In this document: piece after piece, positions 1 to 64,000 of the stretch | How the letters are laid out: each line of letters opens with the position of its first letter | Position numbering within the stretch: position 1 is the first letter of the stretch | Assembly (NCBI GenBank): GCA_037893245.1 | Contig: JBAIAA010000520.1 | Span: 496,001-560,000, forward strand | DNA length: 64,000 nt | Origin: Crossaster papposus | Lineage: Eukaryota; Echinodermata; Asteroidea; Velatida; Solasteridae | Direction: 5' to 3' | The notes under the pieces: generated by a model | What the model saw: only the letters and a program-made list of their open reading frames with translations | Databases searched by the model: none | Told to the model about the DNA's origin: nothing | Position numbers and translations under genes: made by a program

Positions 1-200
1 CCTAAATTGGGCTAACAAGTAGGTGAAGGGTTGCCTAAGGTGAGAGACTTGAACAAGTTCAAGGAAACCTCCCAAATTAAAGATTGTTGTTGCTTACAAT
101 AATCCTATCTACGTTAAAATGTATTTTTGGGATTTCCTTGAACTTGTTCAAGTCTCCCATGTTAGGCAACCCTTTAACTACTTTTTCGCCCAATTTATGG
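1..200. repeat. Foldback (inverted-repeat) element with arms of about 70 bp
   Basis: The first 74 bases and the reverse complement of roughly 128-200 align with few mismatches. Both contain aaattgggc, agggttgcctaa and gagacttgaacaagttcaag. The loop of about 53 bases is AT-rich. The left arm touches the window edge, so its true start and any target duplication cannot be seen. This is the structure of a small foldback MITE. It has no coding capacity. Confidence 0.75.
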
Positions 201-894
201 ACACACCATTTTCCTCCAAATATCACAATGTTATCATTGTTCCTATCATTGTTCCTTATTTTTCATAAGGTTTAAATATGATAACTGTGCCAGTAAGCAA
301 CTTGGTGAATTTGAAGCTCACCAACACTGACTACTTGATGATATCTGGAGACAGTGTAATGTGCGCACATTTATAGGGTCACGAAGTTGTCATTTTTGAT
401 AACTACTATGTCCTCATAATTATTCAGTCACTTATATGATTTAGCAAATGTTATTGAAGTAAGGATATCTAAGTAGAATCACCAAAATACACTATTAAAA
501 AAATAAAATATATATATATATACCCAAATATGGGAATAATAATATTACGCGGCAGGGATTAACGATTTATGCAAATTAGTCAAATTTCCACCACTTGGAT
601 TTTTGTAGATTTTTAGTATGTCATTCTAGGGACCTTATAGAAGTGCACTGTGGTGAAAAACAATCTGTTGCAATTTGTTTGAGGTCAAAACGTATTTTTC
701 CTGGACTATTAGTAATATTTCAGATTTTAGTGTCGGCTATCAGACCCATATACCCCTTGGTCTTAAACATAAACTGTCTCATGTAATGTCCTTTCGCCGG
801 CAAGTCTAGGTTCTCGTTAAACCCAACATCACCCTTCCTGATCACATCAATTGTTCTTATTGTAGTACTAATTACAGAGTTTGTTTGTCGACTG
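201..894. other. AT-rich non-coding DNA
   Basis: No supported gene. There is a short A/T run and a (ta)n stretch near 500-522. The reading frames here are short and have no recognisable motif. Confidence 0.5.
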
Positions 895-957
895 AATCAG
901 TGAAATGCTTTAACTGCGGCGAATTTGGTCACATCAGCCGATACTGCAAGAACCCTC
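895..957 (+). pseudogene. Single CCHC zinc-knuckle fragment (gag- or CNBP-like)
   Basis: The frame encodes [14 protein letters not shown], a perfect C-x2-C-x4-H-x4-C zinc knuckle of the type found in retroelement Gag and CNBP-like nucleic-acid-binding proteins. There is no ATG just upstream. The sequence ttacag at 871-876 could be a splice acceptor, so this may be an exon or a gag remnant. Directly after the knuckle the frame runs into a polypyrimidine minisatellite that is open in several frames as Pro/Leu/Ser repeats. That tail is a product of the repeat and is not evidence for a proline-rich protein. Which gene the knuckle came from cannot be told. Confidence 0.45.
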
Positions 958-1826
958 CAACCCTCCCCCCCTCCCCCCCCCCCCTCCCCCCCTCCCCCCC
1001 CTCCCCCCTCCCCCCCCCCCCCTCCCCTCCTCCCCTCCTCCCCTCCTCCCCTCCTCCCCTCCTCCCCTCCCCCCCTCCCCCCTCCTCCCCTCCTCCCCTC
1101 CTCCCCTCCTCCCCTCCTCCCCTCCTCCCCTCCTCCCCTCCTCCCCTCCTCCCCTCCTCCCCTCCTCCCCTCCTCCCCTCCTCCCCTCCTCCCCTCCTCC
1201 CCTCCTCCCCTCCTCCCCTCCTCCCCTCCTCCCCTCCTCCCCTCCTCCCCTCCTCCCCTCCTCCCCTCCTCCCCTCCTCCCCTCCTCCCCTCCTCCCCTC
1301 CTCCCCTCCTCCCCTCCTCCCCTCCTCCCCTCCTCCCCTCCTCCCCTCCTCCCCTCCTCCCCTCCTCCCCTCCTCCCCTCCTCCCCTCCTCCCTCCTCCC
1401 TCCTCCCCTCCTCCCCTCCTCCCCTCCTCCCTCCTCCCCTCCTCCCCTCCTCCCTCCTCCCCTCCTCCCTCCTCCCCTCCTCCCCTCCTCCCCTCCTCCC
1501 CTCCTCCCCTCCTCCCCTCCTCCCCTCCTCCCCTCCTCCCCTCCTCCCCTCCTCCCTCCTCCCCTCCTCCCCTCCTCCCCTCCTCCCTCCTCCCCTCCTC
1601 CCTCCTCCCCTCCTCCCCTCCTCCCCTCCTCCCCTCCTCCCCTCCTCCCCTCCTCCCCTCCTCCCCTCCCCTCCTCCCCTCCTCCCCTCCTCCCCCTCCT
1701 CCCCTCCTCCCCTCCTCCCTCCTCCCCTCCTCCCCTCCTCCCCTCCTCCCTCCTCCCCTCCTCCCCTCCTCCCCTCCTCCCCTCCTCCCTCCTCCCTCCT
1801 CCCTCCTCCCCTCCTCCCCTCCCCTG
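957..1826. repeat. Polypyrimidine minisatellite, 8-bp unit cccctcct
   Basis: About 870 bases of almost only C and T on the plus strand, built from cccctcct units with variants that lose or gain a C or a tcct step. Three units give 24 nt, so the translated shadow is PPPLLPSS. The first 110 bases are C-richer and less regular. Perfect strand asymmetry and mirror symmetry make it a strong candidate for triplex (H-DNA) formation. Confidence 0.95.
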
Positions 1827-2102
1827 CGCGGATTGTGTATTATGTGGCTTTTTTTCCTTGAAATGTACTGTCTGTTTCTAGTCAGTATGTGGATTTCGCG
1901 TAGTAATATACAAGCTAACAGGTGAAATTAAAATAGTTCCTGGACTAGAAATCACTTATTATTATCAACGTCCACTGCGCTATCTAGATTTTTTTGTTTC
2001 TGCAGCGAATTTGTATTACTGATTTATTTTGTGTGTTGATGGTCTATAACGAATTTTATTAAAAAGTAAATTGTGAAATAAATAATATTGTTGCTGTTTT
2101 CT
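1827..2102. other. AT-rich non-coding DNA
   Basis: Nothing recognisable between the minisatellite and the first duplicated block. Confidence 0.4.
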
Positions 2103-3158
2103 ATAAACTTGTTTTTAGGCTTTCAGAAGACCGACTTGAACTTGATAAATTTGTTGAACAAGCCTAATTATTCAATTTATACAAGATTTCAAGATACATA
2201 TCGCAAGTTTAAGTATGATAAATCTCATTTGCCAAAATAACGAGCACTTCCCTTTTCATTAAAATGTTTGCCAAAATTTGCTTTTCAGCACGAGAGGGCG
2301 CTGTTTGTTGGTGATTATGTGGTTTGGGAAGGATTTTAAAGGAAATCCTCGTACAATGTGGCAAATTGTCAACATTAGGCATTTTAAAACGAATGTTTTC
2401 AACTTTCCAGGGTACATTTTTGTATTTAATTCTTTAATGGAAAAGTAGGAATAAATCAGGGGAAAACAACCAAAAAACCTTGTTTTTTAAATGTTTTTTT
2501 TGTTAGAATTTTTGCTACCCCCCCCCCCTTTTCAACTTTCCAGGGTACATTTTTGTATTTAATTTTTCCTTTTTAAAGAAAAATTAGGATTATGATTTGT
2601 TGATAACACGATGTATATAATAAAAGCAGTATAAACCACGACTTATTGTTTTTATTATTATTGTGCACGCTGATCATAGATGTGCATTATAATTTTTGGG
2701 TCAATTTGTTTTTGATGGACCACATTCTTTAATGGAAAAGTAGGAACAAAATCAGGGAAAAACAACCAAAAAACCTTGTTTTTTAAATGTTTTTTGGTTA
2801 GAATTTTTGCTACCCCCCCCCCCCCCCCTGAAATGTTGACCTATACTAATGAAACCTTTGTCTTTAGTGTCCCCATCCGAAACAAAACAAATTGTGGACC
2901 GGACCCGACCCGACCAGGCCCAAACCGACCCAACCCAACAACCCAATTCTATAATGGTTTATTGATATATCCATCTGTTGCGGCGCAAGACCGAATTCAG
3001 TAATAACCGTAAATATATTTTAAAAGTCAAGAGTAAACTTTTGTTAATATACTTTAAAAAGCCTAAAAATACATCGAGATTGCAGTTTGATTGACTGTAC
3101 ATTTCTACAAATAAAATGTTTGAGAACTGAGTATTTGTGTTACGCCTACATTCTTTGT
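2103..3158. repeat. Dispersed duplication, copy A
   Basis: This block reappears in direct orientation at 4312-5168. Shared landmarks in order: ggctttcagaagaccgac, the cacgagagggcgctg word, a gattatgtggtttggg segment, a long poly(C) tract, cggacccgacccgaccagg, and the stretch ending near gattgactgta. Copy A also carries an internal repeat of about 0.15 kb. The block from tctttaatggaaaagtagg to the poly(C) tract occurs at about 2428-2528 and again at about 2729-2829, and the first of these is absent from copy B. No coding potential seen. Confidence 0.8.
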
Positions 3159-4311
3159 CATGATTTCTTACTGAAAATAATTTTAAAGGGTACATGCGAT
3201 GAATGTTAACCAGGAACATAATTTACGCAAGATTGCATTATCCACCACGCACTCTCTATAGATAATTGTTACCTAACGTACCCCCCCCCCCCCTAAAAAT
3301 AATCCCTGCGAAACCACAACATTCCGCAAACACAATGGCCACCACAAAGGAGGGGGTTCACACTCCGTCTCTTTCTTGCTTCATATGAGATTGCAGACTC
3401 ATTATGTGAAAGTATTCGATTTTTGTTGTAGACCAGTGTGCAGACTCCAAAAAAGCATAACAAATGTGTGTGTGTGGAGGGGGGGGGGGGGGGGGGGGGG
3501 GTGAAATGGAACGCTATGGATCATTAAGGATTATATCAAACATAACGGGGACGGCAATATTCTACGTGAGAAATTGGGACAATAGGTCGTAAATCCTGAA
3601 CAAGTTTGTTTTTAACCCTCCGCGACGACCTATATACTTGTTTTTACTGTGCGTCTGATATTATAACCACTTAATGACCCGAAGGGAGGGGGAACAGTTG
3701 ATCCAGAATTAGGTCATTATGTGGTTTATGTTTATTGTATGGTCATTTAATCATAAATTCACCTCGATATTGTAAAAAGGAGTGGAGAACAACAAATTCA
3801 AATTTATTCCCGCCAAAAGAGAGGTTATTTGCAAGAATGTATGATTGTAAGCGTCGCCAAAAACGCTAACCCTAACCCTATGTACCCCTACATTGATAGT
3901 TTGTGCCGGTGTGGGTGTTTTCTCAAACAGCAAAACAAAGCGCATCAAAAATGTGTATTTTTCTTATATAAGGGCATGTTTTGTCAAAAATGGCCTTAAA
4001 AGTTGGAGAAACTATTATTGTATTTTAGCCTGATAAAAATTATCACATTGGATAATTGTTTTTGTTAAAAACAATGTTTTCCTGGGAAGCATTTTTCAAG
4101 GCGCTATTGGTGAACAAACGGGGTTATTATGTGGCTCCCAAAAATACAAACACTTTTTAAAAGAGGGCAATAAGGGCTATCCTTTTTCTCTGTCAACAAG
4201 TCTTAACAATTACATTCCAAGTTTATTTACCTGAAATTGTGTAGACGTAACACGTTCCTACATTTTTTTAAGAACTAGAATGTTTCGTAAAAGGCTCAAT
4301 ATGGGGTTGAG
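3159..4311. other. Non-coding DNA with poly(C) and poly(G) tracts
   Basis: Contains a C tract at about 3280-3293 and a G tract of about 25 at 3477-3501 that is preceded by gtgtgtgtgg. A two-unit ctaaccctaaccct word near 3868 is too short to be a telomeric tract. No gene seen. Confidence 0.5.
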
Positions 4312-5168
4312 CATAAACTTTTTAGGCTTTCAGAAGACCGACTTGAACTTGATAAATTTGTTGAACAAGCCTAATTATTCAATTTATACAAGATTTCAAG
4401 ATACATATCGCAAGTTTAAGTATGATAAATCTCATTTGCCGAAATAACGAGCACTTCCCTTTTCATCAAATTCTTGCCAAAATTTGCTTTTCACCACGAG
4501 AGGGCGCTGTTTGTTGGTGATTATGTGGTTTGGGAAGGATTTTAAAGGAAATCCTCGTACAATGTGGCAAATTGTCAACATTAGGCATTTTAAAACGAAT
4601 GTTTTCAACTTTCCAGGGTATTAAATTTTTCCTTTTTAAAGAAAAATTAGGATTATGATTTATTTATAACACGATGTATATAATAAAAGCAGTATAAACC
4701 ACGACTTATTGTTTTTATTATTATTGTGCACGCTGATCATAGATGTGCATTATAATTTTTTTTGTCAATTTGTTTTTGAAGGACCACATTCTTTAATGGA
4801 AAAGTAGGAAAAAAATCAGGGAAAAACAACCAAAAAACCTTGTTTTTTTAAATGTTTTATTGTTAGAATTTTTGCTACCCCCCCCCCCCCCCCCCCCCCT
4901 GAAATGTTGACCTATACTAATGAAACCTTTGTCTTTAGTGTCCCCATCCGAAACAAAACAAATTGTGGACCGGACCCGACCCGACCAGGCCCAAACCGAC
5001 CCAACCCAACCCAATTCTATAATGGTTTATTGATATATCCATCTGTTGCGGCGCAAGACCGAATTCAGTAATAACCGTAAATATATTTTAAAAGTCAAGA
5101 GTAAACTTTTGTTAATATACTTTAAAAAGCCTAAAAATACCACGAGATTGCAGTTCGATTGACTGTAA
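4312..5168. repeat. Dispersed duplication, copy B
   Basis: Direct repeat of 2103-3158 with the same order of landmarks and high identity, but lacking the internal duplication of copy A. The two copies lie about 2.2 kb apart. Similarity stops abruptly after gattgactgta, which marks the right edge. No terminal repeats or target duplication could be fixed by eye. Confidence 0.8.
4494..4509 (+). promoter_or_regulatory. CTCF-core-like word
   Basis: CCACGAGAGGGCGCTG resembles the bilaterian CTCF core CCAC-N-AG-R-K-GGC. The homologous site in copy A (about 2289-2304) differs at the first base. Similar words recur in the window (see findings). Binding is inference from sequence likeness only. Confidence 0.25.
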
Positions 5169-6433
5169 TCGCCAACATTTTGTTTTTACAAAACTGAAAA
5201 TGCTAAAAAAACTTTGTTTTAATACATAAGAAAAGGGCCTAACAAGTACAAGAAAAAAATATATATATAAGACGGACTTTATAAATAATGATGAATAGAA
5301 TGGACGAAAATGACGAAAATGCATTCTGCCATTTTTTTTTAAGGAAGAGTACTTTTTAAAACGTGGTGATTTGCGTTTCTATGAATGTTGACTAATTAAC
5401 GTCAAAACTGCGGATAACGGTATAAAGCGCTACTTTTCAATTGTGCGATTTGTGTGTGTGCTCTTGTATTGACCGGCAATCGTGGTCGTCGAACAAAAAA
5501 ATGGGAGGCAAACAGATCATTCGAAAACGTTAGAGTACAAACAAAAGAGGGAAGACGGTCGGACAATGCCCCGTCCACGATTGCCGGTCTATACATGACA
5601 CTGTGTATGTGACGATGTGTGTGTAATTAAAGGACAACACAACATAATAAACGTTTTAGATTTGTGTTGGAGGGGGGGGGGGGGGGGGTAGTTCAATGTC
5701 TCGAAAGATGGACTGTTCTCACGCAGGGGTACTTTGTCAACTCCATCATACCCATATGGGGTACAATGCCTTTGTGGGGTAAAAAATCGGTACCCCATAA
5801 AGATATTCTCTCAGTTTTCTTCACTGACCTTGAATAACCTCTAGAAATAAAAAAAAACATGATACCCCTTTAGGCGGTCTGATCTTGTGAACGTGTTGTT
5901 GTTTTATCACTGAATAAGGCTAGATGAGCTGCGCTAGTTACATGTTCACGCACAGTATAGCGCCCTCTTTTGTTGGCACAATACTGGTGCCCCATGGCAA
6001 CATGTGGTGCTCACACAGATTACGCATACGGCGTGCACTGCAAATGTCTGCCTCGATGGCCATGACGGCAGTACCGGTAGTAAAGATTTCAGCATATTTT
6101 GGGCATGCTAAAGTGAAAAAAAAACTGAAAAAAACCCATAGGACAGGCTTATGACTTTTGGACATGGATCGACGAGGATATAAGCGGTAAGTTTACTGTT
6201 TTGGCACATTTTGTTGATTGCTATATGCTGCCTACAATAAATAAATAAATAAATGGCGTTACCGGCGGTAGGCGTAGAACTGTGCAGCCTTGTTGAAAAA
6301 AATGCCTACTACTACTACTACTACACTGAGAAATATACATGTATTCTCACAATCTAGCGATGATTTATCAATTTCACTGGCCACCTACAGGGACAGTACC
6401 TTTAGTTCATAACGATGATTTTGATGGTTGACG
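5169..6433. other. Non-coding DNA with a small inverted repeat and microsatellites
   Basis: A 15-bp perfect inverted repeat, gaccggcaatcgtgg at 5471-5485 and its complement at 5575-5589, has extra imperfect pairing outside it and may be the ends of a MITE of about 120 bp. There is a poly(G) tract near 5671-5688, an (aaat)n run near 6238-6254 and (cta)n near 6307-6323. The frame at 5924-6154 shows no recognisable domain. Confidence 0.45.
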
Positions 6434-7518
6434 GTCACTTCGGCCCATTTCCACTTCGCCCCGTTGCCACTTCGCCCCGTCGCCACTTCGCCCCGTCGCC
6501 ACTTCGCCCCGTCGCCACTTCGCCCCGTCGCCACTTCGCCCCGTCGCCACTTCGCCCCGTCGCCACTTCGCCCCGTCGCCACTTCGCCCCGTCGCCACTT
6601 CGCCCCGTCGCCACTTCGCCCCGTCGCCACTTCGCCCCGTCGCCACTTCGCCCCGTCGCCACTTCGCCCCGTCGCCACTTCGCCCCGTCGCCACTTCGCC
6701 CCGTCGCCACTTCGCCCCGTCGCCACTTCGCCCCGTCGCCACTTCGCCCCGTCGCCACTTCGCCCCGTCGCCACTTCGCCCCGTCGCCACTTCGCCCCGT
6801 CGCCACTTCGCCCCGTCGCCACTTCGCCCCGTCGCCACTTCGCCCCGTCGCCACCTCGCCCCATTGCCACCTCGCCCCATCGCCCCATCGCCACTTCGCC
6901 CCATGCTGCGCGCGTCGGTCAGCATGAATTTTAAGAGGTTTTTACTTTCTATGAATTACGGATTCATTGGTGGTACATGTAATAATTATTATATGATATC
7001 ATTGAAGGGCGGCGACCAATAAAAGGGAAAATGAGTCAAAAAAAAACCCCCCAAACCATGCTCAAACAACTATCGGCCGTGCTTAAACTACCACATTAGT
7101 TTTATACATTTCAAGAAAAAAACAATAAATTAACCCTAACTCCCTCACCATTGTTATTAAACAATACAATTCCTTCAAAATCCTCCAACTTCCTTTGTTG
7201 TGTAGGGAGTTAGGGTTAAAGTTTAAAGCTAGTGTAGCCCGGCCAGGAGGCCTACATAATACAAATTATTGTATCTATATCTTTTTGTTTCGTAGGGTGT
7301 AAACCCCTACTGTCCGTGCTATGAAATTGTTGTATTACAGTATGTAAAGAGTATAGGTCCGATTATGAGTCGTAACTTGGTTTATAGTCTTGACATCAAC
7401 ATTTAGCGGGAACATCATTACACCACCACAAGTTTCAAACTCATTTCAAACAGCCGAAACAGCTAGTTTAATTTTTTTTTTTTTGGCACGGGGCGAAGTG
7501 GAAATGGGGCGAAGTGAC
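6434..7518. mobile_element. Non-autonomous DNA element with an expanded terminal repeat
   Basis: The left end 6434-6463 and the reverse complement of the right end 7489-7518 match over 30 bp with one mismatch (gtcacttcg-cccatttcc followed by acttcgccccg). Further similarity outside them (atgattttgat on the left, atcaaaatgat on the right when complemented) suggests the true ends extend 15-25 bp outward. The left terminal repeat continues into a 16-bp minisatellite built from its own inner sequence. The interior has no coding frame but holds a 15-bp inverted repeat, taaccctaactccct at 7131-7145 and its complement at 7204-7218. The superfamily was not identified. Confidence 0.7.
6446..6904. repeat. 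16-bp minisatellite, unit cgccccgtcgccactt
   Basis: Roughly 28 nearly identical units. The first and last few carry variants such as ccgttg and ccattg. Because 16 is not a multiple of three and no unit phase contains a stop, all six frames read open with a 48-nt period. The long Arg/Pro-rich and Gly/Glu/Trp-rich frames here are therefore repeat artefacts. The unit equals the inner part of the element's terminal repeat. Confidence 0.95.
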
Positions 7519-7559
7519 TGTAAAGCATTTTGATCATTTTGATGAGGTACCTTCTGCAG

Positions 7560-7903
7560 CAAGGCCCTTAGAAAAATCCACCATAGTTTTACTACTGTAA
7601 AACTATAGTTTTACTGCATTACATAAAGTTTTACTGTAGTAATTAAAGTAAAAGTAAAGTTTCTCCTAAAGTAAAGTTACTATAGTTTTACTACAATAAA
7701 AACACAAGTCAAACTATAGTGAATCTGCAGTATTTTGGAAGTAATACTATAGTATTTATATTCATAGTTTACTGTAGATTCACTTTAACTTTACTGCAAT
7801 GAAAACTGCAGTAATACTGCAGTATCATTGTAGTAAAACAATGGTAATGTGTTTGTTAATACTATAACTTTACTGCAATGAAAACTGCAGTAATACTACA
7901 GTA
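7560..7903. repeat. AT-rich self-complementary repeat region
   Basis: Words such as actgcagtaatac, gtagtaaaac and actatagtttact recur in both orientations, including two near-identical stretches at about 7797-7835 and 7871-7910 (ctttactgcaatgaaaac, then gcagtaatac). No gene. It could be several nested MITE ends or a degenerate satellite. Confidence 0.55.
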
Positions 7904-8143
7904 TCATTGAGAAAATATTTTGGGGATAACATGACAAAAACTTACTAGAGACTGAGCGAGCGGGAATAGCCGGTTAGCGGTGTACAGCCGAAGCTCCACC
8001 CCAGTCTGTCTTTCCTTGGTTTACGCTGATTGGTCGAGATTGTAAACGAAATGTAAACAAAATGTAAACATCGTTTGGTGAGAATTTCGCTCAGTCTCTG
8101 GTAAGTTTTTGTCATGTTTTCCCCAAAATATTTTCTCAATGAT
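7904..8143. mobile_element. MITE of about 240 bp with 55-bp inverted ends
   Basis: The segment 7904-7958 and the reverse complement of 8088-8143 agree over about 55 bp with only a few differences. Both begin atcattgagaaaat and end gagactgagcg. The interior of about 130 bp is more GC-rich and carries gctgattggtcg. No target duplication is clear, because the flanks themselves are repetitive. The short frame crossing it encodes nothing recognisable. Confidence 0.8.
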
Positions 8144-8601
8144 GTTTACAGTGTTATGAGCGGAGTCATTACACATTGCAGATCAAATCTGTGTTCTTGA
8201 AATGTGTGTCATGATCTTTAAAAGTGGTTAAAATCCGGCAAATCTGGTGACTAGTCTGGCAAAAATGGTCGAAATTGCAACTTCTACAATTTTGTACACT
8301 AGTTGTCTCGTAACCCTCCGGTCTTCGACCGTCGATGGAGGGTTACGATTATCGCAACTAGGCCAAAACGTGAATGTACCCAGTGTAATCACAACTGGAA
8401 CATTCAAACAATCTAGTATATTGTTGTGTCACCCTTTTGATTGGCTTGCTGCTGGGTACATTTGTTGCTTTAGTACAATTATATGGCTGTCTATCGTTCT
8501 AAATATTGCATAAGGTAAATTTGTCAAAATTACTTAGGTTTTATACTAGGCCCATTATTAATATTAGACCTACATGTAGTACAAGTACTAGTAGCTTAGT
8601 A
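8144..8601. other. Non-coding DNA
   Basis: No supported gene. A 15-bp inverted repeat surrounds 8309-8350: gtaaccctccggtc, then ggagggttac. Confidence 0.4.
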
Positions 8602-10308
8602 ATACAGACGTTTTCCTAGTTCCAGATCGCAAAATAAATTTAGGCAGTTTTCGGCAAGTCTAATCCTCGAAATTCAAATGAAATAGGTTTAGTAGTTTAC
8701 CTTAAGTAATGGAGAAACTACAGTTTTTGTTTCAATATTTATGCTCTTCTAATTAATTTGAAAATATGACGTCAAATATACCGACATCACTTTTTCTAGT
8801 TGCGGAATTAGTTTAACCAATTCCGGATCGGGTAAAAAACTGCTTCGTACATGAAAAATAATCACGCTAGAACCAACCAGAATCAAGCCTATATTTCTGA
8901 TAAAGTATTCATTAATTTTATACAGTTTAAAATAAATTTTAAATACTTCCACTTCCAATAAAGTTTAAAAAGAAGACTTGCAAAGGAAATGTTTTTAAAT
9001 GTTTTGTCCGTGTACGTGTGGCGCGCGGCAACGAGCCGATAAACTTTGACCCACAGAACACGTCATATGAAATCGCTTGCGCACGTGTAGTTGATGCATG
9101 TGTTTTACGCGCGATCCGGAACTAGGAAAAGATATACTTTTTTGTACGTTCAGTCTTTGGCAGATTTTTTAATACTGGAGACTTTTAGACTTATTTTTTT
9201 AACAAATAATCGATGCATGAGTTTTATACAACTGTAGACTACAAAAAGGCATAAATGAAATCAAACGTTTTGAGTGACATGTCGCAGAATATTTGTTCGT
9301 GGTTTTGCGGCTCCCGTGATTTCTACAAACCGTTCAAACATGTACGAGTCGAAAATCTGGCCAAAATATATTTTATGGATAATTTATTGAAAAGATATTT
9401 ATGTATCAAGAAGCTTGTATGTTTCTTTTAAAAATGCACTTCATCTAAATTAATAGTATTGGAGACCAAGCCATAAGAGGTAGGTTTTTATTTAAAGCAA
9501 TCCGGAACTACATGTAGGAAGCAATCCGGAACTAGAAAAACAACTGTAGTACTAGTACTGTACATCCCAGTTGTTTTCCTAGTTCCGGATTTTGCAGAAA
9601 ACCACGGGAGCCGAAAACCCCCCCCCAAAAAAAAATTCTGCGACATGTCACTCACGTTTGATTTGAATTAGGCCTTTTTGTAGTAACTCATGCATCGATT
9701 ATTTGTTGAGTAAAAATAAGTCTAAAAGTCTCCAGTATTAACAAATCTGCCAAAGACTGAACGTATATTTTTTTCTAGTTCCGGTTTGCGCGTAAAATAC
9801 ATGCATCAACTACACGCGCGCAAGTGATTTCATATGACGTTTTTAATTCTGTGACGTGGGTCAAAGTTTATCGGCTCGTTGCCGCGTCACACACGGCACG
9901 GTCGCGCGCGCCACATGGCCAAAACATTTCCTTGCAAGTTCTCTTTTTAAACTTTATTGGAAGTAGAAGTATTTGAAATGTATTTTTAACTGTATTTATA
10001 TAAATTGATTAATACTTTATCAGAAATATAGGCTTGATTCGGGTTGGTTCTAGCGTAATTATTTTTCATGTATGAAGCAGTTTTTTTAACCCGATCCAGA
10101 ATTGGTTAAACCGATCCGCAACTAGGAAAAGTAATGTCGGTACTTCAGACGTCGTATTTTCAAAATAAGAATATCGAAACAAAAACTGTAGTTTCTCCAT
10201 CACTCAAGGTAAGCTACTAAACCTATTTCATTTGAATTTAGAGAAGTAGACTTGCCGAAAACAGCCTGAATATTGTTTGCGATCCAGAACTAGGAAAACG
10301 TCTGTATC
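8602..10308. mobile_element. Long inverted-repeat (palindromic) element with arms of about 0.7 kb
   Basis: The left arm 8602-9322 and right arm 9601-10308 are inverted copies along their length. Paired landmarks include atacagacgttttcctag at the two outer ends, tttcatttgaatt, the gaaccaacc/ggttggttc block, the ataaactttgaccca block, the catgcatc block and the cgggagccg block nearest the centre. The spacer of about 280 bp has its own inner hairpin (near 9527-9549 and 9570-9592). The word cctagttccggat and its complement recur at least six times at internal arm boundaries. No reading frame of significance. It may be a foldback or long-TIR DNA element, or an inverted duplication. Confidence 0.85.
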
Positions 10309-10753
10309 ACTGTACATTTACCTACAGTACATGTACCGGTAGTACTACGGTAGTAGGCCTACCAAAATGTTTTTTCGCACAATGCATGGTTTCTCGACTC
10401 CTGAATTTGACTTTTCTGCCCAAGAGAACCACACTAATTTCTGACAATTTTGCACCTTATGACATCTAGGCCTATGACAAGCTTACGAGGTTAGGGCCTA
10501 CTGATTTTTTTTATGTGAACTTTACGTTGAAAATTCTATGAAATTACATCATTTTTTTTGAAGTTTTGATGTTCCAAAGGGAGTCAATTTATTTCAAACG
10601 ACAATTTGAATGCTATCCGATACATCAACAAGAAACCAGAAATTCCCCCCCCCCCCCCCAGCTACGCCACTGTAGCTTAAGTTATTTGAAATTTGAGAAT
10701 ATCGTTTAACTTTTGAAATCTTAGAAACAACTAAAATGCTTTGGAAATTACAG
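10309..10753. other. Non-coding DNA
   Basis: Contains a poly(C) tract near 10645-10659 followed by cagctacgccactg, a repeat end I recall from other invertebrate genomes. No gene seen. Confidence 0.4.
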
Positions 10754-10891
10754 AGTTCATCCTGGTGGATCAACAAGGAAAACTCGCAAGTCTGCTCAAA
10801 GTGGTGCAGTGAACCCAATTGATGTTGCTACAACATCAAAACGGACTGGGAGGGACCTGCAGAAGTTTGTCGTGCGGAAACAGTTTCTAAA
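10754..10891 (+). CDS. Candidate upstream exon of the SET-domain gene
   Basis: An open stretch of 138 bases lies between a ttacag acceptor (ending 10753) and a gtaaga donor (from 10892). One frame is open throughout and encodes a basic segment ending GRDLQKFVVRKQFLK. It leaves two bases over at its 3' end, which match the one spare base at the start of the next exon if that exon begins after ctacag at 11293. This phase agreement and the position about 0.4 kb upstream are the evidence. No domain is recognised in the exon itself. Confidence 0.5.
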
Positions 10892-11293
10892 GTAAGACAT
10901 ATTGCACATTGGTTTTTGTATAAAATAGTATTTGTTGCATGAATTTTAAAGCGAATGCTCATTTTATAAGGTTTAGGGAAGTACATGTATGTTAGTATTG
11001 TTTGTTTGGTGTTTGAAACTTTATCCTGAAATCTTTGATTCCAGTCTTTGCTGGCCATAAGATAGAAGTCCAAAACGATTCATTATTAGGTCGTGGATGA
11101 ATACACTGTACTTCAAATGTACTTGTTCAGCTGATATTTCTGTAGAACATTGAGTTGACGCAATTCAATTTACAGATTTTGTGAAATTTCAACAATGTTC
11201 GATAGTATATATTCACAGTTCTGATCAAGTTGCACATTTTGAACAGTTTTAAATGGAACAATTCTATTTTCGGTGACTACAATTTAACTACAG

Positions 11294-11492
11294 AATTTGT
11301 TCACTTTTTGCCATGTCAACAGAAAGAGGTGTGTTTGCAACTGAAAACATCAACAAGGGGGAATTTCTGTTCATTTATGATGGTGACTTGATATCAGGGG
11401 AAGAGGGAAGGCGAAGAGAGAAGGAAGAAAGCTCATGTTTTAGATTTTTTGTCACCACTCCACGCACTTCACACACTGCAATATCTAGGATG
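11294..11492 (+). CDS. SET-domain protein, exon with N-terminal half of the SET domain
   Basis: The product is a putative lysine methyltransferase of the KMT5A (SETD8)-like group, which transfers methyl groups from S-adenosylmethionine to lysine on histones or other proteins. The exon encodes RGVFATENINKGEFLFIYDGDLIS, the first SET motif (GxG-like RGVFA, then the Y-x-G-D-L strand). It ends at a clean gtaagt donor. A downstream ATG at 11313 could also start a shorter product, but the ctacag acceptor at 11293 gives the better phase with the exon before it. The residues after ESSCFRFF look unlike the family. Reading the last 40 bases in another frame would supply the Cys that normally precedes the VDATRE-type motif, so a frameshift is possible. 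Confidence 0.7.
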
Positions 11493-11524
11493 GTAAGTTT
11501 AATTTTATTTCTACTTCTATCCTA

Positions 11525-12334
11525 GGGAATACTGTGTTACCGGTATACGTGTACATGTTATTATTATTGAAAACTAAAACAGACTTGTAACTGTTAGGAG
11601 GTGGGGGTGTTAAAAATGGCCCGGTATGTGAAGCACAAACTGCCAAATAGTACAAAACCAACCAACCCCACACTGGTTACCATGTGGGGTACTTGTTCAA
11701 ATACGGTAATAACAGTCAAATATTGTGTGCTACATGTAAATGGTTCCCACAACCAACCAACCAACCCCACACTGGTTGCCATGTGGGGTACTTGTTCAAA
11801 TACGGTAATAACAGTCAAATATTGTGTGCTACATGTAAATGGTTCCCACAACCAACCAACCAACCCCACACTGGTTACCATGTGGGGTACTTGTTCAAAT
11901 ACGGTAATAACAGTCAAATATTGTGTGCTACATGTAAATGGTTCCCACAACCAACCAACCAACCCCACACTGGTTGCCATGTGGGGTACTTGTTCAAATA
12001 CGGTAATAACAGTCAAATATTGTGTGCTACATGTAAATGGTTCCCACAACCAACCAACCAACCCCACACTGGTTACCATGTGGGGTACTTGTTCAAATAC
12101 GGTAATAACAGTCAAATATTGTGTGCTACATGTAAATGGTTCCCACAACCAACCAATCCCACACTGATACATGTGGGGTATGGTAATCAAATGTGCAAAT
12201 GTACATGGCTTGTGCAAATTTATGTATGGCTTGTGCAAATGTACACGACTGTTAAACAACCCTTTTGTATCACTACCGGTATGTGATTCCATTTAAAACG
12301 GATAAGTTGTTTTCCCCATTTTTTATTATTCAAG
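11525..12334. repeat. 99-bp tandem array in the SET-gene intron
   Basis: Five units of 99 bp start about every 99 bases (atgtgggg at 11682, 11781, 11880, 11979 and 12078), with a partial unit to about 12175. Units alternate between ggttac and ggttgc before catgtgggg, giving an apparent 198-bp higher-order repeat. Frames open on both strands across the array are by-products of a unit divisible by three. The flanks to the exons are unique and non-coding. Confidence 0.9.
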
Positions 12335-12551
12335 TGTGGATTCAACCAGAGAACCTGATGGGGAAGGACTGATCTTAGGGAGGCTAGTCAACCATGGAAC
12401 TAAACGACTGCAGAATGCACATGTGAAGGTGCTTCTAATCGACACACAGCAAACACTCTGCGTGTTTGCCCTGCGCAATATATCTCCTGGACAAGAAATC
12501 CTGTATGATTATGGGATTTCTGAAAAAGATCTCCCATGGAACCAGCTGCTG
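12335..12551 (+). CDS. SET-domain protein, exon with C-terminal half of the SET domain
   Basis: The exon starts after attcaag (acceptor AG at 12333-12334) and ends before gtaaac at 12552. It encodes VDSTREPDGEGLILGRLVNH, then FALRNISPGQEILYDYG and DLPW. These are the NHS/NHG and E-x-x-x-DYG motifs that form the SAM pocket and active site of SET methyltransferases. The DYG-x-x-DLPW ending fits the KMT5A-like group. The first base left over requires two bases from the previous exon, but that exon ends in phase 0 when read as a SET domain. The simplest splice is therefore out of frame, which suggests a small lesion, a missed mini-exon or a decayed copy. Confidence 0.75.
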
Positions 12552-13065
12552 GTAAACACAAACATTTCTGTTTTTACCCCTGAAATTTTCATTATAGAAA
12601 ATACTGATTGCAATGAAAAGGACGAGTGACCTTTTGAGTTGTTACGGTAGTTGTATACAAATTAACATGAATTTAATCAAATAGGGAATAAGTTCATGGA
12701 TCCATATGTTGTCATGTGCATGATCAATATTGCAGGACCACTCCCAGAGCCCATCAGTCTGTATTATTATTAATATAAAGCACCATGAGCACTTTTGGAT
12801 AGATACTGGTGCTACAGTACATGTATGTTCATTATTATTCCATGTATAAATTGTCGTTGTTAACATCATCATTTTTATCACAGTCATCGTCATTACCATT
12901 GTCAATATCATCATCATCATTGCTATCACCACTATCAGCACGGTGTTTGTGGTGGAGCAGATGCACCACTACAACCACTGTCGTAATCAAACACCATCCA
13001 CACTTATCATCAATTTTTACACGAGTCCTAGTGTAATTCATCTAATGAAAATAATTGTGTTTCAG
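12552..13065. other. Intron-like DNA with a SINE-like hairpin and (atc)n runs
   Basis: The stretch near 12765-12850 (tataaagcacc, then ggtgct with attatt on both sides) resembles the 3' end of a SINE. From 12855 to 12945 the sequence is an irregular atc/cat run that is open in several frames. No gene is supported. Confidence 0.4.
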
Positions 13066-13155
13066 CCTGACACTAATGCTACTGGTGACTCTGCAGCTGA
13101 TGGCCAGATGAAATGCCCTACTGGCAATCCTGCCGTATGGCTCTCGACGACAGGC
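13066..13155 (+). CDS. Candidate further exon of the SET gene, cut by a retroelement gag
   Basis: After tgtgtttcag (AG at 13064-13065) an open frame in phase 0, matching the phase-0 donor at 12552, encodes PDTNATGDSAADGQMKCPTG. No domain is recognised. At about 13155 the sequence runs into the 3' end of the minus-strand gag described next, so the host exon may be interrupted there. Support is only phase, acceptor and position. Confidence 0.35.
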
Positions 13156-13159
13156 CCAT

Positions 13160-13980
13160 CTAGTTTAAATGCTGCTCCTGGGGGGTGACGTTCTGAGGTG
13201 TGGACTGTTGGGGAATATACTGCTGGGTACCAGACTGCTGGTAGCCAAACTGCTGACGGCCAGACTCCTGAGAAGCAAACTGCTGAGGACTGTACCTTTG
13301 GGGTCCAGACTGCCAGGGAGTGAACTGTTGGGCTCCAGTGTTGAGTCTGGTTGGTTGCCTCGGTCTGCCACCTGATCGTGGCTTCTGTGGATGTGGGCAA
13401 AAGCGGCAGATGTGTCCTATGGATCCGCAGTTGTAGCATTGACGGGTGCTCTGGTTACTTTTCTGACTGTGTGGCCCCTCACCAATCGCCTTGATTAGAG
13501 TGTCTATCTGCTGTTGCTGTTTCTGCAGCTGCTCTCCTTGCTTCTCCAGTAGTGACTTTATACTATTGGCACCCTCCACGACCTTGACTTCGTGTGCAGA
13601 TGCCTCCTTCTGGCGATAGACTGTACTGTCTCCCAACCACTCAATGGCCCAATCTCGCATGTCAAAAAATCTGAGGCTCGGTGACTCAATGTTGAGCCTG
13701 CGCAGCTCCCGTCGGAGACCTTCATCTCTCACTGCCTTTGCAAGCCGTCCTTTCAGTGTCTTCTCCCTCACTGCTTGGAATGACTCGTGGAGCTTCTCAA
13801 TGCGATTGAACAGTTTGACTAACTCAAGTGAACATGTAAGGAGGTCCTCGTTGGGCCCTTGGTGGTAGGCGAAAAACCGTTGTTGAAGCTGTGGAAGTGT
13901 ATTGCCATCCCCAAACACCTTTAGCAGAACTCGGAAGATTTCGTCTTGATTTCCGGTCACCACCTTCGGCTCGATCCATT
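13160..13980 (-). pseudogene. gag: Ty3/Gypsy-type Gag with CCHC zinc knuckle (element remnant)
   Basis: The minus-strand frame reads from a TAA near 13983 to a stop at 13160. It encodes a retroelement capsid-like region (VFGDGNTLPQLQQRFFAYHQ and LLTCSLELVKLFNRI, like PNMA/Gypsy capsids), a Gln-rich coiled segment, and CYNCGSIGHICRFC, a C-x2-C-x4-H-x4-C knuckle. A Gln/Ser-rich tail of imperfect repeats (QQSGTQQY, QQSTPQN) closes it. The capsid N-terminus is missing or in another frame, because the frame opens without an ATG. No protease or pol follows, since the end lies against the SET-gene exon. The upstream stretch to about 14390 could be its LTR and leader. Confidence 0.75.
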
Positions 13981-14039
13981 ACCAGCGGTCATCCCCCAAC
14001 CCGGTCATTACCACGCAGTATTAACCGGGTCCTCGCACT

Positions 14040-14390
14040 GTTATTACCTAAGTATACCTACAAGGTTTTCAAAGCAAGACGAACAACTACACAATGTACA
14101 TTTTACATTTATTTGTTTTCAATGGTTGTAGAATAGATCCCTTAGTTGACCTCTGGGGGCACACTTCTGGACCCCTCAACTAGGACAATTAGCGTGTAAA
14201 ACTCATAGTTAAACAAATTACTTAGAGGCATGAGTATAAAGTTCGGGTGAGTAATCGAACACGCTATATTTATTCCTCTTTTCTAAATACAGAATATCTC
14301 TTGGATGTCTTGTCGGTGCTGTGCGTCTTGTCGGTGATTACATCTTGTCGGTGATTAGTATGACCCAACTAGCCCAGTATTAAATTCGCA
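14040..14390 (-). repeat. Possible LTR of the minus-strand gag element
   Basis: The stretch upstream of the gag (reading the minus strand) holds two polyadenylation-type words (ggaataaatatag and acaaataaatgt), followed by a leader in which tggtaatg occurs twice just before the gag. On the plus strand cttgtcggtg is repeated three times within 14308-14360. No second LTR copy is present, so this is inference from position and content. Confidence 0.3.
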
Positions 14391-14590
14391 TTGTCAGTCG
14401 TAATGCAATGAAGACATTGTCCAACCTGGGGCCAATTTCTCGGAGCTGCCAAGCACAACAATTTGCTTAGCACAAAAAAGTCTTGCTCATTAAAAACAGA
14501 CAAAATTTTACGTGTTTTTCATGATAAGCAAAAGAACTGTTGATTATCAATGAAAAACAATAATCTACTCCGACAAATGAGAATGGCGGT
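14391..14590. repeat. Dispersed repeat that truncates the BEL element
   Basis: The words tggggccaatttctcgg, gctgccaagcac and ttgcttagcac resemble a repeat I recall as common in echinoderm genomes. It begins exactly where similarity to BEL integrase stops, so it either inserted there or marks a deletion junction. Confidence 0.5.
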
Positions 14591-17500
14591 CTGTCAGGGG
14601 TAACCCTGTCGGGTGGCAAGTTTGCCATCTTTTGCTGCGCCGGAACTGCAGATCTTCGTTTACACTCGAAGCAGTTGCTCAGAACCTTGCGTAGCATAGA
14701 CCTGGCTTTGATGACCCAGAACTTTTGGCGCACAAGTGACAAAACATATTCTCTCCCGGAATGACCAGATTCAAGATGGTAATGCCTCATGATGAGAGAG
14801 ACCACATGGTGGTTCTTAGGCAAGATAGATGGATGACTTGATACATCTCTTGGGGCATTCCTGAGACGGCCCCCAACTCTGATAATACCATCGGCTGTCA
14901 AGATTGGATCCAACTTGTACAGTTGACCTTTCTTCTTCACATCAACCCTAGGCTTCTGCACTTTATCTTGACCGTTCAATTGGCTGAATTCCTCTTGAAA
15001 TGACCGCCCCTGAATGTATCTTACGATAGCAGCCTCAGCCCTGTCTAGGTCGTTTGCCGTCAATGTCCTTTTATTTTGCGTTGGCGGCTGCTTCTTGATT
15101 CTTTTCAGTAGATTGTCAGCTACTCGCAGTATCCAAGCAACACTTCGTTTTAACTCATACCACGAGGAGTACCTAGCTATCAATCTGTCGGTCGGATCAT
15201 CTGGATCTGCATGACTAGTAGCATACATGGTGACCATCTTTCTTTCAGACTTTATTTCTGGATCTTTATCGTCAAGAGTTGTTGAGATCGGTAGACTTGG
15301 CCACAAGTGGCTATCTTGGCGCAGGAATTCAGGACCAACCAACCAATTCTGGTTGGCCAGCAGTTCGTCTGCGGATTGTCCTCTCGTGATAATATCTGCC
15401 GGATTTAACTCACTTGCTACGTGGCACCACTGGTAAGGACTTGATTGGTCCCGGATGACGGAAACTCTGTTCGCCACAAAGGTGTGGAAACGCTTCTCTT
15501 CATTGTTGATGTATTGTAGCACTATCATGCTATCGGTCCAGTAGGCTGACTCTTCCAAAGGTACGTCAAACTCTTTCTTGATCATCGCATCCAGTCTCAC
15601 AGAGAGTGTCGCAGCCGTCAGCTCAAGCCTAGGTATCGTAACCTTTTTGAGGGGTGCCAGGCGAGATTTAGACAACAACAGACATGAGTGATTGTCGCCT
15701 GCAGAATTCACCATACGAAGGTAAGTTACAACCCCATAAGCTACCTCGGACGCGTCAGAAAAGTGATGTAACTGATATCTGATGTCATCTTTGAACCCAT
15801 AAGGCTTGATACACCGGTTTATTCGAAGATGCTCAAGTTTCTCCAAATCTTGTCTCCAACGTTGCCAGTCATCCCTATGTTGTGACGGCAGTGCTTCATC
15901 CCAACCCAGCTTTTTCCTGCTTAAATCTTGAACAATTTTCTTAGCCAACAGCGTGAAGGGACTAGCAAATCCATGTGGGTCGTAGATGGAGGATACGATG
16001 CTCAGCAACCCTCTCCTTGTCAACGGTTTCTCCTTTTGACTAACTCGATACCCAAAACAATCCATCTCGACATCCCATAGCATGCCCAAGGCCTTCTCTG
16101 TTGGTAGTGTTTCATGGTTCAGGTCTAGCTCCCTGACACCCACAGCTCTTTCTTCTCGAGGGACAGACTCAAGAACTCGAGGGCTGTTGCTCAACCACTT
16201 CGTTAGATGAAAACCTCCTCGGGACAGAAGTTCTCGTAACTGTTGGGCAACCTGGATGGCCTTGTCTTCGGTTGCCAGTGAGACTAAGCAATCGTCAACG
16301 TAGAAATTGCGCATCACGCAATTGATGGTGTCTGGATGAAAATCTTGACGGTTGTCTTCTGCGGTACGCTGTAATGCAAAGGAACAGCAACTGGGACTCC
16401 ATGTCCCTCCAAAAGGGTGTGCAGTCATCCTGTGCACAGCCGGTTCACGTGAAGTATCACCGTCGGGCCACCAAAGGTAACGCAAGACATCACGGCATTC
16501 TGGAGACACTCTGACCTGGTGAAACATGGCTCGGATATCTGACATTAGTGCCACTTGCTCTTGTCTGAAGCGCAAAAGTACGCCCAATAATTTGTTTGTC
16601 AGGTCTGGCCCGCTGATTGTCTGCGTGTTCAAGGACTGACCATAGTGCTTTGCGGCACAATCAAAGACTATCCGCATCTTCCCTTGTTTACCAGAATCAA
16701 GTACTGGATGATGTGGTAGATACCACGTGGCCGTATGTGATGTGCAATCATCGTCTCCTACAATCTTCTCTGCATATCCATTGTCTACCAACTCTTTCAT
16801 GCCTTGTACATAACGTGACTTCAGCTGATGATCCCTCTCTAGACGTCTGCCTAACGAAGTAAGACGTTGCTCTGCGGCGATTCGATTGTCAACAAGCTTT
16901 GGCGGAATGTTCTTGAAGGGTATTGGCAGTTCATAATGTCCATTTTTCAAGCGAACAGTACTTTCCCACAATGCAATTGCCTTCTTGTCTTGGATGGACA
17001 TGCCCTTGTCATCGTCATAGAGTGACTCGGCAGCATCTAATCTCCAGAATCTCTGAAGCTGTTGCTCAAGTGCGTCATCTACTGCCACATAGCTTGAAGT
17101 GACTGTAGCCCTTCTGGACATTCCCAGTGGCCCGTTTAAGGACCATCCAAGCTGTGTTCTGGTAGCGTAGGGTGCATTTGATTCACCGCTTCTCACTTCT
17201 AATGGCATAAGAGCCTCTGGCGAGTCTTGACCAATCAACAGATGTACCTTGCCCTTCTCAACTTGGGAAATGTTGATGCCTTGTAGATGTGGCCATTTTG
17301 TTATGTCTTCTGGCTTGGATATGTTGTCGTCATTAATTGGGAGCGAGTGACGTGTATAAACTTTCTCCAGGTTAACTGCCGTTTGTCGGTCGAAACTGCT
17401 CGCCACCAAACTGATGACAGTTGTTTCAATATTTACCTTTGCCCTTGACATTGTCGTGAGGGTCAAAGATTGCCTTTTGCCCTCGATGTTCAGCTGACGT

Positions 17501-19122
17501 GCTAGCTCTTCAGTGCAGAAACTGCTTGTTGATCCGTTGTCAAGTAGAGCATAAGTGTCGATGTTACTGTTGCCATGTATTGTGCTGACCCTTACTGCAA
17601 CAATGGGTAGGGCTACTCTGTACACCCCGACCCCTGTGACGTAAGATGTGCCAAGATTCATCTCAGTGAAGCTACTTCGCACTGTTGCTTCCATCCCAAC
17701 TGGAGTGCCGTATTGACCACTGGGTGACGGTGTCTGTTTCAACTGATGCAAGAACTTTGTGTGTTTCCTCCCACATCCTGCAACAGAACAAACTCTATGC
17801 AAACTACATGCACTTGTTACATGCCCCGGCCTCAAACAATTGTAACACAACCTTTCAGCTTTGGCAAAGTTTAAGCGCTCTACTGGAGTTTTACCTTTGA
17901 ATTCCAAACAACCAAACAATGTATGATAACCTTTACACATCACACATGTCATATGTTCATTTCGTCTTGTATCGGTGACTACAGCATAGTTACTCTTGTA
18001 TGGCCGGGTTTCTCTAGTTCTCAACTCTGGTTTGTGTGGCTTACTCAAATGTAAACTACCGTATACTGGATCATTGGCCTCCTGGGCCGCATCTTCTACA
18101 AACTCTACTAAGTCAACAATCTTAGGTGACTTGTTACGTTTCCTAAGTCCCCCTACTAGTTTTATCCATCGATTACGTAGATAACTGGGCAACCTTTCTA
18201 CAAGTTTTACCATTACACCCTGGGTCTCTATCTCTTTGATATACCCCATAGCTTCTAGTGTTTCTTTACAAGTTTTGAGGTCATCAGCAAATTCTCTCAA
18301 GCCCACCTTATCATGAGGAGCTAGACTCCCTCCCTCGGTTACTTTATTTACCCATACCTCAGCAATGACATGATCACTGCCAAATCGATCCTTTATCAGT
18401 GCCTTGGCTTTCTGGTAGCCTACATCTGGTTGCATTATTGTGCAACACTCTATGACCTTTCTTACCTTGCCAGTACAGTACTGAAGGAGCCTGACTAGCT
18501 TAGCACTGTCATCTACAACGGAATTGTCTACACAGTTCTCAAAAGCCCGTATGAAAGCCCAATACTGTAGTGGGTTACCGTCAAATGTCATTAACTCCGC
18601 TCTTGGAAGTTGTATCGTCGCCAACAAGCGTTGCTGTTGCAGTTGTCCCTTCTGTACCAAGTCCAGAAGTGACGTTCGATCCTCTTGGGTGTCATCATCC
18701 ATCACGGTTGCCTTGGGCTTGTCCACGAAGGCGGCCACGCTCGGTGGTGTCGTATTAGATGGATTTTCCTTGGGTGAGTAACTCCGTTCCTCTTGGTGTG
18801 TCTGCTCATCGTCTGCTTCAGGTAAACTTTCCTTTGATGACTCTTGTAACGGCGTGCCATTCGATGTCGATGTCAAGTTCGGGGGTGTCGTGTGAACAAG
18901 GTCATCATCTATGGCGTAAACTGTTTCTTCAGCCTTCGCCATGCTCAGCTTGGCCTTGATATTAAGCTCAGCCTTCTTTTGTCGTAATTTCAACTCTTCC
19001 CGTTCTATGGCTTGAATCTCTCGTAAACTTGCTGCTTGGGCTTCAAGTGCTGCCATCTTGGCGATAAGCCGCTTCCTGGCTCTATCAAGTGACGAACTAG
19101 TTGTGCTTCCCCTTGATGACAA
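14467..19122 (-). CDS. BEL/Pao retrotransposon Gag-Pol polyprotein, truncated in integrase
   Basis: One uninterrupted frame of 1551 codons. Residues 1-75 are charged and coiled-coil-like. Then comes a BEL-type gag region (LMTFDGNPLQYWAFIRAFE at about 180), zinc motifs (CYNCLRPGHVTSAC), a retropepsin with the active-site motif LLDNGSTSSF at about 530, and a Pao-type reverse transcriptase (IRAMFHQVRVSP, catalytic YVDD at about 955). RNase H (FSDASEVAYGVV) and the integrase zinc region (HYHLESGHSG, CFECKRRS) follow. The core stops just after FVGVDY, where the DDE domain should begin. The last 40 codons come from the dispersed repeat at 14391-14590. Known BEL elements copy themselves through an RNA intermediate. 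This copy lacks integrase catalysis and a recognisable 3' LTR. Confidence 0.92.
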   Translation of the reverse strand: MSSRGSTTSSSLDRARKRLIAKMAALEAQAASLREIQAIEREELKLRQKKAELNIKAKLSMAKAEETVYAIDDDLVHTTPPNLTSTSNGTPLQESSKESLPEADDEQTHQEERSYSPKENPSNTTPPSVAAFVDKPKATVMDDDTQEDRTSLLDLVQKGQLQQQRLLATIQLPRAELMTFDGNPLQYWAFIRAFENCVDNSVVDDSAKLVRLLQYCTGKVRKVIECCTIMQPDVGYQKAKALIKDRFGSDHVIAEVWVNKVTEGGSLAPHDKVGLREFADDLKTCKETLEAMGYIKEIETQGVMVKLVERLPSYLRNRWIKLVGGLRKRNKSPKIVDLVEFVEDAAQEANDPVYGSLHLSKPHKPELRTRETRPYKSNYAVVTDTRRNEHMTCVMCKGYHTLFGCLEFKGKTPVERLNFAKAERLCYNCLRPGHVTSACSLHRVCSVAGCGRKHTKFLHQLKQTPSPSGQYGTPVGMEATVRSSFTEMNLGTSYVTGVGVYRVALPIVAVRVSTIHGNSNIDTYALLDNGSTSSFCTEELARQLNIEGKRQSLTLTTMSRAKVNIETTVISLVASSFDRQTAVNLEKVYTRHSLPINDDNISKPEDITKWPHLQGINISQVEKGKVHLLIGQDSPEALMPLEVRSGESNAPYATRTQLGWSLNGPLGMSRRATVTSSYVAVDDALEQQLQRFWRLDAAESLYDDDKGMSIQDKKAIALWESTVRLKNGHYELPIPFKNIPPKLVDNRIAAEQRLTSLGRRLERDHQLKSRYVQGMKELVDNGYAEKIVGDDDCTSHTATWYLPHHPVLDSGKQGKMRIVFDCAAKHYGQSLNTQTISGPDLTNKLLGVLLRFRQEQVALMSDIRAMFHQVRVSPECRDVLRYLWWPDGDTSREPAVHRMTAHPFGGTWSPSCCSFALQRTAEDNRQDFHPDTINCVMRNFYVDDCLVSLATEDKAIQVAQQLRELLSRGGFHLTKWLSNSPRVLESVPREERAVGVRELDLNHETLPTEKALGMLWDVEMDCFGYRVSQKEKPLTRRGLLSIVSSIYDPHGFASPFTLLAKKIVQDLSRKKLGWDEALPSQHRDDWQRWRQDLEKLEHLRINRCIKPYGFKDDIRYQLHHFSDASEVAYGVVTYLRMVNSAGDNHSCLLLSKSRLAPLKKVTIPRLELTAATLSVRLDAMIKKEFDVPLEESAYWTDSMIVLQYINNEEKRFHTFVANRVSVIRDQSSPYQWCHVASELNPADIITRGQSADELLANQNWLVGPEFLRQDSHLWPSLPISTTLDDKDPEIKSERKMVTMYATSHADPDDPTDRLIARYSSWYELKRSVAWILRVADNLLKRIKKQPPTQNKRTLTANDLDRAEAAIVRYIQGRSFQEEFSQLNGQDKVQKPRVDVKKKGQLYKLDPILTADGIIRVGGRLRNAPRDVSSHPSILPKNHHVVSLIMRHYHLESGHSGREYVLSLVRQKFWVIKARSMLRKVLSNCFECKRRSAVPAQQKMANLPPDRVTPDRPPFSFVGVDYCFSLIINSSFAYHEKHVKFCLFLMSKTFLC

Positions 19123-21700
19123 GGATATTTGACTGATAGAGTCCTCTGGGTGAACAAACTCTCCTCGCCAGTTTTAGTATCTCCAATTGCTACGCTCATG
19201 GTGTCGGTATCTTACACATGTAGGTCCCAGTCATTAAACTCATGTGGCGGATAAAGTGTCGGACTCTCTTTCTCGTTGAACATAAACACGGTTTAATCTG
19301 TCCACAACAAATACACAAATTAACTTTAAATGGTGATAAATTACAAACCCGAATTAACAATGGCAATCTGGTTATCCAATTAAATGTAAGCAATCATAAA
19401 CAATCACTGAGTAACGAACAATTAGCCGGTAGATAAACTTAACCTTATCTGAAAGTCTACCTATACTTTACATGTACATAATTTTCCCTCGTGTAATAAA
19501 CCCCACACTGTCATGACATGAGCTCACAATCATAATAAACTGTCTCTATTTTGTTCTTGTGTTTACGTTTTTGTTCCCAAATAAATACCCCAAGTTTATC
19601 CCTAAATTCAAAGAGTGCCTATAAACCTGTTAATTCATACATAAAGGAACCTTAATATGTTATAATTTTACTTACGACTTTGGGATGACGCGTTAAACTA
19701 ATGTTTTGTACAAACAAAAATGGCGAATGTAAAACGTGATCAAAATAATTCCCAGCTTATAGTCTGATTGAATAGCGCCCTCTATTGACAAAATACAACA
19801 AACATTAATTACTTTTCAAAAGGCATTCTGACTTAACAGTCAGTGTTGCAAGTTCAAGGATTATATTTGAATCCAATTTACTCTAAACATAACAATAAAT
19901 ACCATAATCACTGAAACAGCAGCATTAGTCACCCTGAACTTTGCTATTCACTGAGAAATTGTTTTGAAAATGGTATGCTTTAGGTGCATTGATGCATGTT
20001 TTGTGTCTGAGCAGAATTTGTTTTCTTCTGCAAGCTACGTTTGTTTCGTTTTCTTTCATTTTGATCTTACCTTTTCATTTAAGATCCTTGCAGAAGTCTT
20101 CCTCCCTTCATTCTCTTTGAAGTTTTTGCAGAAAGCAACCTGAGTTGATGAATGAAATATTAGGTTATTGTCATTTATGTTTATATAAAAGGATTAGACA
20201 AGAGTCACAAGACTACATGTACATGTATTAGTTATTACCCACTTGACATAAACTGCTAATTGCCAGACTTGCTATGGCGAAGCTGAAAGTGTTGAGAAGC
20301 TAGAAGTGTAGAATAAAACACTACAAATTCATCACCAATGATGGCTCATGCCTGTCATAGTGCTCCAACATTTGCATGTACATGTACTCCAGTAATGCCT
20401 TTGCGTACTTCACTGCAAATATACCCTAATGTTCGCAAGCCTATATCGTTCATTTGTACATCGCCAGTGTTTAAAACCTAGCCTCCCAGGCCTCCCAGCC
20501 ATGAATAATGCAAACACGTACATCAATTGGGAATGACAATGTGTATCCCATTTTAAAGGTTTACAGTCGACTCTCATTAATCAAAACAATGTTTATACAA
20601 CTTGCCCCGGTTCCAACTCTATATTTATGTGCACAGTGGATGTGACCTACACTCCACTTGATACACAATTCTTATATATTTCGGGGTCCGTTTAGGTTTG
20701 TATTAAACTGTACTGGCCTTACACTGTAAAGCCAGATCCGAAGACAAGAAAACCCTTTGTCGGAACAAAAACAGTGAAAACTACAAAAGGTCGTCTTTTC
20801 ACGACGTGACAATGGGGCCTATATTCTTTATTTTTCACATTTTTCGTTGTATTGTCTTCGGGCCTCACAGTGATTTGTTAAGAAAGAAAATGAAATATGA
20901 AAAACCTATGGGACTTTTAGTCTAATATAAGAAAAAATGGTTTATATAATATTATAAGGTTTATGGAATTGTTTATATTAACCTTGTCTTTTAGGGTCAT
21001 AGGTTTGTGACAGCTGTGAGTGATGTTGTGGCGATTAAACAAAAGTGTAATATTCAAATTGTATGTACATTTCAGTTGTCCAATGGACATTTGAGATACG
21101 TGCACAGGTAAATTGAATGTTATTTAAAAAAATCGCGATTGCCAAACGACAATAGCGAAAAACTAACATAAGTGCCCCACGCCAGTTAAAAATGAACGTA
21201 GTTTTTGTTTGCTTATATCAGCATCCATGATTGTAAAACTTTGGACAGGTCAGTTAAACAATAAAATACAACCCCCCAAATCCGCCCATTCATGATAATT
21301 CAAGCAATTACTAACTATTAGGAATGTTTCGTGGGCCCAATTGGAATGACCGGGATAATAATGTGACATCCTTCGCAATTCAGCTTCACAGGCAGGGCTA
21401 AGGAAAATAAAGCCCCCATAATGTAGAGGGCGCTGTACAAGATGGCTAGCGTTTTGAACCTACTGAAGTTTTGTCGGCGCCGGCTAAATATCTACTTCCA
21501 AAATATTTAATTGATCCCAAGTTTTTCCTCCTATGTCTATTCCAACATCCTCGCTTAAACTGTTTAGTGCAGTTGTTGCCATACCTTTCATAGTCGTAAC
21601 TGCAGTGGCACGATCAGCGTCACGGGACATGTTTTGGTTTTAGACAAAACTCGAGCGACAAAGTTACTTCGGCGCCATGAGTGACGGTTAGTACTCGACC
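19123..21700. other. Upstream flank of BEL and AT-rich non-coding DNA
   Basis: A 5' LTR for the minus-strand BEL element should lie above 19122. The region to about 19700 is AT-rich with several aataaa words but has no partner copy, so its limits cannot be set. A cgccctct word occurs near 19775 and agagggcgctg near 21425. No gene is supported in 19.2-21.7 kb. Confidence 0.4.
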
Positions 21701-21719
21701 GTCCGCACTGGGAGGAGCA

Positions 21720-22970
21720 GGATCTAATTTGTGTAATAAAATGTTGTGGTTAAAGGTATCGAAAGCTTTAGACAAGTCTATGACAATGCTCATGGTGTAA
21801 TAATTGTTTTTGAAACCATTGATAATTTTACTAGTAAGGTCAAGTAGTGCCATAAAGGTAGAATGTTTACTGCGGAACCATACTGACCATGGAAAATTAA
21901 TTTAAATTTATCCAGAAACTAGAATAAGATTAATACTGCTGCAAACTGCTTACTGGCTAGAAACTTGACTGTTCTGTCATAGACAATATTTTCCAACATT
22001 TTTGAGAATACAGGCAGAACAGAGATGGGCCTATAATTGTCAATACAGACGGATCACCTTTTATATAAATTGGTGATACTCTGGCCAGCTTAAGTTTGCT
22101 GAGGAAAAGACCTGTGGATATCGATAAGTTAAAAAGAAAAGACAAAGGATTACACACATGCAAAATAACTGATTTGACTATACCCTTGGACTTATATTGT
22201 CAAGACCTGCGGCACTGTCTTTAATATATTTTACAATTTGAAAAATTTCATAAGGAGAAGTTGGGTTCAAGAACAGCGAGCTTGTATTAGGATTACCAAA
22301 AAAGTGATTAAGTCTCTTTGTGCAGGCCTTATGTTTGAATCCAAGGTTGGACCAATCTGAGTGAAGTAATTGTTGAAGGCATTGGATATTTCAGCAGGAT
22401 TCTTAAGCATTTGACTGTTAGATTTAAAATCACGCTGTATATTGCCTTTATAATGTTTCTTTAAAATATAATTAATAATGCTCCAAGTTTGTTTAGAGTT
22501 GGATTTAGCATCACAGAAATTATCTGCATAATATTATTTTGACTTTAACATCTTTAGGCTAATCAAACTATTAAGTTTGTTACGGAATTGCTTGTATTTG
22601 ACTCTGTTGGCATTATTCGGTTTGGTAAGAAAAAGCTTGTACAATTTGTTTTTGTATTTAATGGATTGAATAATGCCGTTGGTAAACCATGGTTTTAATT
22701 TTCTATTGTGCTTGGTCGTTTTAATTGGGAAGTTATGATCATACAGATGAGTAAACGTAGAAATAACATTGTTATAGGCTAAAACAGGATTTTCGCATTT
22801 ATACATTGCCCTCCAGTCTACTTTCATGAGGTCACGTTGAAAATGACTGATGTTTACTTGGTTGATACTCCTGAAGGATTGAGTGACTCTCTCTTTATTG
22901 GTACAAGAACCATTCAGTTGACATGAGAAAAATGGGTAGATGGTCGATTTGGATAGCCTTGGTCAAGGCG
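21720..22970 (-). pseudogene. Decayed LINE (non-LTR retrotransposon) fragment
   Basis: Minus-strand fragments in order from the high coordinates: the end of the endonuclease domain (IDHLPIF near 22940), the linker of a LINE ORF2 (WRAMYKCENPVLAYN, LKPWFTNGI, near 22827-22534), the first reverse-transcriptase blocks (FNLSISTGLF, KLARVSPIY, near 22163-21957), and RT block A (MSIVIDLSKAFDTFNHNILL, near 21853-21740). Similarity then stops. The catalytic FADD block and the 3' end are missing. Frames are broken by stops and frameshifts. The layout fits the CR1/L2/Jockey group, but the clade cannot be fixed by eye. Confidence 0.8.
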
Positions 22971-23477
22971 AGTATGTAGTTATCCGTCCGTCGTTATCCG
23001 TCCAGAAATACACGCCACGCGCGCCCCGCATGCGAAATTATTTTCCCCACTATGGGAAAGGGTAAATGGGCGTTTCTATACCCCTCGCGTCATGATTATT
23101 CAGTAGTTTCAACAATAATACTAAAATATATTGTTATTGCTCAGTCGACTAGTTACACGTAGGCCAGAGGTACATTAAAGCACTTAGAAAAACGGCTTCT
23201 GTCGACCTCTCCCAGTAGCCAAGTAGATAATGGGTTAGGTTATAGATCGTAAGATTGGGGTTCGAGTTCTCATGGGTTCGATTGTGCTCATTTTTCATTG
23301 ACTATTTTTGTATTGTAAGTTTATTGTGGGATGAGTTTAATTTGAGGGGAAGCAAGGTTCTAAGAACCTAAGTGTCTTCCATTCAGTGTGGTCTAGACAC
23401 GCCCAGTTATGATAATTGGCCTTTACCATGTTGGGAAAAAAAATCACGCGCCCCGCATATGCTGCTAGCTTGCGCCC
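22971..23477. other. Non-coding DNA
   Basis: The sequence ttatccgtcc is repeated near 22978-23005. Otherwise nothing is recognised. Confidence 0.4.
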
Positions 23478-23738
23478 ACTGACCTCTATACATGGACAGA
23501 TCATCCATTGTTTCATTTTGAAGTCGGCATGCAGAGAAGTGCAACATGGCGTCACTGCTGTGAGCCAATGAAATGTCCAGGTGTAGAGTTCAGTTGGTTG
23601 GTAAATCCACTGACCTCTACAACTGGACATTTCATTGGCACACAGCAGTGACGCCATGTTGCACTTCCAGTTCGCGCCGACTTCAAGTGTTAGCACAGCA
23701 GAATATGGACAATGATCCGTCCAGGTGTTGAGGTCAGT
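23478..23738. mobile_element. Palindromic 261-bp MITE with 10-bp target duplication (Mutator-like?)
   Basis: The two halves are inverted copies over most of their length (arms about 23478-23587 and 23613-23738), ending ACTGACCT and AGGTCAGT. Both sides are flanked by the same 10 bases, GCTTGCGCCC, at 23468-23477 and 23739-23748. A target duplication of 9-11 bp with long inverted arms is the known signature of Mutator-like elements. That assignment is inference, because no transposase is present. Confidence 0.8.
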
Positions 23739-24012
23739 GCTTGCGCCCCGTGCAAAGATACAGCGCGAACAGCGACCTCATACGGCCACTATTTATGCAA
23801 ATCTACTGAGGCTACTTTTTCGCCTTGGATCATTGGATTTTGAAATCTTATGTTTTTCCTATATTTTGCGCCACATTTCTATCGCATGACCTCGTATGCG
23901 AATACAGATAAGTATAGACGGGGCTAAGATGTGGAGTGTCCTTTCACAACTCGGTTGATCCCGACGTCATCAAATTTGATGCAGTTACTTTGCACAGTGA
24001 CATTAAGACAAA

Positions 24013-26048
24013 ATGGCGGATATTCAGCGTCGTCTGTCGTCCGAATATCTGTCGTGTTGTTTAAATTCTGCAGCGGATAAATTATCCCTCGAAGATTTTA
24101 GACCCGAGCAGCGAAAGGCCTTAGAAGCCTTCCTTCCTTCGTGGTCACGATGTTTTCGTGAAATTGCCGACAGGTTATGGGAGGTCCGTCATTTTTCAGG
24201 CAGCCCCATTTTGCTCGGAGCTCGTATGGCCAGGTACAACTACAAAGGCCATAGCGATAGTCGTCTCGCCCCTGACTGCATTAATGCAAGATCAACTTGA
24301 TTCGTTGGCTGTTAAAGGTATTGAAGCGGCATGTCTTACTGTTAAGGAGACAACTCCAGCTATCAGGCGTAAAGTGAACCAAGGACAGTTCTCTCTAGTG
24401 TTTGCCAGCCCAGAAGCCCTGGCTGTCAGTGGCAGGGCGATTTTATCCAGCGATGTTTATCGCCAAAACTTGTGTGGGATTTTCGTGGACGAATGTCACT
24501 GTGTCAAAAACTGGTGAGTCAACCTATTTGATCATGTACAAATGTAATGCATGCTTAATGCAAAGGCTATACGGAAAGGGTTCCATACATGGATTGGATA
24601 TGACCATTTTGTTAAGTAATTTGCCCTAGTCTTCAATTATGAAGTTGGTGCATAACTTGGACTAGCATCAGCAGGTGAGCATCAGCCATTATAAAGCGGG
24701 ATAACATGTGCCAAAACCTCAAATTTAGCACCTGCACCAGAATGTAGGGGTTTTTCTGACGGAAAAGTAAAAGCATTCCGTGATGAGTACTCCCGCCTTG
24801 GAGAGCTTCGCTCCTTCACCGGACGATCTGTTCCCACTGTAGCACTTACTGCTACCGCAACTTCAAGCAGCCGTGCCACAATAATGGAGTCACTGTCACT
24901 CTCCAATGCTGTCATCTTTTCGAAGTCCCCACAACGAGAGAACATCAAGTTCGTCGTCGTTCAAGTCCGTGAGAGAGACATTTTCAAGACCTTTGAATGG
25001 AAGCTTGATGACTTTTTGGAAAAAGGTGCCAACTCAAACCGCATGATCATTTATTGCAAAACCAAAAACCAGTGTAACACTCTGTATGCAAAGTTTGAGA
25101 AGATGATGAAGCCTTCGTCTGCCTCCGACAGACTCTTTGCAAAATTCCATGCCCAAACAGATGATGAAGTGAAGGCTCTTGTCATCGACTCCTTCAAGAA
25201 TGTCAACAGCAATCTTAGGTTGTTGTTTGCAACAGTAGCTTTTGAAATGGGAATAGATGTCAAGCAGCTACACACTGTGGTGCATTATGGACCTCCTCAT
25301 GACATTGAGGAGTTTCTTCAAGAGAGTGGGCGAGCAGGAAGAGATGGCGAACAGGGTACGTCTATTCTTGTGCAGTATCCTGGTGCAGGAAAATTTACAC
25401 GACCTGATATTGCTATGAAGGCTTTCATATATTGCGATACATGCAGACGTCAGCAAGCGTTAATTGTCAAACTTTGATGGGGATGATGCTAACAACAGCA
25501 GAGTGCCGCTGCACTTGTGCTGTGATATTTGTGCAGCAAATTGCGCGTGTGGAGATCCAACATGCAAATCCAGAACCCTTGAAGAACAGGCCATGCACAA
25601 CATAATAGAGATGGGGTGCCTGCGAGCTAAGTTACGTTTGGTGTTGGCTGAGTACAAGTCAATGCTGGAAGATTCCCTCCTCGAGTATAGATGCACATTA
25701 CTCGAACCAGAAGCTTACGAGGGACACAACTTGCTTGCAGGTGGAGACATCACGACAGGTTTTCCTGTTTCCACTGCCAAGAAAATCGTTGGGGAATGCC
25801 AAATAGTATTCACCTTTGATGATTTTGTTTCAAGATATGCCTTCTACAAACAAGACATTGCAAAGCAGGCGTATGTCATAGTGTCAAGTGTTTTAGAGGA
25901 CTGTGAACTCATTGGTCCGACTCATGATCAGTCGGATACATCAGACACAGATTTATCATCATCATCGACGGGCACATCTCAACTGACCAGTTTAAGACCA
26001 ATCATCTTCTCATCATCCACTGATTCAAATAGATTTGTTTACATTTAA
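24013..26048 (+). pseudogene. RecQ-like DNA helicase, copy 1 (frameshifted, Walker A Lys to Arg)
   Basis: A superfamily-2 RecQ-type 3'-5' helicase. Exon 1 (24013-24513) starts at ATG (MADIQRRL) and holds FRPEQRKALEAF, the Walker A stretch KLPTGYGRSVIFQ, IAIVVSPLTALMQDQ and the Walker B box VDECHC. Exon 2 (24748-26048) holds ALTATAT, FHAQTDDE, ATVAFEMGID and QESGRAGRDG, then a Cys-rich RecQ-Ct zinc region (CDICAANCACGDPTC). Splicing gtgagt/tag restores the Trp codon across the intron, so the exon phases agree. The Walker A lysine is arginine, which normally abolishes ATPase activity. A repeated cctt near 24130-24140 shifts the frame before Walker A, and a second shift lies near 25455-25465. 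The tail is Ser/Asp-rich. Multi-copy and probably element-borne. Confidence 0.85.
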
Positions 26049-28045
26049 GCATTTAGCTAAAGTAGATCAAAGTCCAAAGAATACTGAAATAGTTGAGAAG
26101 TGTGTTTGTCTGATATATACATGTACATTTCTTGTTCATTTCTCATAGCACATAATTTAGCTATGGTCACGTTGATGTCCCAGTTTCATACTGTACATCA
26201 GTCAAATTGATATTTTATCATTGGGCAGCAGCATATTCATTCCAGTGCAATGTAAATGGTTTGGTGGTACTGCAAGTATCTTAACAAACTTATGAAATTG
26301 TTGACAAACAGTTATGTTCACTGTACAAGTTTGCTCGCTTCATTTATTCTCATGTTAAATTTTAAAATGTTAACGACATAAGCATATTAAAAATGTACAG
26401 AGTATGTAGGTTTTTTATTACTAGATTTTTAATCACAGGTCTTGCAAAACCTTTTTTAAAATGTAGTTGCCCTTTGGAAAGGGGCATTTAAAATTGATTG
26501 TCCAATTTTCATTTTCCCAACAAGGAACCTAGTTGTGAGCACTGCTGAAAACAAATTGCCCGTCAGGGTTACAACCTGGAACTTTTGCTTGTCCGACAAA
26601 ATATGTTGGTTACCCAAGTTGTTGGTGGATTTAGGGAGCCACAAATAACAGCAATTTATTCCAACATTTTCTTGAGTTTTTTGTTGGGGGGGGGGGGGGG
26701 GGGGGGGGGGGGTGGGCACTAGCCTTGTTTATCTATTGAGCTCGATTGACCGAAAATCAATTGTGTTGTAGTGCCCCAAAACATCACTACCGGTACTTCT
26801 TTAGGTTATGTACATGTATGTAAATATGTACAAGTATGTTAATTATAACGGGGACACGGGGTGTTTTTTATGAATGTGTTGTTGCTGAGTGGGATTATGT
26901 GCTTTCTTTTTGTTAAATACTTGTCTATGTTTTTTAAATCCCTTGATTTTTGGTCAAACATTATATTAAAGACATTGGTCATTAGCCTACCCTGTAGAAA
27001 TGTCCCTTCCATAGATACACGCTCAGTGAAATGTGTTTTGAAACAAACGAGGACAACTGTGTAACTCTTTTCATTTCCCAAAATATAATCTACTTCCAGA
27101 AAGCTGTTTGTGCTTGCTGGTCATTTCCTTATTACATTTGTGTAATTGTTAACTGAATTTGGTACATTTCTCAACAGCGGGCTTGTTCAGTTGTTAGGTG
27201 ACTTAATTATTAAATTAATTTCGTTGTGCTGTTTATTGACCCGACTTGGTTTTCAGGAATACAAATGAAACAACTAAGGAAGTTGTTAAAATATGGTGGA
27301 TCATGCTTTCGTTTTTGCATTGGCTACTTGTAATGTACATGTACATGTATCTAGATTGCCACATGGTCTGTAATGTAATATTTAGTTGTTCTTAGGTGTA
27401 ACAGTATTTCTCTATTTTCTGAAATTTTTGTTATGAAAAATCGTTGGATCTTTACTTTATTTAAATGGCATCAAACACTGATGGGACTTTTAGCATGAAC
27501 CGCATTTTGGTTGTTTCCTTATTACAAATTATTTAAACACATTTGTTTTCATGTAAAAACAAAAAATGCTAGAGTTCCGGTTTACCCAGCCATACATTGT
27601 ATTTCAGTCATCTGTACAGTATAAAATCACAGAAAAAGGACACATAAAATCCATCAGATTTTATTTATGCTCGGTCACATGTACCGGTACATGTACATGT
27701 ACATACGCCCTTGCTTTTTATGTATTTGACCGTTAACTTGTTTTACAGTGTACAAAATGTACGGTAATACAGTATTGACTGTTTTTATCTTGAATGCTAG
27801 ACAGATAATCTTGAATAAATGGCATCAGAAGAAATGTTTTATAGAAACTCAATAACACATTTGCCTTCTTTGCGAGTCAACCATATTAGTATAGAAAGAG
27901 AGATAGAATCTTCATTTATACTTGGAAGCAATTAAAATGTGGAACAAACATATCTTGGTTCTTTGCTGCAGCCAAAAGCAGCCCTTTATTTGACCAAAAA
28001 CTTCTTCAAACAAATTCAGACATATATATATATATATATATATAT
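26049..28045. other. Non-coding DNA
   Basis: No supported gene. It holds a poly(G) tract of about 27 near 26685-26711, many acatgtac words (for example around 27340 and 27690) and an (at)n run at 28021-28045. Confidence 0.45.
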
Positions 28046-28606
28046 GATGAAGGTTCATCTCAGTGACCCCACCATGGTATAGCTGCGAGCGGCTCACCAG
28101 CGTGATGCCCGACTTTTACTTGGACCGACAGGGTCTTTTTTTTTGGTTCATCTCAGTGACCCCACTATGGTATACATGCGGGCTACTCACCAGCGTGATG
28201 CCCGACTTTTAAATGGACCGACATGGTCTCTTTTTTGGGTTCATCTCAGTGACCCCACTTGGACCGACAGGGTCTCTTTTTTGGGTTCATCTCAGTGAAC
28301 CCACTTGGACCGACAGGGTCTCTTTTTTGAGTTCATCTCAGTGACCCCACTTGGACCGACAGGGTCTCTTTTTTGGGTTCATCTCAGTGACCCCACTTGG
28401 ACCGACACTGTCGCACAGGTTTTTTTGGGGGGGGGTTCATCTCAGTGACCCCACTTGGACCGACAGGGTTCATCTCAGTGACCCCACTTGGACCGACAGG
28501 GTCTCCTTTGGGGGTTCATCTCAGTGACCCCACTTGGACCGACAGGGTCTCTTTTTGGGGTTCATCTCAGTGACCCCACTTGGACCGACAGGGTCTCTTT
28601 TTAAAT
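28046..28606. repeat. Minisatellite with two unit lengths (about 94 and 47 bp)
   Basis: Ten copies of ttcatctcagtgaccccac. The first two units are about 90 bp and include an extra segment (ggtatagctgcg to cgtgatgcccgactttta). The following units are about 45 bp and join ccccac directly to ttggaccgacagggtc. The short form looks like an internal deletion of the long form that was then amplified. Confidence 0.9.
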
Positions 28607-29546
28607 TTAACTGTTATGATTTAACTTCAATGTGATCTTAACACAGATGTGCTGTTCAATCGTCGTACGGCTGGATCGAACAATATAATCTCTCGGGGAA
28701 CAGCAGAAGAGATTGCAAGTCTGTGTAATTTAATATACATATACTTTTGACTACAAAAGGTTTACAAAACAAAACTACTGGCTGTCTGAATCCTGCAATT
28801 TAGGCCAAACGCATAGCGTCCCAAGGGAAAGACAGCCCCCAAAACATCACACAACACTCTATATTTAGTAGATGTGCGATTTCGCTAGGCGCTATCGTAA
28901 TTTTTGAGCTTGCAAATTTAAAAATAAAAGCAATAAACTAAAGTTTAAAAGAGGAGGAATGTGTGCTCTGGCAGTTTTAAACACTGATTAGGACAGGTTA
29001 GTGTCTGGATTCTGATATCGGCATCCAGACTCCAACCAGTATTAAATATAATGTTTAATACCGGCCAAGAACATGTTAATTCCCATTAATTAACAGCATT
29101 TTTTATAAAAGTATAAACAATAAAACAATTAAACTCAAATCTTTAAAGATTTTGTTTAACAAAACACCCCTCTGGTAAAAAATCGTTATTATGAAGTTTG
29201 CGAGTTCGTTCTGCTGCAGATGTACAGTACCATTGGACGACAATAACTTCCTGGTAGTATTGCGCATGCCTACACCATACAGTACGCCAAGATTGTGAAC
29301 GTTAAATCAATAAAACAGTGTTGCTGGAACCAAATGCGCCGTATTTTTGGCCGCATGAGGGCGCTGTAAGACGCCATTTTATTGAAGTTTATTGAAGTAG
29401 TTTCAGTAACTTTACTTTTATCTAAAAATTGAATATTAGAAACAAATATTTTGGAGCTGTAAGAATATTTAAACTGACGTGAATTATCTCCTAATCACGT
29501 TTAATTATACCCCCAAATAATACGGCCTATTTCATAAGGGTCCAAT
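28607..29546. other. Non-coding DNA
   Basis: No supported gene. A tgagggcgctg word lies near 29355. Confidence 0.4.
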
Positions 29547-29702
29547 TCCATGCAACACTAGACTTGATATTCCATGCAACACTAGACTTGATGACAAGTC
29601 GTTAGATAGTCGGGTTTCATCCGTGTATTCCAGTCGAAATTCATCGGCACGGCTGGTTTAAGACTAGTAACGTGCCGAGTTTCGACAGATCTAACGACTT
29701 GA
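29547..29702. repeat. 25-bp direct repeat and adjacent hairpin
   Basis: The block ttccatgcaacactagacttgat occurs twice in tandem (29547-29595). It is followed by a nested inverted repeat: caagtcgttagat (about 29597) with atctaacgacttg (about 29688), and inside it tcgaaa plus cggcacg with cgtgccg plus tttcga. The stem is interrupted on the left side. It could be a MITE remnant or a structured transcript. Confidence 0.6.
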
Positions 29703-30425
29703 TTAATACGTTCTCGAACCGTTATTCATATATGCGTGCAGCGCAATACATATGCAATGTATTTCTGCGGTGAGATCCAATGGCGCACTGGTATGCAAAT
29801 GAAGACTCATCCATTCCGTTACATGGGGAGTTCTACTCAATACTTTGGGGACATGTTTCTATATCTGGTGACGTTTAACGACCAACACACTCAGCTAGGT
29901 CAATTGCGTGTTACAATAAAATGTATCATTGTGATACACTTGATTTATTTGACTTGTGTAGGCTCTATTATTACTTTTGTAATGTAACACAATACAAAGT
30001 ACGAACCCTTGAAGTAATGAGAATGATCTCCGTAAAAAACAAATAGGAGCTGAACACCTCCTTTAACCGCATGTGTTGTACGAGATCTATAAAGATTGTT
30101 TAAAAATGAACTTGTTTACAAGTCCCGGAATTCTCACTTTTGTTGAGATAATTTTGGAGTAGGCATCCAGGTATTACACTTATGAAACGATGAAACATTT
30201 CAATATATTATGACACAAAAAAAACAGTTCAAGAAACGGAGTTGAAAGATTTTGGCCCGAATCATTGAATGTCGATAATCAGGAATGAACACAACAGAGC
30301 AGTTACTTGTAGAAACTCTATGTTTACATTTTTCGAGAACTTGCGTTGATCACGTGCGTGCCGACATGCTGTCAAAAACTTTGCTGAAGTAGTTTTAAAA
30401 GTTTTTAAGCAAGTTGGTGGAGAAA
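29703..30425. other. Non-coding DNA upstream of the DUF6589-like gene
   Basis: No domain is recognised in the short frames. The promoter of the gene starting at 30426 should lie here. I see no clear TATA box and no terminal repeat shared with the far end of the neighbouring helicase gene. Confidence 0.4.
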
Positions 30426-30716
30426 ATGGCAAGCCCTGGAAAACCATGGCGCTCATGCCTTGTTTGTAGCACCAAATTAGTCACCTGCAGAAATTACCAT
30501 AGCCTTAGGAAAACTAGTCTGAAATCAAGATTAGAAAAAAATATAAAAGTTGACCTTTCTGCAAGCGACACTGAGTTTATTTGTGGCCCTTGCCACACGA
30601 AACTAACTAATGTCGAAAAAGGAGAGAAACTGAGAGAAGACTTACAAATCCTCTTTGAAAAGTCCCGACAGCTTGTTGGAATAGAGGCGGAGACATATGG
30701 ACAAGAAGACAAAAAC
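30426..30716 (+). CDS. DUF6589-like gene, exon 1: cysteine-rich N-terminal module
   Basis: Starts at ATG in gaaaatggc and ends at a gtaggt donor, 97 codons in phase 0. CLVC and CGPC are spaced about 40 residues apart, giving a ZAD- or treble-clef-like zinc site, followed by a charged helix (EKGEKLREDLQILFEKS). It is likely a protein- or DNA-contact module. The ZAD likeness is by pattern only. Confidence 0.65.
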
Positions 30717-31352
30717 GTAGGTATATCTTGTTGTAGAAATTCCAGAACTAGACCTAATATAATAACCGAGTTACATACTGAACATTTGTAAAACTGACCT
30801 ATGCAAACTAAGATGATCGTGTAGATTGGGGCACCTTCCCCCGGATTAAAAATGTTATCGCGTTTATAATAGTACTCGCCCAATTTAGCCCATGATGTTG
30901 TCCTCTGGAATATAATTATCACAATTTTTGGGAAATAGGGCAGAACTTTGATTTTTCAGAAATTATGTGTTGATAAACCAGCAAATAAACAATATCATTT
31001 TCGAATAAATAAATAAATTAGGCCCTACGACGCTCTCCTAAACTATACAGAAATATGTGCAAATTAGAGCTCAGTCTTGCCGGGTTGCCGTTAGAACCTG
31101 GGCTTCCCAAGCTATAATACTAGTAACATAAAATATGGAAATTTGGTTCTAATCAGAAAAAAAAAAGCAGATTGTACTGGTTATGATATGTTTTTGTGTA
31201 ACACTTTAGAAGTCCAATTGGCAATTGTAAATTGACAGATTGTTGAAAATGTAAAAGTAGGAGAATGTTCAGGAGATACTTCATACATGTTACTAATACT
31301 ATGAAAGTACTCAATTTATATATACATTTTATAAAAATCTTTATTCATGCAG

Positions 31353-31532
31353 CACCCTTCGGCATGTTCCTCCAAAGCTCCAGAACAATCCCAACAGACC
31401 CTATTAAAAAGACTTCAAAAAAGGCCAAGGAGCAGCCCATCACCAGGATCTGCAGTGAGGAGACCCAAAAAGCGACTTGCCTTCGAGAAAAACACTACAG
31501 AAAAGAAATCTGTATCCGACTCAGATGTCCAG
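31353..31532 (+). CDS. DUF6589-like gene, exon 2: basic linker
   Basis: Between ttcatgcag and gtgaatg, 60 codons in phase 0 at both ends. It encodes a Ser/Arg/Lys-rich stretch (LLKRLQKRPRSSPSP, VRRPKKRLAFEK) typical of a nuclear localisation or DNA-contact linker. No conserved domain. Confidence 0.55.
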
Positions 31533-31659
31533 GTGAATGTAGGTTTGTGATCTGATTGGTGCAAATTAGTTTTCATTGATCATAAAATTGCTCTAACTGA
31601 CTGAGACAAAATATAAATAAGCGTACATAAAGAACAGCAGGGATGCATGATTCTGAGAG

Positions 31660-32045
31660 TGAGAAGGGAAGAGAGTGGGGGGGGGGGGGGGGGGGGGGGG
31701 GTGGTAGTTGTCAGACTTTGGAGTAATGCAGTGGAAGCCAAAAATGAGGAGCCCAAAAAATGTTTCCTAATTCCAAAGACTTGCATTCCAAAATTGGTTG
31801 TCATTGCCCATTTTTTTTTTAAACATTGCTTGTAACTAGAGACATTAATGAAAAAAGGCAAAGTACATCCTAACAAAAGATGATAATATTGGTAGTTTGG
31901 GGATTGCATGAGATTTTGTCAATCAAGCTTTATTATTTAAGGTCCAGACTGTTCCTATAGGTGTACGTCACTTTTGAAGGGCATGCACACCTGAACCCCA
32001 GCCCCCCCCCCCCCCCCCCCCCTCCAAAAAAAAGGGGGGTGGGGG
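31660..32045. repeat. Poly(G) and poly(C) tracts in intron 2
   Basis: A G tract of about 24 (31677-31701) and a C tract of about 20 (32003-32022) followed by a8g6. Frames spanning them are Gly- or Pro-rich artefacts. Confidence 0.6.
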
Positions 32046-33087
32046 AAGACATGACAGCACTCACTATAGCAAATCATGTTGATTATTGACATGCTACAAA
32101 TAAACCAACTTTCAATGTCTACACTCTGGCAGGGTGTCCTCCGCACACTTACTGAAGAAGCTGAGAACCTGTGCAAGAAAGATGAAACATCTCTTTTCTA
32201 CAGGACAAAGAGGAAATGAAGGTAACAAACCCTTAATTTTGATTACAAAAAATTGGAAGATTTTTATGACAGAAGTTTGAAATGTTTTATATATTCAAAG
32301 CATGATTCATATTTGAAAGTTTGAATTTAGGCCGATGATTAAACAAAAAATGTTTTTAAAAAAAACCCGCCAGCTTTATTTTCCCCCCTCTGCCCCTTTT
32401 CAGTTGATCATGTTTTTGACGCTGGTGTATTTTGCATTCTTAATTGTTTTCTAACAACAAAATGCAAGTTTACAAACACACAAATTATTAAAAACTCCTT
32501 TTAATACTTAAACAAACAAGCATCATCAGGAAGAGAGTCCAGAAAAAATGCCTAATATCTTGGAGAAATTCTTCTGTGCTGAAAAGGAGTGTTTTTGTAC
32601 TTGAACATTTGTGTGCCATTGAATTTTTTTTCAGAGACACACTTTTTGCATACCCCTTTGCAATGCTAGAAAACTGCCTCACTTCTCTGAATTATATGTA
32701 TTAAACAGCCAAGTTGTTGAAAATTGTAAAAACTTGTCAGAATATTTATTTGTACTCCTGGCTGGATGGAGAGAGGGGGTGAAGTGGCTTAACACAATAC
32801 ACAGCATTTGGCAAGTGGTGCATCTAGGTTTTCAGTTGCTGGGAATTATTATAAAAGAATTTCTGACAAACTTTTTGACTGGAATTTCTTTGTCCATTAT
32901 GTCCTTTATTGTCCCCATGCCATGCCACTAAATAGGGCAGACAGTTGGATTCAAATTCCTTACTCTTAGATCTGAGTCATGAACTATAACCACTATGTCA
33001 CACTCTCCTGAGATAACCACATGCAACATTGGCTGTTCAGTTACATTTTCTAGTAATGTGACTTTAGTTGTAATAATTTAATTGCAG

Positions 33088-33671
33088 AGATGGTCCTATG
33101 CTGCACAAGAAGAGGAGTTGAAGCAAAAGGCACCAATATTTCTCCAAGTCTTGGAAGCTGTAGCAGTTAATGAAAAGGCACTTAAGCGAGACAAGCATAA
33201 GTCACGAGAGAGTATTCTGCCAGGAATTATCACAGCTGCTGGTACACTTCTTTACTGCCGTAACCAAAGGATGAACAGTCACCAAGCACTTACTGGTTTG
33301 CAGCTGAAGAACGGTGGTGCAACAAAACAGACAATTCAAAGACTTCAAGACAGGGGCCTTTGTTTTGCATATAACTCAGTTCTAGAACTTCAGACAAACA
33401 TAGGTAAAGACTTTGATGACCCTGTAAATACAGTGGTCAAAACAAATGTCTGAAGACAGGCAGACAGAAGACAAGCTAAAGGCAAGAATACATTCGTTGA
33501 GATGGATGACAGCAGAAGAGGACATGACTGAAGCAGCATACAATGAGGATGCATCCTGGCTTCAAGATCATCACTGACAATGTGGATTTGAGAATTTCAC
33601 CCCGACAGATGTCAAGACAAAAAGGACACACTGATCTTCACTACTGCAACATCATTGCAGTGAAAAATAGG
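33088..33671 (+). pseudogene. DUF6589-like gene, exon 4 with two frameshifts
   Basis: The exon starts after aattgcag and ends before gtaagg. It encodes RWSYAAQEEELKQKAP, the conserved NQRMNSHQALTGLQLKNGG-type stretch of this family, then GKDFDDPV. The frame shifts near 33437 to continue in MSEDRQTEDKLKAR and again near 33552 to continue in GFKIITDNVDLR and the IIAVKNR end. The two shifts keep the similarity going in the same direction, so they are lesions and not introns. Confidence 0.7.
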
Positions 33672-33730
33672 GTAAGGTATTGTAACTGCATAGTTGATTT
33701 TAATGAAGACAGATTGTACTGCAACAATAC

Positions 33731-33772
33731 ATGTATGTATGTATGTATGTATGTATGTATGTATGTATGTAT
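33731..33772. repeat. (atgt)n microsatellite
   Basis: About ten perfect atgt units inside the intron after exon 4. Confidence 0.95.
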
Positions 33773-34007
33773 GAAGCCATTATTATCCTGAGCCATCACA
33801 ACTTCTATATGTATGTTGTGTGTGAGGCCTTCAGGAAGCTGCAAATTAAAGAATTTGATAGGGATGCATTGCCAGTCCACTTTGACACAAGCACAATGTT
33901 GGAGAATGGAGATATCTTTTTAAACTAGCTTTTGATTTTGAATCATGATTTTCATTTTTAACTGAGTTAATAGTATGATGTAGTTAATTTTGTTTTATGT
34001 ATAATGT

Positions 34008-34080
34008 ACAGCGCACATGAACATATTTGTATGGAATGCGCGCTATATAAATGTAATTATTATTATTATTATTATTACAT
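34008..34080. repeat. SINE-like tail ending (att)n
   Basis: The sequence acagcgcacatgaac, gcgcgctatataaatg and then (att)n resembles the tail of short interspersed elements known from many marine invertebrates. The head of the element is not recognised here. Confidence 0.5.
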
Positions 34081-34120
34081 TGTAGTTCAAATTATCTATA
34101 TATCTCTATAATGTATGCAG

Positions 34121-34348
34121 GTGTCAGGAAGTGACCTACCAAATGATGTTCCCATTATTAGAGACATGAAAGATGTGGACTTGTCATCATTCCTTCCCAA
34201 CGTGCAAGACAACCTAGATCTTTGTGAGGGCTGGATTTACATCATTGGCAAAGTACTTTCAGAGTACATGCCGGCATTTGCAGAATTTCGGCAGACATCC
34301 CCTAGACCTCACAAGTACTCCAAGTTGGCAAGTCAAAAAACAGAAGTA
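34121..34348 (+). CDS. DUF6589-like gene, exon 6
   Basis: Between tgtatgcag and gtaagt, 76 codons, phase 0 at both ends. It encodes MKDVDLSSFLPNVQD and WIYIIGKVLSEYMPAFAEF, ending HKYSKLASQKTEV. It corresponds to the conserved block that precedes the GDQLT motif in this family. No lesion in this exon. Confidence 0.75.
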
Positions 34349-34366
34349 GTAAGTATAGCTGTGTTG

Positions 34367-34503
34367 ATGGGGAGGGGGAGGGGGAGGGGGAGGGGGAGAT
34401 GTAGGAGGGGGAGGAGGAGATGTAGGAGGGGGAGGGGGAGATGTAGGAGGGGGAGGGGGAGATGTAGGAGGGGGAGGGGGAGATGTAGGAGGGGGAGGGG
34501 GTA
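34367..34503. repeat. G-rich minisatellite, unit of 24 bp
   Basis: Units of gggagggggagatgtaggag repeated five to six times right after the exon 6 donor. Strong G-quadruplex potential on the plus strand. The Arg/Gly-rich extension of the exon frame into it is an artefact of reading past the donor. Confidence 0.85.
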
Positions 34504-34885
34504 GGCCATGATCCCAAGGGTGAATTACCCCCTTTGCCACAAGCAAGGCAGTATATGGTAAAAGTTGTCCGAGGTCCTATGAGAAAAACAATTAACAGGC
34601 CGACACGAACAGGACTCGCACACATGACCTGCTTATGGAGACATCTTAACCACAGTACACACTACTAGTACTATGCTGGATTTCAGTCCGCCAGCCAACC
34701 CTGGAAAGCTTGATGAGGACTAGTAAAGACATTTGGATTAGTAAGCAGGAAGTCATGGGTTTGAGGCATGCGGGAGTAACCGAGTCTGTCAATGGCTGGC
34801 TATTCCTTCCATTATTAGTCATCAATCGTTGTGATGTTGAATTTTAAATTACATTTTATTTGCACTTGTCTGCATAACATTTTAG

Positions 34886-35047
34886 ATTGGACTTGGAGTA
34901 ATAACAGAAAACGAGAATACAAATTGGGGCATTGCCAAGATCATGGAGTATATCAACAGCTTTTTTCCAGACTGTGATACTGCCAAGCCTATCCAAATCA
35001 TCAGTGGTGGGGATCAACTCACTTGCGAACGACAAGAAAACATTCAG
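34886..35047 (+). CDS. DUF6589-like gene, exon 7 with the GDQLT motif
   Basis: Between acattttag and gtgtgt, 54 codons in phase 0. It encodes IGLGVITENENTNWG and then IQIISGGDQLTCER. GDQLT followed by ER is the most recognisable signature of the family, and its Asp is a likely catalytic or metal-binding residue. This last point is inference. Confidence 0.75.
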
Positions 35048-35674
35048 GTGTGTGGTTATAATTACTCTTTGTAATAGGTTTCAGTTTGGGTGTTAACAAA
35101 AAAGTTCAGAAAAGGGTAATATTGTAATGAACTAAAAGTACTTTGGGTCATGGTTTTGCTTAAATATACAGGGTGAGTTAAAAAAAAATAGACACTTTTA
35201 AAGTGCTCATTATTTTCAAAATGTAGTGTTATATGTGAAATCTTTTCACATGTATTTTTATAATATCTTCTGCTTCTTTTGGTACCAATTTTGTTTGATT
35301 AATGTCTATTGTTGACTGCACATGAGACAATTGAGGGGGTCATGTTAAGTCAGACTTGTGCAAATTGTTAGTAAAAAAAATTAGTAACCAGAAATATTTA
35401 ATTCTTTTGTCAATACATCCGACTTTCTAATGGAGTAGTGATATTGGCTACCATCGGTCATGGTTGACATTGTCTTTACATGTACATATAGATAGAAAAC
35501 CTTGTAACTAAAAGGACTGTGGTATAATAATTGTTTCAGATACACAATTGTTGCAACTTTCTACTCCTCTTAAATGAACATGTATGAAAACTAGTTTTCC
35601 TTTTATTTTTAATTATTATTTTTGTAATGTGCACATTCAAAAAAAATATAACCAGTTCTACTTTTTTGGAATAG

Positions 35675-35819
35675 GTCATGTGGAAGTACTTATACTCCAC
35701 AGACCCCAGTGGCTCAAGAGATGTTGGAACTCTTTTTGCAGCCCGCAATTTTCTTCAACACATAGCGTGTCTGCTGATCCCATGAAGGACTTCAACGCCT
35801 GTGATGAGCTTGTGGACAG
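35675..35819 (+). pseudogene. DUF6589-like gene, exon 8 with a frameshift
   Basis: After ggaatag, the exon encodes MWKYLYSTDPSGSRD and GTLFAARNFLQH. Near 35765 the frame shifts and continues as DPMKDFNACDELVDR. The relative at 55.6-56.0 kb reads this region in one frame (GTLYLARNFL, then NPMNNFNAY), which confirms the lesion. The donor at 35820 leaves AG, which joins a G from the next exon to complete Arg. Confidence 0.75.
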
Positions 35820-35987
35820 GTAAACTTCAATTGTAGTTTTCCTAACAGCTAAAAAAAAAGGGCCATTGCAAGACCATTTCGAATGGACCATTTCTTAATT
35901 ACAAATTTGCCAACAGGTTGTAACCGAGAACTTACAGCCAAAACAATATTTGTACCTTTTTCTTTGTACCTTTTTGCTCTTATTAGG

Positions 35988-36944
35988 TATTCAGATGCTT
36001 TGGTGCTGTGTGCAGCATTGGATTTCTTTGGCATGAAGAGTCCCTCAGGAAAGATTACTTGGCATGGCTCTGATGGATCTTGCGATCGTGTACAACACTT
36101 TCACGATACAATTGCCCAACTCATACAGGAGTTTGCCATCTCCTCTGTACCACTGTCTGCAGATCAAAAGTGCCTGACATGTCCTGAATGTGACAGGCCC
36201 TACAAGAGAATGTCAACACTGAAGACCCACTTCAAAAAAACGCACAAGGAGAAGCCCTTCCTATCACAGTCAGACAATCCAAACAAAAATGTTGTAAAGA
36301 ATTACAGTTGTGTTGCTCTTGGTCTTTGCTTGCTTGCTCAAGATTTCAAGGATGCAAGAAGACATGGTGATGGAGAACGTATCATGCTGCTGTACAAGTT
36401 TCTTCTCTTCCATTATAAGTCTGCAGGCAAACACAAGTACGCGTACCAAGTTCTGCGATTACTTGCCCAACAGATGTGCTTGATGACACCAAGAATGGCT
36501 CACCAGCTGACATGGAATCGCTTTGTGAACCTGAAGGGAAAACCTGACACTAACATTGAAATGGACCGTGCAATTGAGCACAGGAACAAAATGTTCAAAC
36601 AGGAATGCAGAGGATTTCACGGTAAAGTTACACCGAAATCAGTTGCACGAGTTGGTCAAGCAGCACATGCAATTGACACAATTCTTCATGCTGCAGACAA
36701 GGCTGCCAAGTCAAAGAAACCATCGGGCAAACATCCAAAACTCAAACTAAAGGACGATGTGTTGTCTTTGGTTAAGTTGATGCACACAGAAGAGATGTTC
36801 ACACTCAAACCAGGCCGTGTACTCCATGCCTATCCTGATTTTCCTCAGAATACCCTGAGCCAGCTTAATCTCACAGACATTTATTCATGGTTAACGAACA
36901 CCGTGAACAAAATATCTAAACTAACAGTTTTTAAAAAGGTGTAA
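35988..36944 (+). CDS. DUF6589-like gene, last exon with C2H2 zinc finger
   Basis: Starts after ttattag and is open for over 310 codons to a stop at 36944. It encodes YSDALVLCAALDFFGM, then a classical C2H2 finger (CPEC, 12 residues, HFKKTH) at about residue 75. A long mainly helical region follows (KYAYQVLRLLAQQM, NRFVNLKGK) with a Lys-rich segment near the end. The same order, YTESLVVCAAMTFFGI followed by a CxxxxC/HxxxH finger, is found in the copy at 55.6 kb. The exon is intact. Confidence 0.8.
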   Translation, partial: YSDALVLCAALDFFGMKSPSGKITWHGSDGSCDRVQHFHDTIAQLIQEFAISSVPLSADQKCLTCPECDRPYKRMSTLKTHFKKTHKEKPFLSQSDNPNKNVVKNYSCVALGLCLLAQDFKDARRHGDGERIMLLYKFLLFHYKSAGKHKYAYQVLRLLAQQMCLMTPRMAHQLTWNRFVNLKGKPDTNIEMDRAIEHRNKMFKQECRGFHGKVTPKSVARVGQAAHAIDTILHAADKAAKSKKPSGKHPKLKLKDDVLSLVKLMHTEEMFTLKPGRVLHAYPDFPQNTLSQLNLTDIYSWLTNTVNKISKLTVFKKV

Positions 36945-37017
36945 ATTGTTTCCGGCAACTGTCTACATCAACCCATTAGTTCTCACTATTTTTGGATCTT
37001 TGAAATCTTTGAAAGCC

Positions 37018-37087
37018 CCCCCCCCCCCCCAACCCCCAACCCCCAACCCCCAACCCCCAACCCCCCAACCCCCCAACCCCCAACCCC
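37018..37087. repeat. (cccccaa)n tract between the convergent genes
   Basis: About nine units of seven to eight bases after a poly(C) start. It lies in the short gap between the DUF6589-like gene and the helicase gene. It is not a known animal telomere repeat. Confidence 0.9.
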
Positions 37088-38619
37088 AGATAGAAACTAT
37101 ATGTAGCCTTCAAAGCGGACTGTGGAATGACTTTCTAATGTCACATTTCATTTGATATGGGGTTATTATGTATAACTAACAAATAGTATGTAAATAATAA
37201 AAACTACACATTTAAAAGTGCATCAATCACTATCTGTCGACTCATCTGTGCTGCTGAATGACAATACATTTACCACCCTCCTACATTGTGTAGTTACTTC
37301 ATCCTCACTATCCTCGTCACCACTTGTGGAACTTGCTGCATCATTGTTGTCATTACTACTTATCTTATATGTAAGTGTTGCATCGGTATCTAACCCTAAT
37401 GTCTCTGAAACAATTGACCACACATCCGAAGCTTGGAGTCTGTTAAATAGGGGGTATTTGGACATCAAATGTTCAATAGAGAAAATCATGTGACAATTAT
37501 CCACAATCTTCTGTATGAGGGAGGGGGAAATTCCACTTGCTATTTCAACACCCGCATACATGGCCCCTGCATGCCCCTTCAAAAGTGAATCTCTGTATAA
37601 CTCCAGTTTTTCTTGCAACTCTTTCTTCTGACTGTCTGTCACTTGTCTTGTTGTAACACTTGCCTGTGTATCACCTGAAGCCGAGAGCTTTTGTAAATTG
37701 TGTAGGTGATGTGTGCACCAGTCTTTATCCCCTGAGCTGCATTGATCACCTCCACATTGGCACTGTTCTGAACACCTGTCACAGCAACGGTGCTGTAAGA
37801 AATTACCACTGTGCTGTGGGGAGTATTCATAACACTCGAGAAGAAACTTTCTTCGGCAATTGGAACTGTTAGCATAATCTTTCATCTGCTGCTCCACTCG
37901 GCAAGCTGAGTAGCAGCCTGGGTAGGTGAGAAGAACCGCATAACTTTGCTTGCCGTGTCTTCCAATTCGTCCAGACTCTTGAAAGTAATCATCGGTGTTG
38001 CGAGGTGGGCCATGATGAATGACATGATACAAATTATGTACATTTATTCCCATGCCAAAATGCCACAGTTGCAATTAAAATTCTAATGGATCCATTTGCT
38101 TCAGTAAAATCTTTGACAATGAACTCTTTCCGATCATCTGCAATGCAGCTATGGAACATTGCAACATGTTTAACTTTATCTTTATCCAGCGCATCAAATA
38201 CAGCATGTATCTCTCGGCAATGTTTGTGGGACTGACAAAATATTACCACTTTTGGAGTGTTCTTTCCATGTTTCTGTAATTCTTTCACTAGCCATGCATA
38301 CTGACAATCTGCACCCTTGACAGTAGTATCCACAACAGAATACTTTATATTTACTCGCTCTGGTGACACTGCAATCCGAGTAATTTCAGACATCCCAAGT
38401 GTTGACTCGATGACATTTTGTAGGTCCGGTGAAGCTGTAGCTGTGAGAGCCGTCATTGGTACGCTCCGTGGCACAAGAGAACGTAGTTCTGCTAAACGGC
38501 TGTAGCATTTCCGAAAGGCATCAACTTTTCCTGATTTCAATCCTCTGTTTCCAAAAAAATAAAAAAATAAATTTTCAATTTGTTTGATTGGCATGCCTAA
38601 CTGAAAAAAAAAACTACTT

Positions 38620-39003
38620 ATAGACTGGAACAAATATCCAGAAATGTGCCTGGAAAAAGTCCTGTAGGCATTTTTGAGGAAAAGCGGCCAAACAACATTT
38701 TCTAGAGTGGTTTTTCGTGCAGATTACGAATATTTTGTTTGGACATTTCAATTTTGCCTAATTAGGTCAGAAATCGAGGTCAAAGTTCAATAACTGGTCA
38801 ATTACCATATTTGACCAAAAATGTACATAATCACATGGCCTAATGGTATAATGAAAGGTTCCTTTAAAAATACTTACCATTAGGGGTGTGGTAAGCATTG
38901 TATTTGACAATAAAAATAGAAAATGTGAAGCATATTTATCATAAAATACCTCATATCTCCTTTAATACTGAACATTCCAAAAAATCATCACAAGTTCACT
39001 GAT
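38620..39003. repeat. Left arm of an inverted repeat flanking the Penelope-like element
   Basis: Over about 370 bases this is the inverted copy of 42224-42590. Shared landmarks include agtcctgtaggcatttttgagg, ctagagtggtttttcgtg, cctaattaggtcagaaatcg, ataatcacatggcctaatgg, gtggtaagcattgtatttg and catcacaagttcactgata. The arm begins about 75 bp upstream of helicase exon 3, inside the intron. Confidence 0.85.
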
Positions 39004-39372
39004 ATTATTTTATTTTAGAAATGAGAAGGCACTATCCCATTCAGTGACACACCCTTTCCCTTGACTTGTTTTTGGCTTAAAATGGATTTTAAGCATGTTT
39101 TAGTCTTTGCCAGTTATGTCCAAATTAAAAGGTATATTGGGTGGAGATTGAGTGACTTCAGTTGGATGGATAATCAAATGGGATTATGGGTGCGAGCAGA
39201 GGATTATGTTTGCAAATCCTCTTGATAGCAATAGCATGCTTTCGTGCCTTGCTGTGGCACTCGTCAGTTGCAAATGGGTGATTCAAAAAGAATCGAGGCT
39301 GACTCGCAGAGAGGTTGTGGTTGGGATTGGGTATATTCTAATCATGTAAGTTTGGTTTGAGCCATATGTTTG

Positions 39373-41443
39373 TTAGTCGGTTTCAGATTGTTCCTCCAGT
39401 AAGGAGAGCAATATGTTGAGGGTTTCGTCTGGTTCAGTTGGTTGTTCGAAAAAGCCAGAGTCTGTTGGGAGTGGTTCGAGCTTTTGTATTCGCTGTGGTA
39501 GTTTAGCTCTTATTAGTTTCTCCCAAATGTTTTGGGCTTTTTTGAAGGCAATAAATGGAGGTTTTGGAAAAAGTTCCGAGAGTATTTGATTGCCTTCGAT
39601 TAAATTCCAGTTTCGGTTTATTGCTCGATGTATGTCACCGTGATTTATGGCTGGGTTGTAGGTGGTTGTGAAGACAAGTGGAGTTTGTTTTGTTTTTTCT
39701 CCATCCTTTGTGTTGTGTATTAGTCTCGATCGGTCGGCATGTGAGACTTTGGTTGTCGCTGTTTTGATTTCATTGGAATTGTAACCTCTTGTGGTTAGTT
39801 TCTCTGAGAATATTTTGACTTTGTTGTGGAAATCATCCGTGTTGTTGGTGTTTCTAGCGTAGCGGAGTGTTTCTCCGTATATGAACGCTTTGAAAGTATG
39901 GGGTGGGTGGGATGATGTTTTATGGAGATATTGGAAGGTTTCCGTTGGCTTGGTGTAGACTTTGGTGTCTAGGATTTCTGTTTTATGGAAACGGTCTCCT
40001 TTGAATATGGTTAAGTCAAGGTAGTTGATTGATGATTCAGAGGCTTCGTATGTAAATTTTAGAGTCGGGTGCATCTTGTTTATCTCAGTGATGAGATTTT
40101 GGAATTCGTTTAGAGTTCTGTTGTAGATGACCAATATGTCGTCTCTATAGCGCCACCATGTAAGGATGTTATCCGCTTTTTGGATTATTTTGTTTTGGAA
40201 GTCGTGTAGGGTGATTTCACAAATTGTAATAGTTTGTGGGGTAATATCTTGGTCCAGTTGGGTATAATGATGGGACTCAAGATGGTGGTAACCCACTTGT
40301 AGATAATCTGAGTGGTTCATAATGCAAATGTCTCTGCCTTTGTCATATGGTTTGACTACGATATCAGGATTGTTTTTGAGTTTATTTATGGCGGATAAAT
40401 CCTGCGTGGTTATGTTTGTTTGCCGTTTCCTTAGCCTGATGTGGGCCAGTTCGAATTGTGTGGTTTCCAAGTATTCTTCTAGTGTTGCACTAGGGGATGA
40501 TTTAGGTTGCCAGTTAGATGGTGGTTTGAAAGGATGGTTTTTGGGGCGTTTATTTCACATTAAGAATGTAATTCTTAGTCTTCGATTGAAGGTATTTATG
40601 TCACTTACAAGTGTTTTGCGGTTTGGTTTAGCAGGAGTAGGTATGAAATTTAAACCTTTTCCTAAAGCAATTATTGCGATAGTGTTGCTTTGGATAGGTT
40701 TGTTACTTTGTTATGAAGGATTGACTTTGTTCTGCTAGTGAACGCAAATGATTGGAGTTGACTCGTTTGGTTTTCGATTTGCATTTGTTCGAGAAATGGT
40801 TGGATTTCGATTGGCTAAGTGATCTCTTTGTTTTTTGGTTGAGTTTTCTTCTTGCCATGGTAGAGATTTATGGTTTGAATATAACAGATAATATAGGATG
40901 GGTTATATTCCAGTTTATTTATTATCTTTATTATATAGTAAGGGCAAGATTACGGATTTCTCCCTTTTGAGAAGGTGTGGTAGTCCTGAAAAGGAATATT
41001 TGGTTTTGTAGTGGTTAGAGATCGACTTAGGGTTGTCGTTTTCTCTTGATGCCCTTGTTGGGTTGATAGCTGGGTCTTGTGAAGAAGCTCAGGAGTTTTT
41101 GAGCGGTAGAATGGTCTAGACCCTGGATATCTTCAGCAAGTTGTTCTTGTGCTGATCGTATGGCGTTGGTGAGCTGGTCCTCGGTGATTGGTAGTTGGTG
41201 CTTGTACTCATCCAGCGTGATTCTTGTGAACAGCAACGACGTTCTTCTCTGGAGATTGCTCCAGCGATCCTGGAATGAATTCTGAAATTTCAGAGATCGA
41301 TGTGGGTGTGGTGGCCGTATGTTTACCGTGATATAGGATGGTGGTGTGTTAGTCTCGATTGACCGGGAAAGGAGCCGTATTTGGCGGGTGATGTGTTCCT
41401 TGGCAGTTGTCAAAATGTTGACTTTTTCCGCTAGGAATTTCAC
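39373..41443 (-). pseudogene. Penelope-like element reverse transcriptase, internally deleted
   Basis: Minus strand. An N-terminal region (41443-41027) is followed, after a frame change, by ALGKGLNFIPTP and FNRRLRITF (about 40700-40580), which mark the start of Penelope-like RTs. Then come NPDIVVKPYDKG, a jump directly to the palm block WWRYRDDILVIYN, YLDLTIF, YTKPTETFQYLH, the SSHPPHTFKAF-type block and RGYNSNEI. About 200-250 residues containing the first catalytic Asp and the block before YRDD are absent. The C-terminus ends without a GIY-YIG endonuclease. Known relatives copy by target- or end-primed reverse transcription. This copy cannot encode a working RT. Confidence 0.85.
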
Positions 41444-41871
41444 CTGTTTGATTTTTTCCTCGGAGAGTCTGTGCGAGACCTAAATTGAAAAGGGAAAACT
41501 AAATTGCACAGGAGCCTGCAAATGTTCAGATGGTGAGAGAGTTTGCATGAAGAAGCCTGTCTCAATGCATGTTTAATGCAAGTTTTTCGATTATTCGAAA
41601 TATAACTTTAAGTGTCAATGTATGCCTACAAATTCAGTGTCAGACTTCAGGGCCTACTTATCATTGCATTCACATTGTCATTTTTGGTTCAATATTATAC
41701 AACGTAGTGGGTATCAACAAACAATGAATTCAAACCATTCCTAGCCAAAATATAATGTGGTACATTACAATTTGATGAAACGTAAGCTAATGAAAGCAAG
41801 ACAGAGATTTTGTCATAACTCTTCAAAACATTTAGCCTACTATGTAAGTTGGCATTTTGTTGTCAACTTTA

Positions 41872-41953
41872 TTGGGGGTGGGGAGTGGTAAGGGGTGGGG
41901 TGGGGTGGGGGTGGGGAGTGGTAAGGGGTGGGGTGGGAGTGGTAAGGGGTTAG
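41872..41953. repeat. G-rich tandem block (gggtggggagtggtaagg)
   Basis: Two to three copies of a unit of about 35 bases rich in gggg and gtggtaagg, lying between the Penelope-like frame and the right inverted arm. It has quadruplex potential. Confidence 0.8.
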
Positions 41954-42223
41954 TGTGGGGATACGTCTGGAACTTCACAGTCCTGACCAATGAGTCACAC
42001 TTTAGAATAGGTACCTAGCAGTGTTCAGAAAAATAAACTAGGCACGCATGTTCAATGGTCATTTTGCAAATACATGTAGGTCAAAAGTTGACCTAGTTTT
42101 GACCCATTCTGATGCCAACCAAACATCACATTTCCATTGAAAATAGTCAGAAAGATATTAGAAACAGTGTCTACTGTTGTTCCCAGCAAAGTTAATGGCC
42201 ACAGAAATGTATCAGTGAACTTG

Positions 42224-42590
42224 TGATGATTTTGTGGAATGTTCAGTAATAAAAGAGTTATGAGGTATTTTATGATAAATATGCTTTACATTTTTCTATT
42301 TAAGTGTCAAATACAATGCTTACCACACCCACAATGGTAAGTATTTTTAAAGTAATCTTTCAATATTCCATTAGGCCATGTGATTATGTACATTTTTGGT
42401 CAAATATAGTAAATGACCTAGTTATTGAACTTTGACCTCGATTTCTGACCTAATTAGGCAAAACTGAGATGTCCAAACAAAATATTCGTTTTCAGCACGA
42501 AAAACCACTCTAGAAAAAGTTGTTTGGCCCCTTTTCCTCAAAAATGCCTACAGGACTTTCTTTTCCTGAAGTATGGCCCAGTCTACACCA
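42224..42590. repeat. Right arm of the inverted repeat flanking the Penelope-like element
   Basis: Reverse complement of 38620-39003 with scattered substitutions and small indels. The two arms enclose about 3.2 kb including the reverse transcriptase remnant. No target duplication could be fixed. Confidence 0.85.
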
Positions 42591-43337
42591 TTAATACTGT
42601 AATGCTAGAACAGACTCTCACTACACAGGATGAAGGACAGTGCCAGGTTTCATAATGGATGGATCCTATCAATAGAATTATGTAAGAATGTAAGAATTCA
42701 GGACTTATTTTACACAAAGGAATGGTATATGCCTTAAAATGACATCTTCATTGTTTAATACGATAGGTGCATGAATAAAACGTGTATTACAACAAGCCAA
42801 CAAACATCAGTTGAAGAAGAATGGAAAATTAACATTTGTGGTAAAATAGCCGTGTTTTCTTTTCGCCTTTATTACTAAACTGTATTTAAAAGACAGACGA
42901 GCTTCTATCTCTTTTTTTGAACATGATTTTGCCTGTGAAAGCCAGTGGCCTTGAAAAGCACTATTTAAGGCATTTTTTGATTTGGTCTTGACCAAATATT
43001 CCTGAAAAAATGAATTATATACATCCAAGTACATACATTTTAAGACTTACCACTTAGCCACACAATGGCTCTCATCAACAACAAAACCACAAAGATTCTG
43101 CTGATAAGTTGCAGAGGTGAGCAAGGATCGTCCTAATGGACCAATACGTGACTCTGGACTAGCAAAGATGTGGGAGTACTGGCCCTGTTGAAGTCCGGTG
43201 TCATTTGGCTTGACGTCCCCTACGTAGTATGCTGATATACCTCGTTCATTCAAGATCTTGACTTGATCGCGCATCAGTGAAATCGGTGGGGAAATAATGA
43301 CAGCAATCGCCTTGCTCTCCATTTGTCCGGAAGGACT

Positions 43338-44167
43338 CTGTAAAGTGTGAAAGAAAACAAAATCGTCACAAAGTTACTTACACGTGTTGCATGTATAATA
43401 ACCAATCTGGGATGATAAGCTTAGCTTAAAAGTTACATGAAAGCTAAATGTATACACGTACATTCGAACACCTTTCTAAGAAGGTTGTCGAGTCTTCACA
43501 AATTACCTTGTTATAACATTAACAGGGACAACAGTACTGGAAAACAAAGAATACCAAGACTTGGGGACCTAACATTTATGTTGTTATAACTAGTAGGATG
43601 TTGTATTAACAGTGCTCTTATTATCGGTGTTTGACTGTATGTACACAATTTGTTGAATTTAACATTGTACTCTTGTTTAGTTTATTTCAAAGGTTAACAG
43701 TAACAGAATACCAATCAGGAAAGCAAACTATTTTGAGGAAGTCCATATTTAGCATAACATAATGTGCAGGTGAATGCGCCTTAGAAAGGGGCGACAAAAC
43801 TTGATTGGATCATTTCCACACCTTGCCACTTAACACCCAACATTCAAATGACAATTGTACAAAATGTATAACATCATCTCCTAGTCATACTCTTTAATAG
43901 TACATATTATGAGACAAATAGCATAGTGCATCCTGTAAATGTAATGTGAATTTTCCTCCATTGTTTGAGCCTTTTCACAGTAAAGACCAACTTGTCTTAG
44001 GTTATGTGGTTTTCGGGGATTCTGAGTTTGTCGGACTGAGTGAGAGGATCACGAATATTGCAAAATTATTGTCCTCACTGTCAAGTTAAATATAGAAAGA
44101 GATAATTCTAATACTCAGACCATTACTGACTGTACTGTGTAAAATAGTATTTATAAACTGGACATAC
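43338..44167. other. First intron of helicase copy 2
   Basis: AT-rich with no frame or repeat that I can identify. Its donor (gtatgt) and acceptor (tttacag) are on the minus strand. Confidence 0.4.
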
Positions 44168-44375
44168 CGTCTTCAGTACTCAGTAGGTCGATGCATATCG
44201 GAGCCAACTGGAAGATGACGGACTTGCCAAGTCCTGTCGGCAAGTTCACAAATGTGTCCTTGCCGTTGAGTACACTACTTAGAGCTTCGAGTTGCTTTGA
44301 TTTTAGGGCGCTTATCCCCGACCCCGATATCTCAATAGCACGTTTTACCGACGATTGTATCTCTTCTGGATCCAT

Positions 44376-45711
44376 TTTTACTATGCGTGCAGTGCCGTAG
44401 GTTATACCCTCCGTATCCCGTACCGTACCGTGAACCGTACGCGAAGCAGCGTAGAATACATGCTGTATAAAGTTGCTCATAAATATTTATCCCCTCTGGA
44501 ATCTAAACCAATCAGAGTGCTCGCATAGAATTCGCTAGCGATTGTCATAGGTTGTGTACAAAACTGAAAACGAATTGTCCAAGTCGGTAATTTAACTTCG
44601 AACTCCGCAAATTGGGTACGAGGCAACCGCAACATCCCCTGTACATATTAGACCATGGGATGAACATGAAATAGGCATTCACATTTTAAGAATTGTGACC
44701 CCCCTCTAGAAGCTACCTGATATTTTCCAAAAATACAAATATGATCCTATTGAATCAGAATATCAGGTTGGCCAGAGAGAAAAATTGCACATTAATTAGG
44801 CTTAACCAATTAAAATATCCAGCTTGAAAATAGCGCCCTCTGTTGGTCACTTCGGGAGAGGTGTGTACAAAACCTATGAGGAATTGAAATGTACACAAAC
44901 AAATGGCAGGGAGCGATTTGAGCTCGTCTGGACAAAAAATGACTGCTTTGTTTTTGTCTTCCCGATTTCCTGTATATTCTTTTTTTAAAGAAATATTCCT
45001 AAACCAAGATTGTTATAGTTTTTTCATGTTATCAACAGTTCAGTTTTTGTTTTCAGTTTCTTTTCATTTGATCAACCAAATGTTTGTATCTTGCCTGTCT
45101 TTCTTTTTGATTTTGGGACTCCCCCCAAAAAACAAATTAAACCCCAAAAAACACAAGAACAGAAGAAAAGAAGAAGAAACGGTTATAAGAACAATGACAA
45201 ATATTTATTATACATTATTGCAAATTTTGTATCATTATTTTTGCAATTTTTTTCACAATATCAGAACTTCATCAAAAACCTTTTTAGAATGGTATACTTT
45301 TATGTTATCCTGAAAGATACAGAAATATTGATTATTGCTTTGTAAGTTATATCTGTGCAGTAATTGTAATTCAATGATATTTTAAAGTTAGAACATTTTT
45401 GTGTAGATGTACAGTGCAATAATTATGCTTAAATGAGTTACAGGTAAATGTAAACCAGCACATCAGCTTCTATAAATGTGAGCAAGTGCTTTGTTTTAAC
45501 ATCTGAAATTCATTTTTAAATTTTGTTATGATGCTTCAGTAAACAAAATTATAACTGCATTTATATACCTGTAAAAACAAAAGGATTATCTTAACCTGAG
45601 GTGAAATTAAAGGAGTGATAATTAAAATACGAAATTATGTGTCGCGATAAGTAATTATTTTTGAGGGCAAGACTTTCACTTTTACGACACTGAAAATTAG
45701 TGCCATTTTAC
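44376..45711. other. Upstream flank of helicase copy 2 and AT-rich DNA
   Basis: The minus-strand promoter of the helicase gene should lie just above 44376. There is a tandem run of ggtacggt-like words near 44415-44440. A tagcgccctctgttgg word is at 44831-44846. The frames at 44903-45345 are A/T-biased and match nothing known to me. Confidence 0.35.
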
Positions 45712-46208
45712 TTATGTAAATCTTCTCAAGTTTTTTAATTTACATACTCCCATAAAACATGCTATGGAATAAGATAAGGCAGGTAAATTAAACCAATTTT
45801 CCTTGGATGAGCTTCTCCATTCTTGAAATGACAGTTGATAATCTTGCTGCACAGTGTCATTTGCTTTTGACTTGTACTCCCTGGCTACTTTGGTGTACTT
45901 TGGTAACATGTACGGTGGTATTTTACCTCTATTGCTACTACATGTAGATTCCTATCCTGAATATCAAGTAACAGTAGCTCATCCTGCCTAATATTTGCTG
46001 CTTTAAGCAATTCCCCATCTGGCATTGTTTCGCAATTAACTATTTGTTAGTATATATCTTTACAAACGATGCACTGAACAGGCAAGACATGTTTTCTGCC
46101 TGGAAGAGGTTACACGTGTTGGTCACCAGAAGTTAAGGAACGCAGACCAGCTTGAACAAATTCAACAAGGCTCCCCATCTTGTTCGTCTGCCGTTTTCTT
46201 CTTTAGCA
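45712..46208 (-). pseudogene. Fragment of an unidentified multi-copy zinc-binding gene family
   Basis: Minus strand, in pieces from a tttttcag acceptor near 46209: KMGSLVEFVQAGLRSLTS, then HVLPVQCIVCK, then DGELLKAANIRQDELLLLDI and VAIEVKYHRTCY, and finally YTKVAREYKSK to 45712. The combination CIVC, a KAANIRQDE-type stretch and VKYHRTCY recalls an uncharacterised family found in many copies in fish, cnidarians and amphioxus. The likeness is from memory. Frames change at least twice and a stop lies after the zinc motif, so it is a decayed copy. It lies about 150 bp from the piggyBac insertion site. Confidence 0.5.
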
Positions 46209-46718
46209 GCTGAAAAATAACAACATATTACATAAATAAACTACAACAAGCTCTAATTTTAACTTGTTATCCATTTATCCACTCCTACAAAAAACCACTC
46301 ACATGTACTTTATCTAAAACCTCTAATGAAAGTGGTTAAGAATATATTTTGTTGCCTTTAACCCTTTCAATCCCACGGGCTCCAAAAAGAGCCTTTGTTG
46401 TGATATGCTTGGAACCCGTGGGCGACAAAAAGTCCCACGATTTGCCATGAGCTTGGAGACCAAGGCAACTTATCTCACCAGCGAAAACACTGCTTGAGAG
46501 TTATTGGTTTGGCGCCCTCTGCTGACAGAAATAAAGTTTTTGAAGTTAGCGCGCCATCCCATATATGCATTGCATGCAGGCATGAATGTACGTGTACGTG
46601 AATAGGTTAGCTACCGGTCACGTGACTGACGCGACGCGCGACATTATAGCGTCGCGTCCCATGCATATCCATTGCGGTCGAAGTAGGTTATACGTATCGC
46701 TGTGTTTTTGCAATCGGA

Positions 46719-46856
46719 ATGGAACAAATCCCCAATGATGACATTTTGGCTGAGATTTTAGCAGATAGTTATTCCGGATCTGACTTAAATGATGACACTG
46801 AAGAGTCTTCGGACGACGAGAGCATGCTTGGCGAAAACACAGCAGAATTTCAAGAG
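46719..46856 (+). CDS. piggyBac transposase, exon 1
   Basis: ATG at 46719 begins MEQIPNDDILAEILADSYSG, followed by an acidic run (DDTEESSDDES), typical of the N-terminus of piggyBac/PGBD transposases. The exon ends at gtaagc after exactly 46 codons. The 490-bp intron closes at ttttgcag (47346), and the next exon resumes in the same phase, so the join is clean. Confidence 0.85.
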
Positions 46857-47346
46857 GTAAGCGCATGATACAGGCTTGAGTAGGTGCCCTCGAGTATAAC
46901 GGAAATTAGAGTATAACTGTATTTATTTGATGTATGTACAGTGGCACTCAGTGCATGTACATCAAATGAATACAGATTACAGTCCTATAGAAATTTACCT
47001 CCACCCATAAACATGGTATAGCCTGTCGTGCAATTTTGCATCCAAAAAGATGCAGTAGTAGTATTCTTAACCTCAAATAAGAATAGCTTCGTAGGCCGTT
47101 TGGCCTGGTATTTAGACTCCGTATTATTATGTATTATATTTGGCAAGAATTTAGAAGATGATTCACTATGTCAATCACAGTCAATACCATACACAAGGCA
47201 TTCACATTCATGACATATCTGCAACGACTATTGAGGCCACCATGATCGTTCTTTTCTCAGCGCAATATTCATTTTAGGCATGTGCTGCAAATTAGCATTA
47301 ACAAATATAGGACCGATAATCAAATTTTATCTTGCTTCTTTTGCAG

Positions 47347-48948
47347 CCTACCCAAGATGACGGCCATCCAAGTTCTTCCAAATCAAGAACCGGAAAAGCC
47401 AATTTCCGATCTGGTTGGGAACGACGAGACCACTACGATTGTGGGACTGTGCAGTTCACTGGAAATCCTGGCCCAACTGGCGACTTCGGAACACTCTCGG
47501 CAGTGGAGATCTTCAAGCTGTATTTTTGCCAACTCGTGTGGGATTTGCTCGTCGACGAGACTAATCGCTATGCACAGCAAACAATAGACTCAAATCCTGA
47601 ACAACAGTTCTCCTGGTACCCAACCAACGTTCCCGAAATGATGGCATTTGTAGCACTTATCATTGCTATGGGCATAAACAAATCGCCTCAATATAGGATG
47701 TATTGGTCAACGTCAGAAATTTTGAAAATTCCCTTTTATCCGTCGATAATGTCGAGAAATCGTTTCAGTTCAATTCTTCGGTTTCTCCACATCTCCAATA
47801 ACCAAATTCCTCGTGAATCCTCGGCTAAACAAGACAAACTTTCCAAAGTTCGGCCCTTGATAGAAGTCATTATCCCGAAGTTTCTTAACCTGTATAAACC
47901 TGCGCAGAATCTGTCTCCAGACGAGAGTATGTTGAAATTTAAGGGACGCTTAAGTTTTATTCAGTACATGCCCAACAAACCAGTAAAACGTGGGATGAAA
48001 GCATTTTCATTAAATTGTAGTAAATCCGGATACACGTGCAATTGGGAACTGTACACAGGTGCTGACAACACAAAAACTGTAAAGGATAAGGTACATGTAG
48101 ATTCCGAGTCATCAGACTGCCATCCACCAAACCTGACAGTCCCTGGAAAAGTGGTTATAGAATTAGTCAAACCACTTCAGAATAAGGGACACGTCATATA
48201 CTGTGATAATTACTATACAAGTCCGTCGCTGATAGCAAAACTGTCTGAACAAGGCTTTGGATGTTGCGGAACTGCTCGATATACTGCTAAGGGAATACCC
48301 GAGGTCGCAAATCCAAAAAATCATAAAATGAAGAAAGGTAGCAACCCAATCTTTTTGGTGAAAGATGGGCAATTGTGCATGGTTTGGCAAGACAAAAAAT
48401 CTGTAACATTTTTAACTAATGTCGGCAGCACTGCAGTGTCAAAAAAGCAAACTCGATGTAAAAAGAGCACTTCTGGATTTCGTGAAGTTATGAAGCCTGA
48501 ATGTATTTCATCTTACAATTTAAATATGGGAGGCACAGATTTAGCAGACCAGTGTTTTCAGTACTACAATCATACCCACAGAAGCTTGAAATGGTGGAAA
48601 CGAGTTTTTTACCATCTTCTCAATATATGTATTGTCAATAGCAGAGTAATATTTAACAGCACAGCAGGGAGCAAAAATGTCAGTAACCTTGATTTTCGTA
48701 TAGGGATTGTACAAGGCTTGCTATTAGGTTGGAAACGTAATGCAACAAGTCAGTTGAGATACCATATTCCTATTGATTTGGCAAGACAACAGCACTTTCC
48801 TGGCAAAAACCGCAATGGAAAGAAACGCGACTGCATTGTTTGCAGTAACCGCAAATTAGGCCGGCGAAAACAAACGGTGATTATATGTAAGCAATGTATG
48901 AAGCCTATGTGCATAGTTCCTTGCTTTGAGAATTACCATACCACTTGA
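47347..48948 (+). CDS. piggyBac transposase, exon 2 (PGBD4-like, intact)
   Basis: Open for 533 codons after the acceptor, giving a protein of about 579 residues with exon 1, the usual size for the family. Catalytic aspartates are visible in SPDESMLKFKGR, YCDNYYTSPSL and NMGGTDLADQ, corresponding to the three Asp of the RNase H-like DDD domain. Conserved WWKRVFYHLLNI follows. The C-terminus carries a cysteine-rich zinc module (CIVCSNR, ICKQCMKPMC) that binds the terminal repeats in relatives. The enzyme cuts at TTAA and excises precisely. No stop or frameshift is seen, so the element may be, or recently was, autonomous. Confidence 0.93.
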   Translation, partial: PTQDDGHPSSSKSRTGKANFRSGWERRDHYDCGTVQFTGNPGPTGDFGTLSAVEIFKLYFCQLVWDLLVDETNRYAQQTIDSNPEQQFSWYPTNVPEMMAFVALIIAMGINKSPQYRMYWSTSEILKIPFYPSIMSRNRFSSILRFLHISNNQIPRESSAKQDKLSKVRPLIEVIIPKFLNLYKPAQNLSPDESMLKFKGRLSFIQYMPNKPVKRGMKAFSLNCSKSGYTCNWELYTGADNTKTVKDKVHVDSESSDCHPPNLTVPGKVVIELVKPLQNKGHVIYCDNYYTSPSLIAKLSEQGFGCCGTARYTAKGIPEVANPKNHKMKKGSNPIFLVKDGQLCMVWQDKKSVTFLTNVGSTAVSKKQTRCKKSTSGFREVMKPECISSYNLNMGGTDLADQCFQYYNHTHRSLKWWKRVFYHLLNICIVNSRVIFNSTAGSKNVSNLDFRIGIVQGLLLGWKRNATSQLRYHIPIDLARQQHFPGKNRNGKKRDCIVCSNRKLGRRKQTVIICKQCMKPMCIVPCFENYHTT

Positions 48949-48965
48949 TTGTACTACATGTATTT

Positions 48966-49055
48966 GCCCCCCCCCCCCCCCCCCCCCCCAAATCAATGTT
49001 GAGAAAATGAGGCGTCGGACGCACTTCAGGTTACACTCCAAACCAACATTGATTT

Positions 49056-49086
<31 letters not shown>

Positions 49087-49087
49087 G
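48966..49087. repeat. Small inverted repeat with poly(C)/poly(G) ends inside piggyBac
   Basis: The sequence c(about 23)aaatcaatgttg and, about 60 bases on, caacattgatt, a t-run and g(about 20) are inverted partners. It lies in the 3' untranslated part of the piggyBac element, so it inserted after, or evolved within, that element. Confidence 0.7.
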
Positions 49088-49616
49088 TATAATTACTTAT
49101 GATGTATGTCTGTACAGTAAATACATGTACAAGTAAATAGTTTGTTCCCAGGCAAATTGTTTTTATAATGGCTTTTGATGCATGTGTATGCACCGAATAC
49201 AAGTAAATGGTTCATTTTCAAGAAAATAACAAAGGAATTAAAAACAAAATTTCTCATACAAGTTATTGTTTTTCCACATGTAAACAAAATCTGAAACATG
49301 TGCCGTATTTATCACATGTTCTGAATTATTACCCGTTTGTATTACTTTTCCCCCCGAGTGTAAATACGTATCTAATTATTTCATTATTGTGCTTTTACAC
49401 TTACAAAATAAATAGATGCACACAATTTGTTTTCCTTGTACACTTGTACATACAAATATCTCAGCAAGTGTATATGTACAGTATGCATGTAAACAGTGAG
49501 GGCGCACTTCAATGAAATTGCTCAAAATCCAATGGGGCCAGAGTCACACTGAGCTCCTAATTGCTGTGGTAAACAAGGGTAATCTCTTGCATAGTGGCTG
49601 GGAGTGAAAGGGTTAA

Positions 49617-50600
49617 CTACAAAGTAGTAGGCATGTCTTTCTATTATTTTATACTATTTTAATATTTCCCCCCAATTTTTGTTATGAATCCTCAGTTAAT
49701 TTAAAGTTAGGATACATCATTGGCAATTGTTAGAATTATCAGAAATTGGTAACAAAAATGGGAGGCAGTTGTCTTTTCTTTCGCGATCACCCGACGACTA
49801 TATTGAATTGTTGGTAATACAATGCACATTTTTGACCAGTTTTGGGATATCTAGCGCAATCATTTTGCTGGATGCCTAGTATCATTATTTACTTTCCAAT
49901 AAGTAAGATATTTTCCTAATATTAAGTAGTAAATATTTTTAATATCTGCAAATGGTGTATCCTTCCTTTATTAAAGGATTCATCAAGTCCTATATTCATC
50001 AAGTCCTATATTTATATTTGAATCTATTTATATTTACATACAAATTACATTAAGCAGATGCCAAATGCTATTTTGTGCTGTTTTATTTATATAAGGGATT
50101 TTGCCTTGTTCTATTTCTCTCTGGTCTGCCATTTTTTGTCTGTCTTCAGCCCGTTTGACTTGCAGAAGTGGTGAAGATGATCCCTCGGATTGTCGCTGTG
50201 TCTCCTACAGAATAATAATTTAAAACTGTAGTACAAACTTGCCCCCAAAATGCTCAACGTAACAGTAAAACACCAAGAACTGGAATTAGTTTCATACTTG
50301 GCCACCACCACATTTCATAAACAGTAAATTCCTAAAAAGGCTTTAAAAAGTGGTGACATTTATTTCTTTAGCCTTTTGGGGAGTTTTAATTTATGAAATA
50401 AAATGCGGTGGCCAAATACGGAGTTCTTTCCCCATAGACAAAAGACACTATTTAGTAAGGGACACTTAGTTGTACACAGGGTTAAGTACCCAGCATCAGT
50501 CTCCGCTTTGCATAGAATAAATACAAATAAAAAAAATGGCCACTGACTTGAAATTGAACCTTACAACAATGATATTGATAAGGCCTAGCTGTAACATAAC
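49617..50600. other. AT-rich non-coding DNA
   Basis: A short direct repeat (catcaagtcctatatt near 49981-50012) is the only structure noticed. It contains no copy of the candidate LTR of the Gypsy element that starts at 50602. Confidence 0.45.
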
Positions 50601-50601
50601 A

Positions 50602-52614
50602 TTAACAATAAATTAACCGAATATTTGCCATATTGTCCCATTCCTCCATGTCTGTCCTAGCCACAATATACCAAATCCTACCTTCTCTGGGTACGTCCAC
50701 CTCCTGAGGTGATGAAGTCAGCTGCCAAGGGATAGATGGAGTAGCTGGTGTATAAGCGCGGAGAAAACGACGATTGCGCAACGTGAGCCGTCCGGATCCA
50801 TGCACCTTTACCCGATATTGATCGTGGCCTGGGGATTCCACCACCACCCCTGACCTGTCCCACTTGGTCGGGTTGGCACCTTGTTGGTTCTGAAGGAAGA
50901 CTCTCTCACCGACTGCCAATGGCCGAAGGGGGCGCGAGTGTACCTTAAGGGATTCCGTGGTGCGGGCGATCCGTGTCCGGAGAGCTTGTTCCTTCGCCGC
51001 CCACGCCTGGCGCCAGAGGGGGCGGATGTGAGGATTGGAGAATTTCTCCAGTCGGTTGACGAAGGAGAGAGTGTCTCGTAGTGGACGGCCGAATATGATC
51101 TCTGCTGGCGAGAGGTTGCAGTCTGGATCGGGTGTGTTGCGTAGCTGTAACATCGCGCGCAGGAAGCGGTCGTGATCAAGGCTGCCGGTTGGGCCAGTGT
51201 TAGACCTCGGGAGGCGTTTGGCCGTTTTCACCGCGACCTCTGCTCTGCCATTCGACTGGGGGAAACCGACGGAGGACAGGCGGTGTCTGACCCCCCATAG
51301 GTGGAGGAAGTCTTCTGTGTGACTAGCTTTAAACTCTGGGCCGCCATCGCTCGAGAGCTCCTCCGGGACACCAAACGTGGCGAAGAATGAGCGAAGGTGG
51401 CGGACCAGGCCGGCGGATCCACCAAGGCTAGTGCCCGCTGCTGAGCTGTACACCTCCACCCAGCCCGATAGGCGGTCTCCCACGACGAGGCAGTGGCAGA
51501 CTCCGTAATCAAAGAAATCGGCGAAGACTGCTTCGAATGGAGATGAGGGTGGTGGTGATGGCAGGGGTAGTGTGGCAGCTTGTGAAGGGGCGTTCCGGTT
51601 GCAATCGGTGCACCCCTCTCGGGTCTCACGAATGTCCTTCGACATCCCCGGCCAATATACAATGGCACGGGCACGCTGTTCCATCGTGGATGTGCCTTGG
51701 TGGGCGGCGTGAAGATTCTGTAGGACCCGGCGTCGAAGGGACGGGGGGACCACAACGCGGTCCTGATATAATAGGGCGCCCTCGTGTGTGTAGATAGACT
51801 CGGCGATGGGCCCGATGCTGGCAAGGGCGGGGTCGTCGCGGTCGGGGGCCTGGGGCCCATGCTCAATCAGCTGTAGAAGGTGGCCCAGGGACGCATCCGC
51901 CGCTGTCTCTTGCGCGATAAGTGACCATGAGATCAAGCCGAGCTCTTGGGCTTCTTTGTGGATGGAGGCCATCAGTGCCGACTCTACGAGGTCAGGGCAA
52001 TTTGACGTTACCAGTGAACAGTCGTTTGATGGGCCTGACGGGGAAGGGTGTCTCGATGCTGCATCAGCGGCGTGGTTACTCTTGCCGGGCAAGTGCTTGA
52101 TATCAAAGCGCCATGGGAGGGTGCGTTGCTTAAGTCGGAACAGTCGCGAGTTGGATATCTCGTCCAGTGTGCGGTCGCCGAAGATCTTCACAAGCGGCTT
52201 GTGGTCAGTGACCACGATGAGGTTGTCGCACCCCTGGGTGAAGTATCGCGACTGCTCGAGACCCCAGGCTACGGCTAGGGCTTCACCCTCGACGGCTGCG
52301 TAGCGTTGCTCCGCCGAGGACAAGAATCGTGAGCCAGCCAGGGTGACCCTCCACCCCTCAGAGCAGCAGTCTGGTATGTCCGATGGACAGCTGCAGTGTT
52401 GTTGAAGTAGGAAGTATCCGATACCACGCTTTGACCAGTCGGGGCGAAGGCAGGTGCGCCTCTTCATGTCAAAAATCTCCACGCCCTGACGAATGCCTTC
52501 GACAATGGCTTCCTTGGAGACCCGGAAGGTTTCCTCCAACTCGGGGGTCCATGAGAATTTACAGCGTGGGCTAAGGAATGGCTTAAACGGGGCCATCGTG
52601 TCGCGCAGTTGGGC
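50602..52614 (-). pseudogene. pol: Ty3/Gypsy Pol, RNase H and integrase part
   Basis: Minus strand, continuous with the RT frame except for one stop at 52615-52617. RNase H carries its acidic residues in LRPDWSKRGIG, VEGEALAVAW, VTDHKPL and NHAADAASRH. The integrase zinc region (HAAHQGTSTMEQ, CTDC) is followed by DDE residues in VFADFFDYG, SSDGGPEF and NGRAEVAVK. A short C-terminal domain (TKWDRSGVVVE) closes it. The frame is otherwise intact. The 3' LTR expected just below 50602 is absent, so the element is truncated at that end. Confidence 0.9.
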
Positions 52615-52617
52615 TTA

Positions 52618-53709
52618 GTTGGCCACCTGGTTGACGAGGCCAAACCAGCTTCTGATATCGGTCGTGGAGGTTGGGGAGGGGAAGTCTCTGATGGCGTCGA
52701 GGTACTTTGGAAGCGGTTCGATGGTTAGGTCGGACACCCTGAAGCCGGCGAAGTCTACGCTCCTCTTGGCGAACTGGAACTTGTCTGGGTTCAACACAAT
52801 ACCTGCCTGGCCGACTCGTGTGAGCAAGTCGATGGTTCTCCACCAGTGCTGCTCCAAATCAGTGTCGTAGTGGACGGTGTCATCAACACAGCGCTCCTTA
52901 CGTACAAAGGTCGATAGTATGGCGTCAAAGCGGCGATTGTAACCATCTCCTGATGACAAGAAGCCTTGTGGTGCCCTTGTGTAGCGCCAGCGGCCAAACG
53001 GTGTGATGAAGGTGGTTAGGTGACGATCGGATTCACGCAGAGTGACGCTGTGGTAGCCGTTCCAGGCGTCTGTGACCGTCTTCCATGTGTTCTTAGGAAT
53101 ACGACGAGCGAGTTTGAAAGGTGACTCCATGGCAAACGTTTCCCGTTGACAGAACTTGTTCAATGGCGAGAGATCGACTGTACGACGAGGGGAGCCATTG
53201 TGCTTCCGCGTTATCACCATGCGATGACACCACGTCACGGGTTCGCCGTATGGCACGCGTTCTACAACGCCAAGGGCTTCGTCGTGAAAGAGGTCCTCGT
53301 GTACTCGCTGCTGCCAGTGTATGGGTATATTAGCCGGGGTGTGGCAGGCCTTGGGTGTGGCGGCGGGGTTGACATGTATCTCGACCGGTGGTCCGTCCAT
53401 GCAGGGTAACGCTCGATGGGGGCAAGTGTTGAACGTGGAAGAGCCATATCTCTCAAGTAGCCACGCTTTCATCCGTTCGTTGTTTTCTGCTGTGCATGGG
53501 AACGGCAACTTAGGTGGGCGTGGTGGTGCGACTTCGCGCTTGGGGCAGGAGCACGTTGCGTCGTGTAGGGTACGAGGCGCTCGGCATCCTTCGTTGATGG
53601 ACCGTGTTACGTTCATGGACGGAGGGTCATGTGATGCACCTTGGACATTAGGGTCACGCTTGTGGTGCCGCTCACTGTCTCTGTTCACGTTAACAATTGA
53701 CGGGAAATC
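52618..53709 (-). pseudogene. pol: Ty3/Gypsy Pol, reverse transcriptase part
   Basis: Minus strand. RT blocks: VVERVPYGEPVTWCHRMV, RTVDLSPLN, TVTDAWNGYHSV (block A Asp), FGRWRYTRAPQGFLSSGD, and the catalytic motif CVDDTVHYD, in which Cys-Val replaces the usual Tyr-X before DD. The frame overlaps the end of the gag-protease frame in the -1 register. It opens without an ATG, so expression by -1 frameshifting is likely. One TAA at 52615-52617 separates it from RNase H. Confidence 0.9.
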
Positions 53710-55196
53710 ATTTGAGAGGAAACCGAGGCTGATTCATATGATAGGTACATGGCTTGAACCGAACTGCTCACATAGACAATGGAGCGGCATGACGCTGTCT
53801 CGCCGCAGCGAGAGTGTGCTGTAAGCTTGGCGAAAAACGCTCCTTCAATGGGGATTGGGGAGCGGTTGGCAGCCGACAGGCTGAGACTAACGGGGTGTAG
53901 GTCGTCGCGGGAGAACCCACAGGCCAAGAAGTTTGCCAGCGACCATAAGTCTGATTGTGCACCAGTGTCTGCGATCGCAGACACTTCCGCGTGGGTGTCT
54001 GAGGCTTGGGTGGGGCTGGTCTTTCTCTTCTGGGCTGATCTGTCAACCGAGACGGTTATCGGGACTCTGAGGTGGTCTAGGAGGCGGGCTCGTTTCCACT
54101 CACCCTTGGAGAAGATGTGATGATCAAGCCGCGTGGGTGGGGGTTTGTTGACAGTGCTGTGTGTGGCAGATGCACGTCTGCGATGTCGTCGTGGCCGTTT
54201 GTGAGGGAGACGGGCGCCGCCGTTCTGAAAAGCTGCAACCTGGAAAATCGGGCCTGACTCTAAGGCCTGGACGTTGGGCGTTGGGGCCTGGTGCAGGCGT
54301 GGCTGGCCTTTCTTACGACGACTGGCCCTGAAACAGTTGGTGCAAACCCGATGGGGCTTGGAATTCCACCCCCGTGTCCCCTCAGTGAAAATCCTAAATA
54401 CCCCCTTGCAGGTTGGGCACGTCGCCTGCCTGGCCTGGTCTGCGTGGGACGGTGTCGCCGCAGTAGGAATGGGAGGAATCTGTTGGCGCCGGAAGGATGA
54501 CATGGCGGACAGGGCTGACGAGGGGAGGGCGTTACGAGCCATTTCCTTGTTTTCTACGAGGGCAATCACATCGTTGACCGGTTTCTTGTGGATGTCTGGT
54601 GTCCCGAGTACTTCACGGCGGATGTCCGGGTCGTACAATCCGTTAAGGATGACATCACGGACTATGTGATCTGTGTAATCAATACTCTTGCCACACTCAC
54701 ACTGTGCGGCAAAGGCACAAGGCTCAGCTTTTCCGCGAACCCTGGCTGTAAATGCACGGGATGTCTCGTCTCTTTCCTAGCGTAACTGGAGCAGCTCGGT
54801 ACGTAGAACACATGTGGCAACCGGGATGACTGCGAGGGAACGCATGGCGGCGAGCAGTTGTGGCAGCGTGTCTGAAGCGGCGTATGGGTTCGCCTTTAAT
54901 AGGCCGTCGCCCAACGCGGTCCCAGCGCACTGGAATAACTGCGCTGTAGCTGATGCCTCGTCAATTCCGGATCCGACACGGAAAACCTCCCATCGGCGAA
55001 AAAATACATTCCAATCTTCGATCGATATGCCAACATCAACCTTGGGCCGATCAAGCTTCGGGCCTCGTAGTGCCGGGGGAGGTGCTGGGTTAGTATGGGC
55101 CAATGCATGGTTCGCTAGGAGGGCGATGGCCAGTTGCTCCGACACGTCGGTGGTTTTGAAGTTGCAGTCTGGCACCGAGCACTCGACGATCACCAT
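53685..55196 (-). pseudogene. gag: Ty3/Gypsy Gag-protease with C2H2 finger and one nonsense codon
   Basis: Minus strand, beginning at ATG 55196. The N-terminus holds a C2H2-type motif (CSVPDC, then H and H about 17 residues on), then a capsid-like region (DWNVFFRRWEVF). A single TAG at 54777-54779 interrupts an otherwise open frame, and the protein continues in phase (DYTDHIVRDVILNG across 54640-54700). In place of a CCHC knuckle there is CPTC, about 23 residues, then CTNC, a four-cysteine motif followed by a basic stretch. The protease active site AIADTGAQSDLWS lies at about residue 215 of the second part. The frame ends at 53685, overlapping pol. Confidence 0.85.
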
Positions 55197-55210
55197 TTTG
55201 ACTCTGTCAT

Positions 55211-55556
55211 GAAGAAACAGTCTCCTCGATTGTTGATATGTTTATTGTAATCACAACGATGATAGAGTCCTAGGCAAAACAAAAGGTGAACAATACTATA
55301 AAGTGTTAATGTGCCCGAGGACTAAACAACTGCTAAACATAATACAATATGGCAATAAAACTAAGAAAATTAGAACTTACAAAACTAAGTCAAACTGGAG
55401 TCCCCAGAACTAGATAAACCAAACAACTTGGAACAGGCCCACGTATGATATAGAGTGTGGCCGACACTTCCGTGTTTTCCCCATGCCTAATATAACAGCG
55501 ACCTCTAGTGGTAATAAGAATAGCGACCTCTAGTGGTCATAACTCTTCATTAAACA
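55211..55556 (-). repeat. Candidate 5' LTR of the Gypsy element
   Basis: Minus strand from tgtttaatgaag to gtttcttca, about 346 bp, containing a polyadenylation-type acaataaac. It lies between the gag start and the broken DUF6589-like exon. It starts TG and ends CA, but only about 14 bases separate it from the gag ATG and no TGG primer-binding site follows. There is no second copy, so the limits are unproven. Confidence 0.4.
55496..55547 (-). promoter_or_regulatory. Tandem pair of accactagaggtcgct words (CTCF-like)
   Basis: Two identical 16-mers (agcgacctctagtggt on the plus strand) 35 bases apart lie inside the candidate LTR. They resemble the CTCF core CCACTAGAGG, with T in place of the usual G before CGC. 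They could serve as enhancer-like repeats of the LTR. Binding is speculative. Confidence 0.3.
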
Positions 55557-55561
55557 GTCGA

Positions 55562-56033
55562 TCAGAACCCTCTTTTGACTGTTGAGGATTTAAAAGGCAG
55601 GGGTGCATCAGGACCATGCTTTTCTCCGATGTGTTTTTTCAAGCCTTTCATTTTTTTGTATGTTTTTGGACATCCTCTAACAGAACAGGAGTGGCGAATA
55701 CTCTGCACGGACATTTCTTTTTCAGAGGGTATTGCATAATCATCTAAAAGTTTGCCTAGCATATGAGACATGTACAGTGCAGGGCTGCCATGCTGCTCTT
55801 GGTCATACAAATTGTTGGTTGGTTCACTGTCCGCGTTTTCAATTCCAAAAAATGTCATTGCAGCACAGACGACAAGGGATTCGGTGTACTTCTCCAAAAA
55901 GTACTTGTAGGCATTGAAATTATTCATGGGGTTGACTGGAACGTCTCGAGCCTTCAGGAAGTTTCGAGCTAAATACAATGTGCCGATGTCAGCCGATGAG
56001 TCAGTGTCATGCAACAGCTTCCACACAGACTGG
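55562..56033 (-). pseudogene. Second DUF6589-like/C2H2 fragment, truncated next to the Gypsy element
   Basis: Minus strand, beginning after tttctttccag. It encodes VWKLLHDTDSSADIGTLYLA, RNFLKARDVPVNPMNNFNAY, then YTESLVVCAAMTFFGIE, and a finger (CSVRGC, 12 residues, HIGEKH). These match, in the same order, the two last exons of the gene at 35675-36944, but here without the intron between them. The sequence continues only to a stop at 55562, six bases from the start of the candidate Gypsy LTR. No upstream exons are recognised above 56033. Confidence 0.8.
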
Positions 56034-57009
56034 AAAGAAATCAACTACAATTCTATAGTCAGATATGGCTTAGTGAAATTACGGTTAGCAATTATTATTA
56101 GCCTGGGAGCCCTCGCAAGTTTTTAAACGTATTTTCATAAAATATAAAATAAGTAAAAAAGATGCATAATTTATATGAAAAGGAACGTATTTCCGACATT
56201 AAATAATCTAAAAAAATGGCAATGATGCAAACGTAATGAAAATTTAAAAATAAATAACTGTAAGCTCTGAACCTACCTAATTTTGAGTAACTAATTGAAT
56301 AAATTACCAAGGGCACTGGCCAAATCTATATTTGTTTACCTCAACAACATGCTCTCGTTTATTTAACAGTAACAACACTTGTCAAACATTTATCAAAATA
56401 TCAACCAGAATATAAAAAAAGATACGATCGTATCAGGCCTTAAATGTTAGAGATCTCTTACAAGTTTCATGTGCACACACAGTGGAGACTCAACACAGTG
56501 TCCACGGTATAGAGTACCGGTATAGTTGGTGTCCCCTTTACAATCCAGAATTGCAGAACTGACGCACGCGTCCAGTGCAGCAATGGTGAGGGAAGGTCGT
56601 TCTCCAAGAACAATCACAGACGGATTTCCTTCCAGTTGGCTAAGTGGGGCAAACACACTAAAGTTAATCTCCAATCCACGTGATTGAGAGTAGAGTATGC
56701 GTAGTAAATTGGTGTTCCTCCCTGCATCCGAGATTATAAGCCACAATTGTAGAACTGATGAATACGTCCAGTGATGATTGTTTGCTCCACAGGGCAATCC
56801 CAGACGAATGTTCTCATCAGAAGAGTTCTTAATAATCAGTTCGTTTAGTAGGCTGAGACAGGAGCACCACAGTTAATCTCCAATCAACCTGAGAATAACT
56901 GAGAGCCAACGCACACTTATAAGTTTAACACAAAGTTTGTCTAAAATGTCAATAGACAATTAATCAGCACATCTAAACACACTCGACAACTCCTCTGAGC
57001 TTTTCAGGA
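56034..57009. other. Non-coding DNA with a diverged tandem duplication
   Basis: Between about 56470 and 56920 two diverged copies about 220 bp apart share cagaactgacg/tagaactgatg, cgtccagtg and gttaatctccaatc. The minus-strand frame across it has no known domain. It may be part of an LTR or leader of the decayed Gypsy-like element above. Confidence 0.45.
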
Positions 57010-57567
57010 AACCCAGAATATCAAGACATATGACAGCTTGTCCTTACTAGTATAACTATAAGCATCATCCATGTACACCATTACCTCACATAAATCCAAC
57101 CCAGACATACACTGTTCCATGAGCCGTTAGAAAGTAGCAGGTGCCCCTGTTACCCCTTGCGGCATGCGTTCAAACTGGAAAAATCCAGCGGGGCAGACGA
57201 AAGCTGTTTCTTCTGGTCTCATGGAGATCTGATAATAACCAGATTTAAGGTCTAGGACTGAAAACCAGTTGCATCCGTGGAGACAATCTAAGGCCTCCTG
57301 CACCAGTGGCACTGCATATTGGTCTGGTACTGTGCGGGAGTTCAAGGTGCGGTAATCGATGCATAGTCTCATCTTCCCGTTTTTCTTTCTTACAATGACT
57401 ATTGGAGAAGCATAACGGCTCTTTGATTCAGTTATCACCCAAATGTCTATTAGTTGTTGTAAATGCTCTCTGAGATCGCTCAGGTCAGTTGGCGAAATAC
57501 GGCGTGACCTCTCTCTAAAAGGTTGTTCATCTGTCAACCTTATCTCATGCTGAACTCCTTGTGTCAA
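57010..57567 (-). pseudogene. Decayed Gypsy-like element, reverse transcriptase part
   Basis: Minus strand. EIRLTDEQPFRERSRRI, LIDIWVITESKSRYASPIV, VRKKNGKMRLCIDYRTLN, FSVLDLKSGYYQI and FFQFERMPQGVTGAPATF are classical Ty3/Gypsy RT blocks. Past a stop near 57123 the sequence continues to VYMDDAY, the catalytic motif, and then degrades. RNase H and integrase are missing. Confidence 0.85.
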
Positions 57568-57605
57568 CCCAAGGTCCTATTCATGGTGAGAGAATACCCC
57601 TACCC

Positions 57606-58500
57606 CTAAATGCGGTCTTTCCACTTTTCATTGATCGGACCCCAAACAAATGGAAGATTTTTAAATTCCTCCTTGGTTATCTGAGGACTTGCCGACGAAG
57701 GGGCTGCTGATCCCTTGGTTACATTTGCAGCATAGCATTGAGCAGATTCTCCAACTGATGAAAACAGTGTTTCCCTCTCATTCGACATGGCACTACTCAC
57801 AGAGGCAGGTAAAAACACTCCAGCAAGGGCACATTTATTCGGTAGTTGAATGTCATGATCTGTTTGGTTCTGTAAGCAAACCTTGATTCCCCTGAACCCA
57901 GTTTCGATCTTTAACAGGGTACACATGATATCTATGCCAAGGGGCAGTCGGTGATGATTCACTTCGTCAATCAAAACCATTACAGGTTTTCCCGTCCTAT
58001 TTCGAACTGTGCCGGAGACCAACTTCTGTGACCTGGCAGAAATGACAAGTTTGTTCCGCCCCTGACTCTTACGGTTTACCAGTCCGATTCTTCCTTCTGG
58101 TCCAGCCTTTTGAGCAATTTCAAAGTCATGGTACATCTGTCTGCAGGCTGCACTGATGCAGAGGTCATCCTGGGATTTGTTCTCTCCCCGCCTTCCAAAA
58201 AGAGACTCGTAGCAATTCTGAATGACTCCAGAATTTGTCCCTATAATTAGCTGATGATGGGCAGCGCCACGCCCATCAGGAATGACAAAAACCGAAAATG
58301 GTTGACTTGTACCACAAAATTCAGCATCGAATCCAATGTCCACATCTGTCCAACCTAAGTAAGGTATCTGTCCACCTCCACCATGCCATTACACAAGATC
58401 TTTAAATTTCTGAAAAAAACTGTTATGCATCAATGTTACTTGAGAACCACTGTCCAGCAAACATCTTGTTTTGATCCCATTGACATATCAGTTCTCCACA
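57606..58500 (-). pseudogene. Decayed Gypsy-like element, protease and linker
   Basis: Minus strand. The protease active-site motif CLLDSGSQVTLM is near 58465, interrupted soon after by a stop near 58392. A long frame then begins DIGFDAEFCG (58343) and includes HHQLIIGTNSGV, VNHHRLPLGIDI and ITKEEFKNL, the usual spacer before RT in Gypsy elements with PNMA-like gags. Confidence 0.75.
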
Positions 58501-58624
58501 AAAGTGTTACCAACTAAATCAATGGATATGCCTGTACCCATCTGGAAATTAATGGTTGTATGCAAATCAGGCCCTACATGCTTGGGTAGGGCTTCTGATT
58601 GGACCCCATCAGATGCGGACCCCA

Positions 58625-59831
58625 TCAGATGCCCCTTGTCGTTTCCCTGTAGGAATTTGATAAGTCTATCGTTGACTTTCTCAAGGTTGGGACTACTGGT
58701 ACTGGTACTCTTTTCCATGCACAGCCATAGCAGAAATTGGGTCGACTCTGAACTCGTCTATTACTATTTTTCTTCTCAGTATAATGGCTGAGAGACTTGG
58801 CATGCTCAGGCGTCATGGTAGTCATAGGGGTGTTAGCCGGCTTTTCCCTTCGCTGCTGCAATTTATATTGCTGCTCCGCCTCCTCTCTTCAAACCATATG
58901 AGGGGGGCTTGTCCGAGTGTCTTTCAGTCGCAGGTTAACGAGTAGAATGTCGTTATATAAGATCCCTTTAATAAACTGGTCCAGAGGCAGAGCATTTATC
59001 TTCTCCCTTGGCACACCACCCCTACAGACTAACTTCCGGAGTACGGCCTGGAGACGTGCTAGGAACTCAGAGGGAGCATCCTCTCGGTTTTGACGCATAG
59101 ACTGAAACTTGAAACACAGCTCTTCTGGTGACTCAGTGCTGCCAAAGGCCAATTCAAGCGCCGCTAAATATTCATCTGCGCTGGCCTGAGGTTATTCACT
59201 TCGCAAATCAGTGATGATGTTGGCCGCTGGGGGTCGAAGGGCCTCTCTCGACCTTCTCCGCCGTTCCGAATCATCTGGTTCTTCCTCCAATTGTCCTGTA
59301 ACCACCTCAATCCATGTGTCAAACGGGTCTTCATCCTTTGATGGTATTCTTGCACCAGAAAAAGGCCGGAGTTTTCTATCCCCTGAAATACTGCAAGCAG
59401 ATATAACTTTACTAAGTGCATTTTACTGGGACTTTGTGTATTAGAAGAAACCTCTGGCAGTGGCACTTCATTTGCACTCGGCTCGGTCTCTAGATCTTTT
59501 CACCATTACTCGGGCCTTGAATGGTTTTTGTAGCTGCTCTGCTAACTTGTAAATGTGAAACATAATGTCTCCACTCTGCGTCACAGACACCCTGAGAGTC
59601 TCCAAGGGGGCAACATAACTTGGGCCACCTCTCGGTCAAACTCACGAAGTAAATGTGTACCTGCCTCGAAACCCCAACAAGATGGCTTATGGTCTTGGAG
59701 AGTGCTCGGGTCAGTGCTTCTGTTGACTCATCTAGCCCGTTCGCACTAACAAGAAGAATTGCACTACCAATGGGGATATCATCTTTCTTGCACCAGTCCC
59801 TTGCTAGCTTCATCAACCCGGAGTCAGTCAT
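58625..59831 (-). pseudogene. Decayed Gypsy-like element, PNMA-like gag
   Basis: Minus strand in three broken frames. LARDWCKKDDIPIGSAILLV (59831-59490) recalls the N-terminus of PNMA-like gags. FGSTESPEELCFKFQSMRQN and FIKGILYNDILLVNLRLKD (59152-58889) are the capsid C-terminal part. CYGCA near 58730 is what is left of a zinc knuckle. Stops or frameshifts separate the pieces. The gag start at 59831 lies directly against the plus-strand Ngaro-like element. Confidence 0.75.
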
Positions 59832-59834
59832 GCT

Positions 59835-60576
59835 TGCTTGAAGTGGCCAGTGCCGTTATTGCAAAGTCGGCTGATAATAAGGCAGATTATACATTGGCGG
59901 TCGAGGGGGGACGCTTGGTTGTGAAGAAACCGGGTCCCTAACAGAAACGCATTGATTCATTTGATAAGTGGCAATCGTGTTATCACACTTTAATGGCAAT
60001 TTTTCTCACAAAACACCCCACACGTTGCGCTGAAATGCTCAAATACGCGGAGGTTATTCGTACTGCATCAGTGCAGTTAATTTCCAGGTCTTGGTTGGCG
60101 GGATTACGATGAACAATTCCAGCTCAAACAAGAATTAAATCCATCGCGGTCCTGGGGGGCTATCGATTTCGAGCTGTGGCTCACGGTGGCCGCTACGGGC
60201 GTCACATCCATGGCAGTACCGGGCGCGTATAGCAATCCCCAATTAGGGCATCGTTCCGGGGCAGTTCGGCTCGGGCACTGTACTCCACGGCCGGTTGCCG
60301 TTTTTCAGACTGTAGATTTGCACATACGTGCTCCAAATGTATGCGGATTGGTCACAGCGCCACTCGCTGTCGGGTTCCGGGTCAAATGCGCGAGACCAAT
60401 GGGGTCCACAGGCACGGGGACAGCGGACGCGCAATTTTTTGTATGCCGCAAGCGGTAACGCAACTTGGAAGGCTCCATCAACAGCACCGTCAAACACTCT
60501 AAGTAGTAAGCCCAGATCAGCCCCAACTGCAGCATCGCCCACTGGTCACTCTTTTCGTCCTCCCAACGCCAATTAA
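59835..60576 (+). pseudogene. Ngaro/DIRS-like retrotransposon, gag remnant
   Basis: Plus strand. The frame LEVASAVIAKSADNKADY runs to an in-frame TAA at 59939-59941 and continues as RIDSFDKWQSCYHTLMAIF and AEMLKYAEVIRT. After a shift it goes on as WRDYDEQFQLKQEL and AIDFELWLT. This FDxW, MLKY, YDEQF and ELWL pattern is what I know from gag-like proteins of tyrosine-recombinase retrotransposons. At least one stop and two frameshifts make it non-functional. Confidence 0.65.
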
Positions 60577-62366
60577 AGTTTCAATTCTGAGGGAGTGGCT
60601 GTCCCATTATCCTCGTAGTGACGAGGCCCAGCTGTTACTGTCCGGGTTTACGGAAGGTTTTTTTTTTTAGGTTACACAGGCCCCCGGTTGCCACGCGACT
60701 CGCATTGTTTGACTTCGGCGTCCGAGCATGCTCAAATAGTGCGCGATAAATTGAAGTCCGAAATCTCACAAGGCAGAATAGCGGACCCCTTTTTGGCCCG
60801 CCCCTTTCCAAACTTACAATGTTCACCAACCGGTCTCGTTCCCAAACGCGAGCCCAACTCATACCGCCTCATTCAGCACCTCTCTCTTCCACACGGCCAA
60901 TCTATCAATGACTTTATAGACAGGGAGCTATATGCACAGTGCACTATGCCTCGTTTGACAAAGCGGTGTCGCTGGCGGCGCATGCCGGTAAAGGCGCATG
61001 GCTGGCCAAAGCCGACATTAAATCAGCTTTTCGCCTGCTTCCGGTATCTCCACTTGATTATGAACTTCTGGGTTTTACGTTTGAGGGAGTGTTTTATTTC
61101 GATAAATGTCTCCCTATGGGTTGTAGTATAGCTTGTTCACTGTTCGAAACTTTTAGCACTTTCTTAGAGTATCAGGTCCAATTTCATACCCACTCTTCCT
61201 GCTTGACACATTATCTCGATGATTTGTTATTCGTCGGGGCCAGTCAAGTGGACTGCGCTCGCATGCTACGCTGTTTTCAATCCGTCAGTGCAGACTTAGG
61301 AGTCCCCCTGGCTGAAGAAAAAACGGTCGGTCCCGTGCAGGTCATCACGTTTTGGGGTTTGGAAATTGACACTGTAAATAGTACTGTAAGGGTCCCCGCT
61401 GATAAAATCTTGGCCACTTCTAATCTTATCGGGCAAGTTCTGAACATGCGCAAGATCGAATTCAATCGCTTGTTGGGTCACTCAACTTCCTGTGCCGGGC
61501 GATCCCCCCCCGGGCGGGCATTTTTACGCCGGTTAATAGTATTGTCGCAGGGTCTGTCTCGTCCTCATCACACGGTGCGAGTATCAAAAGGCGCTAGACT
61601 TGATTTGCTCACTTGGCCGGAATGTTTTTCTCATGTTAATGGTATTTCAGTATTTGCTGAGAAAGAATGGGAATCAAATGATAGTCTCGCGTTGTTTTCC
61701 GACGCTGCTGCTAGTGTGGGATACGGTGCATATTTCCAGGGTAAATGGGTCCAAGGTCGCTGGGCGCCTACACTTTTAACCAGTTCGCGCCGGGATTATT
61801 TTAACATCGCCGAGCCGACGGGCGGGATTATTTTTAACGAAACTCGATCCGAAGCGTGTTCAGGCCTATAGTGCTGGGTAGCACACCCACGCATTTCCGG
61901 CCTTGCGCGCTGCTGACATACATTTCCGAACTTGAACTTGGCGTATATATTCGTCATCCGTTTTGAATTTGGGGAAATTTTTGCGTTTATATTCGTCATC
62001 CGGCGCGAACTGGTTAAGCCGCTCTCCCTCCATTGCATTCCTTGAGTTTCCCCCCTGTATGTTTCCCTGTTGTGCTGGGCGCCGCTCTTGGCCGGTCACA
62101 AGGTTGTATTTCACACGGACAATGTGGCCGTGGTGGAGATCATTAACAAGAAATCTTCCCGCTGTGCGAAAATTATGCAATTAGTCCGCCCATTCGTGTT
62201 ACAGTGCCTGCGCTATAATATTTATGTAAAAGCAGTTCACGTACCAGGGAGATTAAATGACATCGCCGACGCTTTGTCACGTTTTCAGATGGACCGTTTC
62301 CGCAAGACCGCGTCCAAAGCCGACCCAGTTATGACTCCGCTTCCTTCCCTTCCACAAGTCTGGTAG
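60577..62366 (+). pseudogene. Ngaro/DIRS-like reverse transcriptase and RNase H, interrupted
   Basis: Plus strand. TGLVPKREPNSYRLIQHLS (about 60830) is in one frame. A shift near 60935 leads to WLAKADIKSAFRLLPVS, the palm motif HYLDDLLFVGA and FWGLEIDT. RNase H begins with LALFSDAAASVGYGAYF and ends, beyond an inserted 234-bp MITE and a further frameshift in a C run near 62060, with VVFHTDNVAVVEIINKKSSR, VHVPGRLNDIADALSRF. The D-x-A-D-x-LSR end is typical of DIRS/Ngaro RNase H. The element cannot produce an intact polyprotein. Confidence 0.88.
61780..62013. mobile_element. 234-bp TTAA-flanked MITE inserted in RNase H
   Basis: TTAA at 61776-61779 and 62014-62017 flanks a unit whose ends are CCAGTTCGCGCCGG and its exact complement. 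The RNase H frame before the insertion continues in phase after it if one TTAA copy is counted, which shows that the insertion is younger than the host element. TTAA duplication suggests mobilisation by a piggyBac-type transposase. The ends do not match those of the piggyBac at 46.4-49.6 kb. Confidence 0.88.
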
Positions 62367-63320
62367 TTGACGAAATACAGCGCTTGCTTACAGCCGCCAT
62401 TGCAGAAAACACTCACAAGACATACGCATCTAGCTGGAAGTCCTTTAATCAGTCGAGGCACAGCCCCTCGCCAGTGTTTCGCCAGCGTCCGTTGAAAAAA
62501 TTCGGCATTTCGTAGCTTGGCTGTCATTACGGGGCTTATCCCCTTCCTCAATTGCCACGTATGTTTCGGGTGTGAGTTATTTCCACAAATTGCGAGGGTT
62601 CGTGGATCCGACAAAGGATTTCTTAGCTTCAAAATTAATCGAAGGTGCACGCAGAATCCGCCCATGTGTAGATAATAGATTACCTTTCTCCCTTCCAATG
62701 TTGACACACGTGTTACACGCTTTGAATGCCATCTGTTCCTCTCAATTTGAAACATCTTTATTTCGGGCCGTTTTCTTGAGTGCATTTTTGGGTTTTATGC
62801 GTGTTGGTGAATTTGCGGTTAATTCTAGCAGCTACTTCCAAAGGTCTGTTCTGACATTTCAAGATTTACAGTTTTGCCAGCCTGGCGAAGATTCCCAGGT
62901 TGGTTTCGTTCTCATTCACTTTCATAACTCCCAGACCAATCAGCGTGGGCCCCCTCAATGCATTCGCCCAGTGCAGTCTGCCGACAGTTCTCTGTGCCCT
63001 GTCCGGGCGCTACGGGACTTCGTAGCGATCCGCCCTTACTCTCCCGGCCCCTTTTTCTGTCACTTTGATGGGCGCCCTCTAACCAAGTATCAATTCAATT
63101 CTGTGCTCCGCAAAGCAGTCGATTTGCAGGATTGAATGGGGCCCATATTCGGGGACATTAATTTCGTATTGGCGCTGCATCATCGGCATCGCATTTCGGG
63201 GTGGCCGGCCGACGCTGACATTCAGGCTATGGGCCGCTGGCGCTCTAATGCTTTCGCGTCCTACATTAGACCATTGCCCACTTGCTCCTTTTTGGAATTG
63301 CCTGACTCAAATTTGTGAAC
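62367..63320 (+). pseudogene. Ngaro/DIRS-like tyrosine recombinase
   Basis: Plus strand. An N-terminal core-binding part (THKTYASSWKSF; LSPSSIATYVSGVSYFHKL, in another frame) is followed by LFRAVFLSAFLGFMRVGEF, containing the first catalytic Arg. LCPVRALRDFVAIRP and FFCHFDGRPLTKYQF follow. The second catalytic box, His-x-x-Arg, is at about 63160: a TAA lies between the His and the FRIGAASSAS that follows. The final Tyr is in AFASYIRP. Frames change at least three times. Such recombinases insert circular cDNA without target duplication. Confidence 0.85.
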
Positions 63321-63410
63321 ACTAGTTAATGTCGTTTTATGACGTGATGGTCCCTCATTGGTCAGTCTCTTATTAGTCATGAGTTTTTTCTCTTTGTAAT
63401 CATGCATTAG

Positions 63411-63919
63411 ATTCGGTATGGATAATTGGCGACTCAATCGTCCGGCGTGCACAGCATCCAATTAACTTACCAGTGCATGTTCTTTGGAAGGGCAAGGGTG
63501 GCGCGGGAGTGGCTGACCTCTCTGGTCTATTAAATGAGTTATGTAAAACTCACCCCCCACCGGCCCTACTCATTATTCACATAGGTACTAATGACCTTGT
63601 AAAAGTAGATGAATACGGCCTCCGCCAGCGCGTAGCTGTCATGCTGCGTGATTGCAGGGATTGGTACCCCAATATGACCCTATTGTTTTTGTTTTTTGGT
63701 ACCCGCTCACAACCGGCGTTGGAACGGAAGCGCCGCACCGTAAATAGATGGGCAAGATCCGTATGTTCGAAAATACCACAGGCCTTCTGTCTGCATCACC
63801 CTCAATTTATCTGGTCAGATTGTTCTCTATATGTGTATGACGGGGTTCACTTGTCTCCATCAGATAATCGCATTTTTACTGACAACCTGTGTCAATGTAT
63901 TATGTCTTTCATCGCGTAG
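63411..63919 (+). CDS. SGNH/GDSL-type hydrolase of the Ngaro-like element
   Basis: Plus strand, intact from about 63411 to the stop at 63919. Block I WIIGDSIVRRA has the catalytic Ser, HIGTNDLVK is block III with Gly-x-Asn-Asp, and YDGVHLSPSDN is block V with Asp and His. All catalytic positions of the SGNH fold are present. Hydrolases of this type are known from Ngaro and some LINE elements, where their role is not settled. The longest ATG frame starts at 63473 and lacks block I, so the true start lies upstream, or translation is fused to the recombinase frame. Confidence 0.85.
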
Positions 63920-64000
63920 TTTGTTTGGTCTTTCAACCGACACATCACACTGAGAGTTGGGGGGCTGCCGGTCTTTCTCCTGTGGGCGCGCTTTGCGCGT

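Follow-up and report, generated by a model that had tools for sequence, protein, structure and literature searches.

A broken DUF6589 and RecQ-like helicase gene pair in the sea star Crossaster papposus, very likely a dead copy of an AcademH-like DNA transposon

Two genes that run tail to tail in the genome of Crossaster papposus raise the question of whether they are the remains of a single mobile unit or only neighbours. They lie in a stretch of 64,000 nucleotides (C520:496001-560000), which we call the window, within a genome of 1.02 Gb and 1841 contigs that was searched for relatives. The first-pass annotation of the window had described a spliced DUF6589/C2H2 gene convergent with a RecQ-like helicase gene. 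Pfam, reading frames and tblastn confirmed this arrangement, but the gap between the two stops, given there as 279 bp, measures 278 bp (36945-37222). The pair is not a product of chance, since the exons of the window have counterparts at other places in the genome with their order and orientation kept, and the convergent pair recurs at other loci. Both genes are broken. We consider it very likely that the window carries a dead copy of an autonomous AcademH-like DNA transposon, that is, a helicase-encoding member of Academ.

The broken DUF6589 gene, which likely encoded the transposase, spans 30426-36944 on the forward strand, as defined by Pfam, exon matches and frames. Exons matching relatives were found at 30426-30671, 33082-33426, 33546-33674, 34868-35041, 35675-35758 and 35979-36932 (+), and further exons were placed by eye at 31353-31532, 32133-32220 and 34121-34348 (+). 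The ORF at 35853-36944(+) matches the Pfam family DUF6589 at 2.4e-22 with 79.7 bits (cut-off 27), and DUF6589 is the only name that Pfam gives to the transposase domain of the window. The exon at 34886-35071, which carries the motif GGDQLTCER, is a weak DUF6589 match in Pfam (0.0091, below the cut-off). Inside the DUF6589 region there is a C2H2 finger (36177-36245, +), detected as zf-C2H2 with 20 bits and an E-value of 9e-4, below the cut-off of 25.2, and the cysteine-rich N-terminus gave in Pfam a sub-threshold zf-AD match only (0.02). The frame is broken at about 33.45-33.55 kb and again at about 35.75 kb, and the GDQLT exon is cut short, without its end.

The RecQ-like helicase gene (37223-44375, reverse strand; Pfam, PDB search and frames) shows exon stretches at 44375-44157, 43337-43050, 38555-38049 and 38059-37226 (-), with a frame break near 38.05 kb. 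Matches to Helicase_C above the Pfam cut-off cover 37226-38074(-) and 38037-38723(-), and the best PDB relatives are BLM (2.3e-37) and WRN (4.6e-36), so the protein is RecQ-like. An inverted-repeat search detected a 3.9-kb insertion in an intron of this gene (38656-42559, -). Its inverted arms (38656-39004 and 42210-42559) are 91-95% identical, and it contains a reverse-transcriptase-like frame (39376-40554) with a weak RVT_thumb match (0.0052, below the cut-off).

The closest relative of the window copy is found in C162. Besides itself, the 963-bp exon of the window has this one genome match at 99% and 12 others at 66-72%; in other stretches, the identity between the C162 copy and the window is 93-98%. 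The surroundings of the C162 copy differ from those of the window and the copy itself is rearranged, with 182 bp replacing window 38621-43755, whereby one helicase exon is missing in C162. The last part of the window that can be aligned to it is 44400-44647, which stops 38 bp short of the C162 terminus; beyond window 44647 the C162 copy runs these 38 bp further, to an inverted TAGACTTGGTGCCAAGTCGG. Judged by this alignment, the right terminus of the window unit is lost near 44647, and with it the second flank of any target duplication. The C162 terminus TAGACTTGGTGCCAAGTCGG is a sister of the family B terminus described below, and with up to one mismatch it has 657 matches in the genome (321 forward and 336 reverse; control 0 and 0).

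The left end of the window unit is probably at 29583, where TAGACTTGATGACAAGTC (29583-29600, +) differs by 2 mismatches from the C162 terminus. This match has left-end orientation, 843 bp upstream of the ATG of the DUF6589 gene, and sits at a 24-bp two-copy tandem repeat. It is the sole match to the C162 terminus in the window at up to 3 mismatches, a level at which 6 of 100 shuffles also matched; at up to 2 mismatches, a simple equal-base formula predicts 0.003 matches in the window. A de novo search of the window for terminal inverted repeats (TIRs) with target duplications gave best scores of 28 (9 bp) and 30 (10 bp), no better than the 27-30 and 29-31 of 20 shuffles, and a scan of the window for the family B terminus, allowing up to 6 edits, returned weak matches only, such as 46445-46469(-). 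The left terminus of the C162 copy was not found in 778300-785500, similarity to the window starting at window 32992, and the C162 copy thus yields no duplication test.

The window also contains the two additional fragments that had been reported in it. The RecQ-like piece (24131-25898, +) matches Helicase_C at 1.1e-18 and relatives by tblastn at 1e-61. The DUF6589-like piece (55565-56044, -) is matched by family B in tblastn at 8e-34, over 56044-55613, and gave no match when the PF20231 (DUF6589) profile was run on it alone. The suggestion that they form one unit with the main pair does not hold: with the probable left end at 29583, both fall outside the window unit, and each is most plausibly a decayed copy in its own right.

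When 102 of 334 candidates had been scored, the PF20231 profile had at least 112 matches across the genome; it matched in none of 14 control genomes. A convergent RecQ gene accompanies DUF6589 in all four lineages that were read far enough, namely window/C162, family A, family B and L001. In family A it is present at 12 of 12 loci, but these are probably duplicates of one region: the copies on C75 and C740 have 18.9 kb in common at 99.8% identity, several copies follow one another at intervals of 248-265 kb, and family A was for this reason dropped as evidence of transposition. The search for its ends gave no convincing terminus pair, although the same scan recovers the known ends of family B. 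The distant lineage L001 has an intact frame of 1048 aa and, at the place of the C2H2 finger of the others, two PHD-like fingers, the first of them ING-like; a protein database search with its protein found no match. The downstream sequence of L002-L008 (about 1.3 kb each) and L028 (3.1 kb), where no RecQ was seen, is uninformative on RecQ. In the protein database, a family B exon had 26 matches, one of them species-named (Holothuria leucospilota), and the family B transposase core had 9, all echinoderm-named, the nearest being from Asterias amurensis (84% identical).

Family B was read to both ends in two units, C710 (13,393 bp) and C429 (13,241 bp). In both, a DUF6589 gene and a RecQ gene converge within inverted repeats that begin TAGTCTTGGTTCCAAGACCATGG and are identical across the first 23 bp, and the units are flanked by 9-bp direct duplications, CACCTTGGT and AGGATTGTA. 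RecQ is thus within bounds in 2 of the 2 family B units read through. It was not seen in seven 9.9-kb slices of family B (L021-L027) taken alone, as extension of two of them showed that the gene starts past the edge of the slice. Allowing up to 2 mismatches, the family B terminus has 360 forward and 354 reverse matches in the genome, against 0 and 0 for a reversed-pattern control. Pairing used the 77 listed matches with 0-1 mismatch out of this total of 714, excluding 23 listed matches with 2 mismatches and those not listed. Among the matches listed, the 77 termini form 31 inward pairs and leave 15 unpaired; for 4 of these, a DUF6589 match is no more than 25 kb away. A DUF6589 match lies inside 12 of the 13 pairs longer than 2.5 kb and in none of the 18 short pairs (314-2047 bp); the overlap was computed on 37 of the 112 DUF6589 matches and the rest were checked by eye, none of these falling inside the 31 pairs. 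Since 102 of 334 candidates were scored, a unit without a DUF6589 match may hold a weak one.

The 9-bp duplications vary in sequence among units. They are exact in 24 of the 31 pairs, have one mismatch in 5 and are absent in 2 (C641 and C67); of the 12 long pairs with DUF6589, 11 have an exact duplication and the twelfth, C255, has one with a single mismatch. The first-pass annotation had proposed that the two families belong to one mobile unit and had looked to alignments of several loci for common ends and target duplications. Its proposal is borne out by the family B relatives, in which both features were found around the paired genes.

Two terminus-bounded units, at C1190:214891-256449 and C388:204043-295600, measure 41.6 and 91.6 kb. 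Their termini are intact and their 9-bp duplications exact.

Termini, 9-bp duplication and short units, all observed directly in the relatives along with the gene content of the two fully read units, demonstrate transposition in which the target is cut in a staggered manner. We infer the same mode of past movement for the window copy. As 12 of the 13 long units hold a DUF6589 match, the DUF6589 protein is the putative transposase. The residues D375 (DNV), D525 (GD), E530, D818 and E822 (P0027 numbering) do not vary among the 12 transposases compared. A usual DDE layout would consist of D375, D525 and E822 or D818, the last of them preceded by a finger module. The AlphaFold model of the transposase has a mean pLDDT of 62.3, with the stretches 359-409 and 479-539 under 50, and its confidence is low in the surroundings of D375 and D525. 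PDB profile searches with the transposase returned nothing but finger domains, with no E-value below 0.1. In the proposed mechanism, the DUF6589 protein, as a DDE-type transposase, would recognise the inverted termini, excise the element and join it to a staggered target cut, the repair of which would leave the 9-bp duplication. The convergent RecQ-like helicase may unwind DNA in excision or repair. Which finger of the transposase binds what is likewise something that we infer. The short units, which share these termini and lack the DUF6589 gene, are most simply read as non-autonomous passengers.

A distinct superfamily with the same TIR mechanism, in which a DUF6589 transposase unrelated to Academ shares with AcademH only the helicase and the duplication length, seems unlikely. 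The name 'DUF6589' was not found in the literature searched, a limited collection, and in KolobokH, RecQ has become part of yet another superfamily (PMC9587614, in excerpt); however, both characters tied to AcademH, the helicase and duplications of 9-10 bp (PMC10045372, in excerpt), occur here. No likelier is a superfamily of its own in which a module that reads DNA or chromatin, lies between the second and third proposed catalytic residues and can be exchanged (C2H2 in most families seen, two PHD-like fingers in the L001 lineage) would steer insertion and members would move as giant units. It is very improbable that two ordinary host genes, chance neighbours, were multiplied by segmental duplication. 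The large duplicated blocks of family A and the long open frames of some DUF6589 copies, such as L001, agree with that origin, but the units of family B end in shared termini and have target duplications at sites unrelated to one another, and in the window copy, whose C162 relative is flanked by different sequence, neither gene is intact. A KolobokH-type element, which would likewise encode a RecQ helicase, on the complementary strand in one rhodophyte family (PMC9587614, in excerpt), can practically be dismissed, as 4-bp TTAA duplications would be expected of it and exact 9-bp duplications of varied sequence were found in 24 of 31 units.

On the AcademH-like reading, DUF6589, a family to which Pfam assigns no function, becomes linked to a mobile unit whose ends are known, and an excision assay could therefore test its role. 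The element is also a simple origin for the scattered RecQ-like genes and for the hundreds of short terminus-bearing repeats of Crossaster papposus. Two features merit specialist attention, the exchange of C2H2 and PHD modules and the existence of bounded units as large as 41.6 and 91.6 kb.

The reading of the locus as a mobile system is correct, but the system is of a kind already described, as it matches AcademH in the published excerpts consulted. AcademH, a group of the Academ superfamily, was reportedly founded in a paper by Kojima in 2020; AcademX, of the same superfamily, has a nuclease, of the XPG type, instead of the helicase. As excerpted, PMC10045372 gives target duplications of 9-10 bp for AcademH and 3-4 bp for AcademX and relates them to the encoded helicase or nuclease. 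The earlier hint of an undescribed superfamily is not borne out, such helicase-encoding Academ elements having been published before. On its helicase and its duplication length, the element is filed here as AcademH-like. AcademH and KolobokH helicases have been discussed in fungi (PMC10799480, in excerpt) and Academ elements in bivalves (PMC10294476, in excerpt). Fungal subtelomeric RecQ genes (PMC4522978, in excerpt) are multicopy, as are the RecQ-like genes here, but are tied to chromosome ends, whereas ours lie inside TIR-bounded units. KolobokH and Kolobok-1_CCri (PMC9587614, in excerpt) resemble our element in having a RecQ helicase beside a DDE transposase, but differ in the duplication, which is TTAA in Kolobok and 9 bp of varied sequence here. 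The 9-bp duplications of the relatives also differ from the 3-4 bp of AcademX and fall within the range of AcademH. Like AcademH, the element is a TIR transposon with an accessory superfamily II helicase, which was seen in the window and in both fully read family B units. The excerpts on AcademH mention neither a C2H2 or PHD module nor a sea-star host nor units of 41.6 and 91.6 kb.

All 23 of the two-mismatch matches among those listed in the genome-wide search for the terminus of family B, a DUF6589/RecQ transposon lineage of this genome, have the same sequence, TAGTCTTGGTTCCAAGACCTTCG, which points to another abundant family having its own terminus. In two pairs of family B termini, the ends lie very far from each other: 41.6 kb on contig C1190 (214891-256449) and 91.6 kb on contig C388 (204043-295600). 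Each encloses one DUF6589 match and is flanked by an exact 9-bp duplication, and the two units so bounded may be either giants in their own right or of ordinary type and enlarged by nested insertions.

In family A, another DUF6589 lineage, genome-wide matches revealed copies separated by 248-265 kb on contigs C156 (236324, 500919, 764250 and 1027540), C1188 (121332 and 379913) and C186 (3211480 and 3459532). Two other family A copies have 18.9 kb in common at 99.8%. The spacing and this identity may stem from duplication or tandem repetition of a very large block, or else from an effect of the assembly.

Several other repeats and mobile-element frames are present in the window. Long tandem arrays were found at 962-1822 (8-bp unit, 110 copies) and 6436-6900 (16-bp unit, 29 copies). 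An intron of the broken RecQ-like helicase gene harbors a 3.9-kb insertion (38656-42559) that contains a reverse-transcriptase-like frame and whose inverted arms, each about 350 bp long, are 91-95% identical. A long piggyBac-like transposase frame (47320-48945) matches DDE_Tnp_1_7 at 6.4e-82 and also the zinc finger that belongs to it. Retroelement frames at 14470-19173, 50605-53733 and 60912-61868 comprise a Pao-type frame of 1568 aa, an RT/RNase H/integrase pair of Gypsy-like type, and an additional reverse transcriptase.

Finally, locus L001 (contig C111, 159929-164446) encodes an intact DUF6589 protein distant from the other families, and a RecQ piece lies convergent to its gene. Two PHD-like fingers, whose best PDB match is YNG1 (2.8e-11), occupy the place of the C2H2 finger found in the other families.
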